Below are positions 1 through 64,000 of a DNA stretch of 64,000 nt, one piece after another. The stretch comes from Streptomyces sp. HUAS MG91 (lineage in GTDB: Bacteria; Actinomycetota; Actinomycetes; Streptomycetales; Streptomycetaceae). The notes below the pieces were generated by a model. The model searched no databases. It was not told where the DNA came from and saw only the letters and a list, made by a program, of their open reading frames with translations. The stretch's first letter is position 1. Each line of letters opens with the position of its first letter. The position numbers were made by a program, and so were the translations under genes. The stretch lies in assembly GCF_040529335.1 (NCBI RefSeq), contig NZ_CP159534.1:3224001-3288000 (forward strand). Direction: 5' to 3'.

Positions 1-277
1 CGGTGCAGGGTAGTTGCCGTCCGTGAGGCGGGGGCGCAGAGGCGGGTTCGGCGGGAGTACGGCGCGATCCGGCTGCTCAAGGCGCGGGGACGGGGGCCCC
101 GTTCATGAAGCGATGCCGAGGGGGGGGGCATCATGCAACCGGAAGGCTGTCGTTCCAGTCTTAGAGAGGGTGGGACGGTGGCCGGCCACTGATACGCCCG
201 GGATGGTCGAGGGGGACCGGTCACGGGCGGAGGACCGACGACCACGCGGTGACTCGCGTGCGGGGGGATGACTCAAC
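1..277. other. Leader region upstream of cslA, no gene
   Basis: I see no credible coding sequence here. The only open frames are arginine/glycine-rich translations typical of shadow frames in high-GC DNA. A run of nine or ten G lies at about 121-130. The purine-rich GGGGGGA at 261-267 is a suitable ribosome binding site for the ATG at 278. The cslA promoter should lie in this stretch, but I cannot assign -10/-35 elements with confidence. Confidence 0.5.
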
Positions 278-2218
278 ATGACGTCGACGCCGACGGGTGC
301 CCGCGGGCAGTTCGACCCGTCCGAGACGACCCAGCTGCGGGTGCCACCGCACCGCACCGGCGGCTTCAAGCGAATAAAGAAGAGCCTGCCGCGCTACGAC
401 TACGAGCACTACAGCCGGCTCGCCGGGCCCCTCACCCAGCCCGACCCGAGCAAGCCGTACACGGTGCAGTACCGCTCACTGCTCTCGCAGGAGCCGCACC
501 GGATCCGCGCGGCGCTCATGCTGGGCGCGGCCCCGCTGCTCTCGCTCGTGCTGCTGTTCTGGCTGCTCCAGCCCGAGCACTGGACCGAGCGCGACTACGT
601 GAAGTACGACTTCCTGCCCGCGCTCGACATCGTCATGCTCGTCGCGATCGGCCTGATCGAGCTCTTCCGCTGCATGAACGTCCTGTCGAACGCGCACGCG
701 ACGCTCGTCGCCCGGGACCCGATCCCGGTGGTGCCCGAGACCGGCACGAGAGTGGCGTTCCTGACCTCGTTCGTGCCCGGCAAGGAGCCGATCGAGATGG
801 TGACGAAGACCCTGGAGGCGGCGGTCAAGCTCCGCCACCGGGGCCTTCTTCACGTCTGGCTCCTCGACGAGGGCGACGACCCCGAGGTCAAGGAGGTCTG
901 CGCACGGCTCGGCGTGCACCACTTCTCCCGCAAGGGCGTCGCGAAGTGGAACCAGGCGAAGGGCCCGCACCGCGCGAAGACCAAGCACGGCAACTACAAC
1001 GCCTGGCTGGACGCGCACGGCGACGACTACGACTTCTTCGCCTCGGTCGACACCGACCACGTCCCGATGCCCAACTACCTGGAGCGGATGCTCGGCTTCT
1101 TCCGCGACCCGAACGTCGGATTCGTCATCGGCCCCCAGGTGTACGGCAATTACGACAACTTCGTCACCAAGGCCGCCGAGTCCCAGCAGTTCCTCTTCCA
1201 CGCGCTGATCCAGCGCGCGGGCAACCGCTACGGCTCACCCATGTTCGTCGGCACGTCGAACGCGGTGCGCATCAGCGCGCTCAAGCAGATCGGCGGCCTG
1301 TACGACTCGATCACCGAGGACATGGCGACCGGCTTCGAGATCCACCGCCACAAGAACCCGGCGACGGGCAAGAAGTGGCGCTCGGTGTACACGCCGGACG
1401 TGCTGGCCGTGGGCGAGGGCCCCAGCGCCTGGACGGACTTCTTCACGCAGCAGATGCGCTGGTCGCGCGGGACGTACGAGACGATCCTCAAGCAGTACTG
1501 GAAGGGCTTCTTCACGCTCCCGCCGAGCAAGCTCTTCAACTACACGATGATGATCATCTTCTACCCGATGGCCGCCATGAACTGGATTCTGGCGGCGCTG
1601 AGTTGCGCCCTGTTCCTGGGCCTGGGCGCCTCGGGTGTGAACATCGACCCGACGGTCTGGCTGATGCTGTACGGCAACGCCTCGGCGCTCCAGATCGGCC
1701 TCTACATCTGGAACCGCCGGCACAACGTCTCGCCGCACGAGCCCGAGGGCTCCGGCGGTGTGGCCGGTATGGTCATGTCCGCGCTGTCCGCGCCGCTGTA
1801 CGCGAAGGCGCTCATCGACTCGCTGCTGCGCCGCAAGAGCAAGTTCGTCGTGACCCCGAAGGGCGACTCGGCCAGCCCCGACCGGTGGTTCGGGACCTTC
1901 CGCTACCACTGGTACTTCATCGTCATCTTCGCCGCGTCGATCACGGCCGGCTTCGTCCTCGGGCACGCGCACCCGGCGATGATCACCTGGGCCTGCTTCG
2001 CGCTGCTCATCACCGCGCTGCCGATGTTCGCCTGGCGCTACATGCTGCGCCAGGACAAGAAGAAGCCGAAGCCGCCCGCGGGCGGGCCGGCCGATCAGCC
2101 GTACGTCCCCCGCCATGCCGCGCCGCAGCACGGCGTGCCGCAGCAGAAGCCCGCCTGGGTCGCGGACGGGGGCAACGACGAGACCATGCAGATCTCCCTG
2201 GGGGGACGTAACAAGTGA
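278..2218 (+). CDS. cslA: Cellulose synthase-like family 2 glycosyltransferase CslA
   Basis: Processive membrane glycosyltransferase of family GT2, expected to polymerise a beta-glycan at hyphal tips of Streptomyces. All hallmark motifs are present: an acidic LLDEGDD near residue 195, DTDH near 257, TED near 345 and QQMRW near 391. Two hydrophobic segments precede the catalytic domain (about 82-102 and 120-135) and several follow it (about 418-450, 465-485, 545-562, 568-588), the layout of a synthase that couples polymerisation to export. The tail is Pro/Gln-rich and cytoplasmic. ATG 278 is chosen because a GGGGGGA sits ten bases upstream; an ATG at 268 is in another frame. The stop overlaps the GTG of glxA by four bases, so the two are translationally coupled. 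Gene order matches the known cslA-glxA pair, which supports the name beyond simple GT2 similarity. Confidence 0.95.
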   Translation: MTSTPTGARGQFDPSETTQLRVPPHRTGGFKRIKKSLPRYDYEHYSRLAGPLTQPDPSKPYTVQYRSLLSQEPHRIRAALMLGAAPLLSLVLLFWLLQPEHWTERDYVKYDFLPALDIVMLVAIGLIELFRCMNVLSNAHATLVARDPIPVVPETGTRVAFLTSFVPGKEPIEMVTKTLEAAVKLRHRGLLHVWLLDEGDDPEVKEVCARLGVHHFSRKGVAKWNQAKGPHRAKTKHGNYNAWLDAHGDDYDFFASVDTDHVPMPNYLERMLGFFRDPNVGFVIGPQVYGNYDNFVTKAAESQQFLFHALIQRAGNRYGSPMFVGTSNAVRISALKQIGGLYDSITEDMATGFEIHRHKNPATGKKWRSVYTPDVLAVGEGPSAWTDFFTQQMRWSRGTYETILKQYWKGFFTLPPSKLFNYTMMIIFYPMAAMNWILAALSCALFLGLGASGVNIDPTVWLMLYGNASALQIGLYIWNRRHNVSPHEPEGSGGVAGMVMSALSAPLYAKALIDSLLRRKSKFVVTPKGDSASPDRWFGTFRYHWYFIVIFAASITAGFVLGHAHPAMITWACFALLITALPMFAWRYMLRQDKKKPKPPAGGPADQPYVPRHAAPQHGVPQQKPAWVADGGNDETMQISLGGRNK

Positions 2219-4155
2219 AAGACGGTGCGAGCCGCCGCCGTGCCCGGCGGATAGCCATCGGCACGGTGGTGGTACTGGCGATCGCCGGGATGAACGGCCC
2301 CTGGCTGTATCGCTTCGGATCGGCCAAGTACCACGAGTACAAGATCAACAGACCGGAGTACAAGGCCGAGAACGGGCACTGGGACGTCATCGACTTCCCC
2401 AAGGACCTGCGCCTCAACACGATCCACGCGGCGCTGCTGCACACCGGCAAGATCCTGCTGATCGCCGGGTCGGGCAACAACCAGAAGAACTTCGACGCGA
2501 AGAAGTTCGACACCCGGCTCTACGACCCGGTGAAGAACACCATCAAGAAGATCGACACGCCGACCGACCTGTTCTGCACGGGCCACACCCAGCTGGCCAA
2601 CGGCAATCTGCTGATCGCGGGCGGCACCAAGCGCTACGAGAAGCTCAAGGGCGACGTCACCAAGGCCGGCGGCCTGATGATCGTGCACAACGAGGACCCG
2701 GACGCGCCGAAGACCATCAAGGCCGGCACCCGCTTCACCGGCAAGGAGAGCGGCAAGACCTTCGTCGCCAAGGACAACATCGTCGTCCCGCGCGCCAAGA
2801 AGGTCTTCGACCCGGCCACCGGCGCCTTCCAGCGCAACGACCCCGGACTCGGCCGCGTCTACGTCGAGGCGCAGCGCTCCGGCACCAAGTACGAGACGGG
2901 CACCCAGGACAACTACCGGGTGCAGGGCCTCACCGGTCCCGACGCGCGCAACGTGTACGGCATCGCGCAGAAGCTCGCGCTCGACAAGAAGGACTTCCAG
3001 GGGATCCGCGACTCCTACGAGTTCGACCCGGTCGCCGAGAAGTACATCAAGGTCGACCCGATGAACGAGGCGCGCTGGTACCCCACGCTGACCACGCTCT
3101 CGGACGGCAGGGTGCTCTCCGTCTCCGGCCTCGACGAGATCGGGCAGCTGGTGCCCGGCAAGAACGAGGTGTACGACCCGAAGACGAAGAAGTGGACGTA
3201 CCTGACGAAGGACGTCCGCCAGTTCCCCACCTACCCGGCGCTGTTCCAGATGGAGAACGGCAAGATCTTCTACTCGGGGTCGAACGCGGGATACGGCCCC
3301 GACAACGTCGGCCGCAAGCCCGGCATCTGGGACCTGACGGACAACAAGTTCCAGAAGATCCCCGGCCTGTCCGACGCGAACATGATGGAGACGTCGAACA
3401 CGGTCGAGCTGCCGCCCGCGCAGAGCCAGAAGTACATGGTGATCGGCGGCGGCGGGGTCGGCGAGTCCAAGCTGTCCAGCAACAAGACCCGGATCGTCGA
3501 TCTCACCGCGAAGAAGCCGGCGTTCACCGACGGCCCGACGCTGGAGAAGGGCACCCGCTACCCGCAGGCGTCGGTCCTGCCCGACGACTCCATCCTCGTC
3601 TCGGGCGGCTCCGAGGACTACCGCGGCCGCGGTGACTCCAACATCCACCAGGCCCGGATCTACGACACGGCGACCAACTCCTTCAAGCGGGTCGCCGACC
3701 CGGCGGTGGGCCGCAACTACCACTCGGGGTCGCTGCTGCTCCCCGACGGCCGCGTGCTGTTCTTCGGCTCCGACTCGCTGTACGCGGACAAGGCCGACAC
3801 CAAGCCGGGCGTGTTCGAGCAGCGCCTGGAGATGTACACGCCGCCCTACCTGTACCGGGACTCCCGCCCGACCCTGGAGAGCGGCGAGAAGACCATCAGG
3901 CGCGGCGCCTCGGCCACGTACGGCACCGCCCACGCCTCGTCCATCAAGACGGCGCGGCTGATCAGGCCGAGCGCGTCCACGCACGTCACCGACGTCGACC
4001 AGACGTCGATCGCGCTGGACCTGAAGAAGTCCGACGACTCGATCACGGTGACGGTGCCCAAGAGCCGGTCACTGGTCGAATCCGGCTGGTACATGCTGTT
4101 CGTGACGGACGATCAGGGCACACCCAGCAAGGCACAGTGGGTGCACGTGCCGTAG
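2215..4155 (+). CDS. glxA: Galactose-oxidase-like copper radical oxidase GlxA
   Basis: Membrane-anchored mononuclear copper radical oxidase that works with CslA in glycan deposition and hyphal morphogenesis. An N-terminal signal anchor (about residues 10-28, after KDGASRRRARR) is followed by Kelch-type beta-propeller repeats (recurring LPDGRV/LSDGRV blades) and a C-terminal Ig-like domain. Active-site residues are visible: Cys121 in DLFCTGH and Tyr289 in RWYPT (the thioether pair), Trp288 next to it, axial Tyr502 and copper ligand His503 in RNYHSGS, and His590 in STHVTDVDQ. Trp288 is the stacking residue I recall for the S. lividans enzyme. The GTG start lies in a GTGA overlap with cslA. Length (646 aa) fits the family. 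Substrate cannot be told from sequence. Confidence 0.95.
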   Translation: MKDGASRRRARRIAIGTVVVLAIAGMNGPWLYRFGSAKYHEYKINRPEYKAENGHWDVIDFPKDLRLNTIHAALLHTGKILLIAGSGNNQKNFDAKKFDTRLYDPVKNTIKKIDTPTDLFCTGHTQLANGNLLIAGGTKRYEKLKGDVTKAGGLMIVHNEDPDAPKTIKAGTRFTGKESGKTFVAKDNIVVPRAKKVFDPATGAFQRNDPGLGRVYVEAQRSGTKYETGTQDNYRVQGLTGPDARNVYGIAQKLALDKKDFQGIRDSYEFDPVAEKYIKVDPMNEARWYPTLTTLSDGRVLSVSGLDEIGQLVPGKNEVYDPKTKKWTYLTKDVRQFPTYPALFQMENGKIFYSGSNAGYGPDNVGRKPGIWDLTDNKFQKIPGLSDANMMETSNTVELPPAQSQKYMVIGGGGVGESKLSSNKTRIVDLTAKKPAFTDGPTLEKGTRYPQASVLPDDSILVSGGSEDYRGRGDSNIHQARIYDTATNSFKRVADPAVGRNYHSGSLLLPDGRVLFFGSDSLYADKADTKPGVFEQRLEMYTPPYLYRDSRPTLESGEKTIRRGASATYGTAHASSIKTARLIRPSASTHVTDVDQTSIALDLKKSDDSITVTVPKSRSLVESGWYMLFVTDDQGTPSKAQWVHVP

Positions 4156-4172
4156 CCGCGGCCCACAACGAC

Positions 4173-4209
4173 CGCGGGGGCGAAGGGCATCGCGCCCCTC
4201 GCCCCCGCG
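4173..4209. terminator. Bidirectional terminator between glxA and the GH6 gene
   Basis: Perfect 11-bp inverted repeat: CGCGGGGGCGA at 4173-4183 and its complement at 4199-4209, with a 15-base loop. It lies in the 64-base gap between two convergent stop codons, so it can end transcripts from both sides. It has no T-tract, as is usual in Streptomyces. Confidence 0.75.
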
Positions 4210-4219
4210 ACTTTCCCCG

Positions 4220-5224
4220 TCATCGCCCGGCGTTGGCCAGCTTCACCGCGTACGCGCCCCACCAGGCGCCGGCCTTCGGCCCGCCCTTGCAGGTGCCGTC
4301 GGACTCGCCCGGCCGCTTCACCCACAGGTACGCCTTCACCAGCGGGTCGCCGGTCTTCGTGGTCGGCGTCTCGCCGAGGGCCCGCCCCGGCGGGTTGCAC
4401 CAGCGCTCGTTCGGATCGCCGCCCGTGTACGGCCCGTTGCCGTTGCGGCTGGTGTCGACGACGAACGGCTTGCCGCCGACCTTCGCCGAGAGCTCCTTGC
4501 CGTAGCGGATGGAGTCCTCGGTGGAGTAGAAGTTCGACACGTTCACCGAGAAGCCGTCGGCCTGGCCGACGCCGGAGCGCTGGAGCGCCGGGGAGAGCTG
4601 GTCGGGCTTGCCCCAGCCCGCGTTCCCCGCGTCCAGGTACACCTTGGTGTCCTTCAGCGTCCTGAGCTTGGTGACGGCGCCCTTGAGGAGGTCGTAGCGC
4701 TCCTCGTGGAACTGACCCGGCGTGCAGTTGTCCACCATGTGCTGCACCGCGTCCGGCTCCAGGATCACCGTCGCGGGCCGGTCGCCTATCCCTGCGGCGA
4801 CCTGGTCGATGAACGCCCGGTACGCGTTGCCGTCCGAGGCGCCGCCCTGCGAATAGCTGCCGCAGTCGCGGTGCGGGATGTTGTAGATGACGAGCAGCGC
4901 GTCCCGGTCCGCCTTCTGGGCGGCCTCGGTGTAGCCGCGCGCCTGCGACTCGGCGTTCTCCGGCAGGATCCACTCGCCGCTCGGCTGCTCCGCGATCCTG
5001 CGGACCGCCTTGGCCTCGGCGTCCTTGCCGTCCTTCTCCAGTGCGGCCACGGCCTCGGCCGCCTTGCTGTCGGGATTGACCCAGAACGGATCGGCGCTCT
5101 TCGGCTGCTGCCCGACCGGACCGGCCGTGCTGTCGTCGCCCTTCTTGTCGCCTCCGGAGGAACACGCGGACACGAGCAGCGCCGCCCCCACGACGACCGC
5201 GCCGGCCGTCAGTTTCCGGTACAT
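4220..5224 (-). CDS. cslZ: Glycoside hydrolase family 6 lipoprotein (endoglucanase)
   Basis: Secreted GH6 beta-1,4-glucanase, expected to trim or release the glycan made by CslA. The N terminus is a lipoprotein signal with lipobox LVSAC, so the mature enzyme is tethered outside the membrane. GH6 landmarks follow in order: VIYNIPHRDC, VILEPDAV (containing the conserved Asp), VYLDAGNAGW, FSVNVSNFY, FVVDTSRNGNGP and WCNPPGRALG. ATG 5224 has a GGGGGAG ribosome site a few bases upstream. The gene converges on glxA and shares its terminator. The symbol follows the known cslA-glxA-cslZ neighbourhood; I am sure of GH6 but less sure that the symbol is used for this orientation. Confidence 0.88.
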   Translation of the reverse strand: MYRKLTAGAVVVGAALLVSACSSGGDKKGDDSTAGPVGQQPKSADPFWVNPDSKAAEAVAALEKDGKDAEAKAVRRIAEQPSGEWILPENAESQARGYTEAAQKADRDALLVIYNIPHRDCGSYSQGGASDGNAYRAFIDQVAAGIGDRPATVILEPDAVQHMVDNCTPGQFHEERYDLLKGAVTKLRTLKDTKVYLDAGNAGWGKPDQLSPALQRSGVGQADGFSVNVSNFYSTEDSIRYGKELSAKVGGKPFVVDTSRNGNGPYTGGDPNERWCNPPGRALGETPTTKTGDPLVKAYLWVKRPGESDGTCKGGPKAGAWWGAYAVKLANAGR

Positions 5225-5386
5225 CCACTCCCCCTTGGGTGCACTGTCTGGCCCTCAATCGTGACATACGGCTCCGCGCGGCCACGAGGCCGGACGATGC
5301 TTGTCAAAGAGCTGTTACAGCACGCGGGAGCAGGGTAGGCGCCGGGCGTCGGGGACCTTGCCTCAGGGTTGGAAGAGGTGACACAC

Positions 5387-6139
5387 ATGTCGCAGGAGTC
5401 CCGCGAACTGCGCCTCGCAGCAACACTGGTGGAGTTCGCCGACACCCTCATCGGGGACTTCGATCCCGCACTTCACCTGAGCCGGCTGGCCGACCGCTGT
5501 CTGGAGTTCCTGGACGCGCGCGGCGCCGCCGTGACCCTGCTGGAGGGGAACGGCCGGCCGGGCCCGCTCGTGCACGGCGCCCGGCAGCCGCAGTCCGTCC
5601 GGGAACTCCTCGAGTGGGAGCAGGAGTCCGGCCCGGTGCGCGACAGCCTGGCGCCCGGCAGGACGGCGCTGGCCGTCTCCCTGGTGTCGCGGGAGGCCGC
5701 CGCCCGCTGGCCCGAGTTCACCGCGGCCGCCCGCCGGTTCGGGATCGCGTCGACGTACGCGGTGCCGCTGTGCCGGCACGAGACACTGCTCGGCGCGCTC
5801 AGCGTCTACGCACCGCACCCGCCGTCCGCGCACGGCGAGTTGGCGATCGCACAGACACTTGCCGACGCAACCACCGTCGGGCTGCTCAATCACCGTGCCT
5901 ACGCCCAGTACAGGAAGGTGGCGGGACAGCTGCGAGAAGCACTTGCCAGCCGTGTGCGGATCGAACAGGCAAAGGGGATGCTCGCCGAGCGCTGGGGCAC
6001 GACTCCGGACGGCGCGTTCGACACGTTGCGGCAGTACGCGCGCAGGAACCGGCGGCCGCTCGATCAGGTCGCGCGCGCCGTCGTGCACCGCACCCTGACC
6101 GACTCCCAGTTGCGCCCCGACAGGTACGGACCTGCCTGA
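5387..6139 (+). CDS. GAF and ANTAR domain regulator
   Basis: Predicted cytoplasmic RNA-binding antiterminator-type regulator. An N-terminal GAF sensor (about residues 15-165, with LLEGNG and TYAVPLCRHETLLGALSVYA) is followed by a C-terminal ANTAR helical bundle (about 180-240; signature RIEQAKGMLAERWG and the ending RRPLDQVARAVV). ANTAR domains bind paired hexaloop RNA hairpins and prevent termination. ATG 5387 is preferred over the upstream TTG 5369 because GGAAGAGG at 5371-5378 is correctly spaced from 5387. It is monocistronic and divergent from the GH6 gene. Its ligand and RNA targets cannot be seen. Confidence 0.85.
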   Translation: MSQESRELRLAATLVEFADTLIGDFDPALHLSRLADRCLEFLDARGAAVTLLEGNGRPGPLVHGARQPQSVRELLEWEQESGPVRDSLAPGRTALAVSLVSREAAARWPEFTAAARRFGIASTYAVPLCRHETLLGALSVYAPHPPSAHGELAIAQTLADATTVGLLNHRAYAQYRKVAGQLREALASRVRIEQAKGMLAERWGTTPDGAFDTLRQYARRNRRPLDQVARAVVHRTLTDSQLRPDRYGPA

Positions 6140-6277
6140 GAAGCGGCTCCCACCTGCGACGACCACGCAGCGCCACCATCCTCGTACTTGGCGTCAAACA
6201 CCCTCTATCCTGCGCGCCGCATCCGTCCTAGAGTCGGTCCCGGTGGCCCCAGACCTCGGCCTTCAGGACCGGGAAGG

Positions 6278-6294
6278 TTCCCCGCCTCGGGGAA
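6278..6294. terminator. Hairpin downstream of the ANTAR gene
   Basis: A 7-bp perfect stem, TTCCCCG and CGGGGAA, with a three-base loop lies about 140 bases after the ANTAR-gene stop. It is a plausible factor-independent terminator for the plus strand. Confidence 0.5.
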
Positions 6295-6367
6295 TGTCCT
6301 TCAAGCCTCCTGCGCCGGCGCCGGGTTACTCCCGCAGCCCGCTGCGCGCGCGGTCGAGGACCAGTCC

Positions 6368-6401
6368 GGCCGGCGGCTCCGGGGGGAGCGGGCCGCCGGC
6401 C
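6368..6401. terminator. GC-rich hairpin downstream of the class F sortase
   Basis: GGCCGGCGG at 6368-6376 pairs with CCGCCGGCC at 6393-6401. It lies about 20 bases past the minus-strand sortase stop at 6422. With the 6278-6294 hairpin it separates two convergent genes. I see no coding sequence in the 282-base gap 6140-6421. Confidence 0.6.
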
Positions 6402-6421
6402 GGCCAGGTGCGTCCCACCTG

Positions 6422-7090
6422 TCAGCCGGCCTTGTGCGAGGGCTCCTGAACGCCCGACAAGTAGGCGGAGACGACGACGTTCGCCGTGTAGGTGCGCGAC
6501 GCCTTGTCGAAGGTGCCGCCGCAGGTGATCAGGCGCAGTTCGGCGCGGTCCGGGTCGTGCGGGCCGTAGGCCTTCGCGGGGTCGAAGTGCGCGCGGTCGT
6601 AGACCTCGACCTCGTCGACGGTGAACGCGGCGATGGAGCCGTCGTCGCGCACCACCTTCACGGTGTCGCCGGGCTTGGCCTCGCTGAGGTGGTAGAAGAC
6701 GGCCGGCCGGGTCTCGGTGTCGACGTGGCCGACGAACAGCGAGGTGCCCCGCTCCCCCGGCCGGGCGCCCCCGCCGTACCAGCCGACGACGCCCGCCTGG
6801 TCGTAGGGCGGCGGGTCGACGGCGCCGCCGCCGTCCAGGCCGCGGGCCACGACGGGTGCCTGGATGCGCAGCGCGGCGACGTCGACGCGCTGCGGCTTGG
6901 CGCCCTTGACCGGCTTGTGGGCGGCGGGCAGCTCGGCCCCGAAGGGGCGGCCGACGGCGGCGGCGTCGCCGGTGGCGGGCCCGGACAGGGAGACGTCGGT
7001 GGCCCCGCGGCCCCACAGCCACAGGCCGAGCAGGAGCACCGCCCAGGCGATGCCCGTGATCAGCCGTCCCGTGCCGGGATGCTTGCTCAC
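6422..7090 (-). CDS. Class F sortase
   Basis: Membrane-anchored cysteine transpeptidase of the actinobacterial class F group. One N-terminal transmembrane helix (about residues 10-26, ITGIAWAVLLLGLWLWG) is followed by a linker and a single sortase beta-barrel. Catalytic His is in FVGHVDT and catalytic Cys in LITCGGTFD; the usual downstream Arg is harder to place, the candidate being the Arg of KASRTYT. The GTG start at 7090 follows the stop of the upstream secreted-protein gene by seven bases, so the two form an operon and the partner is a possible substrate or accessory. Length (222 aa) is normal. The preferred sorting motif cannot be derived from the enzyme alone. Confidence 0.88.
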   Translation of the reverse strand: MSKHPGTGRLITGIAWAVLLLGLWLWGRGATDVSLSGPATGDAAAVGRPFGAELPAAHKPVKGAKPQRVDVAALRIQAPVVARGLDGGGAVDPPPYDQAGVVGWYGGGARPGERGTSLFVGHVDTETRPAVFYHLSEAKPGDTVKVVRDDGSIAAFTVDEVEVYDRAHFDPAKAYGPHDPDRAELRLITCGGTFDKASRTYTANVVVSAYLSGVQEPSHKAG

Positions 7091-7097
7091 CGTGGGT

Positions 7098-7676
7098 TCA
7101 GCTCCGGGCGGACCGGCGGCGCCGGACGCTGCGGAAGGCCACGGCGACGGCGGCGACCGCGGCGAGGATCAGCCCGATGACGGCGTGCCGGGTGCCGGGG
7201 CCCTCGGTGGTCACGGCCGCCCGGCCGGTGTGCGCGGCGGCCGCCGGGTGGGCCGCGGTGCCGCCGCCCCCGGCGTGCACGGGCGCGGTCGGCGTCGGCG
7301 GCGGGGTGTGGCCGCCCGGCAGCACCCGGAGGCTGCCCTTGATCTCGGAGACGATGTCGTGGCCGGGGCAGACCACGAGGATGTCGTAGGTGCCGGGGGC
7401 GGCGGACGACTTCACCCGGGCCTCGCCGAACAGGGTCGGCCGGTCGGCGGAGGGCCCGAGCCGGGCGGCCGACACGAACGCCGCCGACGTGGCCGTGCCG
7501 GTCCTGCCGTCGCAGCCGGAGACCCGCAGGTCGACCTCGGTGCCCGGCGGCACGCCGTAGGGGGTGACGGTGACGGATCCGCCGCCCTCCGCGTGGGCCG
7601 GGGCCGCGAGGACCGGCAGTGTCACCAGAACGGCGGCCGCGCCTGCGGCACGGAGAGCGAGCAGATCTGTACGCAT
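7098..7676 (-). CDS. Secreted, C-terminally anchored protein, sortase partner
   Basis: 192-residue exported protein of unknown function. A Sec signal peptide ends near APAHA (about residue 29). A compact beta-rich domain follows, with two cysteines (VSGCDG and VVCPGHD) that could form a disulfide, then a Pro/Ala/His-rich spacer, a C-terminal hydrophobic helix (VIGLILAAVAAVAVAF) and a basic tail RSVRRRRSARS. The tail has the layout of a cell-wall sorting signal, but no LPxTG or LAxTG precedes the helix. It may simply be membrane anchored, or it may use an atypical motif for the class F sortase encoded seven bases downstream. An excellent AGGAGGTTC precedes the start. Confidence 0.75.
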   Translation of the reverse strand: MRTDLLALRAAGAAAVLVTLPVLAAPAHAEGGGSVTVTPYGVPPGTEVDLRVSGCDGRTGTATSAAFVSAARLGPSADRPTLFGEARVKSSAAPGTYDILVVCPGHDIVSEIKGSLRVLPGGHTPPPTPTAPVHAGGGGTAAHPAAAAHTGRAAVTTEGPGTRHAVIGLILAAVAAVAVAFRSVRRRRSARS

Positions 7677-7759
7677 CGTGAACCTCCTGTTACTGGCAGG
7701 TTCACGCGCCGGGCCGCATTCCGCATCCCGGGAGCCGCCGTGCGACGGAGATCAGGCGG

Positions 7760-8539
7760 TCACACCAGGTCGACGAGGTCCGCGATGGAGTCGACGACGT
7801 GCGACGGCGTGAACGGGTACTTCGCGATGTCGGCGTCGCTGGTCAGCCCGGTGCGCACCAGGAAGGTCTGCATGCCCGCCTCCAGGCCGGCCAGCACGTC
7901 GGTGTCCATCCGGTCGCCGATCATGGCGCTGGTCTCGGAGTGCGCCCCGATGGCGTTCAGCCCGGTGCGCATCATCAGCGGGTTCGGCTTGCCCGCGAAG
8001 TAGGGCTGCTTGCCGGTCGCCTTGGTGATGAGCGCGGCGACGGCGCCGGTGGCGGGCAGCGGACCCTCGGTGGAGGGGCCGGTCTCGTCGGGGTTGGTGC
8101 AGATGAAGCGGGCGCCGTCGTTGATCAGGCGCACGGCCTTGGTCATGGCCTCGAAGGAGTACGTGCGCGTCTCGCCCAGCACCACGTAGTCGGGGGCGTG
8201 GTCGGTGAGGACGTAGCCGATGTCGTGCAGGGCGGTCGTCAGGCCCGCCTCGCCGATCACGTACGCGGTGCCGCCGGGCCGCTGGGACTCCAGGAACTTG
8301 GCGGTGGCCAGCGCGGACGTCCAGATGTTGCCGACCGGGACCTCGAGGCCCATGCGGGTGAGGCGGGCCTGGAGGTCGCGGGCCGTGTAGATCGAGTTGT
8401 TGGTCAGCACCAGGAAGGGCTTGCCGGAGTCGCGGAGCTTCTTGATGAAGGAGTCGGCGCCCGGGATCGGCACACCTTCGTGGATGAGCACCCCGTCCAT
8501 GTCGGTGAGCCACGAATCGATGGGCTTGCGCTCTGCCAT
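7760..8539 (-). CDS. HAD-IIA family phosphatase (NagD/PNPase type)
   Basis: Soluble haloacid-dehalogenase-superfamily hydrolase of subclass IIA. The four HAD motifs are clear: LTDMDGVLIHEG (nucleophile and acid/base Asp), VLTNNS, AGKPNP with the catalytic Lys, and MIGDRMDTD with metal-binding Asp. The C2 cap lies between motifs II and III. Relatives dephosphorylate nucleotides, p-nitrophenyl phosphate or glycerol phosphate; which one applies here is not visible. ATG 8539 is preceded by an AGGAGTG ribosome site. The open frame continues upstream on the same strand but overlaps the phosphatase gene and has no further support. A transport-phosphatase context lies just upstream, but a terminator separates them. 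Confidence 0.88.
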   Translation of the reverse strand: MAERKPIDSWLTDMDGVLIHEGVPIPGADSFIKKLRDSGKPFLVLTNNSIYTARDLQARLTRMGLEVPVGNIWTSALATAKFLESQRPGGTAYVIGEAGLTTALHDIGYVLTDHAPDYVVLGETRTYSFEAMTKAVRLINDGARFICTNPDETGPSTEGPLPATGAVAALITKATGKQPYFAGKPNPLMMRTGLNAIGAHSETSAMIGDRMDTDVLAGLEAGMQTFLVRTGLTSDADIAKYPFTPSHVVDSIADLVDLV

Positions 8540-8555
8540 GGGGTGCACTCCTGCG

Positions 8556-8570
8556 GTTTCGCTGCGAAAC
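8556..8570. other. Short palindrome in the leader of the HAD gene
   Basis: GTTTCG and CGAAAC flank a three-base CTG loop, about 16 bases upstream of the HAD-phosphatase start. It could be an operator or a 5' leader hairpin. I cannot decide between them. Confidence 0.35.
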
Positions 8571-8578
8571 AAGTGAAC

Positions 8579-8616
8579 TGAGGGGCGCCGGGACCACTCT
8601 GTGCCGACGCCCCTCA
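8579..8616. terminator. Terminator of the phosphatase gene
   Basis: TGAGGGGCG at 8579-8587 pairs with CGCCCCTCA at 8608-8616. The stem begins seven bases after the minus-strand stop at 8623, so it ends transcription of the alkaline-phosphatase-family gene ahead of the HAD gene. Confidence 0.7.
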
Positions 8617-8622
8617 CCCTAA

Positions 8623-10122
8623 TCAGGATTGGGTGATCGCGACCCCGTCGATCGTCCAGAACCAGTTGTTGCCGCCGGTGTACCGGAAGCGCACCTGCGC
8701 CGTGGTCGCGCCGGCCGGTACCTGGAGGGGCACGGTCTCGGTGCGGGAGGAGACGTCGGCGGTGTACGTCTTCACGGAGACCGGGGCGGCGCCGCCGTAG
8801 GAGACCAGGACCTCGCCCTTCTGCGGGGACTCCTGGCGGTAGAGGGTCGTGTACGTGAGGGTCGCCGCGCGGCCGCCGGTGACCGGGTAGGCGGGGCTGA
8901 TCAGCGTGGAGTCGTACGAGCCGGAGACGGTCCTGTCGGACCACTCGTCGCCGTCGGCGACCGCGAAGACGTTCCGCGCCCGGATGTTGGACTCGCGCTG
9001 CTGGTCGCGCTCGGCCTTGGTCCAGAACTCGTCGGTGGTGAAGGTCCAGCCGCGCCACTCGGTGACGCCGCCGGTGCCCATCTTCGAGTTGTCGACCGTC
9101 CAGCCGCTCGGCGGGGTGTGGGTGAAGCCGACGACGCCGGTTCCGATGCCGCTCTCGTCGACCGGGCCGGTGAGCTTGGCGCGCAGGCTGTCGAAGTCGT
9201 CGGGGCGCGGCTGCTGGACGGGGCGGCCGTCCAGGCCCCAGGCCGGGTCGAGCGCGATGCCGAGGTGGGCGAGGGCGCTGGCCGCGATGTCGGGCATCTT
9301 CACGTCGTAGCGGGTGGATCCGGCGGAGACGGCGGAGCCGACGGCGATCATGAAGGTCTGCCGCTCGGGCCAGGTGGAGCCGCCGTGGCCGCCCGCGTCG
9401 GTGTGCCCGTGGTCGGCGGTGACGAGGATCAGCCAGTCCTCACTGGCGTACGTGGCGCGGGAGGTGACCGCGTCGACGATCTGGCCGACCTGCCCGTCGA
9501 CGCCGTGGATGGCGTCCAGGTACTGCTGGCTGGCGGCGCCGTAGCTGTGGCCGGCGTGGTCGACGTTGTCGAGCTGGAGGAAGACCGCGTCGGGGTTGGC
9601 GTTCTTGAGCTGCGCGACGGCCCGGCTGGTGGTGCCGGTGTCGTACTCGGCGCTGGGCGTGGAGACGCGGGTGTCGACCTTCGAGGAGAAGACGGTGTCG
9701 GTCAGCGGTGCCCAGGAGGAGACCGCGTACGTGGACAGGGCGGGCTTCGCGGTCTCGATCCGGGTGAGGAAGTCCGGGTACTGGGCGAACTTGTGGCCGG
9801 TGAAGTTGTTGTCCTTCACGTTGTGCTTGTCGGGCCACACGCCGGTGATGAGGGTGGACCAGCCGGGGCCGGAGAGGGTGGGCGCCAGCGGGTTGGCGTA
9901 GATCGAGCTGGGGGCGGTCAGACCGGCCGCCATCAGGGCCTTCAGGCGCGGGGCGGCGGCGTCCTTGACTCTGTTCAGAAGGGTGCCGTCGAGGCCGATG
10001 ACCAGGACCTTGGGGGTCCTGGCGGCGCCGAGGGCGGTGGTGGGGACGGCGAGGGCGGCGGCCGCGGTGGCGGTGCCGATGAGGAGTGTGCGTCGGGAAA
10101 TGCCGGGGGTGGTGCGCGACAT
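8623..10122 (-). CDS. Alkaline phosphatase superfamily protein, Tat-exported
   Basis: Extracellular type I phosphodiesterase/nucleotide-pyrophosphatase-like enzyme, probably a phosphatase, phosphodiesterase or phosphonoacetate-hydrolase relative that supplies a product to the adjacent importer. A Tat signal is visible (SRRTLLIG, hydrophobic stretch, cleavage near ALGA). Metal-site motifs follow: VIGLDGT, PTLSGPGWSTLITGVWPDKH with the nucleophilic Thr/Ser, LDNVDHAGHSYG and VTADHGHTDAGGHGG. The last 140 residues form an added beta-sandwich-like domain rich in aromatic residues. ATG 10122 is chosen over the longer reading because AGGAGG-like GGAGGA lies just upstream and the Tat motif sits at the right distance. 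Two copies of an 18-bp operator-like element lie in its upstream region. The substrate is inferred only from context. Confidence 0.85.
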   Translation of the reverse strand: MSRTTPGISRRTLLIGTATAAAALAVPTTALGAARTPKVLVIGLDGTLLNRVKDAAAPRLKALMAAGLTAPSSIYANPLAPTLSGPGWSTLITGVWPDKHNVKDNNFTGHKFAQYPDFLTRIETAKPALSTYAVSSWAPLTDTVFSSKVDTRVSTPSAEYDTGTTSRAVAQLKNANPDAVFLQLDNVDHAGHSYGAASQQYLDAIHGVDGQVGQIVDAVTSRATYASEDWLILVTADHGHTDAGGHGGSTWPERQTFMIAVGSAVSAGSTRYDVKMPDIAASALAHLGIALDPAWGLDGRPVQQPRPDDFDSLRAKLTGPVDESGIGTGVVGFTHTPPSGWTVDNSKMGTGGVTEWRGWTFTTDEFWTKAERDQQRESNIRARNVFAVADGDEWSDRTVSGSYDSTLISPAYPVTGGRAATLTYTTLYRQESPQKGEVLVSYGGAAPVSVKTYTADVSSRTETVPLQVPAGATTAQVRFRYTGGNNWFWTIDGVAITQS

Positions 10123-10187
10123 GCGGTCCTCCGGTTCGTGGGGCGCGGCGGGGGCCGGCGCCCTTCGAGATCGCGGGCTCACGGGCT

Positions 10188-10205
10188 TTGGTCCAGACCC
10201 GTTAT
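10188..10205. promoter_or_regulatory. Operator-like site 1, candidate GntR/HutC target
   Basis: TTGGTCCAGACCCGTTAT, containing the GGTC-NN-GACC half-palindrome typical of HutC-type GntR regulators (compare TGGTCTAGACCA-type sites of DasR and PhnF). It lies 66 bases upstream of the phosphatase start and matches two further copies at 10275-10292 and 14394-14411. The likely binder is the GntR protein encoded at 14477-15253. Confidence 0.7.
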
Positions 10206-10274
10206 CGAATGGTGATACTGCTGCCTGGTCGCACGGCTACGGGTCCGGCCCAACTCCCCCATTACACAGAGGTG

Positions 10275-10292
10275 TTGGACCAGACCCGTTAT
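10275..10292. promoter_or_regulatory. Operator-like site 2, candidate GntR/HutC target
   Basis: TTGGACCAGACCCGTTAT, identical to site 1 except for one base and in the same orientation. The two sites are 87 bases apart between the solute-binding gene and the phosphatase gene. The spacing could allow cooperative binding or looping. Confidence 0.7.
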
Positions 10293-10297
10293 CTTCT

Positions 10298-10335
10298 GGT
10301 GACGCGGACGCGAATGCCCATGGACATTCGTCACC
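10298..10335. terminator. Bulged hairpin after the solute-binding-protein gene
   Basis: GGTGACG (10298-10304) and GAATG (10312-10316) pair with CATTCGTCACC (10325-10335), leaving one bulge and a CCCATGGA loop. It starts 12 bases past the stop at 10347 on the minus strand. It probably terminates the importer transcript ahead of the separately controlled phosphatase gene. Confidence 0.55.
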
Positions 10336-10346
10336 GTCCGATGGAC

Positions 10347-11408
10347 TCAGCTGCCGGTCGCGGACTTCCAGTCGTCCACGTACGCCGTCAGGTTCTTGTC
10401 GATGTCGTTCCAGTCCGGCTCGAAGATCTCCACGCCGTCCATGATCTTGGCGAGGGCGATGGCGTTCTCGTCGGTGGCCTTGACGTCGGCGCGGGCGGAG
10501 AAGCCGCCGCCGATGGCGCTGACCTCCTGCTGCTGCTTCGCGGCGAGCATGAAGTCGAGGAGCTTCTTGCCGTTGGCGGTGTGCGGGGCGTTCTTCACGA
10601 GCCCGGCCGCGTACGGGAGGGCGAACGAGGTGGGCTTGCCGCTCCCCGCCTTCGGGAACCAGATGCCGAGGTTGGGCATGTCCTTGGACTGGGCGTAGTT
10701 CATCTGCACATCGCCGTTGGCGACGAGGAGTTCGCCCTTGTCGACCTTGGGGGCCAGCTTGCCGGTGGAGGCGGACGGGCCGACGTTGTTGGCCTGGAGC
10801 TTCTTCAGGTAGTCCATGGCCTGCTGCTTGCCGCCGAAGTCGTGCATGGCCTTGACGACGACGGCGGTGCCGTCGCCGGCGACGCCCGGCGTGGAGTACT
10901 GGAGCTTGTTCTTGAACTTCCCGTCGAGCAGCTCCTCCCAGGTGGCGGGCGGCGTCTTCAGCTCCTTCTTGTTGTAGACGAAGCCGAAGTAGTTGTTCAC
11001 GACGGAGGTCCAGGTGCCGTCGGCGCCCTTGTCGGCGCCGTCGACCTGGTCCGAGCCCTCGGGGCTGTACTTCGCGAGGAGGCCCTTGCCGCCGGCCTGC
11101 TGGATGAACGGCGGCAGCGTGACGAGGACGTCGGCCTGCGTGTTCGTCTTCTCGCGCACGGCGCGCTGGACGACCTCACCGGAGCCGCCCTCGACGTACT
11201 TGACCTTGATGCCGGTCTTGGCGGTGAAGTCCTTGAAGACCTTGTCGTACCAGCCGTCGCCGTTCTCGCCCTTGAGGCCGTCGGCGCTGTAGACGGTGAC
11301 GGCCTTCTCGTCGGAGGCGGCGGAGCTGCCGCCGCAGGCGGTCAGGCCGGCGGCGAGGGCGAGGCTGCCGGTGACGGCGCCTACGGTGGTGAGCGTGTTT
11401 CTGCGCAT
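10347..11408 (-). CDS. ABC importer solute-binding lipoprotein (2-aminoethylphosphonate type)
   Basis: Extracytoplasmic binding lipoprotein of a type I ABC importer. The signal peptide ends in lipobox LTAC, followed by GGSS. The fold is a family 1-like, iron/phosphonate-type periplasmic binding protein: VTVYSADG at the start of the mature domain, YFGFVYNKKELKTPPATWEELLDGKFKNK in the hinge region (quoted in part: PPATWEELL), and a C-terminal ending with DWKSATGS. The resemblance to 2-aminoethylphosphonate-binding proteins is from memory of the family; ferric-iron binding proteins are close relatives, so the substrate is inferred. It is the last gene of a four-gene minus-strand operon with two permeases and an ATPase, beginning at the operator at 14394. 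ATG 11408 directly encodes the basic n-region MRRNT. Confidence 0.82.
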   Translation of the reverse strand: MRRNTLTTVGAVTGSLALAAGLTACGGSSAASDEKAVTVYSADGLKGENGDGWYDKVFKDFTAKTGIKVKYVEGGSGEVVQRAVREKTNTQADVLVTLPPFIQQAGGKGLLAKYSPEGSDQVDGADKGADGTWTSVVNNYFGFVYNKKELKTPPATWEELLDGKFKNKLQYSTPGVAGDGTAVVVKAMHDFGGKQQAMDYLKKLQANNVGPSASTGKLAPKVDKGELLVANGDVQMNYAQSKDMPNLGIWFPKAGSGKPTSFALPYAAGLVKNAPHTANGKKLLDFMLAAKQQQEVSAIGGGFSARADVKATDENAIALAKIMDGVEIFEPDWNDIDKNLTAYVDDWKSATGS

Positions 11409-11470
11409 GGCGAGGTGAACTCCATTGAGTGATACGAGGGTCAGCGGTACGGGGATCAGCAGGACGGGGA

Positions 11471-12268
11471 TCAGCGGTACGAGGCCTTGGTGCGGATCCG
11501 CGAGACGGCGAGCAGGACGAGCAGCGTCGCGGCCATCAGGACCACCGCGATCGCGGAACCGGTGAACAGCGAGCCGCGGTCGGTGGTCGCGTAGATCTGC
11601 ACCGGCAGCGGCATCCAGTCCGGCGGGTAGAGCATCATCGTGGCGCTCAACTCCCCCATGGACAGGGCGAAGCAGAGCCCCGCCGCCGCGTTCAGGGACG
11701 GCAGCAGCAGGGGCAGCTTCACCTTCCACAGGACGTACGCGGGCCGGGCGCCGAGCGACGCCGCGGCCTGTTCGTAGACCGGGTCGAGACGCACGATGGC
11801 GGCCGAGACCGACTGGTAGGCGAACGCCGTGACAAGAATCGTGTGCGCGATGATGACGATCCAGCGGGTGCCGTTGAGCAGCATCGGCGGCTTGCTGAAC
11901 GCGACGAGCACGGCGAGCCCGACCACGACGGACGGCACGGCGACGGGCAGCACGAACAGCGCGTCCATGGCCCGGCGCCCGCGCTTCTTGAGCGACGCGG
12001 CGGCCAGCGCGGCCCACCCTCCGGTCAGCAGCGCGAGCACGCTCGCCGTGACGGCGGTGACCAGGCTGGTGGTGAGCGCGGTGAGCGAGTCGCCGCTGGT
12101 GGCGGCGGAGTAGTGGCTCCCGGTGAACCCGGAGGGAAGCGCCCCGGACCAGTTGGTCGAGAAGGACGCGGCGACGATGACGAGGAGGGGCAGGGCGAAG
12201 AGGGGCAGGAAGAGGAGGAAGAAGAGCGCCCAGGTGGCCCACTTCCCCGGCTTGCTATGCACCAGCAC
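11471..12268 (-). CDS. ABC transporter permease, second subunit
   Basis: Integral membrane permease of the same importer, about six transmembrane helices over 265 residues. The binding-protein-dependent-transport EAA loop lies around EQAAASLGARPAYVLWKV, which docks on the ATPase. It begins at GTG 12268, preceded by AGGGGAG. The gap to the upstream permease (12355) is 86 bases and carries a repeat hairpin, so expression may be lowered relative to the first genes. The solute-binding gene follows 62 bases downstream. Confidence 0.88.
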   Translation of the reverse strand: MLVHSKPGKWATWALFFLLFLPLFALPLLVIVAASFSTNWSGALPSGFTGSHYSAATSGDSLTALTTSLVTAVTASVLALLTGGWAALAAASLKKRGRRAMDALFVLPVAVPSVVVGLAVLVAFSKPPMLLNGTRWIVIIAHTILVTAFAYQSVSAAIVRLDPVYEQAAASLGARPAYVLWKVKLPLLLPSLNAAAGLCFALSMGELSATMMLYPPDWMPLPVQIYATTDRGSLFTGSAIAVVLMAATLLVLLAVSRIRTKASYR

Positions 12269-12290
12269 GAGAGATCTCCCCTGAGAGAAG

Positions 12291-12325
12291 GCGCCCCTTC
12301 AGGGGCGCGGGGAACTGCGCGAGCA
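12291..12325. repeat. Streptomyces intergenic repeat, copy 1
   Basis: Hairpin GCGCCCC-TTCA-GGGGCGC (12291-12308) followed by GGGGAACTGCGCGA, a sequence common between Streptomyces genes. A second clear copy is at 20466-20497 and a partial copy at 43778-43813. Here it sits inside an operon, between two permease genes, where it may attenuate transcription or protect an mRNA 3' end. Confidence 0.75.
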
Positions 12326-12354
12326 ACCCGCCACGGGCCGCACCCGGCAACGCG

Positions 12355-13227
12355 TCAGGCACCCACACGGCGGCTCACCACCCGGTAGATCCCGTACAGC
12401 CCGACGGAGATGGCCACATTGACGACCGCCACGACGCAGGCCCCCGGATAGTCGGACTCCAGGATGGCCTTGCTGTACACGAGCATCGGCAGCGTGGTGA
12501 CCCCCTTGGCCCCGGTGAAGAGCACGATCCCGAACTCGTTGAGGCACATCACGAGGACCAGCGCCCCGCCGGCGGCCAGCGCGGGCAGCGCCTCGGGCAG
12601 GATCACCTGGCGCACGATCCGGGCCGGCCGCGCCCCGAGCGACGAGGCGACCTCCAGCTGCGCGGTCTCCACCTGCGAGAACGCGGCGAGCAGCGGCCGC
12701 ATCACGAACGGTGTGAAGTAGGTGATCTCGGCGAGCAGTACGCCCCAGGGCGTGGTGAGGAACTGGAACGGTCCGGTGGCGGCGCCCGTGACGTCCCGCC
12801 ACAGGCCGTTGGCCATGCCCACCTGCCCGTACACGAAGAGCAGGGCGAGCGTGATCAGGAAGGACGGGAAGGAGAGGAAGACGTCGATGAACTTGGCGAC
12901 GGCCTTGCCGCCGGGGAACGGCACGAACGCGATGATCAGCGCGAGCGCGAACCCGAGGACGAGGCAGCCGACGGTCGAGCCGACGGCCAGCCACACGGTC
13001 GTGCCGAGCGCCTCGCGGAAGGCCGTCGAGGCGAAGACGTCGGTGTACGGCTTCAGGGAGGTGCCGCCGGTGTCCGGCTGGAGGGACTGCCGGACGACGA
13101 GGAAGAGCGGGTAGAGGAAGACGACGGCGAGGGCGGCGACCGGGGGCAGCGCCCACACCCAACTGCCGATCTTCCTGGGTGACTTGGCGGTGCCCTGGAC
13201 CGGGACGTCGAGCGTGGCGCTAGTCAT
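12355..13227 (-). CDS. ABC transporter permease, first subunit
   Basis: Integral membrane permease of the phosphonate-type importer with about six transmembrane helices. The coupling loop reads EVASSLGARPARIVRQVILPEA, recognisable as an EAA motif. ATG 13227 overlaps the end of the ATPase gene by eight bases, indicating translational coupling. Length (290 aa) is normal for the family. It pairs with the permease at 11471-12268 to make a heterodimeric channel. Confidence 0.88.
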   Translation of the reverse strand: MTSATLDVPVQGTAKSPRKIGSWVWALPPVAALAVVFLYPLFLVVRQSLQPDTGGTSLKPYTDVFASTAFREALGTTVWLAVGSTVGCLVLGFALALIIAFVPFPGGKAVAKFIDVFLSFPSFLITLALLFVYGQVGMANGLWRDVTGAATGPFQFLTTPWGVLLAEITYFTPFVMRPLLAAFSQVETAQLEVASSLGARPARIVRQVILPEALPALAAGGALVLVMCLNEFGIVLFTGAKGVTTLPMLVYSKAILESDYPGACVVAVVNVAISVGLYGIYRVVSRRVGA

Positions 13228-14284
13228 CGTCGGTCACCCCCGCGCGGAGCAGCACCGCGTCCTCCGGCGCGAAGTGCACGGTGGCCCGTTCGCCGAGCGC
13301 GGGCGGCTGCCGCAGCTCGCGCACGTCCGCCTTGACCTGGCGGCCGTCCACCTCGACGTAGAGCCGGTGGGTGGAGCCGCGCCACTGGACCTCGGTGACG
13401 GTGCCGGTCAGCGCGTTGGGCCCGTCGCCGAGTCCGACGAGGTGGGGGCGGACGCAGAGGGTGGCCGTGGCGCCGGGCGCGACGCCGTCGGTCGGCACCT
13501 TCAGCTCGGCCTGTCCGAAGGACACCGAGCCCGAAGCGACGCGTACGGGGAGGAGGTTGGCGCCTCCGACGAACGACGCGGTGAATTCGGTGCGTGGCGT
13601 GCGGTACAGCTCCTGCGGGGTGCCGACGTCCTGGAGGCGTGCCTTGTCCATGACGGCGATCCGGTCGGCCAGGGTCAGCGCCTCGACCTGGTCGTGGGTG
13701 ACGTAGAGGATCGACACGTCGGGCAGTTCGCGGTGCAGCCGGGCCAGTTCGGCGAGCATGCCGGACCTGAGCTGGGCGTCGAGCGCGGACAGCGGTTCGT
13801 CGAGGAGCAGCACCCCGGGCCGGATGGCGAGGGCCCGCGCGATGGCGACGCGCTGCTGCTGGCCGCCGGAGAGTTCACGCGGGTAGCGGCGCGCGTAGGC
13901 CGCCATGCCGGTGAGCTCCAGGGCCTCGGCGACCCGGCCGGGTATCTCGGCCTTCGGCACCTTCTGCGCGCGCATCCCGAAGGCGACGTTGTCGGCGACG
14001 CGCAGGTGCGGGAAGAGCGCGTAGCTCTGCACGACCATGCCGATCCCGCGCCGGTGCGGCGGCAGGTCGGTGACGTCGCGCTCCCCGATGAACACCCGGC
14101 CGGAGGCGGGTCTCACGAACCCGGCGACGGCGCGCAGGGCGGTGGTCTTGCCGGATCCGGACGGCCCGAGCAGGGCCATCACCTCACCGGGCTCGACGGT
14201 CAGCTCCAGGGAGTCGAGCACGGTGTTCCCGCCGTACGCGACACAGACCCGGTCGAACCGGATGCCGCTGCGGCCCTGCGTCAT
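13220..14284 (-). CDS. ABC transporter ATP-binding protein
   Basis: Cytoplasmic ATPase of the importer. Walker A is GPSGSGKTT, the signature is LSGGQQQRVAIARAL, Walker B is GVLLLDEPLSALD and the switch His is in YVTHDQVEAL. A C-terminal TOBE-like regulatory domain follows (about residues 250-354). ATG 14284 (MTQGRSGIRF) is preferred over the upstream in-frame start at 14368 because the added residues are Arg-rich and unlike the family, and a GAGAGG lies about ten bases upstream. It is the first gene of the importer operon, 109 bases downstream of operator site 3. Confidence 0.9.
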   Translation of the reverse strand: MTQGRSGIRFDRVCVAYGGNTVLDSLELTVEPGEVMALLGPSGSGKTTALRAVAGFVRPASGRVFIGERDVTDLPPHRRGIGMVVQSYALFPHLRVADNVAFGMRAQKVPKAEIPGRVAEALELTGMAAYARRYPRELSGGQQQRVAIARALAIRPGVLLLDEPLSALDAQLRSGMLAELARLHRELPDVSILYVTHDQVEALTLADRIAVMDKARLQDVGTPQELYRTPRTEFTASFVGGANLLPVRVASGSVSFGQAELKVPTDGVAPGATATLCVRPHLVGLGDGPNALTGTVTEVQWRGSTHRLYVEVDGRQVKADVRELRQPPALGERATVHFAPEDAVLLRAGVTDDD

Positions 14285-14393
14285 CGGGCATCGACCTCTC
14301 TGTCTTCCAGTGCTCTCACGGCGCCCACGCTCCTCAAGGCGGGTGTCCCGGGCCGGTCCACCCGGCAACGGGACGGTGAACGGGCTCCCAAGC

Positions 14394-14411
14394 TTGGCCT
14401 AGACCCGTTAC
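14394..14411. promoter_or_regulatory. Operator-like site 3, upstream of the importer operon
   Basis: TTGGCCTAGACCCGTTAC, the third copy of the 18-bp element, in the same orientation relative to the downstream gene as sites 1 and 2. CCCGTTATC recurs immediately afterwards at 14416-14424. It lies between the GntR gene and the importer, where a repressor controlling the importer would bind. Confidence 0.7.
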
Positions 14412-14476
14412 GTTCCCGTTATCATCGCGCGTCGATTCGCCTCAACCAGCGGCACTGAAAGGGCAGTTGTCCTCCG

Positions 14477-15253
14477 CTACCGCTCGTTTCCGCCCAGCCG
14501 GGTGGTGAAGGAGAACCGGTCGCCCCGGTACAGCGTGCGCACCCGCTCGGTGGGGTCGCCCCCGGTGTCGTACGAGACGCGGTGGATCAGCAGCATCGGC
14601 AGCGCGGGCGGCGTGCCGATGAGCAGCGCCTCGCGCGGGGTGGCGAGCACCGTCTCGATGCGTTCGTCGGCGGAGCCGAAGTCGATGCCGAGGCGTTCGT
14701 GGACGTACGAGTAGAAGGACGAGTCGGGGTCGAAGTCGCGGTCGAGGCGCGGCATCCGGGCCACGGAGACATAGGTGGACTCCAGGCCGACCCGCTCGTC
14801 GTCGGCGAGCAGCACCCGCTCCATGTGCCAGACGGGCTCGCCGCGCTCCAGGCCGATCTCGGGCGCGAGCGCGGGCGGGCACGGGAAGCGGTCGAGGCCG
14901 ATGAGCGTGCGGCCGGGCCGCCGGCCCTGGCGGCGCACGCCCTCGGTGTACGAGGCCAGGGAGAGCGGCTGCTCCAGTTTGGGTCCGGCGACGACGGTGC
15001 CCCGGCCGCGGCGGCGCAGGCGCCCTTCGAGCAGCAGCTCGCGCAGTGCCTGCCGGACGGTCTCGCGTGCGACGCCGTGCCGCACGGCGAGGTCGCGTTC
15101 GGTGGGCAGCGCCTCGCCTTCGCCCAACTCGTCGACGAGCGCGCCTATTTGGGCCTTTACGGCGTAGTACTTGGGGATCCGGCCGTGCTCGGGAATGCCG
15201 TCGCGCACGGGGGCGCCGGGGGCCTGGGCGTGCGGGTAGTTCGGGTGGTCCAC
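14477..15253 (-). CDS. GntR/HutC-family transcriptional regulator
   Basis: DNA-binding regulator with an N-terminal winged helix (about residues 25-90; LPTERDLAVRHGV and RETVRQALRELLLEG are the GntR helix-turn-helix) and a C-terminal UTRA ligand domain (about 95-255) as in HutC, PhnF and DasR. It reads in the same direction as, and just upstream of, the importer operon. It is the natural candidate to bind the three 18-bp sites at 10188, 10275 and 14394. The effector is expected to be the imported compound or a metabolite of it; that is inference. The start is GTG 15253, with only a weak ribosome site, so the exact N terminus is uncertain. Confidence 0.85.
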   Translation of the reverse strand: MDHPNYPHAQAPGAPVRDGIPEHGRIPKYYAVKAQIGALVDELGEGEALPTERDLAVRHGVARETVRQALRELLLEGRLRRRGRGTVVAGPKLEQPLSLASYTEGVRRQGRRPGRTLIGLDRFPCPPALAPEIGLERGEPVWHMERVLLADDERVGLESTYVSVARMPRLDRDFDPDSSFYSYVHERLGIDFGSADERIETVLATPREALLIGTPPALPMLLIHRVSYDTGGDPTERVRTLYRGDRFSFTTRLGGNER

Positions 15254-15325
15254 GCGGGGATGGTCCCAGACGCGGGTGAACGGACCGGGTCGCCGGGGTC
15301 CCGGCGGGGTGCGCCGGTGCTGTTC

Positions 15326-16081
15326 TCAGTACCGCGGCGTGCGCAGCCGGCGGGATCCGAGCACGAGGGCGGCGCCGGAGGCGAGGAGGGCGCAGGCGGT
15401 GATCCCGAGGCCGAGCAGGGAGGCGTCGCGGCCGGTCGCGGCGAGCTGGTCGGGCAGCGACGGGTCGGTGCCGTCCGTCGCGGATCCGGGCTCGGTGTCG
15501 TCGTCGGCGATCGTGAACGGGTAGCTGCCCGACTCCCCCACCCAGTCGCCGTCGTCGCCCCGGCGCTGCACGACGGCGGCGTCGGCGACGACCCGGCCGG
15601 GCCGGGCGGCCGCGGTGAAGGCGAGCCGGATCTCGACGGTCACGGTCCGGCCCGCGCCGACCGTGAAGCCGGGGAAGCCGTCGTCGAGGACGCCGATGTT
15701 CTCGTCCTCGTCGGTGTGCTCGAAGGACACGGGCCGCCAGCGCGTGCCGTCGTGGAACTCCATCCGGATCTGGCCGGGCCTCAGTTCCCGGTTCCGGTCG
15801 ACGAGGACGAGGACCGGGTGGACGGCCGTGCAGCCGGTGCCGGTGGTGTCGGTGAGCTCGATCGACCAGCGGCGCCGGCCGTCGCCGGGGTGATAGGTGT
15901 CCGGACCCGGGTGGATGCGGGCGTCGACCGGGAAGCGGGCCCCGTCGGCGGCCGCGTCGCAGGCGGCCTCGCGGGCGGCGGCCGGGGCGCCGCTGTGCGC
16001 CGTCGCCGGGAGCGGTGCGGCGAGGGCGAGGGCGGCGGCGGTCGCGGTCATGCCGAGGGCGATCGGACGGCGCAGTCGCAT
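15326..16081 (-). CDS. LAxTG-anchored secreted protein
   Basis: 251-residue surface protein. A signal peptide (MRLRRP, hydrophobic core, cleavage near ATAHS) is followed by a beta-rich extracellular domain without a family I recognise, then an Asp/Thr-rich linker and a C-terminal sorting signal: LAATG, hydrophobic helix (LLGLGITACALLASGAALVLG) and basic tail SRRLRTPRY. LAxTG is the motif favoured by actinobacterial class E sortases, one of which is encoded at 45530-46357. ATG 16081 is chosen because the preceding in-frame residues do not resemble a signal peptide and the MRLRR n-region is ideal. Confidence 0.82.
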   Translation of the reverse strand: MRLRRPIALGMTATAAALALAAPLPATAHSGAPAAAREAACDAAADGARFPVDARIHPGPDTYHPGDGRRRWSIELTDTTGTGCTAVHPVLVLVDRNRELRPGQIRMEFHDGTRWRPVSFEHTDEDENIGVLDDGFPGFTVGAGRTVTVEIRLAFTAAARPGRVVADAAVVQRRGDDGDWVGESGSYPFTIADDDTEPGSATDGTDPSLPDQLAATGRDASLLGLGITACALLASGAALVLGSRRLRTPRY

Positions 16082-16225
16082 GCGGGGCCTTTGCTGGTCC
16101 GGGGTCGAGCGGTCACGGGCACGGCCTCCGCCGTGGCCCCGCACCTTGCCACGCCCGCCCGGCGCGACGGCCGCACCACGACCGCCCGCGAGCGCATAAC
16201 CATCAAATAGCCAGCGAACGGCCCT

Positions 16226-17359
16226 CTATCGGACCAACCTCCCGAACAGCGGCGCGAGGATCAGCTGGGCGGCGCCCTCGACGACGAGGCCGGCGCCGCC
16301 CGGCGCCCCGCGCACCGGTATCGGCCCGCATCCCCCGCGCCGCGCCCGCACGTCGAGCACCGCGCCGACACCGCGCACGAACCGCTCCTCGGCGGCGAGC
16401 ACGGTCCGCCCGCCCAGCAGCACGGCGTCGATGTCGAGCAGGCTCACCAGATTCCCCGCCCCCTCGCCGAGCACCCGCGCGGCCTCGTCCAGGCCGTCGC
16501 CGGTGCCGCGCGCGACGGCGGCCAGGCACAGCGCCTCGATGCAGCCGCGGTTGCCGCAGTCGCAGGGCGGGCCGTCGAGCTGGATCACCTGGTGGCCGAA
16601 CTCCCCCGCCCCGGTCCGCGCCCCGCGGTACAGCGCGCCGCCCAGGACGAGTCCGGCGCCGAGCCCGGTCCCGAGGTGCAGGTAGACGAAGGAGCGCGCG
16701 CCGTCGTCGCCCGCGCCGAGGGCGAGGCCGAGCGCGGCGGCGTTGGTGTCCTTGTCGACGACGACCGGCAGCCCGAGCCGCTCGGCGAGCGCGTCGCGCA
16801 GCGGGAACCCGTCCCACTGCGGGAAGCCGGTGACCCGGTGCAGCACGCCGTCGCCGTGGTCGAGCGGGCCGGGCATCGCGACGCCGACGCCGAGCGCCTG
16901 CCCCTGGGCGACCCCGCCGAGCAGCTGGTCCACCTCGCAGGCGGCGGCGCCGAGGACGGCCTCGGCCCCCGCGCCCAGGTCGAGCGGGGCCCGCCGGTTC
17001 GCGACGACGGCTCCCGACAGGTCGGTCAGGACGGTGTGCAGCTCGTCGCGGTCCAGGTGCAGGCCCACCGCGTGTCCGGCGTCCGCGACCAGGCGCAGCA
17101 CCGTGCGCGGCTTGCCGCCGGTGGAGGCCCGGCGGCCCGCCTCGACGACGAGCCCCTCGCCCCGGAGCCGGGCGGTGATCTTGCTGACGGCCTGCGGGGT
17201 CAGTCCGGTCCGCTCGGCCAGCTCCAGGCGGCTGATGCCGTGCTCCCCCGCGGTGCGGAGCAGGTCGAGCACGAGCGCGGCGTTGTGCCCGCGCAGGGCG
17301 GTCAGGTTCACGCCCGCGGTGGGCTGCGCATGCTGGGCATGCGTGACATGCGTGTTCAC
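16226..17359 (-). CDS. ROK-family transcriptional regulator
   Basis: Repressor-type ROK protein. An N-terminal MarR-like winged helix (about residues 20-75; LELAERTGLTPQAVSKITARL) is fused to a ROK sugar-kinase-like domain. The ROK zinc motif is intact (CDCGNRGCIE), and the nucleotide/sugar fold signature GTGLGAGLVLGGALYRG is visible, although the N-terminal kinase loop looks regulatory. The GTG start at 17359 has a GGAGGGAC nine bases upstream. It is divergent from the Gfo/Idh/MocA oxidoreductase, with a 27-bp imperfect palindrome in the 56-base gap, which suggests that it regulates that gene and itself in response to a sugar or derivative. Confidence 0.88.
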   Translation of the reverse strand: MNTHVTHAQHAQPTAGVNLTALRGHNAALVLDLLRTAGEHGISRLELAERTGLTPQAVSKITARLRGEGLVVEAGRRASTGGKPRTVLRLVADAGHAVGLHLDRDELHTVLTDLSGAVVANRRAPLDLGAGAEAVLGAAACEVDQLLGGVAQGQALGVGVAMPGPLDHGDGVLHRVTGFPQWDGFPLRDALAERLGLPVVVDKDTNAAALGLALGAGDDGARSFVYLHLGTGLGAGLVLGGALYRGARTGAGEFGHQVIQLDGPPCDCGNRGCIEALCLAAVARGTGDGLDEAARVLGEGAGNLVSLLDIDAVLLGGRTVLAAEERFVRGVGAVLDVRARRGGCGPIPVRGAPGGAGLVVEGAAQLILAPLFGRLVR

Positions 17360-17382
17360 CCTGCCATTGTCCCTCCCGCTTG

Positions 17383-17409
17383 CACTTTGGCAACAGCGTT
17401 GTTTAAGTG
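17383..17409. promoter_or_regulatory. Palindromic operator between ROK gene and oxidoreductase
   Basis: Nested dyad CACTT...CAAC-AGC-GTTG...AAGTG centred at about 17396. The outer arms CACTT/AAGTG and the inner arms CAAC/GTTG are perfect. It reaches within seven bases of ATG 17416, so it must overlap the promoter or transcription start of the oxidoreductase gene. A ROK repressor bound here would block that transcript. Confidence 0.65.
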
Positions 17410-17415
17410 GGGAGC

Positions 17416-18498
17416 ATGACTGGTACGAGTGCTTCCCTTCGCGTGGGCCTGATCGGCTACGGCCTCGCGGGCTCCGTCTTCCACGCCCCGCTGATCGCCG
17501 CGACCGAGGGCCTGACCCTCGACACGGTCGTCACCTCGAACCCGGAGCGGCAGGCCCAGGCCCGCGCCGAGCACGGTGACGGGCTGCGGTTCGCGGCCTC
17601 CCCCGACGAGCTGTGGGAGCGGGCCGGCGAGCTCGACCTGATCGTCATCGCGTCCCCGAACAAGACGCACGTACCGCTCGCGAAGGCCGCGCTGAAGGCG
17701 GGCCTGCCGGTCGTCGTCGACAAGCCGGTGGCCGGGACGGCCGCCGAGGCCCGCGAGCTGGCGGCGCTCGCCGACGAGCGCGGCCTGCTCCTGTCGGTCT
17801 TCCAGAACCGCCGCTGGGACAACGACTTCCTGACCCTCCAGGCCCTCCTGAAGGACGGCGAGCTGGGCGACGTGTGGCGCTTCGAGTCGCGCTTCGAGCG
17901 CTGGCGCCCGCAGCCCAAGGGCGGCTGGCGCGAGTCCGGGAACCCGGAGGAGATCGGCGGCCTGCTCTACGACCTCGGCAGCCATGTCGTCGACCAGGCC
18001 CTGGTGCTGTTCGGCCCGGCCGTCTCGGTCTACGCCGAGTCCGACGTGCGCCGCCCGGGCGCGGAGGCGGACGACGACACGTTCATCGCGATCACGCACG
18101 CGAACGGCGTCCGCTCCCACCTCTACGTCTCGGCGACCACCGCCCAGCTCGGCCCGCGCTTCCGCGTCCTCGGCTCGCAGGCGGGTTACGTGAAGTACGG
18201 CCTCGACCCGCAGGAGGCGGCCCTGCGCGACGGCAGGCGCCCGGTGGCCGGTGAGCCGTGGGGTGTGGAGTGCGAGTCGATGTGGGGCCGGGTCGGTTCC
18301 GGCGAGTCCCCGCTGACCGGCGGCGGCCGTCCGCAGCCGACGGCCGACGGCGACTACCCCGCGTACTACGCCGCCGTCGCCGCGGCCCTGCGCGACGGCG
18401 CCCCGAACCCGGTGCCCGCCACCCAGGCGGCGGACGCCCTCGACGTCCTGGAGGCGGCCCGCCGCTCCGCCGACCAGAAGGTGACGGTGACCCTGTGA
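17416..18498 (+). CDS. Gfo/Idh/MocA-family oxidoreductase
   Basis: NAD(P)-dependent dehydrogenase of the glucose-fructose oxidoreductase/inositol dehydrogenase family. The N-terminal Rossmann fold (LRVGLIGYGLAGS, then LDLIVIASPNKTH) and the signature VVVDKPVAGT with its conserved Lys are present. The C-terminal substrate domain carries GGLLYDLGSHVVDQAL, with the catalytic-region Asp and His. ATG 17416 is the second candidate; GTG 17407 is only three codons longer, and the ribosome site GGGGAG is very close, so translation may be leaderless or nearly so. It overlaps the UPF0303 gene by four bases. A substrate in sugar or inositol catabolism is likely, consistent with the divergent ROK regulator. 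Confidence 0.88.
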   Translation: MTGTSASLRVGLIGYGLAGSVFHAPLIAATEGLTLDTVVTSNPERQAQARAEHGDGLRFAASPDELWERAGELDLIVIASPNKTHVPLAKAALKAGLPVVVDKPVAGTAAEARELAALADERGLLLSVFQNRRWDNDFLTLQALLKDGELGDVWRFESRFERWRPQPKGGWRESGNPEEIGGLLYDLGSHVVDQALVLFGPAVSVYAESDVRRPGAEADDDTFIAITHANGVRSHLYVSATTAQLGPRFRVLGSQAGYVKYGLDPQEAALRDGRRPVAGEPWGVECESMWGRVGSGESPLTGGGRPQPTADGDYPAYYAAVAAALRDGAPNPVPATQAADALDVLEAARRSADQKVTVTL

Positions 18499-18974
18499 GC
18501 ACCCCTTCCGCAGCCCCTGACATCGCGGCCCTGGAGGAGCAGGAGGCCCGCCTGGTCCTCGACTCCTTCGGCTACGACGACGCGTGGGCGCTCGGCACGC
18601 TGCTGGTGGAGCTGGCGCGCGAACGCCGGGCGCCGGTCGCGATCGACATCACGCGCGGCGGCCAGCAGCTCTTCCACGCGGCGCTGCCCGGCTCGACGCC
18701 GGACAACGACGCGTGGATCGCCCGCAAGCGCCGGGTGGTGGAGCGCTACCAGGTCTCGTCGCTGCTGGTCGGCACCCGCTTCCGGGCCAAGGGCACGACG
18801 TTCGAGGACTCGTCCCGCCTGGACCCGGACACGTACGCGGCCCACGGCGGAGCGTTCCCGGTCACCGTACGGGGCACGGGAGTCGTCGGCACCGTCGTCG
18901 TCTCGGGCCTCCCCCAGGTCGAGGACCACGCCCTCGTGGTGGAGGCCCTGAGCCGCTTCATCGACGCGAGCTGA
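18495..18974 (+). CDS. UPF0303 / heme-degrading-like domain protein
   Basis: 159-residue cytoplasmic protein of the UPF0303 family, often labelled heme-degrading domain protein by analogy with GlcG/HbpS. Features include an [17 protein letters not shown] core, the [16 protein letters not shown] segment and [25 protein letters not shown], typical of the family. The GTG start is in a GTGA overlap with the oxidoreductase gene, so the two are co-translated and may act in the same pathway. Its stop overlaps the convergent choice-of-anchor gene by 17 bases. Biochemical function is not established from sequence. Confidence 0.82.
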
Positions 18975-20376
18975 CCCCGCGCCGCCTGCGCGCCGTCCCG
19001 GCGATCGCCGCGCCCGCCGTCAGGGTGGCCGCGGCGATCCCGCCGAGCACCAGCACGCCCCCGGGCGCCCCGGTGTCCGCGAGCTCCCCGCCGCCGGTCC
19101 CGCCCTGCCCGCCACCGGTCCCGCCGCCCGACGTGCTGTCGGTGGGGCTGGGCGTGGGTGTGGGCGTCGGAGTCGGGGTCGGCGTAGGAGTCGGTGTCGG
19201 CGTCGGAGTCGGCGTAGGGGTCGGTGTTGGGGTCGGTGTCGGCGTAGGGGTCGGTGTTGGGGTCGGAGTCGGTGTCGGCGTAGGAGTCGGCGTCGGCGTC
19301 GGCGTAGGAGTCGGCGTCGGCGTCGGCGTCGGGCTGGTGTCGTCGCAGGTCGGCAGGTCGCCCACGAACGGGTAGGCGTGGAACTCCTGGCCCCCGCCGC
19401 CGCTGGCCGACGACGTGTGGGTGAGCGAACCGGTCGTGTAGAAGCGGCCGTTGAACCCGGACATGGTCACCGTCGTCGTACTGGCCGGATTGCCCACCAG
19501 GGTGCTGCCGGAGAACTGGGTGGTGCCGGCGAGGGTCACGTCCGTGGCGTCGGGGAAGTTCCACAGCAGCCGGTCCCGGAGGTCGGCGGGGAGCATCGCC
19601 TCGTACGTGTTGATCGCGCGCGCGTCCCCGTAGACGTTGACGAGGACGGTGGCGCCGGACGGGATCCCGGCGAACGAGAAGCCCTGCTGGCCCCCGCCGC
19701 TGCCGGCGAGGTCGAAGTCGACGTCGAAGATCTGGATCGCCGAGCTGCCGTCGCCGGTGAAGACGGTGCTGCCGCCGGTGTTCACGGCCGTGCCGGTCGC
19801 GGTGCGGCGGGCGCCGTTCACGTACGCGTAGCAGTGGCTGGCGTCCTGCAACTGCTTGCGCAGGGCCGTGTAGGGCGCCGTGGCGTCGGCGTCCTGGATG
19901 CGGTCGGTCTCCACGGTGCCGGTGAGCGTGCCGCCGTACCGTACGTCGCCGTGGGCGCTGGCGTCCTCCACGTCGAGCCGCTCGCCGGAGTCGATGGTGA
20001 CGTTCCCGCCGACGGTGAGGAAGTCGCTGCCGTCGGGGGGCGGGACGCGCGAGCCGACGCCCGCGATGCCGACGTTGTAGAGCTGCGAGACCCCGGCGTC
20101 CTTGTCCTGGTCGAAGTCGCCGAGCACCACGACCTTGCCCTCCGCCTCGGCGGCGGAGCGTCGGACGAGCATGTCCCCGCCGACGAAGACGTTGATGTTG
20201 CTGTCCCGCCCGGCCGGGGCACCGTTGTTCGGGTCCGGGTACACATCGGGGCACTGACTCCCCAGGCAGGGACCGAGGCCGCCGGGCAGCGGATCCGCGA
20301 CGGCGACCCCGGCCGCGCCCCCGACCAGCAGGGCCGCCAGGGCGGCGACGGACATACGCGCGCTGATTTTTCCCAT
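18958..20376 (-). CDS. Choice-of-anchor A adhesin with (TP)n stalk and LADTG sorting signal
   Basis: Large exported surface protein. A signal peptide (MGKISARM, hydrophobic stretch, cleavage near AVADP) is followed by a choice-of-anchor A domain (about residues 35-330; [62 protein letters not shown]). About thirty Thr-Pro dipeptides then form an extended wall-spanning stalk, followed by a Gly-rich linker and a C-terminal sorting signal LADTG, hydrophobic helix and RRRRG tail. LAxTG predicts attachment by a class E sortase. ATG 20376 encodes the best signal peptide, although it lacks a strong ribosome site. The gene converges on UPF0303 with a 17-base overlap. Length is likely to vary between strains through the stalk. 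Confidence 0.87.
19150..19335. repeat. Hexanucleotide tandem repeat encoding (Thr-Pro)n
   Basis: About thirty imperfect units of GTCGGN/GTGTNGG-like hexamers on the plus strand. On the coding strand they read as alternating Thr and Pro codons. The repeat is in frame, so expansion or contraction would change stalk length without breaking the protein. Confidence 0.9.
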
Positions 20377-20465
20377 AGGCGCACTATGTGAAGATCCCGG
20401 CCGCACCCGAGGCAGACACGCCCTCGGGGCCCCCGTTCGGGGGCTCCGAGGGGGCCGCACGCGGT

Positions 20466-20497
20466 GCGCCCCTCAGGGGCGCGGGGAACTGCGCGAC
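20466..20497. repeat. Streptomyces intergenic repeat, copy 2
   Basis: Hairpin GCGCCCC-TCA-GGGGCGC (20466-20482) followed by GGGGAACTGCGCGAC, ending at the stop of the FAH-family gene. Here its position just downstream of a minus-strand gene makes a terminator role plausible. Confidence 0.75.
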
Positions 20498-21354
20498 TAG
20501 GCCGGCTTGAGCTCCTGCCGCTGCCTCCCCAGCCCCCCGATCTCCAGCTCCACCACATCCCCGGCCCGCAGATACGGCTTCGGCTCGGGCTGCCCCATGG
20601 CGACCCCCGCCGGCGTCCCGGTGTTGATGACGTCACCCGGGTACAGGGTCATGAACTGGCTCACGTAGCGCACGACCTCCGCCACGGAGAAGATCTGGTC
20701 GGCGGTGCTGCCGTCCTGCTTCAGCTCGCCGTTGACCCACAGCTTCAGGCCGAGCGCCTGCGGGTCGGGCACCTCGTCGGGCGTCACCAGCCACGGCCCG
20801 AGCGGGTTGAACGTCTCGCAGTTCTTGCCCTTGTCCCAGGTGCCGCCGCGCTCGATCTGGAACTCGCGCTCGGACACGTCGTGCGCGACCGCGTACCCGC
20901 CGACGCAGGCGAGCGCGGCCTCGTGGGACTCGACATAGCGGGCCGTACGTCCGATGACCACGGCCAGCTCCACCTCCCAGTCGGTCTTGGTGGAGCGGCG
21001 CGGAACGAGCACGGTGTCGTGCGGCCCGACCACCGTGTCCGCCGCCTTGAAGAAGACGACGGGCTCGGCGGGCGGCTCGGCGCCGGTCTCGGCGGCGTGG
21101 TCGTGGTAGTTCAGGCCGATGCACACGACCTTGCCGATCCGGCCCACCGGCGGGCCGACGCGCAGGCCCGCGGAGTCAAGGGCGGGCAGCTCCCCGGAGG
21201 CAGCCGCGGCCCGTACCCGGTCCAGCGCGGCGTCGTCCGCGAGCAGCGCCCCGTCGACGTCGGGGACGAGTCCCGACAGGTCACGGAGGGTTCCCGCGGC
21301 GTCGAGGAGCGCGGGGCGCTCGGCTCCGGCGGGTCCGACTCGCAGCAGCTTCAT
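20497..21354 (-). CDS. Fumarylacetoacetate hydrolase family protein
   Basis: Soluble metal-dependent hydrolase or decarboxylase with the FAH fold. A variable N-terminal segment (about residues 1-70) precedes the catalytic domain: KVVCIGLNYHDHAAE, KTDWEVELAVVIG with the metal-binding acidic residues, YAVAHDVSEREFQ, and GDVINTGTPAGV near the end. Family members act on acylpyruvates, 2-oxo-hept-3-ene-1,7-dioate, ureidoglycolate or 2,4-diketo-3-deoxy acids; the substrate here is not visible. ATG 21354 has a GAGGGAG ribosome site seven bases upstream. It stands alone between a repeat-associated hairpin and yidC. Confidence 0.87.
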   Translation of the reverse strand: MKLLRVGPAGAERPALLDAAGTLRDLSGLVPDVDGALLADDAALDRVRAAAASGELPALDSAGLRVGPPVGRIGKVVCIGLNYHDHAAETGAEPPAEPVVFFKAADTVVGPHDTVLVPRRSTKTDWEVELAVVIGRTARYVESHEAALACVGGYAVAHDVSEREFQIERGGTWDKGKNCETFNPLGPWLVTPDEVPDPQALGLKLWVNGELKQDGSTADQIFSVAEVVRYVSQFMTLYPGDVINTGTPAGVAMGQPEPKPYLRAGDVVELEIGGLGRQRQELKPA

Positions 21355-21499
21355 GGTGTAACTCCCTCTGATCTAGGAGGAGCCTCCATGGCAAGGTGCG
21401 GCCTCAGCCATCGGAGGTCTGGTCGATCCTCCAAGTTCGGCGTCCAGTCCGCAATACCCCGTTCACGGACTGGACCCGCGCCCTGGCCCGGCCGCTGCC

Positions 21500-22264
21500 T
21501 CAGACGGGAAGCGCCGCCGCGCCCGCGTACGGCATGTCGCGGTAGAGGGCGGCACGCTCGATGGCGCTCCACGTCGTCGAGGTGACGATGTACAGCGCGG
21601 CGGCGAGCGGCACGTAGGCCACCGAGAACAGGGTCATGAAGGACATCAGCGGCATGAACTTGGCCATCGCGCCCATGCCCGGCACCTGCGGCTGGTCCGA
21701 GGCGGGCGTCGCGGCCGCGGACAGGGCCATCTGTCGCTTGGTCCGCCGGTAATTGAAGGTCGCCACGGCCGCGACGAGCACGAACAGCGCCACGTACACC
21801 AGACCCTGCGCCCCGAACAGCCCGCCGTGCGCGAGCGCGTCCGTGAACCGCCCGCCGAGCGGGGCCGCGCCGAGGGTGTGCCCGAGCAGGGAGTTGGGGT
21901 CGCCGCCGATGCTGGCGCTGGAGAACAGGTGGTAGAGCAGGAAGAACGCCGGCATCTGGCACAGCATCGGCAGGCAGCCGGAGAGCGGGGAGACCTTCTC
22001 CTCGCGGTGCAGCTCCATGATCGCCTTCTGCAGCGCCTCGGGGTTCTTCTTGTGCTTGGCCCTGAGTTCCGCGATGCGCGGCTGCAGCTTCAGCCGGTCG
22101 CGCTGGCCCCGGGCGCCGGCCCGCGACAGGGGATGGACGAGGAGGCGTACGAACGCGGTGAACAGAACGATCGCGGCAGCGGTCGCCGAGGCGTGGAACA
22201 GCGGCTGGAGCAGGGTGGCCAGGTGCTCGACCAGGCTTGCGAAGACGGACATGAACGACGACAT
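21500..22264 (-). CDS. yidC: YidC/Oxa1-family membrane protein insertase
   Basis: Membrane insertase paralogue of 254 residues. It has the conserved transmembrane bundle (helices near residues 25-45, 85-105, 135-155, 195-225) and the cytoplasmic loop between helices (RLKLQPRIAELRAKHKKNPE). CLPMLCQMPAFFLLYHLF corresponds to the conserved helix. It has no long N-terminal periplasmic domain, as in Gram-positive YidC. It is probably a second copy beside the housekeeping insertase near oriC, since no rpmH/rnpA neighbours are present. ATG 22264 is preceded by GGAGGG. It lies 88 bases downstream of a small membrane-protein gene on the same strand. Confidence 0.88.
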   Translation of the reverse strand: MSSFMSVFASLVEHLATLLQPLFHASATAAAIVLFTAFVRLLVHPLSRAGARGQRDRLKLQPRIAELRAKHKKNPEALQKAIMELHREEKVSPLSGCLPMLCQMPAFFLLYHLFSSASIGGDPNSLLGHTLGAAPLGGRFTDALAHGGLFGAQGLVYVALFVLVAAVATFNYRRTKRQMALSAAATPASDQPQVPGMGAMAKFMPLMSFMTLFSVAYVPLAAALYIVTSTTWSAIERAALYRDMPYAGAAALPV

Positions 22265-22352
22265 GGGTGAGCCCTCCGGGGGTCTCGTCGTGCCGGAAAC
22301 AGAACGGGTTTCGGCGTGACGGACCACGGGCCCGGCAGGAGGAACTGCTAGG

Positions 22353-22670
22353 TCAGCGGCCCGTCGGGACGAGACGTCCGGGTGCTCGGGGACGGGTGCG
22401 CCCCCGTGCGTCGGGATCGCGCTGCGGCAGGAAGGCGGTGCGCTGCTCGCGGTCGCGCATGGCCGTGCGCACGCTGGTGGGCGGCACGACGGGCGCGGAG
22501 CGCGCGGTGAGCAGGGAGCAGACGGCGAGCGCGGAGCCCGCGGCGGCGGTCGCGGCGAGCGCGACGGCCCCGGCGAGGCTGCCGGCGTCGACGAGGACGG
22601 ACTGGACGAGGAGGAAGAGCAGCAGCGCGGCCGGGCGCAGGGTCGTGGACCAGGTGCTCGTACGGAACAT
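22353..22670 (-). CDS. Small membrane protein, DUF6412-like
   Basis: 105-residue protein with two hydrophobic segments (about residues 12-28 and 33-55) and a basic, Arg/Pro-rich cytoplasmic tail. I recall proteins of this shape annotated as DUF6412 next to YidC paralogues in Streptomyces, but I cannot confirm the match. It is the first gene of a likely two-gene operon with yidC, which hints at a role linked to membrane insertion. Confidence 0.65.
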   Translation of the reverse strand: MFRTSTWSTTLRPAALLLFLLVQSVLVDAGSLAGAVALAATAAAGSALAVCSLLTARSAPVVPPTSVRTAMRDREQRTAFLPQRDPDARGRTRPRAPGRLVPTGR

Positions 22671-22766
22671 GCGGCGTCCTCCTCTCGTGGGTCGCGTCGG
22701 TCGTGACGTGTCCTGCCAGTTATACAGCCTCGCCCGCGACCGGCTGAAGGAGGCGCCGGGGCGGGC

Positions 22767-23591
22767 TCAGGGGGTCTGCCACTTCTGCGCCGGGTTCCCC
22801 GAGCACCAGGCGATCTGGAGCGGTGTGCCGTCCGCGGTGGCGGCGTTGGCGACGTCCAGGCACTTGTCGGCCGCGACATTGACGACGTCCGCGTTGGGCG
22901 AGATGCGCCACTGCCGCACGTTCGAGGTGTCGCAGCGCACCATCACGAGCCGGGACCCGTCCTTGGTCGAGTTGCCCGCCGTCGACAGGCACGCGCCCTG
23001 GTTGCGCAGGGTGCCGTCGGAGGCGAAGAACCAGACCTGGTCGGCGCCGCCGTCGCAGGAGCGCAGTTGCAGGCCGCCCGACATCCGCTGGACGCACTTG
23101 CCGGCGAGGCCCTTGACCGGTCCCCTGGGGCCGGTGAGCTTCGTCTGCGCGGGTGCCTTCTTGGTGGTGTCCGACGAGGAGCTGTCGCTCTTCGACCCGG
23201 CCGTGGCCTTCGATCCGGAGTCCTTGGAACCGGCGGTCGCCCCGCTCCCGCCCGCGGGGGCGCCGGCGTGGACGGTGACGGTGGGCACCGGCTTCTTCTT
23301 GTGCTCCTCCGCCCCCTTCGACTCGGCGCTCGCGCTGCTGGAGCCGTCGGGCGACGGCGCCGTGGTGGGGCTCTGCGACGCGGAGGCCGACGGCGAGGGC
23401 GGCGCCGGCACCGACCGCGAGGTGTCCGGCCCCGAGGAGAGCCCGTCGGCGAGGGCGGCGCCGCCGAGGACCGCGGCGGTGGCGGCGGCGACCGACCCGA
23501 CCGTCACGAAGACGCGGCGGCCGGGCAGCAGCCCGATCCGCACGCGGGACGGCTTGTCGGTGTACGTCTGGGAGAAACGGGTCGGTGGCAC
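22767..23591 (-). CDS. Membrane-anchored ricin-type beta-trefoil lectin
   Basis: 274-residue protein. A short basic cytoplasmic N terminus and one transmembrane helix (about residues 26-49) are followed by a low-complexity Ser/Pro/Lys linker (about 50-145) and a C-terminal ricin B-type beta-trefoil (about 150-274) with repeated QxW-type elements (QVWFF, RQWRI, QKWQT) and paired cysteines. It probably binds carbohydrate on the outer face of the membrane or wall. GTG 23591 has GGAGGT just upstream. It follows the beta-helix/AAA+ gene by 54 bases on the same strand, so it may be the last gene of the T7SS substrate operon. Confidence 0.75.
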   Translation of the reverse strand: MPPTRFSQTYTDKPSRVRIGLLPGRRVFVTVGSVAAATAAVLGGAALADGLSSGPDTSRSVPAPPSPSASASQSPTTAPSPDGSSSASAESKGAEEHKKKPVPTVTVHAGAPAGGSGATAGSKDSGSKATAGSKSDSSSSDTTKKAPAQTKLTGPRGPVKGLAGKCVQRMSGGLQLRSCDGGADQVWFFASDGTLRNQGACLSTAGNSTKDGSRLVMVRCDTSNVRQWRISPNADVVNVAADKCLDVANAATADGTPLQIAWCSGNPAQKWQTP

Positions 23592-23645
23592 GGGACCTCC
23601 GGCGGTGGCTGCGGTCGGACGGGGGCGGGAGCGGGGGCGCGCGGC

Positions 23646-26279
23646 TCAGCGCAGCGCGTTGGGCACGGGCAGGTCCGCCTCCTCCAGAACCATCAGCTGG
23701 GCCGCGCCGGGGTCGACCAGCTCGGCCATGCGCAGCGCCTGCCGTTCGGTCATCTGCTGGAACAGCTGGCGCGCGGTGCGGCCGTTGCCGAACGCGGCGT
23801 CGCGCGGGATGGACTCGATGTGCGTCGACAGCGCCTCGCGGGCCCCCACGCTCAGCTCGTAGCGGTGGCGCTGCGCTTGGTGCTCCACGATGGAGACGAC
23901 CTCCTGGGAGGTGTAGTCGGCGAACAGCAGGGTGCGGGTGAACCGGGAGGCGAGGCCCGGGTTGGAGGAGATGAAGCGGTTCATGTCGGCGGGGTAGCCG
24001 GCGGCGATGACGACGACCTCGTCGCGGTGGTCCTCCATCAGCTTCACCAGCGTCGCGATGGCCTCGTGACCGAAGTCGTTGCCCACGGCGGCCGGTACGA
24101 GCGCGTACGCCTCGTCGATGAAGAGCACCCCGCCCCGGGCCCGCTGGAACGCCTCGGTGGTCTTCGGGCCGGTGTGGCCGACGTACTCGCCGACCAGCGC
24201 GGAGCGGTCCACCTCCACCAGGTGGCCGCGGCCGAGCAGGCCGAGCGCCTTCAGCAGCCGGCCGTAGAGCCGCGCCACCGTCGTCTTGCCGGTGCCCGGG
24301 TTTCCGGCGAAGACCAGGTGGCGGCTGAGGGGCGGCGCGGGCAGTCCCGCCTCCTGCCGCAGCCGGACGGTCTGCATCAGCTTCACCATGCCGCTGACGT
24401 CGCGCTTCACGCCGTCGAGCCCGACGAGTTCGTCCAGCTCGCCCAGCAGGTCCTCCAGCGTCTCGGGCTCGGGCTCCGGCTCGCCCTCCAGGGTCGGGCC
24501 GGCCTCACCCGTGGGCGCGGGCGCACCGGCGACGGACCCGGTCGGGGTGCCCGTGGCGGTCCCGGCGGGCGGCGTGCCGGCCGGGCCGGTCGTGCCGGTG
24601 AGGTTCGTGGGGAGCACCGGGCTGGTGACGTCCACGGCGACGCACTCCTCGAAGACGGGCGCCGCGCCCTCGCCGAGCCCCACGTCCCGGGCGCAGTCCA
24701 GGACCCGGCAGCGGCGCAGCGTCGGCGCGGCGCCCGCGCCGGCGTGCACGGCCGGGAAGCCGCTGCCGGACAGGTCGCAGTCGGTGAGGGTGCCGCCGGA
24801 ACCCGCGCCGAACAGCACGCCGTTCTTGCCCGCGCCGGTCACCCGCACGCCGCGGATCTCGGGCCGGGCGCCGTCGCGGACGACGATGCCGCTGCCCGCC
24901 GCGTCGGCCACGGAGCCGCCGTCCATGGTCAGCCGCGCTCCGCCGTCGACGGTGATCCCGGCGCCGCCGGCCGCCACCACGTCGACGTGCGCCAGTTCCA
25001 CGACGGCGCCCGTCGCCACCACGAGGCCGTCGCCGCGCTGCCCGGCCAGCCGGGTGCGGCTCACCTCGCACGGTTCGGCGGAGGTGAGCCGCAGCCCCGC
25101 CTCGCCGCCGGTCACCGTCGAGTCGCGCAGCGCCAGGCCGGCCTCGCCCGACGTGTGGATGCCGTCCGTCCCCGCGCCGACGAGCGCGCAGGTGTCGATC
25201 TCGGCCCGCGCCGACTGGGTGACCGTCAGCAGATGGGCCCGGCCGCCGCTCAGGCGGCTGCCGGTCAGCCGGGCCCGGGCCCCGCCGCCGAGCCGTACCG
25301 CGCCCGCGGCGCAGTCGGTGACGGTGACACCGGTCAGTTCCACGGTGGACCGCTCGCCGCCGGTGACGCCCGCTCCGCCCGCGTCCGTGAGCCGGCAGGA
25401 GTCCGCGCGCAGGCGCGCCTCGCCGGACGCGACGAGCGCGTCCTCGCCCGCGTCGGCCACCCGGCAGTCCCGCAGTTCCACGACCGCGCCGTGTTCGGCG
25501 TGCACGCCCGCGCGGGCCGGTGCCAGCACCCGGCAGTCCTCGAGCAGGGCGAGCGAACCGTCCTGCGCCAGCAGGCCGTTGCGGCCCGCGCCCGTCAGGA
25601 GGCCGTCGCAGATCAGCAGCCGCGCCCCGCCGCGGGCCCGCACCGAGGAGCCGGAGTGGTCGCGCACCCGCAGCCGCTCCGCGGTGAGCGTCGCCGCGTC
25701 GGAGAGCACCACCCCGATCCCCTGCACCGACTCGACGACGGTGTCCTCCAGGTGGGCCCGCGCGTCGCCGCGCAGGTGCAGCGCCGCGTGGTGCGCGCCG
25801 TGCAGCCGGACGCGCCGCAGCCACAGCACCCCGCCGGAGGTCGGGTCGTCGAGCAGCGGGGCCATGTCGTCGGGCAGCGCCGGGAAGCCGCCCGGGGCGT
25901 GGGCGGGCGCGGGCGCGGTCGAGCCGAGCACCTCGACCCGGCCGTGCGCCACCTCGCAGTCCTCCAGCGCCAGCGCGGACGCCTCCGCCACCCGCAGCAG
26001 TACCTGCGTCGGGTCGGCGCCGCGCACCGTCAAGCCGCGCAGCACGCAGTCGGGCGCGGCGACCGTCACCGCGCCGCCGGCGGGCGGCCGCACCACCACC
26101 GAGCCGTGGCCGGACTCGGGGACGAGCGTGACCCGGCGCCGCAGGTGCAGCTCCTCGTCGTACTCGCCGGGCGCGATCGCCACCACGGCGCCGGACGGGG
26201 CGGCGGCGAGCGCGTCGCCGAGGGTGCGGTGGCTGCCCCGGCCGCGGGGGCCGACTCGGATCACCGGTTGCTGGTTCAT
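23646..26279 (-). CDS. Beta-helix repeat protein fused to an EccA-like AAA+ ATPase
   Basis: 877-residue cytoplasmic fusion. Residues about 1-555 are tandem right-handed parallel beta-helix coils (repeating motifs such as GGARL, VTGAGKNGVLF, CRVLD). A Pro/Gly/Thr linker (about 560-600) leads to a CbxX/CfxQ-type AAA+ domain (about 610-877) with Walker A GNPGTGKTTVARL, Walker B GGVLFIDEAYAL, sensor-like VVVIAAGYPADMNRF and Arg finger region NPGLASRF. The AAA+ part resembles EccA chaperone ATPases of T7SS; EccA normally has TPR repeats at its N terminus, here replaced by a beta-helix. ATG 26279 overlaps the stop of the giant gene by four bases, so it is translationally coupled to the presumed substrate. 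Confidence 0.85.
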   Translation of the reverse strand: MNQQPVIRVGPRGRGSHRTLGDALAAAPSGAVVAIAPGEYDEELHLRRRVTLVPESGHGSVVVRPPAGGAVTVAAPDCVLRGLTVRGADPTQVLLRVAEASALALEDCEVAHGRVEVLGSTAPAPAHAPGGFPALPDDMAPLLDDPTSGGVLWLRRVRLHGAHHAALHLRGDARAHLEDTVVESVQGIGVVLSDAATLTAERLRVRDHSGSSVRARGGARLLICDGLLTGAGRNGLLAQDGSLALLEDCRVLAPARAGVHAEHGAVVELRDCRVADAGEDALVASGEARLRADSCRLTDAGGAGVTGGERSTVELTGVTVTDCAAGAVRLGGGARARLTGSRLSGGRAHLLTVTQSARAEIDTCALVGAGTDGIHTSGEAGLALRDSTVTGGEAGLRLTSAEPCEVSRTRLAGQRGDGLVVATGAVVELAHVDVVAAGGAGITVDGGARLTMDGGSVADAAGSGIVVRDGARPEIRGVRVTGAGKNGVLFGAGSGGTLTDCDLSGSGFPAVHAGAGAAPTLRRCRVLDCARDVGLGEGAAPVFEECVAVDVTSPVLPTNLTGTTGPAGTPPAGTATGTPTGSVAGAPAPTGEAGPTLEGEPEPEPETLEDLLGELDELVGLDGVKRDVSGMVKLMQTVRLRQEAGLPAPPLSRHLVFAGNPGTGKTTVARLYGRLLKALGLLGRGHLVEVDRSALVGEYVGHTGPKTTEAFQRARGGVLFIDEAYALVPAAVGNDFGHEAIATLVKLMEDHRDEVVVIAAGYPADMNRFISSNPGLASRFTRTLLFADYTSQEVVSIVEHQAQRHRYELSVGAREALSTHIESIPRDAAFGNGRTARQLFQQMTERQALRMAELVDPGAAQLMVLEEADLPVPNALR

Positions 26280-29200
26280 GGGTTTCCTCCGCCGTCCCCG
26301 GTCGTCTCCGTCGGGGCCGCGGGCGCGGTGATGCCGAGCCAGTCGCGTACCTGGGCGCCGAAGAAGAACGTGGAGAAGGACTTGTCGATCATCTTGCCGA
26401 TCGCCGGCATCACGAAGATGTCCATGACGCCCTGCCGGTGGTACCAGCGGCCGGCGATGTTGTTCTGCATCAGGGTGCGGGCCGCGCCGATGGTCGACCC
26501 GCCGATGAATCCGCCGAGCGCGCCCGCCCCGCCGTACGCCGCGGCGTCGGCGCCGCTGAGGTACACCGTGTTGCCGTCGGCGTCCTTCACGCCGAAGACG
26601 GCGGCGGTCGCGGCGCCGCTCGCGAAGGCGCCGACCGCGCCGCTGATGGAGCTGTTGGCGAAGTCGTAGACGCCGGAGCGCCAGCGCATCACCTTCTCGT
26701 TGCCGGCCCACTCGGCGCCCCAGCTGTCGTCGTTGGGGCGGAGGCTGTAGGGCTTGCCCGCGTCGACGTTGGAGAGGCCGTTCTTCCAGGCGCCGCCGCG
26801 CCCGGCGATCAGGTGCCCGGTGGTGAACACGCCCTTGCTGCCTGCGCTGATGGTCGCGCCGAACGCCGCCTTCGCCACGTCCATCGGCGTGAACGGCTGC
26901 CCGGTGGCGGCCGACGCGATGCCGTAGACGGCGAGGTTGAGCACGAAGTCGACGATCCACTCCTGGCCCATCTCGACGGCCAGTTGCTGGAACGCCTTGG
27001 TGACGAACGGCGCGTAGGTGGACTCACCGGCGACGGCGGGGCCGAACTTCCACCGGTTGGGCTCGCGCAGCATGCGGCTGAAGCCGCGGTACTCGTTGGC
27101 GAGTCCGGTGAAGTTCGTCTCGCGTCCGAGGGGCGTGTGGGTCCAGTCGGGCGTGAAGCGGTCCAGCAGCGTATGCCGGCCGAAGGTGTCGGTCTGCCAG
27201 ACGTATCCGGACAGGGAGCGCTCGTTGATGACGGTGGTGCCGTCGGCGCCGTACTGGCGCCAGTGCTTGCCCCACTCCTCGCTCTCCAGGAACGTGTTGT
27301 TGGTCAGCAGCTTCTTCTCGCGGACCAGCACACCGGTGTCGAACTCCTTCCAGACGTGCGCGTTGAACACGTCGCCGGGGTTCGCGGTGTACTCCCGTAC
27401 GCGGAAGGGCTGGTCGGTGAAGAAGGAGCGGACCGCGCCGGTGGTCTGCTTGACCGGGATCACCTGGATGTTCTGTCCCAGGCTGGGGACGCTGTCCTCC
27501 CAGCGCGCTCCCGGCTTCCACGAGGTCAGGGCCGTGGTGCCGTCGAACCAGGTGCGGACGCGGTCGCCCTGTCCGGTGCCGAAGTCCTTGATGTTGCCGT
27601 GCCGGTCGATCTTGTTCCAGTTCCACACCTCGACGCCGTTGCCGTCCCGCGAGACGCGCCAGGCGTCCACGACGTCGCCGTCGGAGAGGATGCGGTGCTC
27701 GCGCACCAGCAGGTCTCCGTCGAAGTCCTGGTACGACTCCTTGTCCCAGCCCCAGCGGTCCACGTCCCGGCTGTTCGCGGTGTACCGGGTGCCGGTGTTG
27801 CCGTTGCTGTCGGTCCAGGTGAAGCGGGTGCCGTCGGCGTGGCCCGTCGCACTGATCTCGACGGTTCCGGCGCCGTTCGGTGCCGGCCAGGTGTCGGACC
27901 GGGACAGGACGAAGCCCTGGTGGTCGAAGCGGGTCCAGTCGCCGGTGCCCGAGTGCACCTGCATACGGAAGTCCCGGTCGCCGCTGCCCGCGTTGGCGTC
28001 GGGCCGCACCGCGGGGCGGGGCCGGAACTCCACCATCGAGCCGTCGGACAGGCCGGTGCGCGCCACGTGCCAGCCGCCGCCACCGGAGGTGTACCAGTCG
28101 CCGTCCTGCCGGCCGGGGTGGAACTGGTCCTGCCACTTCACGGTGAGTCCGGCGCCGCCGCCCCGCGTCACCTGGAACTCGCCGGGGTCGTAGGTGCGGG
28201 TGCCCTGGAGCTTGCCCTCGCCCTCCGACCACGGCAGGTGGTTCGGCTGCGCCGGGACGCCGTTCGGGTGGGCGCCGGTGGTCGGCAGCGCCACGTCGCC
28301 GGTCTTCAGGTCGTTGCCGCTGCCCAGCTTGCGCGTCTCGCGCACCACTTCGCCGACGTTGGCCGCACCCGGCGTGGTGACGATGTCGGTGACGGTCGAG
28401 TCCATCGAGGTGAAGCGGATACCGCTCAGCGGCGCCCCGCCGCCGGCCGGGGTCTGCGTGAACCGCGCGACTTGGAGCCTGCTGTCCCCGGCGAGCCAGG
28501 GCGCGGCGTGCTCCAGCTGGCTGGTGCGGTAGTCGAACGTCATGAAGCGCCGGAAGTTGACCGGTGGGCGCTGCTCGGCGAGGCGGCGCACCTCCAGGGT
28601 GGAGCCGTCCGCCAGGTCCTTGCCCGCGCCGGTCTCCTTGCCCTGCGGCGAGTGCGAGACCCAGCTGGTCTTCGGTGTGCCGTCGGCGTTCATCTCCAGC
28701 TGGAAGTAGCGGCGCACGTCGTGCGGGCTGACCTGGAAGCGGCCGAACTTCTCGTGCACGACGATCGTGCGGCCCGCGTTGTTCGGGTCCGGCATCCGGT
28801 CGGTGAAGCCCCGTCCCGGACCCCATTGGCGGGTGCCCTGCGCGAGGTGCAGGAAGTCCTCGTCGTAGCGGTTCCAGGTGCCGGTGGCCAGCGACTGGGT
28901 GGCGGGGTGGTTGTCCAGCGTGCCGAGGACGTGGCCGCCGTCCGGGTTGAGCTGGAAGTGACGTACGCGCACGTCCAGGCCGTTGACGGTGTGCACGTCG
29001 AACCAGCTGCGGCCGCTCTCGCCCCAGTGCCGGGTGCCGTGCCGGACGACCGTGCCGCCCGCGTCGACCTCGGCCCAGGTGCCGCGCTGGCCGGTGCGTG
29101 AGAAGTCGCCCGCCTGGCCGGTCCCGTGGAAGGCGTACAGGGTGTCTCCGCCCGGGAGCGGCCGACGCTCGTACACGTCGTTGCCGGAGTGGCTGACGAG

Positions 29201-32200
29201 CCGGACGCGGCCGTTCGCCAGGCCCTTGGTGTCGACGGTGCCGCTCTCGAACCAGGCGTTGGCGTTGTGGGGCACGGGCGCGCCGCCCGGCGTCTGCTTC
29301 ACCAGCTGCCAGGTGGCCGTCGCGTCGCCGCCGGGATAGGTCAGGTCGTAGTGCCGGCCCGGCTGCGCCGCGCCCTTGTGGAACGGCACGATCCGCTCGC
29401 CGGAGAGGCGGCCTCCCGCCTCGTACGTCCTGAACTCGCCGCCGCGCGCGCCGAGTCCGTCGGTGACGCGGAAGTCGGTGCCCTGCGCCGCGACGTGGAC
29501 GCCGGGCACCGGCCGGAGGTTGCCGTCCACCACGCGCGGCGGGCCGTCGGTGCTCACCAGGTACCGGGAGGCGTTCGGGGTGCCGACGCGCACGTCGGAG
29601 AGCGGCGCGAGGTCGTAGGTGGTGCCGCGGACGCCGTCGGTGACGTGCGCCCCGAGGCCGTTCCCGTCCGCCGGGCGGATCGTGGCGTGCAGGTCGCCGC
29701 CTGCCCCGAAGAGCCGTACGTCCCCGCCCGGGCCGGTGACGCGGAAGCCGCCGCCGGTCAGCGTGTCGACGGTGTGGCCCGCGACAGGCTGGAGGTTGGC
29801 GTCCAGGACGCGCGGCACGGGGTTGCCGACGGTCTGGAGGTGCTCGACGCCGCGCAGGCCGTTGCCGTCGGCGAGGCGTACGGCCACGAGGTCGGTGGCG
29901 CCGTCGCCGGCGTGGACGGTCACCGTGGTGGCGTCCGTGACGAGCAGTTGGTTGCCCGGCAGCGGTGCCAGCGTGGTGCCCGCCACGGGAGTGCCGTCGG
30001 GGCCGCGCAGCACATGGGGTTCCCCGGCGACGGTCGGCACCATCGCGAGCCGGTCGTCGCGGCCGAGGCGCACCACCTGGTGCGTCAGGTCGCCCGCCGG
30101 GTCGACGAGCACGTGGTGCGCGCCGTCCTGGACGCGGAAGCCGCCCGCCGTGTTCCCGGTCTGCGGCACGACGCGGCCGCCGCCGACGGGCACCAGCGCC
30201 CCGTCGAGGAGCTGCGGTCCCGCGCCGCCCGGGACGGTGCCGACGAACCTGCCGTGGAGGCCGGGCGCGTGCAGCGCGGTGGCGTCGAAGGAGTACGCGC
30301 CGTCCGCGCCGTGCACCCGGATGTCGCCCCGGGCGTCGGTGACGTGGAAGGTGCCGTCCGGGGCGCGGACGACGCCGTGTCCCATCAGGTCCGTGCCGAG
30401 TCCGGTCCGCAGGTGCGGTTCGAGGACTCCGTCGGTCCGGGTGAAGGCGAAGGTGTCGGCGCCCGCGCCCGCCGGGCCGCGCAGGGTGACCACCTGGTGG
30501 GTGAGGCCGCCCCGGGCGTCGACGGCGACGTGGACGGCGCCGTGCTCGACGCGGAAGCCGCCGCCGGTGAGCGCGGTGACGCCCGCCCCGGCCAGCGGGG
30601 TGCCGTCGGGACGCACCAGGCCCGTCGGCAGGCCGTCGTCACCGAACCGCACGAGGGCGCCGCCGAGACCGTCGCCGCGCAGCGGGAGGCCGGTGAAGAG
30701 CGGGGCGCCGCCGTGGACGTCGTGCACCGCGACGGTGGCGTCGGGCCGCGAGAGGTGCAGCGTGTCGCCGTGCCGGACGAGGGTCGTGGCGGGCACGGCG
30801 GTGCCGTCGGCGGTGAACGGGTGGGCCACCGGGTGCGGGCCGCCGACCGGGATGTGGGCGAAGAGCTGCTGCCCGTCCGCGCCCGTGAGCCGCACCGCGT
30901 CGTGGGTGTGGACGCCGCCCGCGTCCACGACGAGGTGCTGCCCGCCGTGTTCGATGCGGAAGCCGCCGCCGTCGAGCGCGGTCACCGACGCGCCGTCGAA
31001 CGGCGTGCCGTCGGAGTGGACGAGCGTCGGCGCCTGCCCGGGCCCGGCGGCGGGGCGGACGAACGCGCCGCCGGGGCCGCCGGTGACGGGCAGCACCTGG
31101 TGGGAGAAGGCGCCGTCGGGCCGGTGGACGTCGACCAGGGTGCCGCCGCCGGTGCGGGTGACGTGGTAGACGCCGCCGCCGTCGGCCGGTGCGGTGACCG
31201 TTCCGCCGGTGGGCGCGCCGAGTTCGTCGGTCAGGGCCAGCGGCCCGCCGCCGCCGTGCGGGCCGACGACGTGCAGGTCGGCGCCGTGGCCGCCGGTGCC
31301 GTGCAGCCGCAGGCCGTCGTGGGTGGGCAGGCCGGTGACGGGGCTGTGGGTCTGGAAGCCGTTCGGGGTGGGCACGTGCAGGCCGTTGTCGACCAGGCGG
31401 ACGGGGCCGCCGCCGAGCGGCAGGCCGCCGGTGCCGAGGTGCTGGACGCCCACCGGCGTGTGGTGCGCGTCGAGGCGCAGCACCACCGTCGATTCACCGT
31501 AGTGGCCGCCGCGCAGCGCGAAGGTCTGTTCCCCGCCGGTGAAGTGGTAGCCGGTCCCGTCGAAGGAGAAGTCGGACCGGAAGGTGCGCACTCCCCGGGT
31601 CCACTCGGCGTGCAGCCGGACGAGGCCGTCCGTGCCGGTGTCCGTCCAGGCCCTGACGGGCGGTCCGCCGGCCGTGCCCGCCACGGTGACCGTGGGCTGC
31701 GCGGCGCCGCCCGCGTGGACCTGGAGCTGGACGCCGGTGAGGCCCGGCACGTGCACCGTGACATGGGCGGGCGGGGCCACCACCGGGACGGCGACGCTCG
31801 CCATCTCCACGGAGACCGTGTTCGAGCCACCGGTCACCTGTACGTCGATGATCTCCTCGTTCACGAGGGGGTGGCCCTGCTCCGCGCTGAGCCCGTAGTC
31901 GAGCCGCTGGACGCCGCCGCCGTTCGGGAGGTCGTACTCGAGGCGCAAGATCCGCTGGTCCCCGACGGTGAAGGAGGAGGCCCGCACCTCGGTGGAGCCG
32001 TTGCCGCGGACCGTGACGTCGACGAGCCGGCCGTCTCCGGGGGCGGCCGGGGTGACGTCGACCCGTACGCCGGGCAGGTGCGGGATGTTGGTGAAGGTGT
32101 GCTGGAGGTCGTAGGCGACCTGGACCATGCCCACCTGGATGTTCTGGGTGAACACGGGCTTCGCCCCGCCGAACCCGGCCAGGGTGAGGTCGTCGCCGCG

Positions 32201-35158
32201 GAAGAGGGCGTTGAGGCCCGCGATGGACACGCTGCTGCCGTCGAGGGCGGGCGGCGCCGCGTTGCCCGCCGCGGGGACGGCGGGGGTCTGCACGGACGCG
32301 CTCGGCGGGGTGAGGGCGCCGGACGCGGCGGGCACCGGCTGCGCGCCCGCGGCCGGGACGACCGTGGGCTGCGGCACGGCGGTCGGCGCGAGGTTCACCG
32401 GCGCGACGGCCCCGGTCGGCACGGCGCCGGCGACCGGCGGGGCGTCGAGCCCGCCGGTCGCCGCGTTCACGCCGCTCACGCCCGGAGTGTCCACGCCGGC
32501 CGGGGGGTCGGACACGGCCGAGGCGTTGACGGTGGGCGCGGTGACTCCGCCCGCCGAAGGAGCGGACACGGCAGCGGAGTTGACGGTGGGAGCGGTGACG
32601 GCCGGCGCGGTGACTCCGTTCGCCGGGGAAACGGACACGGCCGACGCGTTGACGGTCGGCACATTGACGCCCGCACCGGAAACCCCGCTCGCCGGAGGAA
32701 CGGTCACCGCCGAAGCATTCACCGTCGGCACGTTCACACCCGCACCGGAAACCCCGCCCACCGACGGAACCGACACGGCCGACGCGTTGACGGTCGGGCC
32801 GAGGTTCACGGCCGGTGGTGTCAGGCCGACGGTGTTCACCACGGGCGCGGTCGGGGGCGCGACGTTGACGGTCGGCGCGCCCCCGAGGCCGCCCACGGTG
32901 ACGGCGGAGACCGGAGGCACCTGCGTCTGGGTCACGTTCGGCGTGAGCTGGGAGAGCGCGGGCATGGTGATCGGGGTCGTCGCGGCGTTGAGGCCGCCGA
33001 CCGGCACGGTCAGGCTCTCCCGGCCCACGAGGCCCGTCGCCCCCGGCAGGTCGGTGATCTGCGCGCCGAGCGAGGGCAGGTTCACCTGGATTCCGTTGGG
33101 TGAACTCACCTGGAGCGCGGGGGCGTCGAGCGAGGTGACGGCGGGCGCCACGTTCGGCACGTTCACCGAGAGGCCGCCGGGGACCGTGCTGCCGCCGAAG
33201 GCGACCGAGGGCGGCGTGACGGCGCCGAGCGAGGGCATCTGCACGCCGCCCGCGACGGCCCCGACGTGCGGGACCGCGCCGAGCTGCGGCATCGACACCC
33301 CGGGCACGGACACCGCGCCGACACCCGGCGTCGCCACCGACCCCAGGTTCGGCATCGACACCCCGGGCACGCCGACCGCGCCGACGCCCGGAGCGGCCGC
33401 CGCTCCCAGGCCCGGCATCGACACGGCCGGCACGTTCACCGCGCCGATCCCGGGAGTGGCCGTACCCAGACCCGGCATCGACACGTCCGGGGCGGCGTTG
33501 ACGCTCTGCACCGGGCCGAGGGTCGGCAGCGGCACGTTCAGCCCGCCACCGGACACGCCGAGCCCGCCCATCGAGGGGATGTCGACGATCTTCGTACCGA
33601 CGGAGGGCGGGGCCAGGTCGAAGGAGACCCCGAACTCGGGCAGCGAACCGAAGTTGACGGCCACCGGCATCGGGACGGCCGAACCGCCGCCGAAGCCCGG
33701 CAGGCCCCCGCCCGGCACCAGGTTCATCGGCGGCATGTTCACGCCGTGCAGGCCGACGGCGCCGATGTTCACGCCGATGTCGCCCGCGGCGTGGGTGGGC
33801 GGGGTGCGCATGCCGCCCAGGCCGACGTGCGGCAGGGTGGTGAGCGCGGTGCCGGGCGTGAAGAGCGTGAACCCGGACGCCACCCCGCCGGAGACCTTGC
33901 TGGCCGCGCCGATGAACTCGCCGTTGACGAAGGCGCCGTAGCGGTACATGCCGAAGACGCCGCGGTCGATGAAGCCGATCTTCATCGCGAGGGCCAGGCC
34001 GCCGCCCATCTCGTCCGCGGCGACGGGAAGGAAGAGCCGCAGCCCCTTCAGGCCGCTCAGCCCGGCCGCCATCCCGCTGCCGAGGCCCTTGATGCCGTTG
34101 ATCCCGGTGGCCAGGGCCCGCAGCCCGAAGAAGGACTTCGCGCCCGCCGTGTTGATGATCATCAGGTCGACGGCGGCGGGGAAGAACCCGAAGCTCTTGC
34201 CGAGCGTCGCCGGGTCGAAGCGGATGCCGTTCAGTCCCTTGAGCCCGTTGAGGCCGTTGAGACCGGGCGAGAAGTGCAGGCCGCCGAAGCCCTTCATGCC
34301 CTTGAGGCCGTTCAGCCAGACGCTGGTGGCCTTGAAGGAGTCGTCGATCCCGAGCGTCAGCCGCCCGAAGAGACCGAGCGCGTTCGGCCCGCCGTTCAGC
34401 AGGTTCTTGCCGCCGGCGAGGCCCTTGGTGCCGAGGCCCTTCAGGCCGTCCCAGAGGGTGCCGATCTTCAGGCCCTTGGTGGTGGGCGCGATGACACCGA
34501 GGATCGACATGATCAGGTCGGTGACGCTGGCGTCGCCGTTGGCGAAGTCGACCGCCGTCTTGATCAGCAGCGCCACGTTGAGGGCGATGGCGAACAGCGC
34601 CACCGGGCCGCCCACGAGGATCGCCGGGATCACCAGGATCAGCGCCAGCCAGCCGAGCGCCTTCCAGATCTCCTCGCACTCGTCGATGGGCGAGGCGATG
34701 GACTCCGCCGCCGTCTCCAGCGCGCTCGCCGCCGTCTGCGCGGCCTGCTCCAGGATGTCCTTCGCGTCGTCCGCGGTGGCCTTGTGCGCGTCGCGGCCCG
34801 CGTCGTCGTCCTCGGCGAGCGCCGCCGCCTGCGACAGCGCGTCGTCGGCCCTGCGCTGCTGCTCGCGCATCACGCCGGCATAGGTGCGCAGCGCGCTCCT
34901 GGCGTCCTCCTGGGCCTGCCGGAACGTCGTCACGTACTTGCGCAGATCATCGTCGATGATCTTCCGCAGCGCGTCGCCCGTCTTGCCGACGAAGGCGCCG
35001 CCGCTGGTGTCGCGGACCTCCGTGAGCCCCTTGTCGATGAGGTCGGCGAGGTCGACCAGATCGCCTTGCGAGGCGATCACCGCGTCGATGCCCACCGGAT
35101 CGCCGGGGGTGGGATCGGAGTCCATGCGGAGGGCGTTCCAGTCTCCGGGGCGGGGCAT
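26276..35158 (-). CDS. Giant (2960 aa) repeat-rich T7SS-associated protein
   Basis: The N terminus RPGDWNALRMDSDPTPGDP is the form seen on putative T7SS-secreted proteins of Streptomyces, followed by a helical WXG100-like region (about 20-155) and hydrophobic helices (about 168-205). Next come GLKG/NGLNG leucine-glycine repeats (about 225-330), VSMPGLG-type repeats (about 550-660), a 23-residue tandem repeat (about 780-860), a beta-rich domain (about 960-1150), long DGTPxxGAxVTAL...GGGFRxEHG repeats (about 1150-1800), and a WD/YD-like C-terminal half. The end is hydrophobic and Gly-rich, with no toxin domain I recognise. ATG 35158 is chosen for GAGGAGG upstream and the conserved N-terminal motif. 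No immunity-type small gene follows. It could be a polymorphic toxin, adhesin or structural surface protein. Confidence 0.8.
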   Translation of the reverse strand: MPRPGDWNALRMDSDPTPGDPVGIDAVIASQGDLVDLADLIDKGLTEVRDTSGGAFVGKTGDALRKIIDDDLRKYVTTFRQAQEDARSALRTYAGVMREQQRRADDALSQAAALAEDDDAGRDAHKATADDAKDILEQAAQTAASALETAAESIASPIDECEEIWKALGWLALILVIPAILVGGPVALFAIALNVALLIKTAVDFANGDASVTDLIMSILGVIAPTTKGLKIGTLWDGLKGLGTKGLAGGKNLLNGGPNALGLFGRLTLGIDDSFKATSVWLNGLKGMKGFGGLHFSPGLNGLNGLKGLNGIRFDPATLGKSFGFFPAAVDLMIINTAGAKSFFGLRALATGINGIKGLGSGMAAGLSGLKGLRLFLPVAADEMGGGLALAMKIGFIDRGVFGMYRYGAFVNGEFIGAASKVSGGVASGFTLFTPGTALTTLPHVGLGGMRTPPTHAAGDIGVNIGAVGLHGVNMPPMNLVPGGGLPGFGGGSAVPMPVAVNFGSLPEFGVSFDLAPPSVGTKIVDIPSMGGLGVSGGGLNVPLPTLGPVQSVNAAPDVSMPGLGTATPGIGAVNVPAVSMPGLGAAAAPGVGAVGVPGVSMPNLGSVATPGVGAVSVPGVSMPQLGAVPHVGAVAGGVQMPSLGAVTPPSVAFGGSTVPGGLSVNVPNVAPAVTSLDAPALQVSSPNGIQVNLPSLGAQITDLPGATGLVGRESLTVPVGGLNAATTPITMPALSQLTPNVTQTQVPPVSAVTVGGLGGAPTVNVAPPTAPVVNTVGLTPPAVNLGPTVNASAVSVPSVGGVSGAGVNVPTVNASAVTVPPASGVSGAGVNVPTVNASAVSVSPANGVTAPAVTAPTVNSAAVSAPSAGGVTAPTVNASAVSDPPAGVDTPGVSGVNAATGGLDAPPVAGAVPTGAVAPVNLAPTAVPQPTVVPAAGAQPVPAASGALTPPSASVQTPAVPAAGNAAPPALDGSSVSIAGLNALFRGDDLTLAGFGGAKPVFTQNIQVGMVQVAYDLQHTFTNIPHLPGVRVDVTPAAPGDGRLVDVTVRGNGSTEVRASSFTVGDQRILRLEYDLPNGGGVQRLDYGLSAEQGHPLVNEEIIDVQVTGGSNTVSVEMASVAVPVVAPPAHVTVHVPGLTGVQLQVHAGGAAQPTVTVAGTAGGPPVRAWTDTGTDGLVRLHAEWTRGVRTFRSDFSFDGTGYHFTGGEQTFALRGGHYGESTVVLRLDAHHTPVGVQHLGTGGLPLGGGPVRLVDNGLHVPTPNGFQTHSPVTGLPTHDGLRLHGTGGHGADLHVVGPHGGGGPLALTDELGAPTGGTVTAPADGGGVYHVTRTGGGTLVDVHRPDGAFSHQVLPVTGGPGGAFVRPAAGPGQAPTLVHSDGTPFDGASVTALDGGGFRIEHGGQHLVVDAGGVHTHDAVRLTGADGQQLFAHIPVGGPHPVAHPFTADGTAVPATTLVRHGDTLHLSRPDATVAVHDVHGGAPLFTGLPLRGDGLGGALVRFGDDGLPTGLVRPDGTPLAGAGVTALTGGGFRVEHGAVHVAVDARGGLTHQVVTLRGPAGAGADTFAFTRTDGVLEPHLRTGLGTDLMGHGVVRAPDGTFHVTDARGDIRVHGADGAYSFDATALHAPGLHGRFVGTVPGGAGPQLLDGALVPVGGGRVVPQTGNTAGGFRVQDGAHHVLVDPAGDLTHQVVRLGRDDRLAMVPTVAGEPHVLRGPDGTPVAGTTLAPLPGNQLLVTDATTVTVHAGDGATDLVAVRLADGNGLRGVEHLQTVGNPVPRVLDANLQPVAGHTVDTLTGGGFRVTGPGGDVRLFGAGGDLHATIRPADGNGLGAHVTDGVRGTTYDLAPLSDVRVGTPNASRYLVSTDGPPRVVDGNLRPVPGVHVAAQGTDFRVTDGLGARGGEFRTYEAGGRLSGERIVPFHKGAAQPGRHYDLTYPGGDATATWQLVKQTPGGAPVPHNANAWFESGTVDTKGLANGRVRLVSHSGNDVYERRPLPGGDTLYAFHGTGQAGDFSRTGQRGTWAEVDAGGTVVRHGTRHWGESGRSWFDVHTVNGLDVRVRHFQLNPDGGHVLGTLDNHPATQSLATGTWNRYDEDFLHLAQGTRQWGPGRGFTDRMPDPNNAGRTIVVHEKFGRFQVSPHDVRRYFQLEMNADGTPKTSWVSHSPQGKETGAGKDLADGSTLEVRRLAEQRPPVNFRRFMTFDYRTSQLEHAAPWLAGDSRLQVARFTQTPAGGGAPLSGIRFTSMDSTVTDIVTTPGAANVGEVVRETRKLGSGNDLKTGDVALPTTGAHPNGVPAQPNHLPWSEGEGKLQGTRTYDPGEFQVTRGGGAGLTVKWQDQFHPGRQDGDWYTSGGGGWHVARTGLSDGSMVEFRPRPAVRPDANAGSGDRDFRMQVHSGTGDWTRFDHQGFVLSRSDTWPAPNGAGTVEISATGHADGTRFTWTDSNGNTGTRYTANSRDVDRWGWDKESYQDFDGDLLVREHRILSDGDVVDAWRVSRDGNGVEVWNWNKIDRHGNIKDFGTGQGDRVRTWFDGTTALTSWKPGARWEDSVPSLGQNIQVIPVKQTTGAVRSFFTDQPFRVREYTANPGDVFNAHVWKEFDTGVLVREKKLLTNNTFLESEEWGKHWRQYGADGTTVINERSLSGYVWQTDTFGRHTLLDRFTPDWTHTPLGRETNFTGLANEYRGFSRMLREPNRWKFGPAVAGESTYAPFVTKAFQQLAVEMGQEWIVDFVLNLAVYGIASAATGQPFTPMDVAKAAFGATISAGSKGVFTTGHLIAGRGGAWKNGLSNVDAGKPYSLRPNDDSWGAEWAGNEKVMRWRSGVYDFANSSISGAVGAFASGAATAAVFGVKDADGNTVYLSGADAAAYGGAGALGGFIGGSTIGAARTLMQNNIAGRWYHRQGVMDIFVMPAIGKMIDKSFSTFFFGAQVRDWLGITAPAAPTETTGDGGGNP
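32586..32815. repeat. 69-bp tandem repeat inside the giant gene
   Basis: Units start at about 32586, 32655, 32724 and 32793, a 69-bp period. Two middle copies are nearly identical over long stretches. The coded unit is 23 residues, VNVPTVNASAV followed by a SxP-rich half ending GVSGAG. The period keeps frame, so copy number can vary. Confidence 0.8.
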
Positions 35159-35211
35159 CGGCCGCTTCCTCCTCGGTCTCACCGGCACGGTCGCTTCGGT
35201 TCGCTGCCAGG

Positions 35212-35239
35212 TCCACGCACCACGAGCCCCCGCGGTTCA
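35212..35239 (-). promoter_or_regulatory. ECF-type promoter for the giant-protein operon
   Basis: On the minus strand, TGAACC (35239-35234), 16 bases, then CGTGGA (35217-35212). An AAC-containing -35 and a CGT-containing -10 with this spacing are the usual layout for ECF sigma factors. Transcription would start near 35206, giving a leader of about 48 bases before ATG 35158. Confidence 0.7.
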
Positions 35240-35291
35240 CCCTCGGCACCCGGAATTTTCCGCGGGCTGCGGAATCCGTGGGAGACGGAGG

Positions 35292-35319
35292 TGAACCGCG
35301 GGGGCTCGTGGTGCGTGGA
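35292..35319 (+). promoter_or_regulatory. ECF-type promoter for the WXG100 operon
   Basis: TGAACC (35292-35297), 16 bases, CGTGGA (35314-35319): the identical element on the opposite strand. Expected start near 35325, with a leader of about 40 bases before GTG 35366. The ECF sigma encoded at 42932-43483 is the obvious candidate to read it. Confidence 0.7.
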
Positions 35320-35365
35320 CAGGGCGGCAGAAACCCGTGAGGCTCCGCGAGGGGAAGGCGAAAAG

Positions 35366-36301
35366 GTGGCGGACTTCTCGATCGACTACTCGCTTCTGCA
35401 GCAGGTCCAGCAGAAGATGCACTCCCTGGCCGACCAGGCCGACTCCGGCGGCGCCACCGGCGCGTTCAAGGAGATGGGCGAGGCGAGCGCCTCGGACCGG
35501 CGCGGCACCCTCGGCCACGCCGGGCTGTCCACCTCCTTCAACCTCTTCTACCGCCGCTCCTCCAGCCGCACCAAGGACGCCAAGGACGGCCTGAACCAAC
35601 TGGCCGACATGTTCGCCTCGGTCGCGAACACCTTCTTCGACGCGGACGCGCAACTCGCCGGCTCGGCCGGGCTCATGGGCCAGAGCATCGGGCTCAGCGA
35701 CTGGCGCAACGAGAAGGCGGCCCACGACGAGTGGGTGCAGGACAAGTCCGACTGGGACGCCTACCTGGAGAAGATCGGCGCCACCGACTACTTCGCCGAG
35801 CACCCCGACGATTCGATCCGCATGGTGTGCACGAGCCCGGACGCGCCGGCCTTCTGCTCGGCGTGGAAGGCGGACGACGCGGCCGGCACGGCGCCCATCA
35901 ACCCCGGCGACGAGCCGCCCAAGCCCTCGGAGACCCCGCCCACCTCCTACTCGTACGAGGACAGCAAGGGCAAGGTCGACGTGACGGTCGAACTCGATGA
36001 CGACAACAACGTCATGAAGGAGACCCAGAAGATCACGAGCACCGACGGCCAGTCCTACACCTCGACCACCGTGTACGACAGCGCGCCGAAGATGGTCGGC
36101 CCCGAGGGCGACCAGTTCGACGCCCGCGACTACACGATCACCACGGACTACGCCGACGGCTCCACGACCACCACCAAGGTCGTCATCGACGACGACGGCT
36201 CCGGAACGATGACGGAGACCGACGACGACGGGGAAACCACCGTCTCCACCCGCAGCGGCCCCGACGCCGACTGGGTGGAAGAGGACGGGGACGACGACTG
36301 A
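35366..36301 (+). CDS. WXG100-like T7SS-associated protein with acidic C-terminal domain
   Basis: 311-residue protein. The N-terminal half is helical and ESX-like (DYSLLQQVQQKMHSLADQA, then LADMFASVANTFFDADA), as in long WXG/LXG-type substrates. A linker rich in Pro (about residues 190-205) precedes a beta-rich C-terminal domain full of Asp and Thr (TVELDDDNNVMKETQKIT, TTDYADGSTTTTKVVIDDDG), which could bind calcium or other cations, though that is speculative. GTG 35366 is chosen because GGGGAAGG lies eight bases upstream. It is first in an operon with two short WXG100 genes (gaps of 43 and 55 bases) and divergent from the giant gene. It is probably a secreted substrate or cargo of the same T7SS. 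Confidence 0.75.
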   Translation: MADFSIDYSLLQQVQQKMHSLADQADSGGATGAFKEMGEASASDRRGTLGHAGLSTSFNLFYRRSSSRTKDAKDGLNQLADMFASVANTFFDADAQLAGSAGLMGQSIGLSDWRNEKAAHDEWVQDKSDWDAYLEKIGATDYFAEHPDDSIRMVCTSPDAPAFCSAWKADDAAGTAPINPGDEPPKPSETPPTSYSYEDSKGKVDVTVELDDDNNVMKETQKITSTDGQSYTSTTVYDSAPKMVGPEGDQFDARDYTITTDYADGSTTTTKVVIDDDGSGTMTETDDDGETTVSTRSGPDADWVEEDGDDD

Positions 36302-36344
36302 CCATCCCCCGCACCCCGCTTCATCCACAGGAGAGGACATACCC

Positions 36345-36656
36345 ATGGCCGGCAACATCGCCCTGAGCTACCCCGAGATCGAGCGGGTCTCCGGCGTGCT
36401 CGACACCAGCGTCGACTCCACGCTGGTGCCGCGCATGAGCGAGGCCAAGCAGGAGGTGGAGACCCTCCTCACCAACGGCCTGGTGCTGAGCAAGTCCAGC
36501 CCCCAGCTCACCGACCAGTACAACGACTTCAACACCAAGCTCACCGACGCGATGAACGCGATCAAGTCCTTCGCCGACCAGTTCCGCCAGATCAAGACGA
36601 GCTTCGAGTCGATGGACGCCGACATCGCGGAGAAGGTCGCCAGCAGCGGCAAGTAG
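36345..36656 (+). CDS. WXG100 family protein (EsxB-like)
   Basis: 103-residue helical hairpin protein of the ESAT-6/CFP-10 superfamily. Two long amphipathic helices flank a central turn at LLTNGLVLSKSS, where the Trp-x-Gly of the family is replaced by a Thr-Asn-Gly turn. The C terminus ends in a flexible EKVASSGK. An AGGAGAGG lies upstream of ATG 36345. It is probably secreted as a heterodimer with the next gene product and recognised by the EccC ATPase encoded convergently at 37097. Confidence 0.85.
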   Translation: MAGNIALSYPEIERVSGVLDTSVDSTLVPRMSEAKQEVETLLTNGLVLSKSSPQLTDQYNDFNTKLTDAMNAIKSFADQFRQIKTSFESMDADIAEKVASSGK

Positions 36657-36711
36657 GGCACGGCCACCGCCTCCCACCCACCTACCCACAGCAGGACGGA
36701 GACTGAGCACG

Positions 36712-37023
36712 ATGGCGAACACCGACATCTACGCCGATTACGACCAGGTGGCGACGACCGCCTCCACGATGAGCAGCAAGCTCGCCGACATCTCGCACGA
36801 GCTGGCCAACCTGGAGACGACCGTCTCCGGCCTCCTCCAGGACGGCCTGGTGCTGGAGAAGGCCAGCAAGGCGCTCCAGGACTCCTACGACGACTTCAGC
36901 CGCCAGCTGAAGGAGTCCTCCCAGGGCATCCAGTCCTTCGCCGACACCTTCTCCAAGATCGCCGAAGGTCTTGCGCAGGCGGACTCCGACATCACGACCT
37001 CGGTGCAGAACGCCGGCAAGTGA
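36712..37023 (+). CDS. WXG100 family protein (EsxA-like)
   Basis: 103 residues, the same length and architecture as its neighbour, with the turn at LLQDGLVLEKAS in place of the classic WXG. Helix one carries YDQVATTASTMSSKLADIS and helix two IQSFADTFSKIAEGLAQAD. Pairing of two equal-length WXG100 genes is the usual sign of a heterodimeric T7SS substrate. It ends just before a strong bidirectional terminator. Confidence 0.85.
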   Translation: MANTDIYADYDQVATTASTMSSKLADISHELANLETTVSGLLQDGLVLEKASKALQDSYDDFSRQLKESSQGIQSFADTFSKIAEGLAQADSDITTSVQNAGK

Positions 37024-37029
37024 CCGCGG

Positions 37030-37070
37030 CGAGAGGGCCGGCACCCCGGTGAAGGGGGCCGGCCCTCTCG
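37030..37070. terminator. Bidirectional terminator between esx genes and eccC
   Basis: A perfect 13-bp stem: CGAGAGGGCCGGC at 37030-37042 and its complement at 37058-37070, with a 15-base loop. It fills the 73-base gap between convergent stop codons at 37023 and 37097. Confidence 0.85.
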
Positions 37071-37096
37071 TGCGTTCCGTGTGCGGGACGCGCCCG

Positions 37097-40000
37097 TCAG
37101 TCGCTGAGTGTCGTGAACGGCACCTGGACGGCGACGGCCCCGCCGGACTCTCCGGCCGTCCAGCCCCGGCCCACCGGCAGCGCCATCCGGACCTGCTCCG
37201 CGGAGAGCCGGGTGCCGATCAGGTCGCCCTCGCCGATGCTCTTCGGGCCGAGCAGCACACCCTGACGCGCGCGGCGCGCCACGCCCACCCAGCCCAGCGT
37301 CGACATCGACTCGGGCAGACCGGCCAGCAGCAGCCCGAGTCCGCGGTCGCGGCCCGAACTCGCCACGTCCCGCAGCACCTTGTCGGCCGCGCAGCTGAGC
37401 ATCAGGTCGGCATCGTCCACCACGACCACCGCGGGCCGGTCCCGTACCTCCTTCAGCGCGGCGCTCACCGCGTCCGCCGACGGGTCGGGCTCGGGCATCA
37501 ACTGAACCAGGTCGTGGTCGGCGAGCGCACGCAGCGGCGAGGACCGCGGCGTGATGATGATCAGCGCCGTTCCGGAGAGCAGCAGCGACACGCTCATCGC
37601 CACCAGGGTCGTGGACCGCCCGGTCCGCGGCGGGCCCGCGACCACGAACGAGCCGCCGCCCTCGGCGAAGTCGACGAGCATGGGCTTCGCCTCGTCGCCG
37701 CCGACGCCGAGCAGCGCGCGCAGCGGCTTGCGGCGCGCTTCGGGCACCGCGGCCATCGTCTCCTGGAACGTGACGCCGCCGGGCAGCGCCTCCACCCGGA
37801 ACGGCCTGCGTGCGGCCGGCACCGACCGGTCCCGGTCGGTCGTCGCCCTGCCGATCGCGCGCAGCGCCGAGGCCTGGTCGACGTCGGCCGCCTGCTCGTC
37901 GTCGCCGGGTGCGCCGAGCAGCGCGACCTGGGTCTCGACGCCGCTGGGAGCGTGCCAGCCGCGGCCCGGAGGCACGTGGGTGGGGGCCTGGTTGCGGGGC
38001 ATGCCCGCCAGGTTGTAGTCGCTCGGGTCGGCCTGGCGGAGCAGCAGCCGGCGGTCGTTGTGCGCGGCGAGCCGGCCGCCGAGCAGCAGCCGCTCGGAGG
38101 TGGCGATCACGTGCATGCCGGCGGCGGCGCCCTCACGCAGCAGCCGTACCACCTCGTCGTGCAGGCGGCCGCCGTCGTAGTCGTCGAGCATGCCGCTGAG
38201 GGCGTCCCACCCGTCGATCATCAGCAGCAGGTGCGCGGGCCGCCGGTCGGCCGGTACGCGCAGGCGCACCTCGGTGATGTTCGCGCACCCTTCCTGGGCG
38301 ATGAGGCGCTGCCGGGCGGTGAGTTGGGCGCCGAGGCGTCCGATGAGGCGCTCCAGGCGTTCCGCGTCGTGCCGGGAGACGACGGCGCCGCAGTGCGGAA
38401 GGGTCTCCAGGGCGGAGAGTCCGCCGCCGGCCGCGTCGATGCCGTAGAGGTGCAGGTCGGCGCTGGAGAGCGTGTTCGCCGCGGAACCGGCGACGGTGCG
38501 CAGCAGTTGGGTGCGGCCCGAGCGCGGTGAGCCGATGACGTAGAGGTGTCCGAAGGTGGCGAAGTCGATGGCGCCCAGGCGCCGTTCCTGCGACGCGGGC
38601 AGGTCGAGCAGGCCGTAGGGGACCTGCGGCAGGTCACCGGCCGGTTCCTCGGGGGGCGGCAGCTCGTCCAGACGCAGCCGGTCCTCCAGCGACGGCAGCC
38701 ACGGGCTGGGCTGCTGGACGAAGTCGTCGAGCCGGACGGTCGCCGCGATGGCGGCGTCGACCAGCGCCCTGAGGTCGGTGGGGCGTTCCTCGGTGACGAA
38801 CAGCTCCTCGCCCTCGCCCTCCTCGTCCTCGCGCGGCGGCCGGCCGAGGCGTCCCCAGGTCAGCTCGGTGCCGCGGACCGTGCGGGCTCGCTCGTCGTCG
38901 GCCTCGCCGTCCTCCGCGCCGGGGCGCTCGGCGCCCACCCACGCGGTCTGGAACGGCGTCGGCGCCCCCGCTCCCCGGCGCACCAGGGCGCGGCCCGGGG
39001 TGTGCGCGGAGATGCCGGCGGCGTCGGGGGCGTTGATGATGTCCTGGCTCTCGGAGCGGTCGGTGACCCGCAGCGCGATCCGGAGGTTGGTGTTGGCCCT
39101 GATCTCGTTCGACACCGAGCCGCTGGGCCGCTGGGTGGCGAGCACCAGGTGGATGCCGAGCGAGCGGCCGCGCTGGGCGATGCTCACCAGGCCGGGGATG
39201 AAGTCGGGCAGTTCGCGCACCAGGGTCGCGAACTCGTCGATGACAAGCAGCAGTCGGGGCAGTGGCGGGAGCTGCGGGTCGCGGGCGCGCTTGGCCCGGT
39301 ACTCCGGGTGGTCCTTCGCCCCGACCTCCGCGAGGAGCCGTTCGCGGCGCTTGAGTTCGGCGTCCAGGGACGACAGCGCGCGCCGGACGAGGTGGCCGTC
39401 CAGGTCGGTGATCATGCCGAGGGCGTGCGGCAGTTCCGCGCATTCGCGGAAGGCGCTGCCGCCCTTGTAGTCGACGAGGACGAAGGCCAGTTCGTCGGGG
39501 CGGTTGGCCGCGGCCAGCGAGGCGATCATCGTCTGGAGCAGCTCGGACTTGCCCGAGCCGGTCGTTCCGCCGATGAGCACGTGCGGGCCGTCGCGGACCA
39601 GGTCGACGCGGAGCGCCCCCTCGTAGCCGCTGCCCAGGGTGAACGTGGTCGAGGCGCGGTGCCGGGCCCAGGAGCGCAGCAGCCGGGTGGCCTCCGGCGG
39701 CTCCAGGTCGAGCAGCGGCAGCAGCCGCACACCGTCGGGCAGTCCGGAGTCGCTGTCGAGCGTCACGTCGCGGACCGGGGACAGCGCGCGGGCGACCTCC
39801 TCGCACCATGCGGTGTCCACCAGGTCGGCGCGCACGTCGGTGACGGAGGGGACGCCCGAGGCGCGGACGCCGAGCCGGCTGCCGGAGGTGGTGACGACGA
39901 CGGCGCACTCCTCGGGCAGCAGGCGCTCCCGCTCGTCGAGGCAGAGGCTGAAGATCCGCACCTGCGGTCCCTGGGTGAGGATCTGTACGACGCCGGGCAC

Positions 40001-41680
40001 GTCGCGCAGCCGGCGGGCGCCGTCCATCACGACCAGCACGTCGGGCTCGCGGGCCAGCGCGTCGGCGAGCGGCGAGGCGGCAGCGGCGAGCCGTGCCTGG
40101 ACGTCGCCGACCAGTTCGCTGACGCGGTGCGCGGTGGACTCCGGGTCGCTGCCGAGCGCGATGACGGCCGCCTCGGTGCGCGCGGGCCGCAGGTGGGGCA
40201 GCCAGCGCACCCAGTCCCAGTCCGCCGCGTGCGTGTCGGTGGTGAGGACGACGATGCGCAGGTCGCGCGGGCTGTGCAGGGCCGCCGCCTGGGCGACGGC
40301 CCAGCGTGCGACGGTGCGCGGGGTGCCCGCGCCGCCGCTGATGCCGGCCACTCCGAAGTCCGCGAGTTCGATGCCGAACGGCACGTCGGCGAGGCGCCAG
40401 TGGACCTCGCGGTGGTTGGTGTCGCGCGCCTGGTCGTGGATGCGCTTGAGCGAGGGCCGGGTGACGGTGCCGAGCCGCAGCGTCAGCCAGTCGGGGTCGC
40501 GGCGCCTGCGCTGCCACAGCCGGTGGCCCGGGCCGGCCGTCGTCAGGAGGATCCCGGCGGGGTCGGGGAAGGTCTCGCCGCGCACCTCGCGCTCGTCGAC
40601 GGTGGAGCGCCGCATCTCCCGCTCCAGGGCGGCCCGCCGGAAGCGGAACACGCGCAGCGCCTCGGCCTGTTGGCGGCGGCCGGTGCGGCGGCCGATGACC
40701 CAGTTGCCGACGGCCATGATCGGCGTGAAGAAGATGAAGATGACGAAGTAGAAGGACCGGAACAGGCTCATCATGACCAGGCCCATCGCGAGCGGGGCCA
40801 GCATCATCAGGAGCGGGAACGGCCGGGGCCCCTGCTTGCCGGGCGGGCCCGGCATCGTCAGCGACTCCTGGTCCAGGTGGGGCGCGATGCGCGGCGGCCG
40901 GTTGTACTCCACGCCGACGCCGTCCGGAGCCGGGTTGACGGCGGCGTCCGGTTCGAAGGGCGTGCCCAGGCGCAGCAGGTGGTCGCCCAGGGAGAGGTCG
41001 GCGTACGCGGGCCAGTCCTCCGACTCGTCCTTCGGCGGCGGGAGCTGGGAGACGGGCAGGAGCGGGGGGTCCTTCGGGAGTCCGTCGGGTCCTACGGGCT
41101 CCGGCTCGGCGGTGTGGCCGCCGGGGCCGCCGTCCTGCCGGCCCGCGGGCTCCTCCGCGGTCAGCGGTGTGCCCGTCTCGGGGTCGACGGGCGGCGGCGG
41201 GGTGAGGCTGCGCAGTCCGCAGGTGTCGGGGTCGGCGTCCTTCGGGAGCCGGAAGGTGGCGGAGCCGTCGGTGGCGACGGTGATCCACACGCCGTTCTCG
41301 GGGGCGTCGCCGCCGGAGAGCCGCAGCGCGCAGCCGCGGTCGGTGCCGACCTCGTGACTGCCGGGGCCGAGCCGCCAGACCCGGCCGGCGCCGGGGCCGC
41401 CGACGTGGCGGATCTCGGCGATGACGGGTTCGGCGTCCGGCGGCTCCCAGGAGCGGGCGGCGCTGGGCACGGCCACGGGCGCGCCGGCGCCGAGCACGGT
41501 TCCGTCGCGCACTCCGCTGCCGGCGAGGGGGGTCTCGCGGGTCAGTCGCTTCCCGTCGAGGTAGAGGGGGTCGGCGCCGAGCGCCTCACCGAGGTCGCCG
41601 ACGGTGGCGCCGTCCGGCACGTCCAGCATGTGGTCCGCGCGCCTGCCGCTGGGGTCGGCGGTGGTGACTATGAGTTTCAC
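37097..41680 (-). CDS. eccC: EccC-type FtsK/SpoIIIE T7SS ATPase
   Basis: 1527-residue membrane motor of the T7SS. The N terminus holds a ubiquitin-like YukD-type fold (about 1-70) and an FHA-like domain (about 85-160), then a Pro-rich linker and two transmembrane helices (about 290-335). Three FtsK/SpoIIIE ATPase modules follow. The first is canonical (GGTTGSGKSELLQT near 702; LLLVIDEFATLV near 810). The second (GSPRSGRTQLLRT near 1050) and third (GPPRTGRSTTLVAM near 1347; VVVVDDADLML near 1417) have Arg in place of the Walker A Lys. That matches the family pattern of one active and two regulatory modules. The GTG start is at 41680. It is the last gene of an operon with the ECF sigma factor and a membrane partner. 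FHA domains are more typical of YukBA-type systems than mycobacterial EccC. Confidence 0.92.
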   Translation of the reverse strand: MKLIVTTADPSGRRADHMLDVPDGATVGDLGEALGADPLYLDGKRLTRETPLAGSGVRDGTVLGAGAPVAVPSAARSWEPPDAEPVIAEIRHVGGPGAGRVWRLGPGSHEVGTDRGCALRLSGGDAPENGVWITVATDGSATFRLPKDADPDTCGLRSLTPPPPVDPETGTPLTAEEPAGRQDGGPGGHTAEPEPVGPDGLPKDPPLLPVSQLPPPKDESEDWPAYADLSLGDHLLRLGTPFEPDAAVNPAPDGVGVEYNRPPRIAPHLDQESLTMPGPPGKQGPRPFPLLMMLAPLAMGLVMMSLFRSFYFVIFIFFTPIMAVGNWVIGRRTGRRQQAEALRVFRFRRAALEREMRRSTVDEREVRGETFPDPAGILLTTAGPGHRLWQRRRRDPDWLTLRLGTVTRPSLKRIHDQARDTNHREVHWRLADVPFGIELADFGVAGISGGAGTPRTVARWAVAQAAALHSPRDLRIVVLTTDTHAADWDWVRWLPHLRPARTEAAVIALGSDPESTAHRVSELVGDVQARLAAAASPLADALAREPDVLVVMDGARRLRDVPGVVQILTQGPQVRIFSLCLDERERLLPEECAVVVTTSGSRLGVRASGVPSVTDVRADLVDTAWCEEVARALSPVRDVTLDSDSGLPDGVRLLPLLDLEPPEATRLLRSWARHRASTTFTLGSGYEGALRVDLVRDGPHVLIGGTTGSGKSELLQTMIASLAAANRPDELAFVLVDYKGGSAFRECAELPHALGMITDLDGHLVRRALSSLDAELKRRERLLAEVGAKDHPEYRAKRARDPQLPPLPRLLLVIDEFATLVRELPDFIPGLVSIAQRGRSLGIHLVLATQRPSGSVSNEIRANTNLRIALRVTDRSESQDIINAPDAAGISAHTPGRALVRRGAGAPTPFQTAWVGAERPGAEDGEADDERARTVRGTELTWGRLGRPPREDEEGEGEELFVTEERPTDLRALVDAAIAATVRLDDFVQQPSPWLPSLEDRLRLDELPPPEEPAGDLPQVPYGLLDLPASQERRLGAIDFATFGHLYVIGSPRSGRTQLLRTVAGSAANTLSSADLHLYGIDAAGGGLSALETLPHCGAVVSRHDAERLERLIGRLGAQLTARQRLIAQEGCANITEVRLRVPADRRPAHLLLMIDGWDALSGMLDDYDGGRLHDEVVRLLREGAAAGMHVIATSERLLLGGRLAAHNDRRLLLRQADPSDYNLAGMPRNQAPTHVPPGRGWHAPSGVETQVALLGAPGDDEQAADVDQASALRAIGRATTDRDRSVPAARRPFRVEALPGGVTFQETMAAVPEARRKPLRALLGVGGDEAKPMLVDFAEGGGSFVVAGPPRTGRSTTLVAMSVSLLLSGTALIIITPRSSPLRALADHDLVQLMPEPDPSADAVSAALKEVRDRPAVVVVDDADLMLSCAADKVLRDVASSGRDRGLGLLLAGLPESMSTLGWVGVARRARQGVLLGPKSIGEGDLIGTRLSAEQVRMALPVGRGWTAGESGGAVAVQVPFTTLSD

Positions 41681-41732
41681 GTCGGTCCAACGGGGTCGTG
41701 GTTCGAGTGGGGAGGGTTACGGGGCCCGGGGC

Positions 41733-42935
41733 TCAGCGGCCGGGGCTGTGGCGCGGCGGCGGGGGGACCGACTTGAGCGGCGCGGCTTCCGGGACCGCCG
41801 CGTACTGTTCGACGCCCGTCTCCTGCGGGGCGGGGACGCCCGCGGACGCCTCCCACGGCGCGGGCACGCTCGTGCCGGGCTCCGCCGTCCAGGCCGCCGT
41901 GGGCTCTTCCTCGAACAGGTCGGTGCTCTGCCGCTCGGGCGAGCGCGAGCCCATCGGCGCGGGCGGCAGGACCGCGGGCAGCCGCCACAGCACCTTCGGC
42001 AGCGCGCGGCCGAGCGCCTTGGCCCGCACCAGCAGCGGCGTGCCGGTCAGCAGGACCTGGCCGTGCCGGTCGGTCAGCAGCGTCCGGGTGTGGCCGCGTC
42101 CGGCGCCCAGCAGCACGACGCGGCACGGCGGGCGGGGCGAGGCGAGGCCCGCGGGCAGCGGGTCGGGCAGTTCGCGGGCGATGAGGAACGGCGGGATGTT
42201 GAGGCGGGGCAGCGCCTCCTCCGCGGTGCGGTAGGCCTCGCGCACCGGCGGGCCGTCGAAGTCGCGGTGGACGCCCTCGGCGACGACCACGAGCGAGGCG
42301 GGCAGCCGGGCGTCGAGCTGTGCCGCGATGGCCTGGAGCAGCGGCGGTGCGGCCTGGGGGTGCCCCTCGACGCAGAGGGAGGCCGGGCCGGTCGCCGCGT
42401 CGAGGAACGCCGCCTGGGTTTCGGTGGCGCCGAGCGCGATCAGCAGGGGCGGGACGGCGTCGGCCTCCGGTGTCACCAGGGGGAGTTCGTCGCGGTTCGC
42501 CCGCCACTCGCCCGGCGTGTCCGGGGCCTCGTGCCAGCAGCCGGTGGGGTCCGGCGTCTCCCGTCCGGCGAGGAGCACGCTGACCGACTCGGTGCTGACC
42601 AGGACGGCGTAGGGGCGGGCCGGGGCGGCGGCGAGGCGGGCCGCGGTCAGGGCGCGTTCCGCGTCGCGCCACGTCACCGGGTCGCCCAGCAGTCGGCGCA
42701 GCAGCCGGCGGTCCTTCCGGTGGACGTACCAGGTCCGCAGGGGCGCGACGAAGGCGTAGGCGGTCACGGCGGTTTCACGTCGGGCCCGGCGCCACGCGCG
42801 CCGCCAGCCGCCCAGGCGTTTGGCGACGATCCGCAGCAGCAGGAAGGCCACCAGCAGCGCGCCGGCCACGCCGAGCCAGCGGAAGATCGTGTCCTGGTGC
42901 GCCCGGAAGAACGCGAAGGGGTCGACGTTCCTCAC
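41733..42935 (-). CDS. T7SS-associated membrane protein of unknown family
   Basis: 400 residues. One transmembrane helix lies near the N terminus (about 18-38; WLGVAGALLVAFLLLRIV), followed by a basic stretch, a soluble alpha/beta region (about 90-300; PYAVLVSTESVSVLLAG, ASLVVVAEGVHRDFDG, CRVVLLGAGRGHTRTLLT) and a Pro-rich disordered tail. Position between an ECF sigma gene and eccC suggests a structural or accessory T7SS component, perhaps taking an EccE-like place, but I see no clear similarity. The GTG start lies in a GTGA overlap with the sigma-factor stop, so its translation depends on the sigma gene. It lies 52 bases upstream of eccC. Confidence 0.65.
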   Translation of the reverse strand: MRNVDPFAFFRAHQDTIFRWLGVAGALLVAFLLLRIVAKRLGGWRRAWRRARRETAVTAYAFVAPLRTWYVHRKDRRLLRRLLGDPVTWRDAERALTAARLAAAPARPYAVLVSTESVSVLLAGRETPDPTGCWHEAPDTPGEWRANRDELPLVTPEADAVPPLLIALGATETQAAFLDAATGPASLCVEGHPQAAPPLLQAIAAQLDARLPASLVVVAEGVHRDFDGPPVREAYRTAEEALPRLNIPPFLIARELPDPLPAGLASPRPPCRVVLLGAGRGHTRTLLTDRHGQVLLTGTPLLVRAKALGRALPKVLWRLPAVLPPAPMGSRSPERQSTDLFEEEPTAAWTAEPGTSVPAPWEASAGVPAPQETGVEQYAAVPEAAPLKSVPPPPRHSPGR

Positions 42936-43483
42936 GCGGCCAGGACCTCCCGCCGCAGGGCCCGCAGCGCGTAGTGGGTACGGGACTTGACGGTGCCCTT
43001 GGGGACGCCGAGCGCCCGCGCGGTGTCCTCGCCCGCCTCGTCGCCGAGGTGCACGCGGGCCAGCACCTCGCGGTGTTCGAAGGAGAGCCGCGCCATGGCC
43101 TGCGCGATGAGCTGGCGGTTGACTACGTTGTCAGCGATGTCGGTGCCGACGGGGCGTGTGAGCAGCGGTTCGGGCACGGCGCCCACCGGTATGCAGCGCT
43201 CGCGGCGGTGGGCGTCGACGGCGAGGTTGCGCGCGACGGTGAACAGCCAGGCCTGGCGGTGCTCTTCGTCCCGCAGCGCGCCGCGGTCCCAGAACAGCCA
43301 GGCCCGCAGCATGGTCTCCTGCACGATGTCCTCGGCCCGGTGGGCGTCGCCCGCGGTGAGCCGCAGGACGTAGCGCAGCAGTCGGGCGCGGTGGGGCTCG
43401 GCGGGCGGGACGCCGCCGTCGGATGTTCTTCGCGGCGTGATGGTTCCCTCGCGCGGAGGTGAGGAGGTCCGAGCGGTGCGCAT
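42932..43483 (-). CDS. ECF-family RNA polymerase sigma factor
   Basis: 183-residue sigma-70 family protein with only regions 2 and 4. Region 2 is at about 25-90 (LLRYVLRLTAGDAHRAEDIVQE, with WLFTVARNLAVDAHRR as the 2.4 part). Region 4 is at about 130-180 (LSFEHREVLARVHLG, then ALGVPKGTVKSRTHYALRALR as the -35-binding helix-turn-helix). ATG 43483 is chosen because AGGAGC lies five to six bases upstream; longer readings add an unrelated N terminus. No zinc anti-sigma (HxxxCxxC) gene is adjacent. The stop overlaps the next T7SS gene, placing the sigma factor as first gene of the secretion operon. Its probable targets are the mirrored promoters at 35212-35319. Confidence 0.88.
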   Translation of the reverse strand: MRTARTSSPPREGTITPRRTSDGGVPPAEPHRARLLRYVLRLTAGDAHRAEDIVQETMLRAWLFWDRGALRDEEHRQAWLFTVARNLAVDAHRRERCIPVGAVPEPLLTRPVGTDIADNVVNRQLIAQAMARLSFEHREVLARVHLGDEAGEDTARALGVPKGTVKSRTHYALRALRREVLAA

Positions 43484-43744
43484 GCTTGCTCCTGAACGGC
43501 TCATGGGTGGGGGATCTACCAAGAACGCCCGGCCATAATAGGAATAGCAGACTACGGAAAACCTCAAATGAAGCGCAGATTTTACAAGTTGGCCCCGGCG
43601 AGCCGCCTTTGAGCCCGTCGACGCGGCTTCCTGCCTGGTCGGAGCGGTCCTCAATACCCCGAAATTCATCAGCAGTTCGCTTAGGAATTAGAGTGCCGGG
43701 CCCCACGGCGCCGCGCCCGAATGCGGCGCCCGGCAAGATATGAA
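43484..43744. promoter_or_regulatory. AT-richer upstream region of the sigma-factor operon
   Basis: No gene is visible. The stretch at about 43535-43600 is unusually AT-rich for this window and probably contains the promoter. TTGAGG and TATTCC/TATTAT are present on the minus strand, but spacing is not ideal for a housekeeping promoter. The ECF-like TGAACC-N16-CGTGGA element found at the substrate operons is not present, so simple autoregulation by that element is not supported. Confidence 0.4.
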
Positions 43745-43758
43745 TGCCCGTTCGGGCA
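43745..43758. terminator. Hairpin between symporter and sigma-factor genes
   Basis: TGCCCG-TT-CGGGCA, a tight 6-bp stem. Read on the minus strand it is followed by TTCATATCTT, a weak T-rich tail. It is likely to end the symporter operon before the sigma-factor promoter. Confidence 0.55.
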
Positions 43759-43777
43759 TACGCCCCCGGAGCCGCGC

Positions 43778-43813
43778 GGAGCGCACGCTCCAGGGGCGCG
43801 GGGAACGGCGCGG
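43778..43813. repeat. Streptomyces intergenic repeat, partial copy 3
   Basis: CAGGGGCGCGGGGAACGGCGCGGG at 43791-43813 in part (core GGGGCGCGGGGAAC) preceded by the small hairpin GGAGC-GCAC-GCTCC. It is a diverged relative of the copies at 12291 and 20466, again just downstream of a minus-strand gene. Confidence 0.55.
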
Positions 43814-43831
43814 GAAGAGGCCACCGGACGG

Positions 43832-45319
43832 TCAGCCGGCCACCGGATCCCGGGCCAGCACCTCCCGGTCCGGCCGCGCGTCCCGATCAGCCGGACGCCC
43901 GTATGTCACCAAGAGCGTGACCGCGATATTGGCGGCGAGCGCGACGATCCCGGCGTTCATCCCGAGCACCGGATCCCGCCCGCTGAACACCAGCCCGCAC
44001 ACCACCCCCACCCCGACCACAAGCCCACTCAACGCCCCCACCAGACTCAGCCGCCGCCACACCAGCCCCACCAACAACATCGGCACCAACTGCGCCATCC
44101 CCTCATAGGAAATGAGGGACAGCCGCACCAAGGTGTTCGGCGCCGCGTACGTCAGCACCAGCGCGAGCCCCCCGGCGACCACCACGACCACCTGCGACCA
44201 CGACTTCTGCGCCTGCGACGAGTCCCGCCACCGCGGCACGAGCGAGAACACACTGCTTCCCCACATCGTGCCGATGACCAGCATGAACACCGCCATCGGC
44301 ACGATCGACGACAGCGCGGCGGCGACCCCGATGATCCCGACGGCCCAGGCCGGCAGCGAGTCGACGACCAGCTTGAACAGCGCCAGGTTCGAGTCGGCGC
44401 CGGTCAGCCCGGGCACCACGAACAGCGCGGCCATCCCCAGCAGCATCGGCACGAACAGCAGGACGTTGTAGGCGGGCAGCCAGATGGCGTTGCGCCGCAG
44501 CCCGTCGGCACTGCGCGCCCCCAGATACCCGGCGACGGTGGTCGGGAAGATGACGACGGTCAGCGCGTTCAGGAAGGTCGTCGTGGCGAACCAGCCCTCC
44601 CCGTAGGGCGATCCCCCGCTCCCCGGCAGCGTCAGCCACGCGCTCTTCTCGTCGACGAGCCGCCCGAGGAAGTCCCCGTACCCGTCGAAGTAGTGCACGG
44701 GAACGTACAGCGCGAGGAACGCCAGCGTGACGATGACGAGCAGGTCCTTCAGGACGGACACCCACGCGCTGCCCCGCAGCCCGCTCACGACCACGAACAC
44801 CGTCGTGACGGCGAAGCCGATGAAATAGGCCCAGTTGAGGCTGATGGAACCGTAGGAGATCGTCGACACGACGACCCCCATCCCCGTGATCTGCAACTGG
44901 ATGTACGGCAGCAGGAAGACGGTGACCAGCACCGCCACCGCCGCACCCACCCACGGCCGCCCGAACCGGTGGGCCACCATGTCGGTGATCGACACCAGCC
45001 CGTGCTGCCGCGCGTAGGCCCACAGCATCGGCCCGACCACGTACCCGACGGCGTATCCGCAGGACATGTACGCGACGACGTACAGCACCGGAGCGCCGAA
45101 GTTGTACCCCCACCCGGCGGCCCCGAGATAGCTGAAGCTGGTGTACCCCTCCCCCGCCATCAGCACCCAGATGAACACCGCCCCGAGCGAGCGCCCGCCC
45201 ACCGACCACTCGGCGAGCCCGCCGCCCCGGCCCCTGCCCCGGACGGCGAGCAGCCCGAGGGCGACGGTGACGACCATGAAGACGCCGAAGAGGGTGGTGG
45301 CGACGGCCCCGTCACTCAT
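43832..45319 (-). CDS. Sodium:solute symporter family protein
   Basis: 495-residue SSS-family transporter with about thirteen transmembrane helices. Conserved features include AEWSVGGRSLGAVFIWVLMAGE near the N terminus, YTSFSYLGAAGWGYNFGAP, and the central GLRGSAWVSVLKDLLV. Close relatives with a DUF3311 partner transport monocarboxylates such as pyruvate, acetate or lactate; the substrate here is inferred from that pairing. ATG 45319 overlaps the DUF3311 stop by eight bases. It is the last gene of an operon that also holds the class E sortase. Confidence 0.88.
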   Translation of the reverse strand: MSDGAVATTLFGVFMVVTVALGLLAVRGRGRGGGLAEWSVGGRSLGAVFIWVLMAGEGYTSFSYLGAAGWGYNFGAPVLYVVAYMSCGYAVGYVVGPMLWAYARQHGLVSITDMVAHRFGRPWVGAAVAVLVTVFLLPYIQLQITGMGVVVSTISYGSISLNWAYFIGFAVTTVFVVVSGLRGSAWVSVLKDLLVIVTLAFLALYVPVHYFDGYGDFLGRLVDEKSAWLTLPGSGGSPYGEGWFATTTFLNALTVVIFPTTVAGYLGARSADGLRRNAIWLPAYNVLLFVPMLLGMAALFVVPGLTGADSNLALFKLVVDSLPAWAVGIIGVAAALSSIVPMAVFMLVIGTMWGSSVFSLVPRWRDSSQAQKSWSQVVVVVAGGLALVLTYAAPNTLVRLSLISYEGMAQLVPMLLVGLVWRRLSLVGALSGLVVGVGVVCGLVFSGRDPVLGMNAGIVALAANIAVTLLVTYGRPADRDARPDREVLARDPVAG

Positions 45320-45518
45320 GCCCGGCCCCCTTGTACTTCTGGTCGCCGCGCCACGTCAGCCACACGGCGACGGGCGTGAGCAGCGTCGCGGCGAGCAGCC
45401 ACACGAACAGGAACGGCAGCCCGAGCACCACGGGTTCGACACGGTTCACGAACGGGAGCGCGCCGATGTACAGCACGAAGGGCACGAGGAGCCAGAGCAG
45501 ATGAGGCCGTTTGATCAC
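45312..45518 (-). CDS. DUF3311 small membrane protein
   Basis: Small protein of about 68 residues with two transmembrane helices (LLWLLVPFVLYIGALPF and VLGLPFLFVWLLAATLLTPVAV), the standard partner encoded before SSS symporters in actinobacteria. It is probably a transporter subunit or stabiliser. GTG 45518 (VIKRPHLLW) fits the usual start of the family; a longer reading from GTG 45563 would overlap the sortase gene by 34 bases. Neither has a strong ribosome site. It overlaps the symporter start by eight bases. Confidence 0.78.
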   Translation of the reverse strand: MIKRPHLLWLLVPFVLYIGALPFVNRVEPVVLGLPFLFVWLLAATLLTPVAVWLTWRGDQKYKGAGHE

Positions 45519-45529
45519 GGGGACGGAGC

Positions 45530-46357
45530 CTATCGGGGCGTCATCCGGCTCAGCTTCCCCCACACCACGAGCCGGTACCGGGAGGTGAACTCGGGGGTGC
45601 AGGTGGTGAGGGTGATGTAGTACCCGGGCTGCCGGTACCCGGCCGACGGCACGACCCGGCTGCGCGGCACGGGCCCGATCACGCCCCCGTCGGACGCCGA
45701 CGTCTGCGCGAGCGTCCTGTCGACGACGTACGTGTACGTCGCGTTCTTTGTCTGTACGGAGACGGTGTCGCCGCGGCGCAGCCGGTTGATGTAGCGGAAC
45801 GGTTCGCCGTGCGTGTTGCGGTGCCCGGCCAGCGCGAAGTTCCCGGCGCCGCCGGGCTGGGCGGTGCCCGGGTAGTGGCCGACGTAGCCGTGGTTGAGGA
45901 CGTTCGGCTTGCTGACCCCCTGCGCGACGGGCGCCCGCAGGCCGAGGTGCGGGATGGAGATGATCGCGTACGCCTGGTCGTAGGAGGGGCGGGGCGCGGC
46001 GGCCGCGGTCCGCCCGGACGAACGCTGCCCGGAGCCGCCGCTCACCTCGGGATCGTCACCGTGGTCGTCGCCGGCCGCGGGAGCGGACGCCCCGCCGTCG
46101 TCCGAGGGGCTCTCTTCCGGTCGCTGCTCCCGCTGCTGTCCCCACTGGTGTTCGAGGGACTGCACCTGGCGCTGGGCCCCGGCCCTGGCCTGCCGGTTGG
46201 TCCACCACAGCTGATGCACGACGAGCAGCAGCAGGATCAGCCCGAAGGTGACGGCGATCTCGGCGCCGCCCCACAGCACGCGGACGGGGGTGGGCCGGGC
46301 GCGGCGTCCCTGCGCCACCACCTGGGGCCTGCTGTCCGTACGCGTACGTTGCGGCAC
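45530..46357 (-). CDS. Class E sortase
   Basis: 275-residue membrane transpeptidase. An N-terminal transmembrane helix (about 28-46; AEIAVTFGLILLLLVVHQLWW) is followed by a long charged linker and the sortase barrel: YAIISIPHLGLRAPVAQG, NFALAGHRNTHGEPF with the catalytic His, and YYITLTTCTPEFTSRYRLVVWG with the catalytic Cys and Arg. Class E enzymes prefer LAxTG, and two LAxTG proteins (15326-16081 and 18958-20376) are encoded in this window. GTG 46357 is chosen over longer readings because the upstream residues do not fit a signal anchor; no strong ribosome site is visible. DUF3311 follows 11 bases downstream. Confidence 0.88.
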   Translation of the reverse strand: MPQRTRTDSRPQVVAQGRRARPTPVRVLWGGAEIAVTFGLILLLLVVHQLWWTNRQARAGAQRQVQSLEHQWGQQREQRPEESPSDDGGASAPAAGDDHGDDPEVSGGSGQRSSGRTAAAAPRPSYDQAYAIISIPHLGLRAPVAQGVSKPNVLNHGYVGHYPGTAQPGGAGNFALAGHRNTHGEPFRYINRLRRGDTVSVQTKNATYTYVVDRTLAQTSASDGGVIGPVPRSRVVPSAGYRQPGYYITLTTCTPEFTSRYRLVVWGKLSRMTPR

Positions 46358-46527
46358 GCGCGCAAGATAGATCGCGCAGGTCCAACTATCCAGAGCGAAG
46401 CCGCACCGGGTTCGCTCGTCGGCCCCGGCGCCCCGCGCGGGGCGCACGCCGCGCACAGTCGCGGCCGAAGGCCCCGCGCCCGATCCGGACGGTCCGTCCT
46501 GCGGATTCCGGCAGTACGGTGTCCCTC

Positions 46528-47565
46528 ATGCGCCCCGACACGCCTGCCACGCCCGCCGAGAACGACCGTGCCGACCACGTAGCGGAAGCCGAGCGTCTGG
46601 AACGCACGGCGGACATGTACCCCGAGGACGCGGAACCGCTGCTCCTCCAGGCCGCCGCCCACTACGAACTGGCCGACGACCGCGAGCGCGCCACGACCCT
46701 CTACGACGGCCTGCTCGCATCGCCGGACGTCCACGACCCGTCGCTGATCCGCGCCCTCAAGGCCGCGAACCTGTGGGAGTACGGCCACGAGGCGGAGGCC
46801 AACGCCATCATCACGGGCCTGCGCGCCACCGCTCCGCGCGACCCGGCGCCGTGGGTGATCGTCGCGGAGTCCCTGGAGCAGCACGACGAGCTGGAGCAGG
46901 CCCACGAGACGTTCACGGAGGCGCTGGAACTCCTGGTCCCGGCGTCGGAGCGGGAGTCGGGCGTGCCCCTCGCCAAGCACCCCCTCCTCCTGGGCCGGCA
47001 CCGCGTGCGCCGCCTCCTGGGCACCCCGCACGACGAGTGGGACGCCCTCGCCGACCAGGCCAACCGCACCCCGGTCGCCCTCGACGAACTCCACGACCCC
47101 AAGCGCCTGTGGTCCCTCGGCTCGGAGAACCCAGCAGAACTCCAGGCCGAGATCTCGCGCCTGCGCGCCGAGCTGGGCACCTACCGCGAGGCGCTGTCCC
47201 GCCCGTTCCCGGTGGCGGTCCTGCACTGGCCGTCGACGGAGTACGCGGAACTGATCGCGGCGTACCCGGCGCTGACCTCGGAATACCCCTCCTACGAGGC
47301 GCACTTGACGTCGATAGAGGGTTCGCTGAGGGAACTTTCCTCCTCCGGCACGGCGAACCTGGGCATCGTCACGGGCACGGTCCCGTCCTACGAGGCCTTC
47401 GCGGCATCGGAGGCCTCGTCCCCGAACGACACGTCGCTGCTACCGCAGTACGCGACGACGCTGGCGGCGCGGGGGCGGGCTGTTGCTTGGCCTCCGGCTT
47501 CTGATGCGGGGTGCTGGTGTGGGTCGGGGTCGGCGTACGGGGCTTGCCACGGAACCGGCGCCTGA
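46528..47565 (+). CDS. SEC-C metal-binding motif protein with TPR-like region
   Basis: 345-residue soluble protein. Residues about 15-130 form helical, TPR-like repeats (ADMYPEDAEPLLLQAAAHYELADD, quoted in part, and ALKAANLWEYGHEAEANAI). A central region of unknown fold follows. The extreme C terminus is a SEC-C zinc motif, CWCGSGSAYGACHG, as found at the end of SecA and in many solitary proteins. ATG 46528 is preferred over GTG 46519. It is divergent from the class E sortase operon, and vsr begins 49 bases downstream. Function unknown. Confidence 0.82.
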   Translation: MRPDTPATPAENDRADHVAEAERLERTADMYPEDAEPLLLQAAAHYELADDRERATTLYDGLLASPDVHDPSLIRALKAANLWEYGHEAEANAIITGLRATAPRDPAPWVIVAESLEQHDELEQAHETFTEALELLVPASERESGVPLAKHPLLLGRHRVRRLLGTPHDEWDALADQANRTPVALDELHDPKRLWSLGSENPAELQAEISRLRAELGTYREALSRPFPVAVLHWPSTEYAELIAAYPALTSEYPSYEAHLTSIEGSLRELSSSGTANLGIVTGTVPSYEAFAASEASSPNDTSLLPQYATTLAARGRAVAWPPASDAGCWCGSGSAYGACHGTGA

Positions 47566-47614
47566 CACCGGTCACGCTCTGCGCACGGCGGGACCTCTTC
47601 GGCACAATGCTGGT

Positions 47615-48055
47615 GTGTCCCGCCCCGTCCCTTCCTCGGCCGCCGTCTCGGCCCGAATGCGCCGCCAGTCCTCCCGCGACACCGCGCCCGAGCTGGCAGT
47701 CCGCCGCCTCCTCCACGCGGCGGGCCTGCGCTACCGCCTGAACGTCCCGGTCCCCGGCATGAGCCGCCGCACCATTGACATCACCTTCGGCAAGGACAGA
47801 ATCGCGGTCTTCATGGACGGCTGCTTCTGGCACGGCTGCCCGCAGCACGCGACGAAACCGAAGGCCAACGCCGACTGGTGGCGAACCAAGCTCGACAAGA
47901 ACATGGCCCGCGACCGCGAGACCACCCGCCACCTGGAACAGGACGGCTGGACCGTGCTGCGGTTCTGGGAGCACGAGGATCCGGCGGACGTCGCGCGGGC
48001 CATCGCCGCCGCGCGGAACTCACAGCCCCGCACAAGTAGACCCAAGCAACAATGA
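47615..48055 (+). CDS. vsr: Very short patch repair endonuclease Vsr
   Basis: 146-residue T:G mismatch endonuclease. Vsr nicks next to T in T:G mispairs made by deamination of 5-methylcytosine, protecting hosts that carry cytosine methyltransferases. Family landmarks are intact: MRRQSSRDTAPELAVRRLLH, TIDITFGKDRIAVFMDGCFWHGC with the catalytic Asp and metal-binding residues, and DGWTVLRFWEHE near the C terminus. GTG 47615 gives the normal length. Two cytosine-methyltransferase homologues lie 5-6 kb downstream, and fragments of a MORC-like ATPase and of a second vsr follow immediately, so this gene marks the edge of a rearranged modification island. Confidence 0.92.
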   Translation: MSRPVPSSAAVSARMRRQSSRDTAPELAVRRLLHAAGLRYRLNVPVPGMSRRTIDITFGKDRIAVFMDGCFWHGCPQHATKPKANADWWRTKLDKNMARDRETTRHLEQDGWTVLRFWEHEDPADVARAIAAARNSQPRTSRPKQQ

Positions 48056-48134
48056 GGACTTAGGACCGCTGTCTGCATCACGCTCTGCCGTCACCACTGA
48101 TCGTACAAATTTGCTGTTATCACGAGGCAGGGCG

Positions 48135-48338
48135 GTGACCACGGGCTGGCAGCTCGGCGCGCCCACCACAGGGAACGGGCGCCTCCCACCCGATGTGCGA
48201 CGTACGGAAGCACTCAGCAGCCAGGGATGCAGCTTCAGAGTCGCCATCGACGACCTCGTCGCCAACTCAATCGACGCTGGCCCCGAGGACGCGATAATCC
48301 ACTCCCTTCGAGACATTGATGTTCTGGTCAGAACATGA
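48135..48338 (+). pseudogene. N-terminal remnant of a MORC-like GHKL ATPase
   Basis: A 67-residue open stretch beginning GTG 48135: GWQLGAP, LPPDVRRTEALSSQG, then SFRVAIDDLVANSIDAG, the N-box of GHKL ATPases (Asp-x-x-x-Asn-Ser-x-Asp-Ala), and IIHSLRD. Full-length relatives next to vsr genes run several hundred residues and continue into a DDG motif, which is lost here where the sequence switches to a vsr-like remnant near 48325. The original enzyme probably worked with Vsr and a Dcm in a defence module. Confidence 0.68.
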
Positions 48339-48487
48339 CGCGAGGCAAGGACACCACTCGGCGACTGACCGAGTGACCTTGGACCGTCCTGCGACTCTGC
48401 GAGCACGAACAGCGGGAGAGCATCGCCGAGCAAGAAACCGACGCCGCACTCCAGAACCTCAAATCGTCCGATGTCAGGGGTAGTTGA
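48329..48487 (+). pseudogene. C-terminal remnant of a second vsr gene
   Basis: Translation from about 48332 reads NMTRGKDTTRRLTE, a stop at 48374-48376, then PWTVLRLCEHEQRES in the same frame. The intact Vsr at 47615 has NMARDRETTRHLEQDGW then TVLRFWEHE at the corresponding place, so the match is residue by residue. The in-frame stop and the loss of the N-terminal two-thirds show that it is dead. It is fused directly to the MORC-like remnant. Confidence 0.72.
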
Positions 48488-48599
48488 AGTACCGGCACCC
48501 GCCGCACTGCTCCACCACGCCGGAGCAGCCCGCCAGGGGCTCCAGGCAGCGAAGGCCCCCCTCCCCCCCTCGAGAACCCCTGGCAGGCCAGCGCGCCAG
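48488..48599. other. Short non-coding gap
   Basis: GCCAGGGG at 48532-48539 and CCCCTGGC at 48577-48584 could form a weak stem flanking a C-rich stretch, downstream of the minus-strand small gene. Nothing else is visible. Confidence 0.3.
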
Positions 48600-48776
48600 T
48601 TACGCGGGCGGCTCCTGGGCCTCCGACTCGACGGGCACCTCGTGCCGCGCGAACGAAACCGTGCGCTCCCCGTCGTCGAACGTGACGATCTCCCCCTCAG
48701 GACTGTGGACAACCTGGAACGACCAGTGGCCGTCCCGAACACCCTCGACGTCGTAACTCACACGCCCACCGGACAC
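48600..48776 (-). CDS. Small hypothetical protein
   Basis: 58-residue soluble protein with no family I recognise: SYDVEGVRDGHWSFQVVHSP, then VTFDDGERTVSFARHEVPVE, an alternating pattern that suggests a small beta-sheet domain, with an acidic tail. GTG 48776 is chosen because AGAAAGGA lies about six bases upstream; ATG 48794 or GTG 48812 would add up to twelve residues. Codon use is normal for a Streptomyces gene, which supports it being real. It lies on the opposite strand to the flanking island genes. Confidence 0.55.
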   Translation of the reverse strand: MSGGRVSYDVEGVRDGHWSFQVVHSPEGEIVTFDDGERTVSFARHEVPVESEAQEPPA

Positions 48777-49072
48777 GGGTAATCCTTTCTGCATCAATAG
48801 CAATTTGCCCACCTATGACCGCTTTGCTCCGTTCCGGAGTCCAGCCAACGGAGCCCCGCCCACAACTCGCAAGCCACACGGGGACCTTGAGCGAAACCAC
48901 GGTACCGGAGCAGTTGCCAGTTCATGCGACTGTAGCCCCACCAGACTCCATGGCTAGTATGCTCAAGAGCAAGTGAAAAGGTCGAGCAGCGCTGCAGAAT
49001 GCCCCATTTTGACCACTTCAAGTTAAGAAAACTATCTCAGACCAAGATCAATTAACTGAACCGATCGGAGAC
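48777..49072. other. AT-richer intergenic region before the defence operon
   Basis: A stretch of lower GC than most of the window, with several A/T runs (for example around 48965-49055). It probably holds the promoter of the operon starting at 49073 and that of the small minus-strand gene. I see no gene I would trust and no clear operator, although an XRE-type protein encoded at 49073 might bind here. Confidence 0.4.
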
Positions 49073-51154
49073 ATGATCGAATTGACAGAGGACTTCAGCG
49101 CCTGGTTGAGCGGCTTGCTGGCCTCGCGCAGCATGAGCCAGAAGCAGCTCGCCGAACTGACCGGCGTCACGGCAGCCGCTGTCAACGGGTGGGTCAACGG
49201 CAGGTCGGAGCCTCGGTACGAAAAGATCGCGGCGATCGCCGAGGCCCTGGGCGTGGAGATCGAGGACGCAGTCAACAGGCGCGCGCCGGTCTCGCCGGCC
49301 CACGAGGCGTCGTGGGCATTCAGGCCGGCGCCGGAGGACGGCGGTCGTGAAGGCGGCAACACCGCAGCCTTCGCGTTCACGCCTAGTCTGAACGTGCTGG
49401 CGCGCGAGGCGACTCAGAACAGCCTCGACGAGAAGTGCGACGGTGACGAACCCGTTACCGTGCGCTACATATTGCACGAGCTCACGGGCGCCACCTTGCA
49501 GAACTTCCTGGACGCGGTGCAGTGGGATCAGCTGGAACCTCACTTGAGGGCAGCGTCAGACCCTCGACAGAAGGTCGGTCGAGTTCTGCTCGACGGGCTA
49601 AATGAATTGAAGCGAAGCGGTCGACTCGTGCTGCTCCGCGTGGACGACTACAACGCGTCCGGACTCACTGGCCCTGAGTACGAGGACGGCCGTTTCGCAC
49701 GTGTGGTCAGGCGCACCTTGGACAGCGGGAAGGCCGGCTCCGCAGGTGGCTCCTACGGCTTGGGAAAGGCCGCGCTGTGGGCAGCCAGTCGTTTCGGATT
49801 GGTGCTCGTAAGCAGCACCCTTTCGGTCCCCGAGGACGGACGCACCGAGCGACGTGTCACCGGACGCCTGGAGCTTCCCTGGCACCGGATGAGCGGTATG
49901 GACTACGCGGGTCCCGCATGGTTCGGAGTGGAGGCGCCAGGCCTTCAACACACCGCCAACTCCTGGTGGAGCGACAAGGATTCGACCAAGCGCCTCTATC
50001 TGGAGCGGGACGACGCACGACCCGGAACTTCGTTCCTCGTGGTCGGCGCCTACGACGGCTCGGGTGAAGCCGAGGAGCTCGACGAGATGCACGAGCGTCT
50101 GGTGTCGAGCCTCGCACGCAACTTCTGGGCCTCGATGGTGGGTGGCGAGTTCGAGAAGCCCAAGCTCCGTGCTTCCGTCAGCGCCTTCCGTAACGGCACA
50201 GTCGTGAAGCATGAGCAGGTGATCGACCCACATGTCTACGAGCCTACGCGCTCCCGAGCGGTGAAGGCCTTCCTGGACGGCACGACCGTCTCCGAGCTCA
50301 CCGACCGGTCGCAGGTTCTGGAGGCAGCGGTCCCACTCGGACTCAAGCGCCGGAAGGACGAGCCCAGCTCGATCGATCCTGGGGTTCACGAGGCTGTCCT
50401 GCTTGTGGCGATCGCCGATGAGCAGGACGCGAACCCCGATCAGATCTCCTACATGCGCGCCACCCGCATGGTGGTGAAGCAGAAGCGTGTCGGCGACCTG
50501 CCGCTCGGGCACCGTCCGTTCCAGGCAGTACTCCTCGCCGGTACCGCGACACGACGCGAGTCGCCCGACACCGAAGCGGCCGAGTTCATGTTGCGCACGG
50601 CCGAGCCGCCGGACCACAACGACTGGGTGAGCACAGAGGACCTCACCGCGACTTACGAGCGAGGTGCCCGCCAGAAGATCATCGACTTCAAGAAGGAAGC
50701 GGAACAGCGTGTACGTGAGGTCCTCCGCAACAGCGAGCAGGAAGAGCCACAACGCGAAGGGCCAGAAGTACTAAGAGACCTTCTACGTCTCGACCGTCCC
50801 CGACTACCACGCACTCAGGGTTACCCGACGGTTCAGGCCGTCGAGGGTCACGTGGACGACGAAGGAGCCTGGCGGGTCGCAGTGACGGTGAGGCTACCCA
50901 GACGCGAGGATCCCTGGCTCCTGACCGCTACGCCCATGTTCCTTTCCCGTTCGGGAGGAGCGGTCCCGGTGAAGTGGGAAGACGTCACCCCGGTCGAAGG
51001 CTGCTCCCTCACCTCGCAAGGGAATCTGGCCTTCGAGGAAGGGGCGACGCGCGGCAAATTCAGCGGAATCACCGATCCCGAAAGTCACCCGGTGAACGGA
51101 GCGATGTCTCAGATCTCGGTCGACGTGCGGCGCGCGAAGGAGTTCGACGCATGA
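49073..51154 (+). CDS. HTH (XRE)-GHKL ATPase fusion protein
   Basis: 693 residues. The N terminus (about 8-65) is a Cro/CI-type helix-turn-helix (SMSQKQLAELTGVTAAAVNGWVNGRSEP, quoted in part). The next domain (about 95-330) is a GHKL ATPase: N-box with Glu112, Asn116 and Asp119 in REATQNSLDE, a G1-like VDDYNASGL near 195, and the lid GGSYGLGK at 225-232. The rest resembles MORC/Hsp90-like transducer regions without a named match. ATG 49073 has GGAG close upstream. The stop overlaps the next gene (ATGA). GHKL ATPases of this kind are common in bacterial defence modules next to Dcm-type methyltransferases. The fused HTH suggests autoregulation or sequence-specific DNA loading. Confidence 0.8.
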   Translation: MIELTEDFSAWLSGLLASRSMSQKQLAELTGVTAAAVNGWVNGRSEPRYEKIAAIAEALGVEIEDAVNRRAPVSPAHEASWAFRPAPEDGGREGGNTAAFAFTPSLNVLAREATQNSLDEKCDGDEPVTVRYILHELTGATLQNFLDAVQWDQLEPHLRAASDPRQKVGRVLLDGLNELKRSGRLVLLRVDDYNASGLTGPEYEDGRFARVVRRTLDSGKAGSAGGSYGLGKAALWAASRFGLVLVSSTLSVPEDGRTERRVTGRLELPWHRMSGMDYAGPAWFGVEAPGLQHTANSWWSDKDSTKRLYLERDDARPGTSFLVVGAYDGSGEAEELDEMHERLVSSLARNFWASMVGGEFEKPKLRASVSAFRNGTVVKHEQVIDPHVYEPTRSRAVKAFLDGTTVSELTDRSQVLEAAVPLGLKRRKDEPSSIDPGVHEAVLLVAIADEQDANPDQISYMRATRMVVKQKRVGDLPLGHRPFQAVLLAGTATRRESPDTEAAEFMLRTAEPPDHNDWVSTEDLTATYERGARQKIIDFKKEAEQRVREVLRNSEQEEPQREGPEVLRDLLRLDRPRLPRTQGYPTVQAVEGHVDDEGAWRVAVTVRLPRREDPWLLTATPMFLSRSGGAVPVKWEDVTPVEGCSLTSQGNLAFEEGATRGKFSGITDPESHPVNGAMSQISVDVRRAKEFDA

Positions 51155-52131
51155 GAACTGCATTTCCCTACCCCGTACTCAGTAGCGACGTGAATCTCCG
51201 TGTGGAAAAAGTCTTCGTGGAGAACAAGCCGGTTCCCATCAGCCGGGTGAACGACCGCGATCAGATCGTTGCTCTGGATGATCTGGACACCGGAACGAAG
51301 GGCTGGGCTGAAGTCCGTCTGAACGTGTCCGCATCTGTCGACGCGCGCGAGTTGAGGGGTGGACCGTGGATCGGCATCTCGTGCATGGCGGTTCTCACCA
51401 ACCGGAAAACGAAAGTCCATCAGGCATTCGAACTGCGTGAGAGGGAGCCAGGATCCTGGGTTGGCGAGATCGAGATCCACCGGCTGGAACATGTAGAGCG
51501 AAGCCAGATCAACGCTCAGATCGTAGCGGAGTATGACGGTGTCCCGGGGCGACTCATTGGATTCACCGCACTTCCTTGGCAAGTCGACTTCGAGTCCCGA
51601 CGCCCGGTAGAAGAGCGCTCCCTCAAGATGAAGTGGCTCGACTTCGACGATCCCTCCAACGACCACCTCAAAGAATTCAAGGAAAGTCCTTGGCTTCTGG
51701 ATTTCGAGGGAGGAGAGCCGGTCCTGTGCCTCAACTCTTCTTTGGACGGTTTTCGAGGCGTACTCGAAAATGCCGCTACTCAGGAACAGAAACTTGTTCG
51801 CGAGGTCCTCTCTTCTCAGATTGCTTCGGAGACATGGATCTCTCTATTCAACTCCGCCGCATACAATTGCGAGGTCGTTGAGGGCGAACCGGTATGGCCC
51901 AGTGGATGGCAGGCAGACGTTCTGCGGAAAATGCTCCCGGATGTCTTCCCTGCTATGGGTGCCGACGAAGCCCTATCGATGCTTGTCGAGGCCCGCATCA
52001 ATGGCGAGGACGGAACGAATATCCAGCGCCTCGTCGCGCATGCAGCAGGAATCCAGTCCCGTAAATCTCGAAAGATTACGACCACGCTCCGGGACCTGCG
52101 CCGCATGGCGAACCAGAAGGGTGACAAGTAG
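51151..52131 (+). CDS. Unknown defence-operon protein
   Basis: 326 residues, no family recognised. The N-terminal half looks beta-rich (VNLRVEKVFVENKPVPISRV, IGISCMAVLTNRKTKVHQAF). A central WLDFDD...WLLDFEGGEPVLCLN stretch and a helical C-terminal half with LVREVLSSQIASETWISLFN follow. The C terminus is basic (SRKSRKITTTLRDLRRMANQ), perhaps nucleic-acid binding. ATG 51151 overlaps the HTH-GHKL gene stop by four bases and the next gene starts two bases after its stop, so it is an integral part of the operon. It has no transmembrane helix. It could be a nuclease-like or scaffold subunit, but no catalytic motif is evident. Confidence 0.7.
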   Translation: MRTAFPYPVLSSDVNLRVEKVFVENKPVPISRVNDRDQIVALDDLDTGTKGWAEVRLNVSASVDARELRGGPWIGISCMAVLTNRKTKVHQAFELREREPGSWVGEIEIHRLEHVERSQINAQIVAEYDGVPGRLIGFTALPWQVDFESRRPVEERSLKMKWLDFDDPSNDHLKEFKESPWLLDFEGGEPVLCLNSSLDGFRGVLENAATQEQKLVREVLSSQIASETWISLFNSAAYNCEVVEGEPVWPSGWQADVLRKMLPDVFPAMGADEALSMLVEARINGEDGTNIQRLVAHAAGIQSRKSRKITTTLRDLRRMANQKGDK

Positions 52132-52133
52132 AA

Positions 52134-52997
52134 ATGGCCAAGACGTTCGAATACCCCGACAAGATCGGAAGAATCTCGGACTCCGTGGCGAACAAGGCCG
52201 TCACTCGAAACCTGCTCGACGGAGGCCCACTTCCAATCGAGATGTTGGTGCGCGGATCGACTGAGACAACAGACGAATCGCCCCGATGGGAGGCTGCAGA
52301 GCTGCGGGGGTTGCTCGAAGAAGCCATGTCGCGTTTCCGTGATGATAAACCTTCTGCTTCCGATGCCTGGCTCGCCCCCCGCTTGCATTACACACTGCGC
52401 CTCACCAGGGCGGAGGCAGTCGACACCACGTTGTGGAACTTCATCGCACTGCGAGTTGCTCCAGATTTCGTGCGCTGGCGGTGGGGGAAAGTGAAGGACG
52501 GCCGACTGGTAGTCAGCCAAGCCGCTCGATTCAGCGGCCCCTGGTACAAGCAGAGTTTCTCCCTCCTGTGGTGGGCAGCGGAAATATTCCGAGACGGTGA
52601 AGACTATCGACCTGTCGAAAGTGCGTGCCGGAATCAGGACGTTCTCAACACAGCCCTTCGTCTCAATATCTGCCATCACCGGCCCACCGCTCAGGCCATG
52701 GTGGAGCTCATCGAGGACGGCACCATTCGCACTGGTCGCGAACTTAATGGACTGGTGCGTGCGGTCACCACTGCCGACAGCACCCTGGTGTATGAGCGAC
52801 TGGGGCCGGACCAGCCCAGGGACCATTCCATCCATCAGGAGTGGGTCGAGACTGGCCACCTGGACAGCGTTTACGACCCCGAACGAATCCCTACAGGCCC
52901 GATGGATGGATCAGTTCCGTATCGATCCGTCGAAGAGCTCTCGAAGCTATACAAGGAACTCTTCAAGGGCGCGCACGTAAGGGGCAAGAAGAACTGA
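52134..52997 (+). CDS. Unknown defence-operon protein, possibly DUF6339
   Basis: 287 residues, soluble. Features: WLAPRLHYTLRLTRAEAVD, a Trp-rich stretch FVRWRWGKVKDGRLVVSQAA, FSLLWWAAEIFRDGEDY, and a helical middle, with a basic end HVRGKKN. I recall DUF6339 annotations for such proteins beside actinobacterial cytosine methyltransferases, but this is unverified. It starts two bases after the previous stop and is followed after 94 bases by the methyltransferase pair. The aromatic and basic surface suggests nucleic-acid contact; that is inference. Confidence 0.65.
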   Translation: MAKTFEYPDKIGRISDSVANKAVTRNLLDGGPLPIEMLVRGSTETTDESPRWEAAELRGLLEEAMSRFRDDKPSASDAWLAPRLHYTLRLTRAEAVDTTLWNFIALRVAPDFVRWRWGKVKDGRLVVSQAARFSGPWYKQSFSLLWWAAEIFRDGEDYRPVESACRNQDVLNTALRLNICHHRPTAQAMVELIEDGTIRTGRELNGLVRAVTTADSTLVYERLGPDQPRDHSIHQEWVETGHLDSVYDPERIPTGPMDGSVPYRSVEELSKLYKELFKGAHVRGKKN

Positions 52998-53091
52998 GAC
53001 AATAGGTTGCAGAAACGTTCCCGGAAATAATTCCAGCGTCTCGATGATTTATCGAATTATTGATACGAGGAAGACGAAACAGGAGGATGAA

Positions 53092-54054
53092 ATGCGATTT
53101 GTTGACGTATGTTCAGGAGGCGGCGGACTTGCGCTGGGGTTGGAGCAAGCGGGCTTCACTCCAGCACTCTTGGTCGACAACAACAAGGACGCGTGCAATA
53201 CGCTTCGCGAGAACCGTCCGGAATGGAAGGTTCTCGAAGAAGATTTGCTTGATTTTGTTCCTGACGAGCACAAGGAGAGCTACGACGTCGATCTGCTGTC
53301 TGCTGGCCTTCCTCGCGTAAACGCAGTAACGGCCGCCAAGAAGGGGGAACTCTATGAAGAGGTAAAGCTACTGGAAGCCACTGCGCTTCTGGTTCACCCG
53401 CTCCGCCCCAAGGCTCTCCTGGTCGAGAACTCGCCGGACCTCGTGGAATCACCGAGATTCGAATCTGTAAGAGCCACGTTTCGTGAGGAGTTGGACCATC
53501 TCGGATATCGGTACAAGTGGTTCGTCCTCAATGCCGCCGACTTCGGAGTACCTCAGGACCGAAAGCAGGGCGTTCTGGTGGCGCTGAGGGAAGACTACTT
53601 CGGCAGCTTCCGACCTCCGGCTCCCACGGTGACATCGCACACATCTCTCGGAGAGGCCCTGCTGCCGTCGATGTCGTCCAAGGGGTGGCACGGCGCCGAA
53701 GATTGGGCTGCTCAAGCCACGAGCCTAGCGCCCACCCTGATCGGCGGATCCAAGAAACACGGCGGTGCCGACCTGGGACAGACCGGCTCGAAGCGTGCGT
53801 GGGCGCGCATGGGGATCTGTGGCCTGTCACTCGAGAACGACGTCCCCAAGCCCGACTTCGACTGGAGGCCCGGCAATGACGGCGAGGCCAGGCTCAGGAT
53901 CACCGTTGATCAAGCAGCCATCCTGCAGTCCTTCCCGCAGGAGTGGACGATCACAGGGAAGAAGACCGCTCGCTTCCGTCAGATCGCTCCGGCCTGCCCG
54001 CCTCCGGTCGGCAAGGCACTCGGAACTGCCATCGCCGCAGCCCTGAACGGCTGA
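53092..54054 (+). CDS. Cytosine-5 DNA methyltransferase homologue lacking the catalytic Cys
   Basis: 320 residues with the Dcm fold. The SAM-binding motif I is normal (FVDVCSGGGGLALGLEQAGF). Motif IV, which should read PCQ or PCP, is SAGLPRVNAV: Pro74 is followed by Arg75 instead of the nucleophilic Cys. Motif VI is VENSPD (ENV in active enzymes), motif VIII is GVPQDRKQG, and motif X is PPPVGKALGTAIA. The target-recognition region is short. It should bind DNA and perhaps SAM but not methylate. ATG 53092 is preferred over the upstream start because AGGAGG lies five bases before it. It precedes an intact methyltransferase and may act as its regulatory or recognition subunit. Confidence 0.85.
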   Translation: MRFVDVCSGGGGLALGLEQAGFTPALLVDNNKDACNTLRENRPEWKVLEEDLLDFVPDEHKESYDVDLLSAGLPRVNAVTAAKKGELYEEVKLLEATALLVHPLRPKALLVENSPDLVESPRFESVRATFREELDHLGYRYKWFVLNAADFGVPQDRKQGVLVALREDYFGSFRPPAPTVTSHTSLGEALLPSMSSKGWHGAEDWAAQATSLAPTLIGGSKKHGGADLGQTGSKRAWARMGICGLSLENDVPKPDFDWRPGNDGEARLRITVDQAAILQSFPQEWTITGKKTARFRQIAPACPPPVGKALGTAIAAALNG

Positions 54055-54136
54055 CGAGGTACCTCGACGGCCCCTTTCTGTCACAGGTTGACGGACGGGG
54101 CCGAGCACCGTGTCGCGCCGGCTACACTTCCTCCCC

Positions 54137-55234
54137 ATGACCAGCACTCAACAACACTCGCCCCGACCTGCAGATTTCCACATCGTGGACCTCTTTGCGG
54201 GACCTGGTGGCCTCGATGTGGCGGCTGACGTGCTGGGAGTGTCGACCGTTGGGATCGAATTCGATGCCAACGCCTGTGCAACTCGCAAACTGGCGGGGCT
54301 GTCGACCGTCCAAGGCGACGTTCGCAGTTCGGACCCTATTCACTTTCCTAGTGCCAACGTGCTTACCGGCGGACCTCCCTGTCAGACTTTCACTGTGGCG
54401 GGCAATGGTGCGGGACGTCGCGCGCTCGACGATGTACTGAAATTCGTTCAGCGAGTAGTTGACCGCGACGCTCCGCAGAATATTGATCTAGACCTTTCAG
54501 AAATGGAAGATGAACGGACCGGCCTGGTCCTGGAACCTCTTCGCTGGGCTCTGAAAGCCATCGATGATGAACGACTCTCACCTTACGAAGCAATCATTCT
54601 GGAACAGGTACCAGCAGTACTCCCCGTCTGGGAGGAGTACGCCAAGGCCCTCTTCAACGAGGGGTACTGGGCAACGACCGGGATGCTGCGCACGGAACAG
54701 TTCGGAGTTCCACAAACTCGACGTCGAGCCGTCCTCATCGCCTGCCGAAGAGATGGGCTGACCGGGCTCTCCGAAGAAGCCGTCGAGCTGCCGAAAGCCA
54801 CGCATCAGCCGTATCGAAAAGGTGAGGAGCGCTGGCCTTTCGGCTCCAAACCCGAGCCGTGGGTAACCATGGGCGATGTCCTGCCGCATCGCCCCAAGCC
54901 CTTTAAAGTGGTCTCCAACTACGGCACCGGTGGTGATCCGAAGGCCCGCGGAGAGCGCTACTCCTACCACCCTGCAGCCACGGTCACGGGGAAGATCTCT
55001 CGCAACAGGGTTGTGAAGGATGGAATCGATTTGGAACGCTTCTCAGCCTCCGAGGCAGGCCTGCTCCAGTCATTCCCTGCCGCATATCCTTGGGCTGGCG
55101 GGGACATCTCTCAACAGATCGGCAATGCAGTACCTCCCAAGCTGGCGCTGCATATCCTCAGTACGGCCTTGGGGTTCGGTGCTCCCACTAAGGCGACGCT
55201 CGAAAAGCTTGCCTCCTGGCAGCCGCCCGTCTGA
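54137..55234 (+). CDS. Cytosine-5 DNA methyltransferase with intact PCQ motif
   Basis: 365 residues. Motif I is VDLFAGPGGLDVAADVLG, motif IV is LTGGPPCQTFTVAG with the catalytic Cys82, motif VIII is FGVPQTRRRAVLIA and motif X is QIGNAVPPKLALHIL. Motif VI reads LEQVPA rather than the usual ENV, so the Asn that positions the cytosine region is Gln, a notable variant. A 40-residue insert (DVLKFVQRV to ERTGLVLE) lies after motif IV. ATG 54137 gives a family-like N terminus; no strong ribosome site is visible, and GTG 54110 is an alternative. It forms the catalytic half of the pair with the dead homologue 82 bases upstream. Its activity supplies the reason for a nearby Vsr. Confidence 0.88.
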   Translation: MTSTQQHSPRPADFHIVDLFAGPGGLDVAADVLGVSTVGIEFDANACATRKLAGLSTVQGDVRSSDPIHFPSANVLTGGPPCQTFTVAGNGAGRRALDDVLKFVQRVVDRDAPQNIDLDLSEMEDERTGLVLEPLRWALKAIDDERLSPYEAIILEQVPAVLPVWEEYAKALFNEGYWATTGMLRTEQFGVPQTRRRAVLIACRRDGLTGLSEEAVELPKATHQPYRKGEERWPFGSKPEPWVTMGDVLPHRPKPFKVVSNYGTGGDPKARGERYSYHPAATVTGKISRNRVVKDGIDLERFSASEAGLLQSFPAAYPWAGGDISQQIGNAVPPKLALHILSTALGFGAPTKATLEKLASWQPPV

Positions 55235-55251
55235 GAAGCCGCGACGCAGGA

Positions 55252-55488
55252 TTGCGCTCTCCGCTCGACCGTCACGATCCGCTTAAGCGGAAGCGGCCCG
55301 CTCGGAAGCGGGCCTGGCGGGAAGTCTTCGAGTGTCCTGAGTGCCGAGATCCGTTGCCTTGGGGACAGGGGCCGGGGGCGGAGTGCCGGTCGTGCACGGG
55401 CCGACCGGAGCAGGACTTCGGCGTGGGCGGTGGCTACGGCGAAGTGCGGCGGGTGCTACGGGAGCGGGTGGGGACGCGGTGCTCGTGA
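55252..55488 (+). other. Possible small zinc-finger-like ORF or gene remnant
   Basis: A 78-codon frame contains FECPECRDPLP and GPGAECRSCTGRPE, two Cys-x-x-Cys pairs suited to a zinc ribbon, followed by EVRRVLRERVG. It overlaps a terminator hairpin and has no ribosome site that I can see. It could be the 3' remnant of a mobile-element gene at the island edge. I cannot call it a functional gene. Confidence 0.3.
55295..55314. terminator. Terminator of the defence operon
   Basis: GGCCCGC-TCGGAA-GCGGGCC, a 7-bp GC stem about 60 bases after the methyltransferase stop. A 12-bp perfect palindrome CCGCTTAAGCGG (55279-55290) immediately precedes it. Confidence 0.65.
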
Positions 55489-55523
55489 TCGGACGTTTTG
55501 CGAATCCGGCGCCAGAAAACAAT

Positions 55524-55563
55524 CCAAGATCGTTCTTGCTCAATTGGGCAAGAACGATCTTGG
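55524..55563. terminator. Strong terminator of the lanthipeptide operon
   Basis: A perfect 16-bp stem (CCAAGATCGTTCTTGC at 55524-55539 and its complement at 55548-55563) with loop TCAATTGG. On the minus strand it is followed by ATTGTTTTC, a real U-rich tail, so this is an intrinsic terminator 17 bases past the methyltransferase stop. Such low-GC hairpins are rare in the rest of the window. Confidence 0.88.
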
Positions 55564-55579
55564 GAACGCGCCTCAGAGA

Positions 55580-56779
55580 TCAGTAGGTGAGCGTGAGCCG
55601 GCTCTCCGGCTTGCCGATCATGTGACCCGACAGACCTCCGGCCGCGTCGGCTGTCGGCGTGACGGTCAGTCGGGGAACCGCCGCACGGTCGGCGCTCCAC
55701 GCCTCGATGTGCGCGATCAGATCGTGGGCGAGCGCCTTTCCGTTCGTCCCGTATCCGGCCGCACCGAGCTGGAACGGACGCTCGAGATCAGCCCCTTCGC
55801 GGTGCACGGTCATGTAGGCGAGGGAGTCTCCCTCAACCAGCGCGGGGCTGCGGACCGGGATTGCAGGCCTGCGCACCAGACCCTTCTCCAGCGCCTCGGG
55901 GGTGACTTCCAGACGGCATACGCGATCGTCGCTCGCCGTGGCTCGCAGCCACACCCCGTCGAACGGCTCCTCACCGCCGACCCGACAGTCGGACAGGACC
56001 TCGTGAAGCGAGGCGTCCGCCAGGGTGTCGGTCAGCGCGTCTACGTCGACGTCCTGGTCCTCGTCGTAGTGGACGCGGATCGTGCTGTCGGTGTTGAGCG
56101 GCTCCGTCCTCTCACCGCTCTGCCCGATGATAGGGACGAAGCCGCACAGCTCCACTCCGTCTGAGACGAGGGAGTTGCCGCGACGGGTCAGGGCGACGGA
56201 GCGAGTCTGACCGCGCCACCGCAGGGGGAGCACGAGTCGGCCGCCGTCGGCCAACTGGTTCCACCAGGTCACCGGGATGTCCCAGACACCGACGGTGGCG
56301 ATGATCCGGTCGTACGGGGCGTTCTCCCACGCGCTGAGCAGGCCGTCGCGCTCGATGACCTTGACGCGTGAGTACCCCGCGGTGTTGAGGGTGGTCCTGG
56401 CGTGCAGGGCCACATCAGAATCGATGTCGACGGTAGTGACCCGTCCTGCGCCGACGAGTTCTGCAAGCAGCGCGGCGTTGTAGCCGGTGCCCGCGCCGAC
56501 CTCGAGGACGTTGTCGCCGGGCTGTGCATCGAGCTGAGCGAGCATCATCGCCACGATGGAGGGCACGGACGCGCAGGACAGGGCGAGCGGGCCGTCGGGG
56601 TTCTCCTTGATGGTCACGGCCTGGTCCGTGTACGCCTTCTCGAGCTCGAGGCCAGGGAGGAAGGCGTCACGGGGCACACGCCGCATCACCCGCTCCACCT
56701 CGGCGGGCAGACTCCGCCTGCTGAGAATCTCGTCGACGAGCCCGTTTCGCAGTTCGTCGGCCGTAGGGGTCTGGCTCAC
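55580..56779 (-). CDS. PIMT-like methyltransferase of the FxLD lanthipeptide system
   Basis: 399-residue SAM-dependent O-methyltransferase related to protein L-isoaspartate methyltransferase. The PIMT-like N domain has VMRRVPRDAFLP and KAYTDQAV. Motif I is NVLEVGAGTGYNAALLAEL. YDRIIATVGVWDIP and LADGGRLVLPLRW follow. The C-terminal 180 residues are an added domain typical of the FxLD class. Homologues methylate an Asp in the modified precursor, leading through a succinimide to isoaspartate. GTG 56779 gives a 14-base gap after lanC; a longer reading from 56821 overlaps lanC. It is the last gene of the operon, before a strong terminator. Confidence 0.88.
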   Translation of the reverse strand: MSQTPTADELRNGLVDEILSRRSLPAEVERVMRRVPRDAFLPGLELEKAYTDQAVTIKENPDGPLALSCASVPSIVAMMLAQLDAQPGDNVLEVGAGTGYNAALLAELVGAGRVTTVDIDSDVALHARTTLNTAGYSRVKVIERDGLLSAWENAPYDRIIATVGVWDIPVTWWNQLADGGRLVLPLRWRGQTRSVALTRRGNSLVSDGVELCGFVPIIGQSGERTEPLNTDSTIRVHYDEDQDVDVDALTDTLADASLHEVLSDCRVGGEEPFDGVWLRATASDDRVCRLEVTPEALEKGLVRRPAIPVRSPALVEGDSLAYMTVHREGADLERPFQLGAAGYGTNGKALAHDLIAHIEAWSADRAAVPRLTVTPTADAAGGLSGHMIGKPESRLTLTY

Positions 56780-56793
56780 AGTCGTGTTCGCTT

Positions 56794-57933
56794 TCAGTCG
56801 AGGAGGAGGCACGTCTCCCACCCGATGGGGCGGGTGGCGTCGATGGTGTGCAGCGTGAGGAGAACGCCGGCGTCACCGGAGAGCAGTCCGGCGTTCCCGG
56901 GTATCTCGTGGCCCACCAAGAAGTTGCTGAAGTGCGCGCGGAGCACTGGCAGATGTCGGTTGATCTCAGGAGTGACAGCGCTGGATCCGATCCGATCGAC
57001 GACCAAGAGGAATCCCGCCCACCCATGACAGACCGACATGTCCTCGAGCTGCCCTAACCGGCGGGCGTCCGTGATGACGTGGAACACGGCGTCTTCGGCG
57101 AGCTGTCGTGCCTGGTCGTCATGGATGGCCAGGGCAGCGAGTTGCAGGGCGCGGCCGATCCCGGGCGTCCCGTAACACCACGACGGGCGGCCTGGTTCCG
57201 TCTCTTCGGGCCTGGGGCCTTTCAGGTAGGCGTCCAAGGGAAGGAAGTCGGGCCAGTCGATGCCCCCGCTCTTGACGGGCTGCGCCCACTGCGTGAGGTG
57301 AGCGATGCCTTCGGCCAAGGCCTGGTTCTGCCCGGCAACGGTGCATCCGGCACGGTGGGCCAGGGCGAGCAGGGCGAGCGGGCCGGTGAAGCCGTGGGCG
57401 ATTCCGAAGTTGGCGTGACCGCGCAGGAACTGCCCGGTGCCGGGCGCGCCGTGCGGGTCGGTGGCTGCCCACCATCCGGGGACCTGGTGCCCGTCGATGG
57501 TGAGCGGTTCGGAGAACAGCCGTACCAGATAGCGAAGGATTCGTTGCAGGACGTCGTCGCGACCGCGGTGCAGGAGGTAGGCGCCGAGCCCCGTGAGGCC
57601 GCTGATCAGGTCGTACTCGCGCATGGGCGGCGGGGTCCGACCGTCCATGCGCTGCTGTGCCGCCTGGAGGCGGTCGACGACGATCGCGACGACTTCGGCG
57701 TCGAGTTCGGCCAGTGCCCGCGCGTAGGCCCGGTGGCCGGCGGTGTGCAGCACATAGGCGACAGCGGGCGCACCGCGGAAGAGGCTCGCGTGCTCCGGGT
57801 GGGCGGTGACGGGCTGGGCGTTGACGGCCTTCGCCGCAGCGTGGGCGGCCACCCAATCCCCTCCGGCTCGGGCGGCCACCACCTCGTACAGGGCAGTCCC
57901 GGCGAGGCCTGCGCCGAGGTCGTCGAGGCTCAT
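56794..57933 (-). CDS. lanC: Lanthionine synthetase C family protein (LanC)
   Basis: 379-residue zinc-dependent cyclase that adds Cys thiols to dehydroamino acids of the precursor. The alpha/alpha toroid is evident, and the zinc and acid ligands are present: His in GHANFGIAHGFTG, Cys in SWCYGTPG, and Cys-His in CHGWAGFLL. ATG 57933 overlaps the LanB stop by four bases, so dehydratase and cyclase are co-translated. The methyltransferase gene follows at once. Length is slightly short for LanC but complete. Confidence 0.92.
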   Translation of the reverse strand: MSLDDLGAGLAGTALYEVVAARAGGDWVAAHAAAKAVNAQPVTAHPEHASLFRGAPAVAYVLHTAGHRAYARALAELDAEVVAIVVDRLQAAQQRMDGRTPPPMREYDLISGLTGLGAYLLHRGRDDVLQRILRYLVRLFSEPLTIDGHQVPGWWAATDPHGAPGTGQFLRGHANFGIAHGFTGPLALLALAHRAGCTVAGQNQALAEGIAHLTQWAQPVKSGGIDWPDFLPLDAYLKGPRPEETEPGRPSWCYGTPGIGRALQLAALAIHDDQARQLAEDAVFHVITDARRLGQLEDMSVCHGWAGFLLVVDRIGSSAVTPEINRHLPVLRAHFSNFLVGHEIPGNAGLLSGDAGVLLTLHTIDATRPIGWETCLLLD

Positions 57934-60917
57934 GCCGACCTCCTCATGACCAGGGACCTACAGGTCTGACGTGCGGCATGACGGGACACGGCCTCGCTGC
58001 CCCGGTCGGGTCCCATCAGCCGGTTGTGGTGCATGTGCAGAAGCGATTCGAGGACCTGGTCCAGGTGGCTCTCCTCGATCAGGGCCCGGTATGTGCCCAG
58101 CGCGGCCCGCCTTTTCAGGAGGGCCCGGGCCACGCGCGGCGAGCCGTTGGACAGGGGGTCGGCGTCCACCTGGTCGAGTGCCTGCCTGGTGATTGCGCGG
58201 CGCCCCTTGCCGCCAGCTCGAACTTCTGCCATCCAGGTCAGTCCCTCGCGGCTGCCCAGGAAGCCCTGTGCAAGATCGATCATGCCGAACGCGCACGCCG
58301 TTTCTCGTTCGAGGCCGTGCACGTCGGCGAGGATGTGGGATGTGACGAGGCTGTCGGCGACGAACACGTCCTCGGCCGCGTCCATGGAGCTGTAGCGGCC
58401 CGTTTCGGGCCGGTAGCCGTCGAGGACGAGCTGGGAGGCGAGCCGGTCCGCGGTGAGCTGCCGCATCCAGCGTGAGAGCGTTCGTAAGGTGTCCGCAAAC
58501 CCGTCCGGCCCGCCGGTGGGCACCCGGAGCCGGAGGTGGTCGGTCTCCTGCAGCGATCGGTACCGCACATACCACGCCCGCGTGGTGCCGAGCTGTTCGA
58601 GCAGGCGGGGCAGCCGCTGGCCGATGATCTCGTCCATGGCGGTGGGGTGCGTGAAGACCTTCGCCTGCACCCACGGCTGTTCGGCGTCTCCGGGCTGCGC
58701 CAGGGTCTCGTTCGTCACTACGGGAGCGTGGGACAGGTCGGGGTGGGGCGCCGACGGCCGGGTCGAGGCGAGCGGGACGGTGATCTCGTGGGCGCGCCCG
58801 ATCCAGCCGAGGTCCTCATCGCTCGCCGTCTCCTGAAACAGGGCGCTCCCATGGCGCCGCAGGTGGTGGTGGACGAGGCGCGCATGGAGCGGCTCGGCCA
58901 GGTCCACGATCATGGTGCGGTCGTCGTCGACGAGATCGAGTCGGGGCGGACAACGCCAGTCGGCCGCCCAGTCGTTCAGCGCCTTGTGCCAACCGGGCCC
59001 GAACGGGCCGGACGGCAGCACCCCGGCGGAGAGCTTCCATCGGGCCGGGGCCAGGATGCTGCGGCCGTATCGGATACGCGGCAGGTAGGGCAGACCGGCA
59101 GCGGCCGGCCCCCAGTCGAACGCGGTCCAGGCCGTGGCGAATCCACGGCCGAGCATGGCCAAGAAGCGAGCCAGCGGTGGAGCCTGCTTCTCCAGAGCCA
59201 AGGGGTGGAACACATGGGGCTCCACAACGCGTCGTCGGCCCATACTGACCAGGTACAACTGCTTACCGGTGGAGAACACCGCAAGGTCATCGATCCCGAT
59301 CAGGCCCTCGCCTCCGTCGCGGGTCTCGCCCACAGCGATGACGTACGGCAGCAGGGCCGGGATACGGGCGACGTTCTGGGAGTGCGGGAAACAGGGCATG
59401 AAGGAGAGCTGTGCGGACAGCGCTCCCTCGGTCATGGTGGGCAGTGTCCTGTACGGGTCTGACAGTCGGCTCCCGAGTACGGTCGCGAAGCGGCCGGACA
59501 GGGTGCCGGTCGTCCACGCCGGCCGCACATCGAGTGTGAAGGCGCCCCTGCTCAAGGCTTCCTGGTCGGCAGCCCGGATTCTGAACCCGATCTCCACGTG
59601 CGGGGCGGTCGGTCCCTCCTGCTCGTCGTCGGCGAGTTCGTCGATGTCCGGGTCGGTGAGGACGATCTCGCGCTCACCCGTCATGGCGGCCTGCATGGCG
59701 AGGGCCGCGAGCTTCTCGTCGCGCGGCAGCACTTTGGGGGGCACATCGGTCCACACCGACATCGGGTAGTCGGCTGGAAGCCCGACGCCCGTCGCCAGGT
59801 CGACCGCATCACGGACCGGGACCAGAACTCCGGCGCCGTACCGCTCCCAAAAGTGGGTCTGGTAAGCGGCCCAGGCAGGTGAGTCCCCGCGGGTGCGGGT
59901 CAGGCGTACGAGGGCGTGAGCGGCACGCTCCACCTCGGCCAGGACCTCTCGGGGAACGCTGACCTTGGCGTCGAGACGCAGGTCGAGGCTGATCCGACTC
60001 CGGCAGTCAGCCGGTTGGAGGGCACGCATCCGAGCGTCGGTCGTCTCTCGGTGCCGGTGCGACTCCTTGAAGCCGGCGGCCTCATTGTGCAGGGCCAGAT
60101 GCAGCGTCACCATTCCCAACTGGTCGAGGATCTCGGCCGTCTCCGGTTCGAGCCTGTCCTGGTGGGGCTGCAGGGTGCGCAACATGTGGGCGACGGGATA
60201 CGGCACGGTCATCGGTGCTTCGAGGCTGCTGGTCAGATACCCGTCCTCGAGGGCCCGCACGACCAGGTGGCGAGCCTGCTCCGGCGTCCCGCCTGCCTTC
60301 TCGAGCACGTGCAAGAGACGGTGGCCCGCGATCGGTTCGGCCGCGGCATCCAGGAGAAGGGCGAGTGGGCGAGTGATCGGCGCAGTCGCCAGGCGTCCGC
60401 CCGCACGAGTCGTTCCGATGGTGTCCCCGCGCCGGAAGGCAAGGTTGTTGACCTGGACGGACAGGACCGGCAGGACGTCCGACCGCCCCTGCAGGTCCCT
60501 TCGTACGTGGTCCACCCACAGAGTGTCAGGTCGTGCGATGGGCTGATGGTCCGTGCCGAACGTTGCGGCAACCGGCCCGCACTCTGCCAGGGCGACACCA
60601 GCAAAGAGGCCGAAGGGCGTCGCCCTGGAAGCCGCGCGCAAGAGGTAGCCGGCCACGGACAAGGTCGCGGCGGCCACTCGCTTCGGCAGAAGGCCCGCAT
60701 CACGGCTGACGATCCGCTCCACGAATACGGCCAGGCGCGGAGACGCGGCGCGTACCGCAGCGACGAGGGCGGCATCGGTCCAAACGTGGGCGAGCCATTC
60801 GCGGCACTCTTCCGGCGAGGAGGCATCGGGCCAGCCCACTGGACGACGCACGGGCAGCGCCGCGGCCCGCAAGACCAGGACGTCACCATGCCTGCGGAAG
60901 AAGGGACGAGTCGTCAT
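57930..60917 (-). CDS. lanB: Lantibiotic dehydratase (full-length LanB)
   Basis: 995-residue class I dehydratase that glutamylates Ser/Thr of the precursor using Glu-tRNA and then eliminates glutamate. The N-terminal glutamylation domain (about 1-640; LVLRAAALPVRRPVGW, AATLSVAGYLLRAASRATPFGLF) is followed by a C-terminal SpaB_C-like elimination domain (about 700-970; WVQAKVFTHPTAMDEII, TTRAWYVRYRSLQETDHLRLR). A single chain of this length is a full LanB rather than a split thiopeptide-type enzyme. ATG 60917 lies 69 bases downstream of the precursor stop, after a strong hairpin. It is coupled to lanC through an ATGA overlap. Confidence 0.92.
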   Translation of the reverse strand: MTTRPFFRRHGDVLVLRAAALPVRRPVGWPDASSPEECREWLAHVWTDAALVAAVRAASPRLAVFVERIVSRDAGLLPKRVAAATLSVAGYLLRAASRATPFGLFAGVALAECGPVAATFGTDHQPIARPDTLWVDHVRRDLQGRSDVLPVLSVQVNNLAFRRGDTIGTTRAGGRLATAPITRPLALLLDAAAEPIAGHRLLHVLEKAGGTPEQARHLVVRALEDGYLTSSLEAPMTVPYPVAHMLRTLQPHQDRLEPETAEILDQLGMVTLHLALHNEAAGFKESHRHRETTDARMRALQPADCRSRISLDLRLDAKVSVPREVLAEVERAAHALVRLTRTRGDSPAWAAYQTHFWERYGAGVLVPVRDAVDLATGVGLPADYPMSVWTDVPPKVLPRDEKLAALAMQAAMTGEREIVLTDPDIDELADDEQEGPTAPHVEIGFRIRAADQEALSRGAFTLDVRPAWTTGTLSGRFATVLGSRLSDPYRTLPTMTEGALSAQLSFMPCFPHSQNVARIPALLPYVIAVGETRDGGEGLIGIDDLAVFSTGKQLYLVSMGRRRVVEPHVFHPLALEKQAPPLARFLAMLGRGFATAWTAFDWGPAAAGLPYLPRIRYGRSILAPARWKLSAGVLPSGPFGPGWHKALNDWAADWRCPPRLDLVDDDRTMIVDLAEPLHARLVHHHLRRHGSALFQETASDEDLGWIGRAHEITVPLASTRPSAPHPDLSHAPVVTNETLAQPGDAEQPWVQAKVFTHPTAMDEIIGQRLPRLLEQLGTTRAWYVRYRSLQETDHLRLRVPTGGPDGFADTLRTLSRWMRQLTADRLASQLVLDGYRPETGRYSSMDAAEDVFVADSLVTSHILADVHGLERETACAFGMIDLAQGFLGSREGLTWMAEVRAGGKGRRAITRQALDQVDADPLSNGSPRVARALLKRRAALGTYRALIEESHLDQVLESLLHMHHNRLMGPDRGSEAVSRHAARQTCRSLVMRRSA

Positions 60918-60939
60918 CAGCGATTCCTCAGTGAGTGGT

Positions 60940-60978
60940 GCGCCGGTGCGGCGGCTGCGACTCCGTCCGCACCGGCGC
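60940..60978. terminator. Hairpin between precursor gene and lanB
   Basis: A perfect 12-bp stem: GCGCCGGTGCGG at 60940-60951 and its complement at 60967-60978, with a 15-base loop. It starts nine bases after the precursor stop. In lantibiotic operons a hairpin here lets partial read-through set a high precursor to low enzyme ratio, which is the likely role. Confidence 0.82.
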
Positions 60979-60986
60979 GGATCGGG

Positions 60987-61163
60987 TCAGCTGGACGCGC
61001 AGGCCGACGCACAGGTGTGGCCGCAGCCGTCGCTGGAGCCGCAGGCCTCGACGATCGGCGTCGGCGTCCGGGTGACGGTGGTCTTCAGTTCCCACTCCTC
61101 GGCCGGTACCGGTTCCGCAACAGCGACCGTCGGCTTCGTGGGCTTCTCTTTCGCGATCGTCAC
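60987..61163 (-). CDS. FxLD-family lanthipeptide precursor
   Basis: 58-residue precursor peptide. The leader (about 1-39) holds PAEEWELKTTV, at the place where this family normally has an F-x-L-D box; here it reads W-E-L-K. The core, about residues 40-58, is ACGSSDGCGHTCASACASS, with four Cys (41, 47, 51, 55) and six Ser/Thr available for dehydration. Asp45-Gly46 is the likely site for conversion to isoaspartate by the operon's methyltransferase. GTG 61163 has an excellent AAGGAGGAGC seven bases upstream. Ring pattern and bioactivity cannot be read from sequence. Confidence 0.88.
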   Translation of the reverse strand: MTIAKEKPTKPTVAVAEPVPAEEWELKTTVTRTPTPIVEACGSSDGCGHTCASACASS

Positions 61164-61372
61164 TCGGGCTCCTCCTTGGTCGTTCCGCCCGACGGGCACG
61201 GGCGGGAGAGTCCGCAGGACCCCCGGTAGGTGCTGCGATGGCGCTTGGTGCAGCACGTACCGCAGGCACCGCGGCGGCAGTGCCTGCCCGATGAACTGGC
61301 TTCACGTCCTCCGCGCCACCGGGCAGAACCCTTGGGGATGTCGCACTGTCCGTGGAGCAAGACGCTTGCCAC
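61160..61372 (-). other. Possible Cys-rich small ORF overlapping the precursor start
   Basis: A 70-codon frame (GTG 61372) ends in a TGA that overlaps the precursor GTG by four bases (GTGA), the usual sign of translational coupling. It is Cys- and Arg-rich (HCRRGACGTCC, RGSCGLSRPCPSG). No ribosome site stands out and the composition could be that of a shadow frame, so I list it only as a candidate. If real, it would be the first gene of the operon. Confidence 0.3.
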
Positions 61373-61408
61373 TGAGCTGGGCCCGACCCGGCGGCAAGCC
61401 GTGTGGGT

Positions 61409-61867
61409 CTAAGGCGTAGCGAAGGTGATCCACACGTCCTTGCCGCGATCGCTGCCGGAACAGCCGAAGTCCTCGCCGATGTTGCGGAGAAGCGGGATTC
61501 CGCGCCCGTTCTCGGCATCGTCTTCGAGGCAGGGCGTGGTCGGTTGTCGGCTGTCAGGGTCGCTGACGGAGAGGAAGAGACCACCGGGCGTGCGGGACAG
61601 TACGAGCCGTACTTTCACGGTGGGTTGATCTGCCTGGCGAGCGTGGTTGAACGCATTGGTGAGGAGTTCGGACGTCGCGAGACCTACCTCCCATTCGCAG
61701 GAGGGTAGCCCCCATAGGACGAGATGTCCTAGGACGATTCCACGCACGTGCGACACTGCGAGGGCCGTCAGTTGGACATCGATTTCCAGCACTCCGGGGC
61801 GGCTACGGGTGGTTGCGCGCGTGCCCTCAGCCATGGTCCGCGGAACACCCAGAAGGTCTGCAGTCAC
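61409..61867 (-). CDS. Anti-sigma-factor-like ATP-binding protein
   Basis: 152-residue HATPase_c_2-type (SpoIIAB/RsbW-like) regulator, abundant in Streptomyces. The N-box is SELLTNAFNHA, a G1-like SVSDPDS follows, and the G2 lid is GRGIPLLRNIG, with a C-terminal VWITF strand. It probably binds ATP and a partner sigma factor or anti-anti-sigma. GTG 61867 is preferred because GAGGTGG lies about nine bases upstream; GTG 61876 and ATG 61834 are alternatives. It is oriented with the lanthipeptide operon and divergent from the XRE regulator. A regulatory link to the operon is possible but not shown. Confidence 0.78.
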   Translation of the reverse strand: MTADLLGVPRTMAEGTRATTRSRPGVLEIDVQLTALAVSHVRGIVLGHLVLWGLPSCEWEVGLATSELLTNAFNHARQADQPTVKVRLVLSRTPGGLFLSVSDPDSRQPTTPCLEDDAENGRGIPLLRNIGEDFGCSGSDRGKDVWITFATP

Positions 61868-62028
61868 GAAGTCCACCTCGTCTGACGAAAACTCACCAAC
61901 GGCTACGGGTTGCGGTGTGTACTGGTCTCGAACCAGCGGACAACCATTGAGTCAGTTCCGAAGACGGCTGTGCAGGTGTTGGTTCCGAGAGACGAAGTTG
62001 TCGGATTCCGAAGACAGAGAGGCCCCTC

Positions 62029-63432
62029 ATGCCTCGGTCACAGAAGCAGTCCACCTCTGGTGTTTCACCGCAGAAATGGTTCGGCGAGGAACTGCGTCGC
62101 CTCCGCAGGTGCAGTGGGATGTCGGCCAAGGCACTCGGTAAGTTGGTGCAGGTCAGTGAGGACGTCATCTACAGCGTGGAGACGGGTAAGTACCCCAGTT
62201 GCCGCCTCGATCTCGCCAAGGGTTTGGATGAAGTCTTCGAGACCGGAGGGTTGTTCGAGCGCTCGTGGCCCATGGCTTTCCGGCCCGCCGATTCCGATAA
62301 AAAGGCTCCGGATTCCGAGAAAGCGGCTCCCGAGAGGGTGAAGGCGCCCGTTCAGGTCCACGAGGGCCGCATCCTGGGCAGAGGTAGTTCGACACCTCCA
62401 AGCGAAAGTCTCGATCCCGTGGACCGTCGTGCCCTGCTCCTCGGCGGCCTTGCCGCCCTGGCGCCTCTGGACCTCGTCAGCCTCGTCACCCCGGCCGCTC
62501 AGCCCGAAGTTCCGATGGAGATCCGCGCTCGCGAGATCGCCCTGCTCGAACAGGCCGCCGACCACATCCACACCCTGGACAACGCACATGGCGGCGGTGG
62601 GCTCGTCACCGAGATCGCCAACAGGTCACTCACCTGGGCGGTGTGCCTCTTACCTGTGAAGTGCCCTGAGCCGCTGCGCCCTCAGCTCCTGTCTGCGGTG
62701 GCCCGGCTCGGGCTGGTCGTGGGAGCGACTCAGTTCGACGCCTACGCGCATGACGATGCTCGCGTGTCCTTCCGGCTCGCCGCGGAGTGTGCCGAGGAAG
62801 GCAAGAACTGGCACCTTCGGGCGAAAACGTACAGCTTCATGGCCCGTCAGGCGATCTGGAAAGGAGATCCGGACACCGGGCTCACCGACGCGGAGAAGGG
62901 ATTGGTACGTTCCGACCGGATCACCCCGACCGAACGCGCGATGCTGCACACGGCCCGTGCCAGGGCCTTCGGCAAGATGGGCGACGTCAGCAACACGCTG
63001 ATGGCAGTCGGCGACGCGGACGCCGCGTTCGATCAGTCCGACCCGGCGCAAGACCCGCCTTGGATGGCGTACTACGACCACGCGCAGCATCACGGTGACA
63101 CCGCGCACGCCCTGTACGACCTGGCCATCCGTGCGGGACAGGACCCCGGCCGGGCAGCGGAACGCTTCGAGGTCGCGGTCGAGGGGCACGGCAAGGCGTT
63201 CGCCCGCTCGCGTGCGATCTCCCGGACGAAGTGGGCCTCTTTGATCATGGCCAAGGGCGACCCGCGACAGGCGATCGCCCTCGGGCATCGAGCTCTCGAC
63301 GAGGTCGGAAAACTGACCTCACGCCGAGCCGCGGACGACCTCCGCGAGCTTTCCCGCTACGCCGCACGGCACCGGTCCATCAGCGAAGCGGCTGATCTGC
63401 GAGAACGCATCGCCACTACGGTGCCTTCATGA
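62029..63432 (+). CDS. XRE-family regulator with TPR-like C-terminal domain
   Basis: 467 residues. The N-terminal helix-turn-helix (about 15-75) reads WFGEELRRLRRCSGMSAKAL then VSEDVIYSVETGKYPS. A linker and a hydrophobic segment (ALLLGGLAALAPLDLVSLV, about 140-160) precede a long helical, TPR-like region (about 190-465; FRLAAECAEEGKNWHLRAKT, ARAFGKMGDVSNTLMAVGDAD, quoted in part). Streptomyces have many such regulators, often beside small effector genes. ATG 62029 has GAGAGG six bases upstream. The stop overlaps the phosphotransferase start by four bases. Confidence 0.83.
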   Translation: MPRSQKQSTSGVSPQKWFGEELRRLRRCSGMSAKALGKLVQVSEDVIYSVETGKYPSCRLDLAKGLDEVFETGGLFERSWPMAFRPADSDKKAPDSEKAAPERVKAPVQVHEGRILGRGSSTPPSESLDPVDRRALLLGGLAALAPLDLVSLVTPAAQPEVPMEIRAREIALLEQAADHIHTLDNAHGGGGLVTEIANRSLTWAVCLLPVKCPEPLRPQLLSAVARLGLVVGATQFDAYAHDDARVSFRLAAECAEEGKNWHLRAKTYSFMARQAIWKGDPDTGLTDAEKGLVRSDRITPTERAMLHTARARAFGKMGDVSNTLMAVGDADAAFDQSDPAQDPPWMAYYDHAQHHGDTAHALYDLAIRAGQDPGRAAERFEVAVEGHGKAFARSRAISRTKWASLIMAKGDPRQAIALGHRALDEVGKLTSRRAADDLRELSRYAARHRSISEAADLRERIATTVPS

Positions 63433-64000
63433 CGCTGACTGCGCCCACCGACCGTGCCGTGCTGGAAGAAGCGTGTCTCGCCGCAGGGTTCGACTCCTCG
63501 GGCGCTGAGCCGATACGCCTGGCCGAGAACGCCGTCTGGAGGCTCGCCGGCGGGAGGGTTGCCCGCATTGCGCGGCCGGGACAGAACGACGCGGCCGCGC
63601 GTGAGGTGGAGGTGGCGCGCTGGCTCGAACGCAGTGGTGTCCCTGCTGTTCGCGCGCTCGATGTGCCGCAGCCTCTGACAGTGGCCGGTGGCTGTCCCGC
63701 CACCTTCTGGGAGGAGTTGCCGCCGCATGAGAACGGCCGGGTTGCCGATGTCGTGCATCTGCTGAAACAGCTCCACGCGCTGCCGAAGCCGGATCTCGAC
63801 CTGGGGGTGCTGAACCCGTTCGTCCGCGTCGCTGAGCGCATCGACGCAGCGGTCACGCTGTCCCAAGAAGACCGGCAGTGGCTGAGCGGCCGCCTGCAGG
63901 ACCTGACGACCGGTTGGGCCGACCTGCCCACGGGACTCCCTGAATGCGTGGTCCACGGCGACGCCTGGGTCGGCAACGTCGTTGTGACGAAACAGGGCCC
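63429..64000 (+). CDS. Phosphotransferase (APH family), truncated by window end
   Basis: The first 190 residues of an aminoglycoside-phosphotransferase-fold kinase. The N-lobe shows NAVWRLAGGRVARIARP, and REVEVARWLERSGVPAV fits the alpha-C region. The catalytic loop CVVHGDAWVGNVVV (HGDxxxxN) is intact, with the metal-binding loop beyond the window. Family members phosphorylate aminoglycosides, choline, homoserine or other small molecules. ATG 63429 lies in an ATGA overlap with the XRE gene, so the pair is coupled. The 3' end is missing only because the window stops. Confidence 0.85.
   Translation, partial: MTLTAPTDRAVLEEACLAAGFDSSGAEPIRLAENAVWRLAGGRVARIARPGQNDAAAREVEVARWLERSGVPAVRALDVPQPLTVAGGCPATFWEELPPHENGRVADVVHLLKQLHALPKPDLDLGVLNPFVRVAERIDAAVTLSQEDRQWLSGRLQDLTTGWADLPTGLPECVVHGDAWVGNVVVTKQG

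What the first reader, a model, noticed from the sequence alone, without database searches (positions are those of the whole stretch)
49073..55234. Candidate new defence module: HTH-GHKL ATPase, two unknown proteins, and a dead/live cytosine methyltransferase pair
Five genes on one strand, the first three overlapping or nearly so, in a region of lower GC beside vsr and broken relatives. GHKL ATPases with Dcm-type methyltransferases and Vsr are a recognised theme in predicted anti-phage islands. The specific combination here, with a fused HTH, two unassigned proteins and a catalytically dead methyltransferase, is not one I can name. A plausible logic is that methylation marks self DNA and the ATPase complex acts on unmarked DNA.
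Basis: partly seen in the sequence, partly recalled or inferred. Interest (0 to 1): 0.82.

Follow-up and report, generated by a model that had tools for sequence, protein, structure and literature searches.

The report
Dead methyltransferase guiding a defence module
Streptomyces and related soil bacteria carry a gene set in which a DNA-methylating enzyme has lost its catalytic residue but kept its DNA-reading part, which suggests a new way of telling foreign DNA from the cell's own.

Summary
P1 (HTH-GHKL ATPase, paraMORC2-like), P2 (Ig-like plus helical) and P3 (DUF6339, no known fold) are adjacent in 127 of 127 distinct actinomycete loci; 119 also have M1 plus a live methyltransferase. M1 is not simply decayed. 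Its catalytic Cys is Arg in 113, Ser in 7 and Pro in 1 of 121 proteins. Its recognition segment averages 66-69% identity to GCCGGC-family methyltransferases, against 25-26% in the catalytic loop and 43-45% elsewhere. In the loci read through M1, live family members lie beside NaeI/NgoMIV nucleases (25 of 28); dead ones never do (0 of 30) but lie beside GHKL genes (27) or a sacsin-type helicase (3). In 17 genomes M1 is fused to DUF6339. GCCGGC sits at the live enzyme's promoter in 54 of 87 loci, window included. Best reading: M1 is the sequence reader of a methylation-directed defence module; the live enzyme marks self, Vsr repairs deaminated 5mC, P1-P3 act. The effector chemistry is unknown and nothing has been tested at the bench. 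P1 and P3 match PADLOC's candidate PDC-M33.

The parts
47615..48055 (+). vsr: very short patch repair endonuclease, likely T:G repair companion of the 5mC methyltransferase
   Evidence: TIGR00632 E 2e-33, Pfam Vsr E 6e-17; a vsr lies within the fetched flank in 87 of 127 distinct relatives; GTG start read
48093..48314 (+). relic of an MzaB-type GHKL ATPase (fragment only)
   Evidence: tblastn of the L233 MzaB homologue, 53% over 74 aa, E 9e-18
48329..48427 (+). relic of a second vsr (fragment only)
   Evidence: tblastn 48% over 33 aa, E 4e-5
49073..51154 (+). P1: HTH plus GHKL ATPase of paraMORC2 type, predicted motor
   Evidence: HTH_3 E 3e-12; PDC-M33A E 2e-22; GHKL motifs and ExxxH (E511, H515) invariant in 15 of 15 aligned
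51151..52131 (+). P2: N-terminal Ig-like beta sandwich plus alpha-helical C-terminal domain, function unknown
52134..52997 (+). P3: DUF6339 protein, all-helical, no known fold found; fused to M1 in 17 other genomes
   Evidence: PF19866 E 3e-8; PDC-M33C E 3e-5; pLDDT 94.6; no Foldseek match at E<=0.001; fusion
53092..54054 (+). M1: catalytically dead C5-cytosine methyltransferase of the NaeI/NgoMIV (GCCGGC) family with recognition segment kept; predicted site reader
   Evidence: GLPRV at motif IV; R, S or P in 121 of 121 distinct M1; recognition segment 73-80% identical to three live relatives, catalytic loop 24%
54117..54122 (+). GCCGGC site abutting the -10 of the M2 promoter
   Evidence: same fixed position (-20 from the start codon) in 49 of 89 M2 upstreams; 54 of 87 loci with a looser pattern
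54123..54128 (+). -10-like element TACACT of a probably leaderless M2 promoter
   Evidence: TA.ACT conserved with GCCGGC while little else upstream is
54137..55234 (+). M2: live C5-cytosine methyltransferase (GGPPCQ, EQV), predicted self-marking enzyme
   Evidence: DNA_methylase E 1e-25; PPCQ and LEQV conserved in the 51-row alignment

Best explanation
[not shown]
For: Conservation: P1-P2-P3 127 of 127, plus M1 and a live partner 119 of 127. Dead residue: R 113, S 7, P 1, C 0 of 121 distinct M1, against C in 3 live outgroup rows; the 121 form one side of the tree (SH-aLRT 100). Recognition segment above the rest of the protein in 121 of 121, catalytic loop below it in 109 of 121. In loci read through M1: dead with a GHKL gene 27 of 30 and a sacsin-type helicase in the other 3, NaeI/NgoMIV nuclease 0 of 30; live relatives nuclease 25 of 28, GHKL 1 of 28. 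DUF6339::M1 fusions in 17 of 295 Streptomyces genomes, all Arg-type. Live partner replaced (M2 versus Malt) 7 times on the tree, at least 5 forced by starred branches, while M1 stays. GCCGGC at M2 in 54 of 87 loci, elsewhere 3 times in 2.39 Mb. NgoMIV cuts G|CCGGC (PMC4081073, passage).
Confidence: 0.62

Rival explanations
1. M1 is a dedicated methylation-sensitive repressor of the live methyltransferase, like the regulatory domains of M.EcoRII or M.SsoII, and is not part of the effector.
For: GCCGGC at exactly -20 of M2 in 49 of 89 upstreams, abutting the -10; 54 of the 60 rows of one M1 clade keep it. Precedents in PMC12707154 (passages).
Against: The site is absent in 33 of 87 M2 loci and in 31 of 34 Malt loci and in all 17 fusion loci, where M1 is nevertheless dead and conserved; the DUF6339::M1 fusion points to the effector.
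Confidence: 0.15
2. M1 and the live enzyme form a heterodimeric methyltransferase in which M1 gives specificity, comparable to DNMT3L with DNMT3A (recalled).
For: M1 and a live partner occur together in 119 of 127 loci, usually as neighbours.
Against: The live partner belongs to two families only about 27% alike that replace one another 7 times on the tree, an unlikely swap for a fixed dimer; M2-type enzymes stand without an annotated second cytosine methyltransferase in the two plasmid stretches read; M1 can be fused to DUF6339.
Confidence: 0.1
3. The window copy is a decayed remnant: the working system is Mza or sacsin-helicase plus P1-P3, and without that partner the five genes are only a self-marking and regulatory leftover.
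Against: All five genes are open and intact; 16 of 127 relatives (18 by the stricter count) also show neither partner in the fetched flank, among them L125 and L126 with 9 kb fetched on each side and P1 71% identical.
Confidence: 0.3
4. Ordinary R-M neighbourhood: independent genes collected in a defence island beside the conserved SEC-C gene.
For: A relative of the SEC-C gene lies near many of these loci, which fits an insertion hot spot.
Against: Fixed order of P1-P2-P3 in 127 of 127, the fusion, the shared dead state and the dead/live split by neighbourhood.
Confidence: 0.05

Closest known systems
PADLOC candidate PDC-M33 (models A and C, PADLOC-DB 2.0.0)
   Same: GHKL protein (A) and DUF6339 protein (C) match P1 and P3; haloarchaeal and cyanobacterial triads match better
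   Different: No PADLOC model matched P2; the library gives no description of PDC-M33; no test in print was found (full-text search for PDC-M33: 0 papers)
MORC/paraMORC restriction-modification neighbourhoods (Iyer, Abhiman and Aravind 2008, PMC2292703; passages and section 5 seen)
   Same: GHKL+S5 ATPases beside cytosine methylases and Vsr; paraMORC2 is said to be predominant in cyanobacteria and Gram-positives, with a strongly conserved ExxxH motif, which P1 has
   Different: The parts seen do not mention a catalytically dead methylase or a DUF6339 fusion
[not shown]
   Same: MzaB and MzaC homologues lie in the fetched flank of 42 of 127 module loci and DUF4420 in 25; L237 and L241 hold both sets around one M1/live pair; called a validated system in PMC9523054 (section 11)
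NaeI/NgoMIV type II restriction-modification
   Same: M1 belongs to the same methyltransferase family with a similar recognition segment; Vsr is often nearby
   Different: No NaeI/NgoMIV nuclease match in any of the 127 module loci; M1 lacks the catalytic Cys
Druantia type II DruM (PADLOC DruM2)
   Same: best PADLOC profile for M1, 288 bits
   Different: other Druantia proteins were not sought as a set; M1 is dead

Membership tests
PDC-M33 (PADLOC candidate) | PDC-M33A GHKL protein | tested here: met
   P1 E 2.2e-22, residues 88-248 only
PDC-M33 (PADLOC candidate) | PDC-M33C DUF6339 protein | tested here: met
   P3 E 3.4e-5
PDC-M33 (PADLOC candidate) | further subunit(s), and PADLOC's rule for calling the system | tested here: inconclusive
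   No PADLOC model matched the P2 position in the window, Halomicrobium or Synechococcus; the system rule is not held here
paraMORC2 | GHKL ATP-binding motifs intact | tested here: met
   E112, N116, D119, D192, G225-K232, G318-S320 invariant in 15 of 15
[quoted passage not shown]
   E511 and H515 invariant in 15 of 15, including an archaeal and a cyanobacterial row; definition from PMC2292703 section 5; that it lies in an S5 domain was not tested
paraMORC2 | S5-fold domain after the GHKL domain | not tested
   P1 structure not predicted
[not shown]
   [not shown]
Mza | MzaB GHKL protein | tested here: not met
   In the window only a 74-aa relic at 48093-48314; the rest of the genome was not searched for MzaB
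Mza | MzaD DUF4420 protein | tested here: inconclusive
   No match in the genome, but the family rang in no control genome either
NaeI/NgoMIV type II R-M | catalytically active GCCGGC methyltransferase | tested here: not met
   Arg at the catalytic position of M1
NaeI/NgoMIV type II R-M | cognate restriction endonuclease | tested here: not met
   0 of 127 module loci; tblastn of a NaeI- and a NgoMIV-family enzyme found none in the window
NaeI/NgoMIV type II R-M | GCCGGC recognition segment | tested here: met
   73-80% identity over 30 residues; binding itself not testable here
Druantia type II | DruM plus DruE, DruF and DruG | not tested
   only the DruM2 profile match of M1 is known; the rest of the composition is recalled
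anti-phage defence system | protection against phage | not testable with these tools

The most novel reading that the evidence does not exclude
Actinomycetes have turned a restriction-modification methyltransferase into a stand-alone, nuclease-free DNA reader: a catalytically dead GCCGGC methyltransferase is the shared targeting subunit of several GHKL-type effectors (P1-P2-P3, the DUF6339 fusion type, Mza, sacsin-helicase), while either of two unrelated live methyltransferases supplies the self mark. Restriction would then be programmed by a pseudoenzyme, and the same reader would sense how completely the cell's own sites are methylated.
Probability: 0.45. Interest if true: 0.92.

Novelty: new variant of a known kind. 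Interest (0 to 1): 0.8.

Why it matters
If right, it shows how a restriction-modification system can drop its nuclease and recruit its own methyltransferase, made dead, as the sequence-specific sensor of an ATPase effector. It gives the poorly understood GHKL/MORC-type bacterial systems a predicted target sequence (GCCGGC) and a reader, so their mechanism becomes testable with ordinary phages: phiC31 (2 sites) against phiBT1, R4, VWB or SASD1 (46-112 sites). It may also bear on why eukaryotic MORC ATPases act in methylation-linked silencing, and it offers a natural set of conserved dead methyltransferases for binding studies.

Tried and rejected

Corrections to my own counts: a pattern search mis-read motif IV of L248, L261 and L264; one search shows all three are live (GVPCP), and they have a NaeI match, so the figures 30 dead and 28 live use the corrected reading. 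One search's 'GHKL 30' includes L234, L242 and L249, where the match is to the sacsin-type helicase; in L242 and L249 only its C-terminal part lies in the fetched stretch, hence 27 plus 3. Left out of that count: L274 (36.8% identity, below my filter, live), L276 (a 10-base filler region that I asked for needlessly) and L236 (short copy of L237). These loci were not a random sample: L216-L232 were picked as fusions, L233-L235 as M1-family hits without P3, L257-L275 mostly from the 40-44% identity group, and L237-L256 are 20 regions (21 of the 40 rows); four further rows were already held or fetched later and 15 lower rows were not read. Within L237-L256 alone: dead 10, all with P1-P3, Mza or sacsin-helicase genes and none with a nuclease match; live 10, 9 with a nuclease match. 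Of 65 genomes with a strong P3 match (E<=7.3e-64), 60 regions besides the window were fetched; G051, G070, G073 and G171 were not.
Full report
WHAT IS THERE. The window (G000, contig C1, 3224001-3288000; its nearest kin by name are Streptomyces) holds five intact genes on the + strand: P1 49073-51154, P2 51151-52131, P3 52134-52997, M1 (probable start 53092) to 54054, and M2 (probable start 54137) to 55234. The module has GC 0.608, the rest of the window 0.716. P1 has an N-terminal HTH (E 3e-12) and GHKL motifs; P3 is DUF6339 (E 3e-8); M1 and M2 are C5-cytosine methyltransferases. A vsr gene lies upstream, followed by two relics: a piece of an MzaB-type GHKL ATPase (48093-48314, 53% over 74 aa) and a second vsr piece.

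CONSERVATION. P3 has a strong relative (E<=7.3e-64) in 65 of 295 genomes of the window's genus, and any match at E<=0.001 in 86 of 295. Sixty of these regions were read, and P1, P2 and P3 are side by side in all 60. A scan of the 84,980 species genomes with a P1 alignment found 255 relatives and kept the best 80, whose record titles are of actinomycetes. Pooled (140 loci) and reduced to 127 distinct loci (P1 under 97% identical), P1-P2-P3 occur in 127, M1 in 120, M1 plus a live methyltransferase in 119, and vsr in 87 within the flank fetched. The live partner is of M2 type in 88 loci and of an unrelated type, here called Malt, in 34 (about 27% identity between the types). The usual layout has M1 on the strand opposite to P1 (107 of 120); the window is one of the minority.

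THE DEAD METHYLTRANSFERASE IS A TRAIT, NOT AN ACCIDENT. At the catalytic Cys, 121 distinct M1 proteins (window included) have Arg (113), Ser (7, one clade) or Pro (1, L078, a disrupted gene) and never Cys; they lie together on one side of the branch to three live outgroup proteins (SH-aLRT 100). Two different dead residues in two clades suggest selection for inactivity. Three of the closest live relatives found on named records (about 42% identity) are methyltransferases next to NgoMIV- or NaeI-family endonucleases. The NgoMIV site is G|CCGGC (PMC4081073, passage); that NaeI shares it is recalled. A 30-residue recognition segment (LAPTLIGGSKKHGGADLG...) is on average 66-69% identical between M1 and the three live proteins (window 73-80%), the catalytic loop 25-26%, the rest 43-45%; between two live enzymes the same three figures are 93, 80 and 51. 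The reading part was kept and the chemistry was lost.

NEIGHBOURHOOD SPLITS WITH THE CATALYTIC RESIDUE. In 58 loci read through M1, dead proteins have a GHKL gene (P1, fusion-type GHKL or MzaB) in 27 of 30 and a sacsin-type helicase in the other 3, and a NaeI/NgoMIV nuclease in 0 of 30; live proteins have the nuclease in 25 of 28 and a GHKL gene in 1 of 28 (corrected by 120 and 128). At least five of the dead loci overlap the P1-selected set. In the 20 regions taken from a class-wide search by M1 similarity alone (21 of 40 rows), dead is 10 of 10 with P1-P3, Mza or sacsin-helicase genes and no nuclease match, and live 9 of 10 with a nuclease match. The dead protein occurs with P1-P2-P3, with Mza genes (L233; both together in L237 and L241) and with a sacsin-like helicase (L234, L242, L249). 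In 111 of the 127 module loci Mza or sacsin-helicase genes lie within the fetched flank (109 if the N-terminal part of the sacsin-helicase is required). MzaC and MzaB homologues of L233 were identified by PADLOC (1e-60, 3e-34), the DUF4420/MzaD protein by Pfam (5e-41), and the sacsin-helicase by Pfam SACS and helicase domains.

THE SITE IN THE PROMOTER. GCCGGC lies exactly 20 bases before the M2 start codon, abutting a TA.ACT -10 element, in 49 of 89 upstreams including the window (54117-54122), while little else upstream is conserved. With a looser pattern it is found beside M2 in 54 of 87 loci and only 3 times elsewhere in 2.39 Mb read on both strands. On the M1 tree it is kept in 54 of 60 rows of one clade, so it is one origin well kept, not many origins. 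It is absent at 31 of 34 Malt loci and in the 17 fusion loci. The site predicted from M1's family and the site conserved at the promoter are the same hexamer. Known parallels are CfrBI (promoter methylation) and M.EcoRII, whose catalytically inactive mutant still represses its gene if another enzyme has methylated the sites (PMC12707154, passages).

WHAT THE OTHER PROTEINS ARE. P1 has the ExxxH motif (E511, H515, invariant in 15 of 15 rows, including Halomicrobium and Synechococcus) that section 5 of PMC2292703 gives for paraMORC2. P3 is predicted with high confidence (pLDDT 94.6) as an all-helical protein without a PDB match at E<=0.001. P2 (pLDDT 93.8) has an Ig-like sandwich and a helical C-terminal domain. 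None of the three shows a nuclease family in Pfam, PADLOC or NCBIfam. Outside actinomycetes, GHKL, an unknown protein and DUF6339 occur in this order on two haloarchaeal plasmids and one cyanobacterial plasmid with a live Dcm in the stretch read. A HhH-GPD glycosylase gene (Halomicrobium, Pfam E 5e-16) or a C-terminal part that looks like such a glycosylase (Synechococcus, my reading, no Pfam match) goes with the Dcm as Vsr does here, which suggests that Vsr is a repair companion and not the effector; in Haloplanus none was seen annotated.

HOW IT MOST LIKELY WORKS. M1 reads unmethylated GCCGGC, the GHKL complex acts there, and the live enzyme marks the host. Shown: dead catalysis by sequence, kept recognition segment, conserved company, fusion, conserved promoter site. 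Inferred: binding, dependence on methylation, complex formation, the nature of the action, protection from phage.

NOVELTY. The kind is known: GHKL-methylase-Vsr systems (2008), Mza, and the PADLOC candidate PDC-M33. The conserved dead methyltransferase as reader, its fusion to DUF6339 and its sharing between several effectors were not found described in the searches made. I therefore rate it a new variant of a known kind with high interest.

Noticed in passing
L235 and L258 (unnamed Streptomyces genomes): A live M1-family enzyme (GVPCTPY) lies beside a live Malt enzyme and vsr without a NaeI/NgoMIV match; L235 also has a 652-aa protein without a Pfam or PADLOC match. Possibly a restriction-modification system with an undescribed nuclease.
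   Followed up: partly
L122 (Halomicrobium urmianum plasmid), L123 (Synechococcus elongatus plasmid): The GHKL-unknown-DUF6339 triad goes with a live Dcm and a HhH-GPD glycosylase (separate in L122; a C-terminal extension that looks like one in L123) in place of Vsr.
   Followed up: partly
L124 (Haloplanus sp. plasmid) 9989-11970: The GHKL gene of the triad is annotated as two open frames, apparently broken.
   Followed up: no
window 55524-55563: Perfect inverted repeat with 16-base arms and an 8-base loop between the module and the convergent PCMT gene; looks like a terminator hairpin.
   Followed up: no
window 55580-60917, - strand: PCMT-type O-methyltransferase next to genes that look like LanC and a LanB-type dehydratase (the latter two recalled from sequence look, not searched): a probable lanthipeptide cluster.
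   Followed up: no
window 46519-47565 and many relatives: A SEC-C/TPR-like gene flanks vsr and the defence genes in many Streptomyces loci: a probable defence-island insertion hot spot.
   Followed up: partly
L210 (phage phiC31): GCCGGC is strongly avoided in phiC31 (2 seen, 47 expected) but not in its relative phiBT1 (46 seen, 48 expected); CTCGAG is absent from both.
   Followed up: partly
module loci upstream of P1: GCCGGC is depleted in the 180 bases around the P1 start (7 seen, 31.5 expected over 127 loci); may reflect base composition only.
   Followed up: no
Planotetraspora, Herbidospora, Nonomuraea, Streptosporangium and a Streptosporangiaceae locus (L133, L135, L137, L140, L141, L159, L198): M1 has Ser instead of Arg at the catalytic position, a second dead solution in one clade; L249 also shows Ser.
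   Followed up: yes
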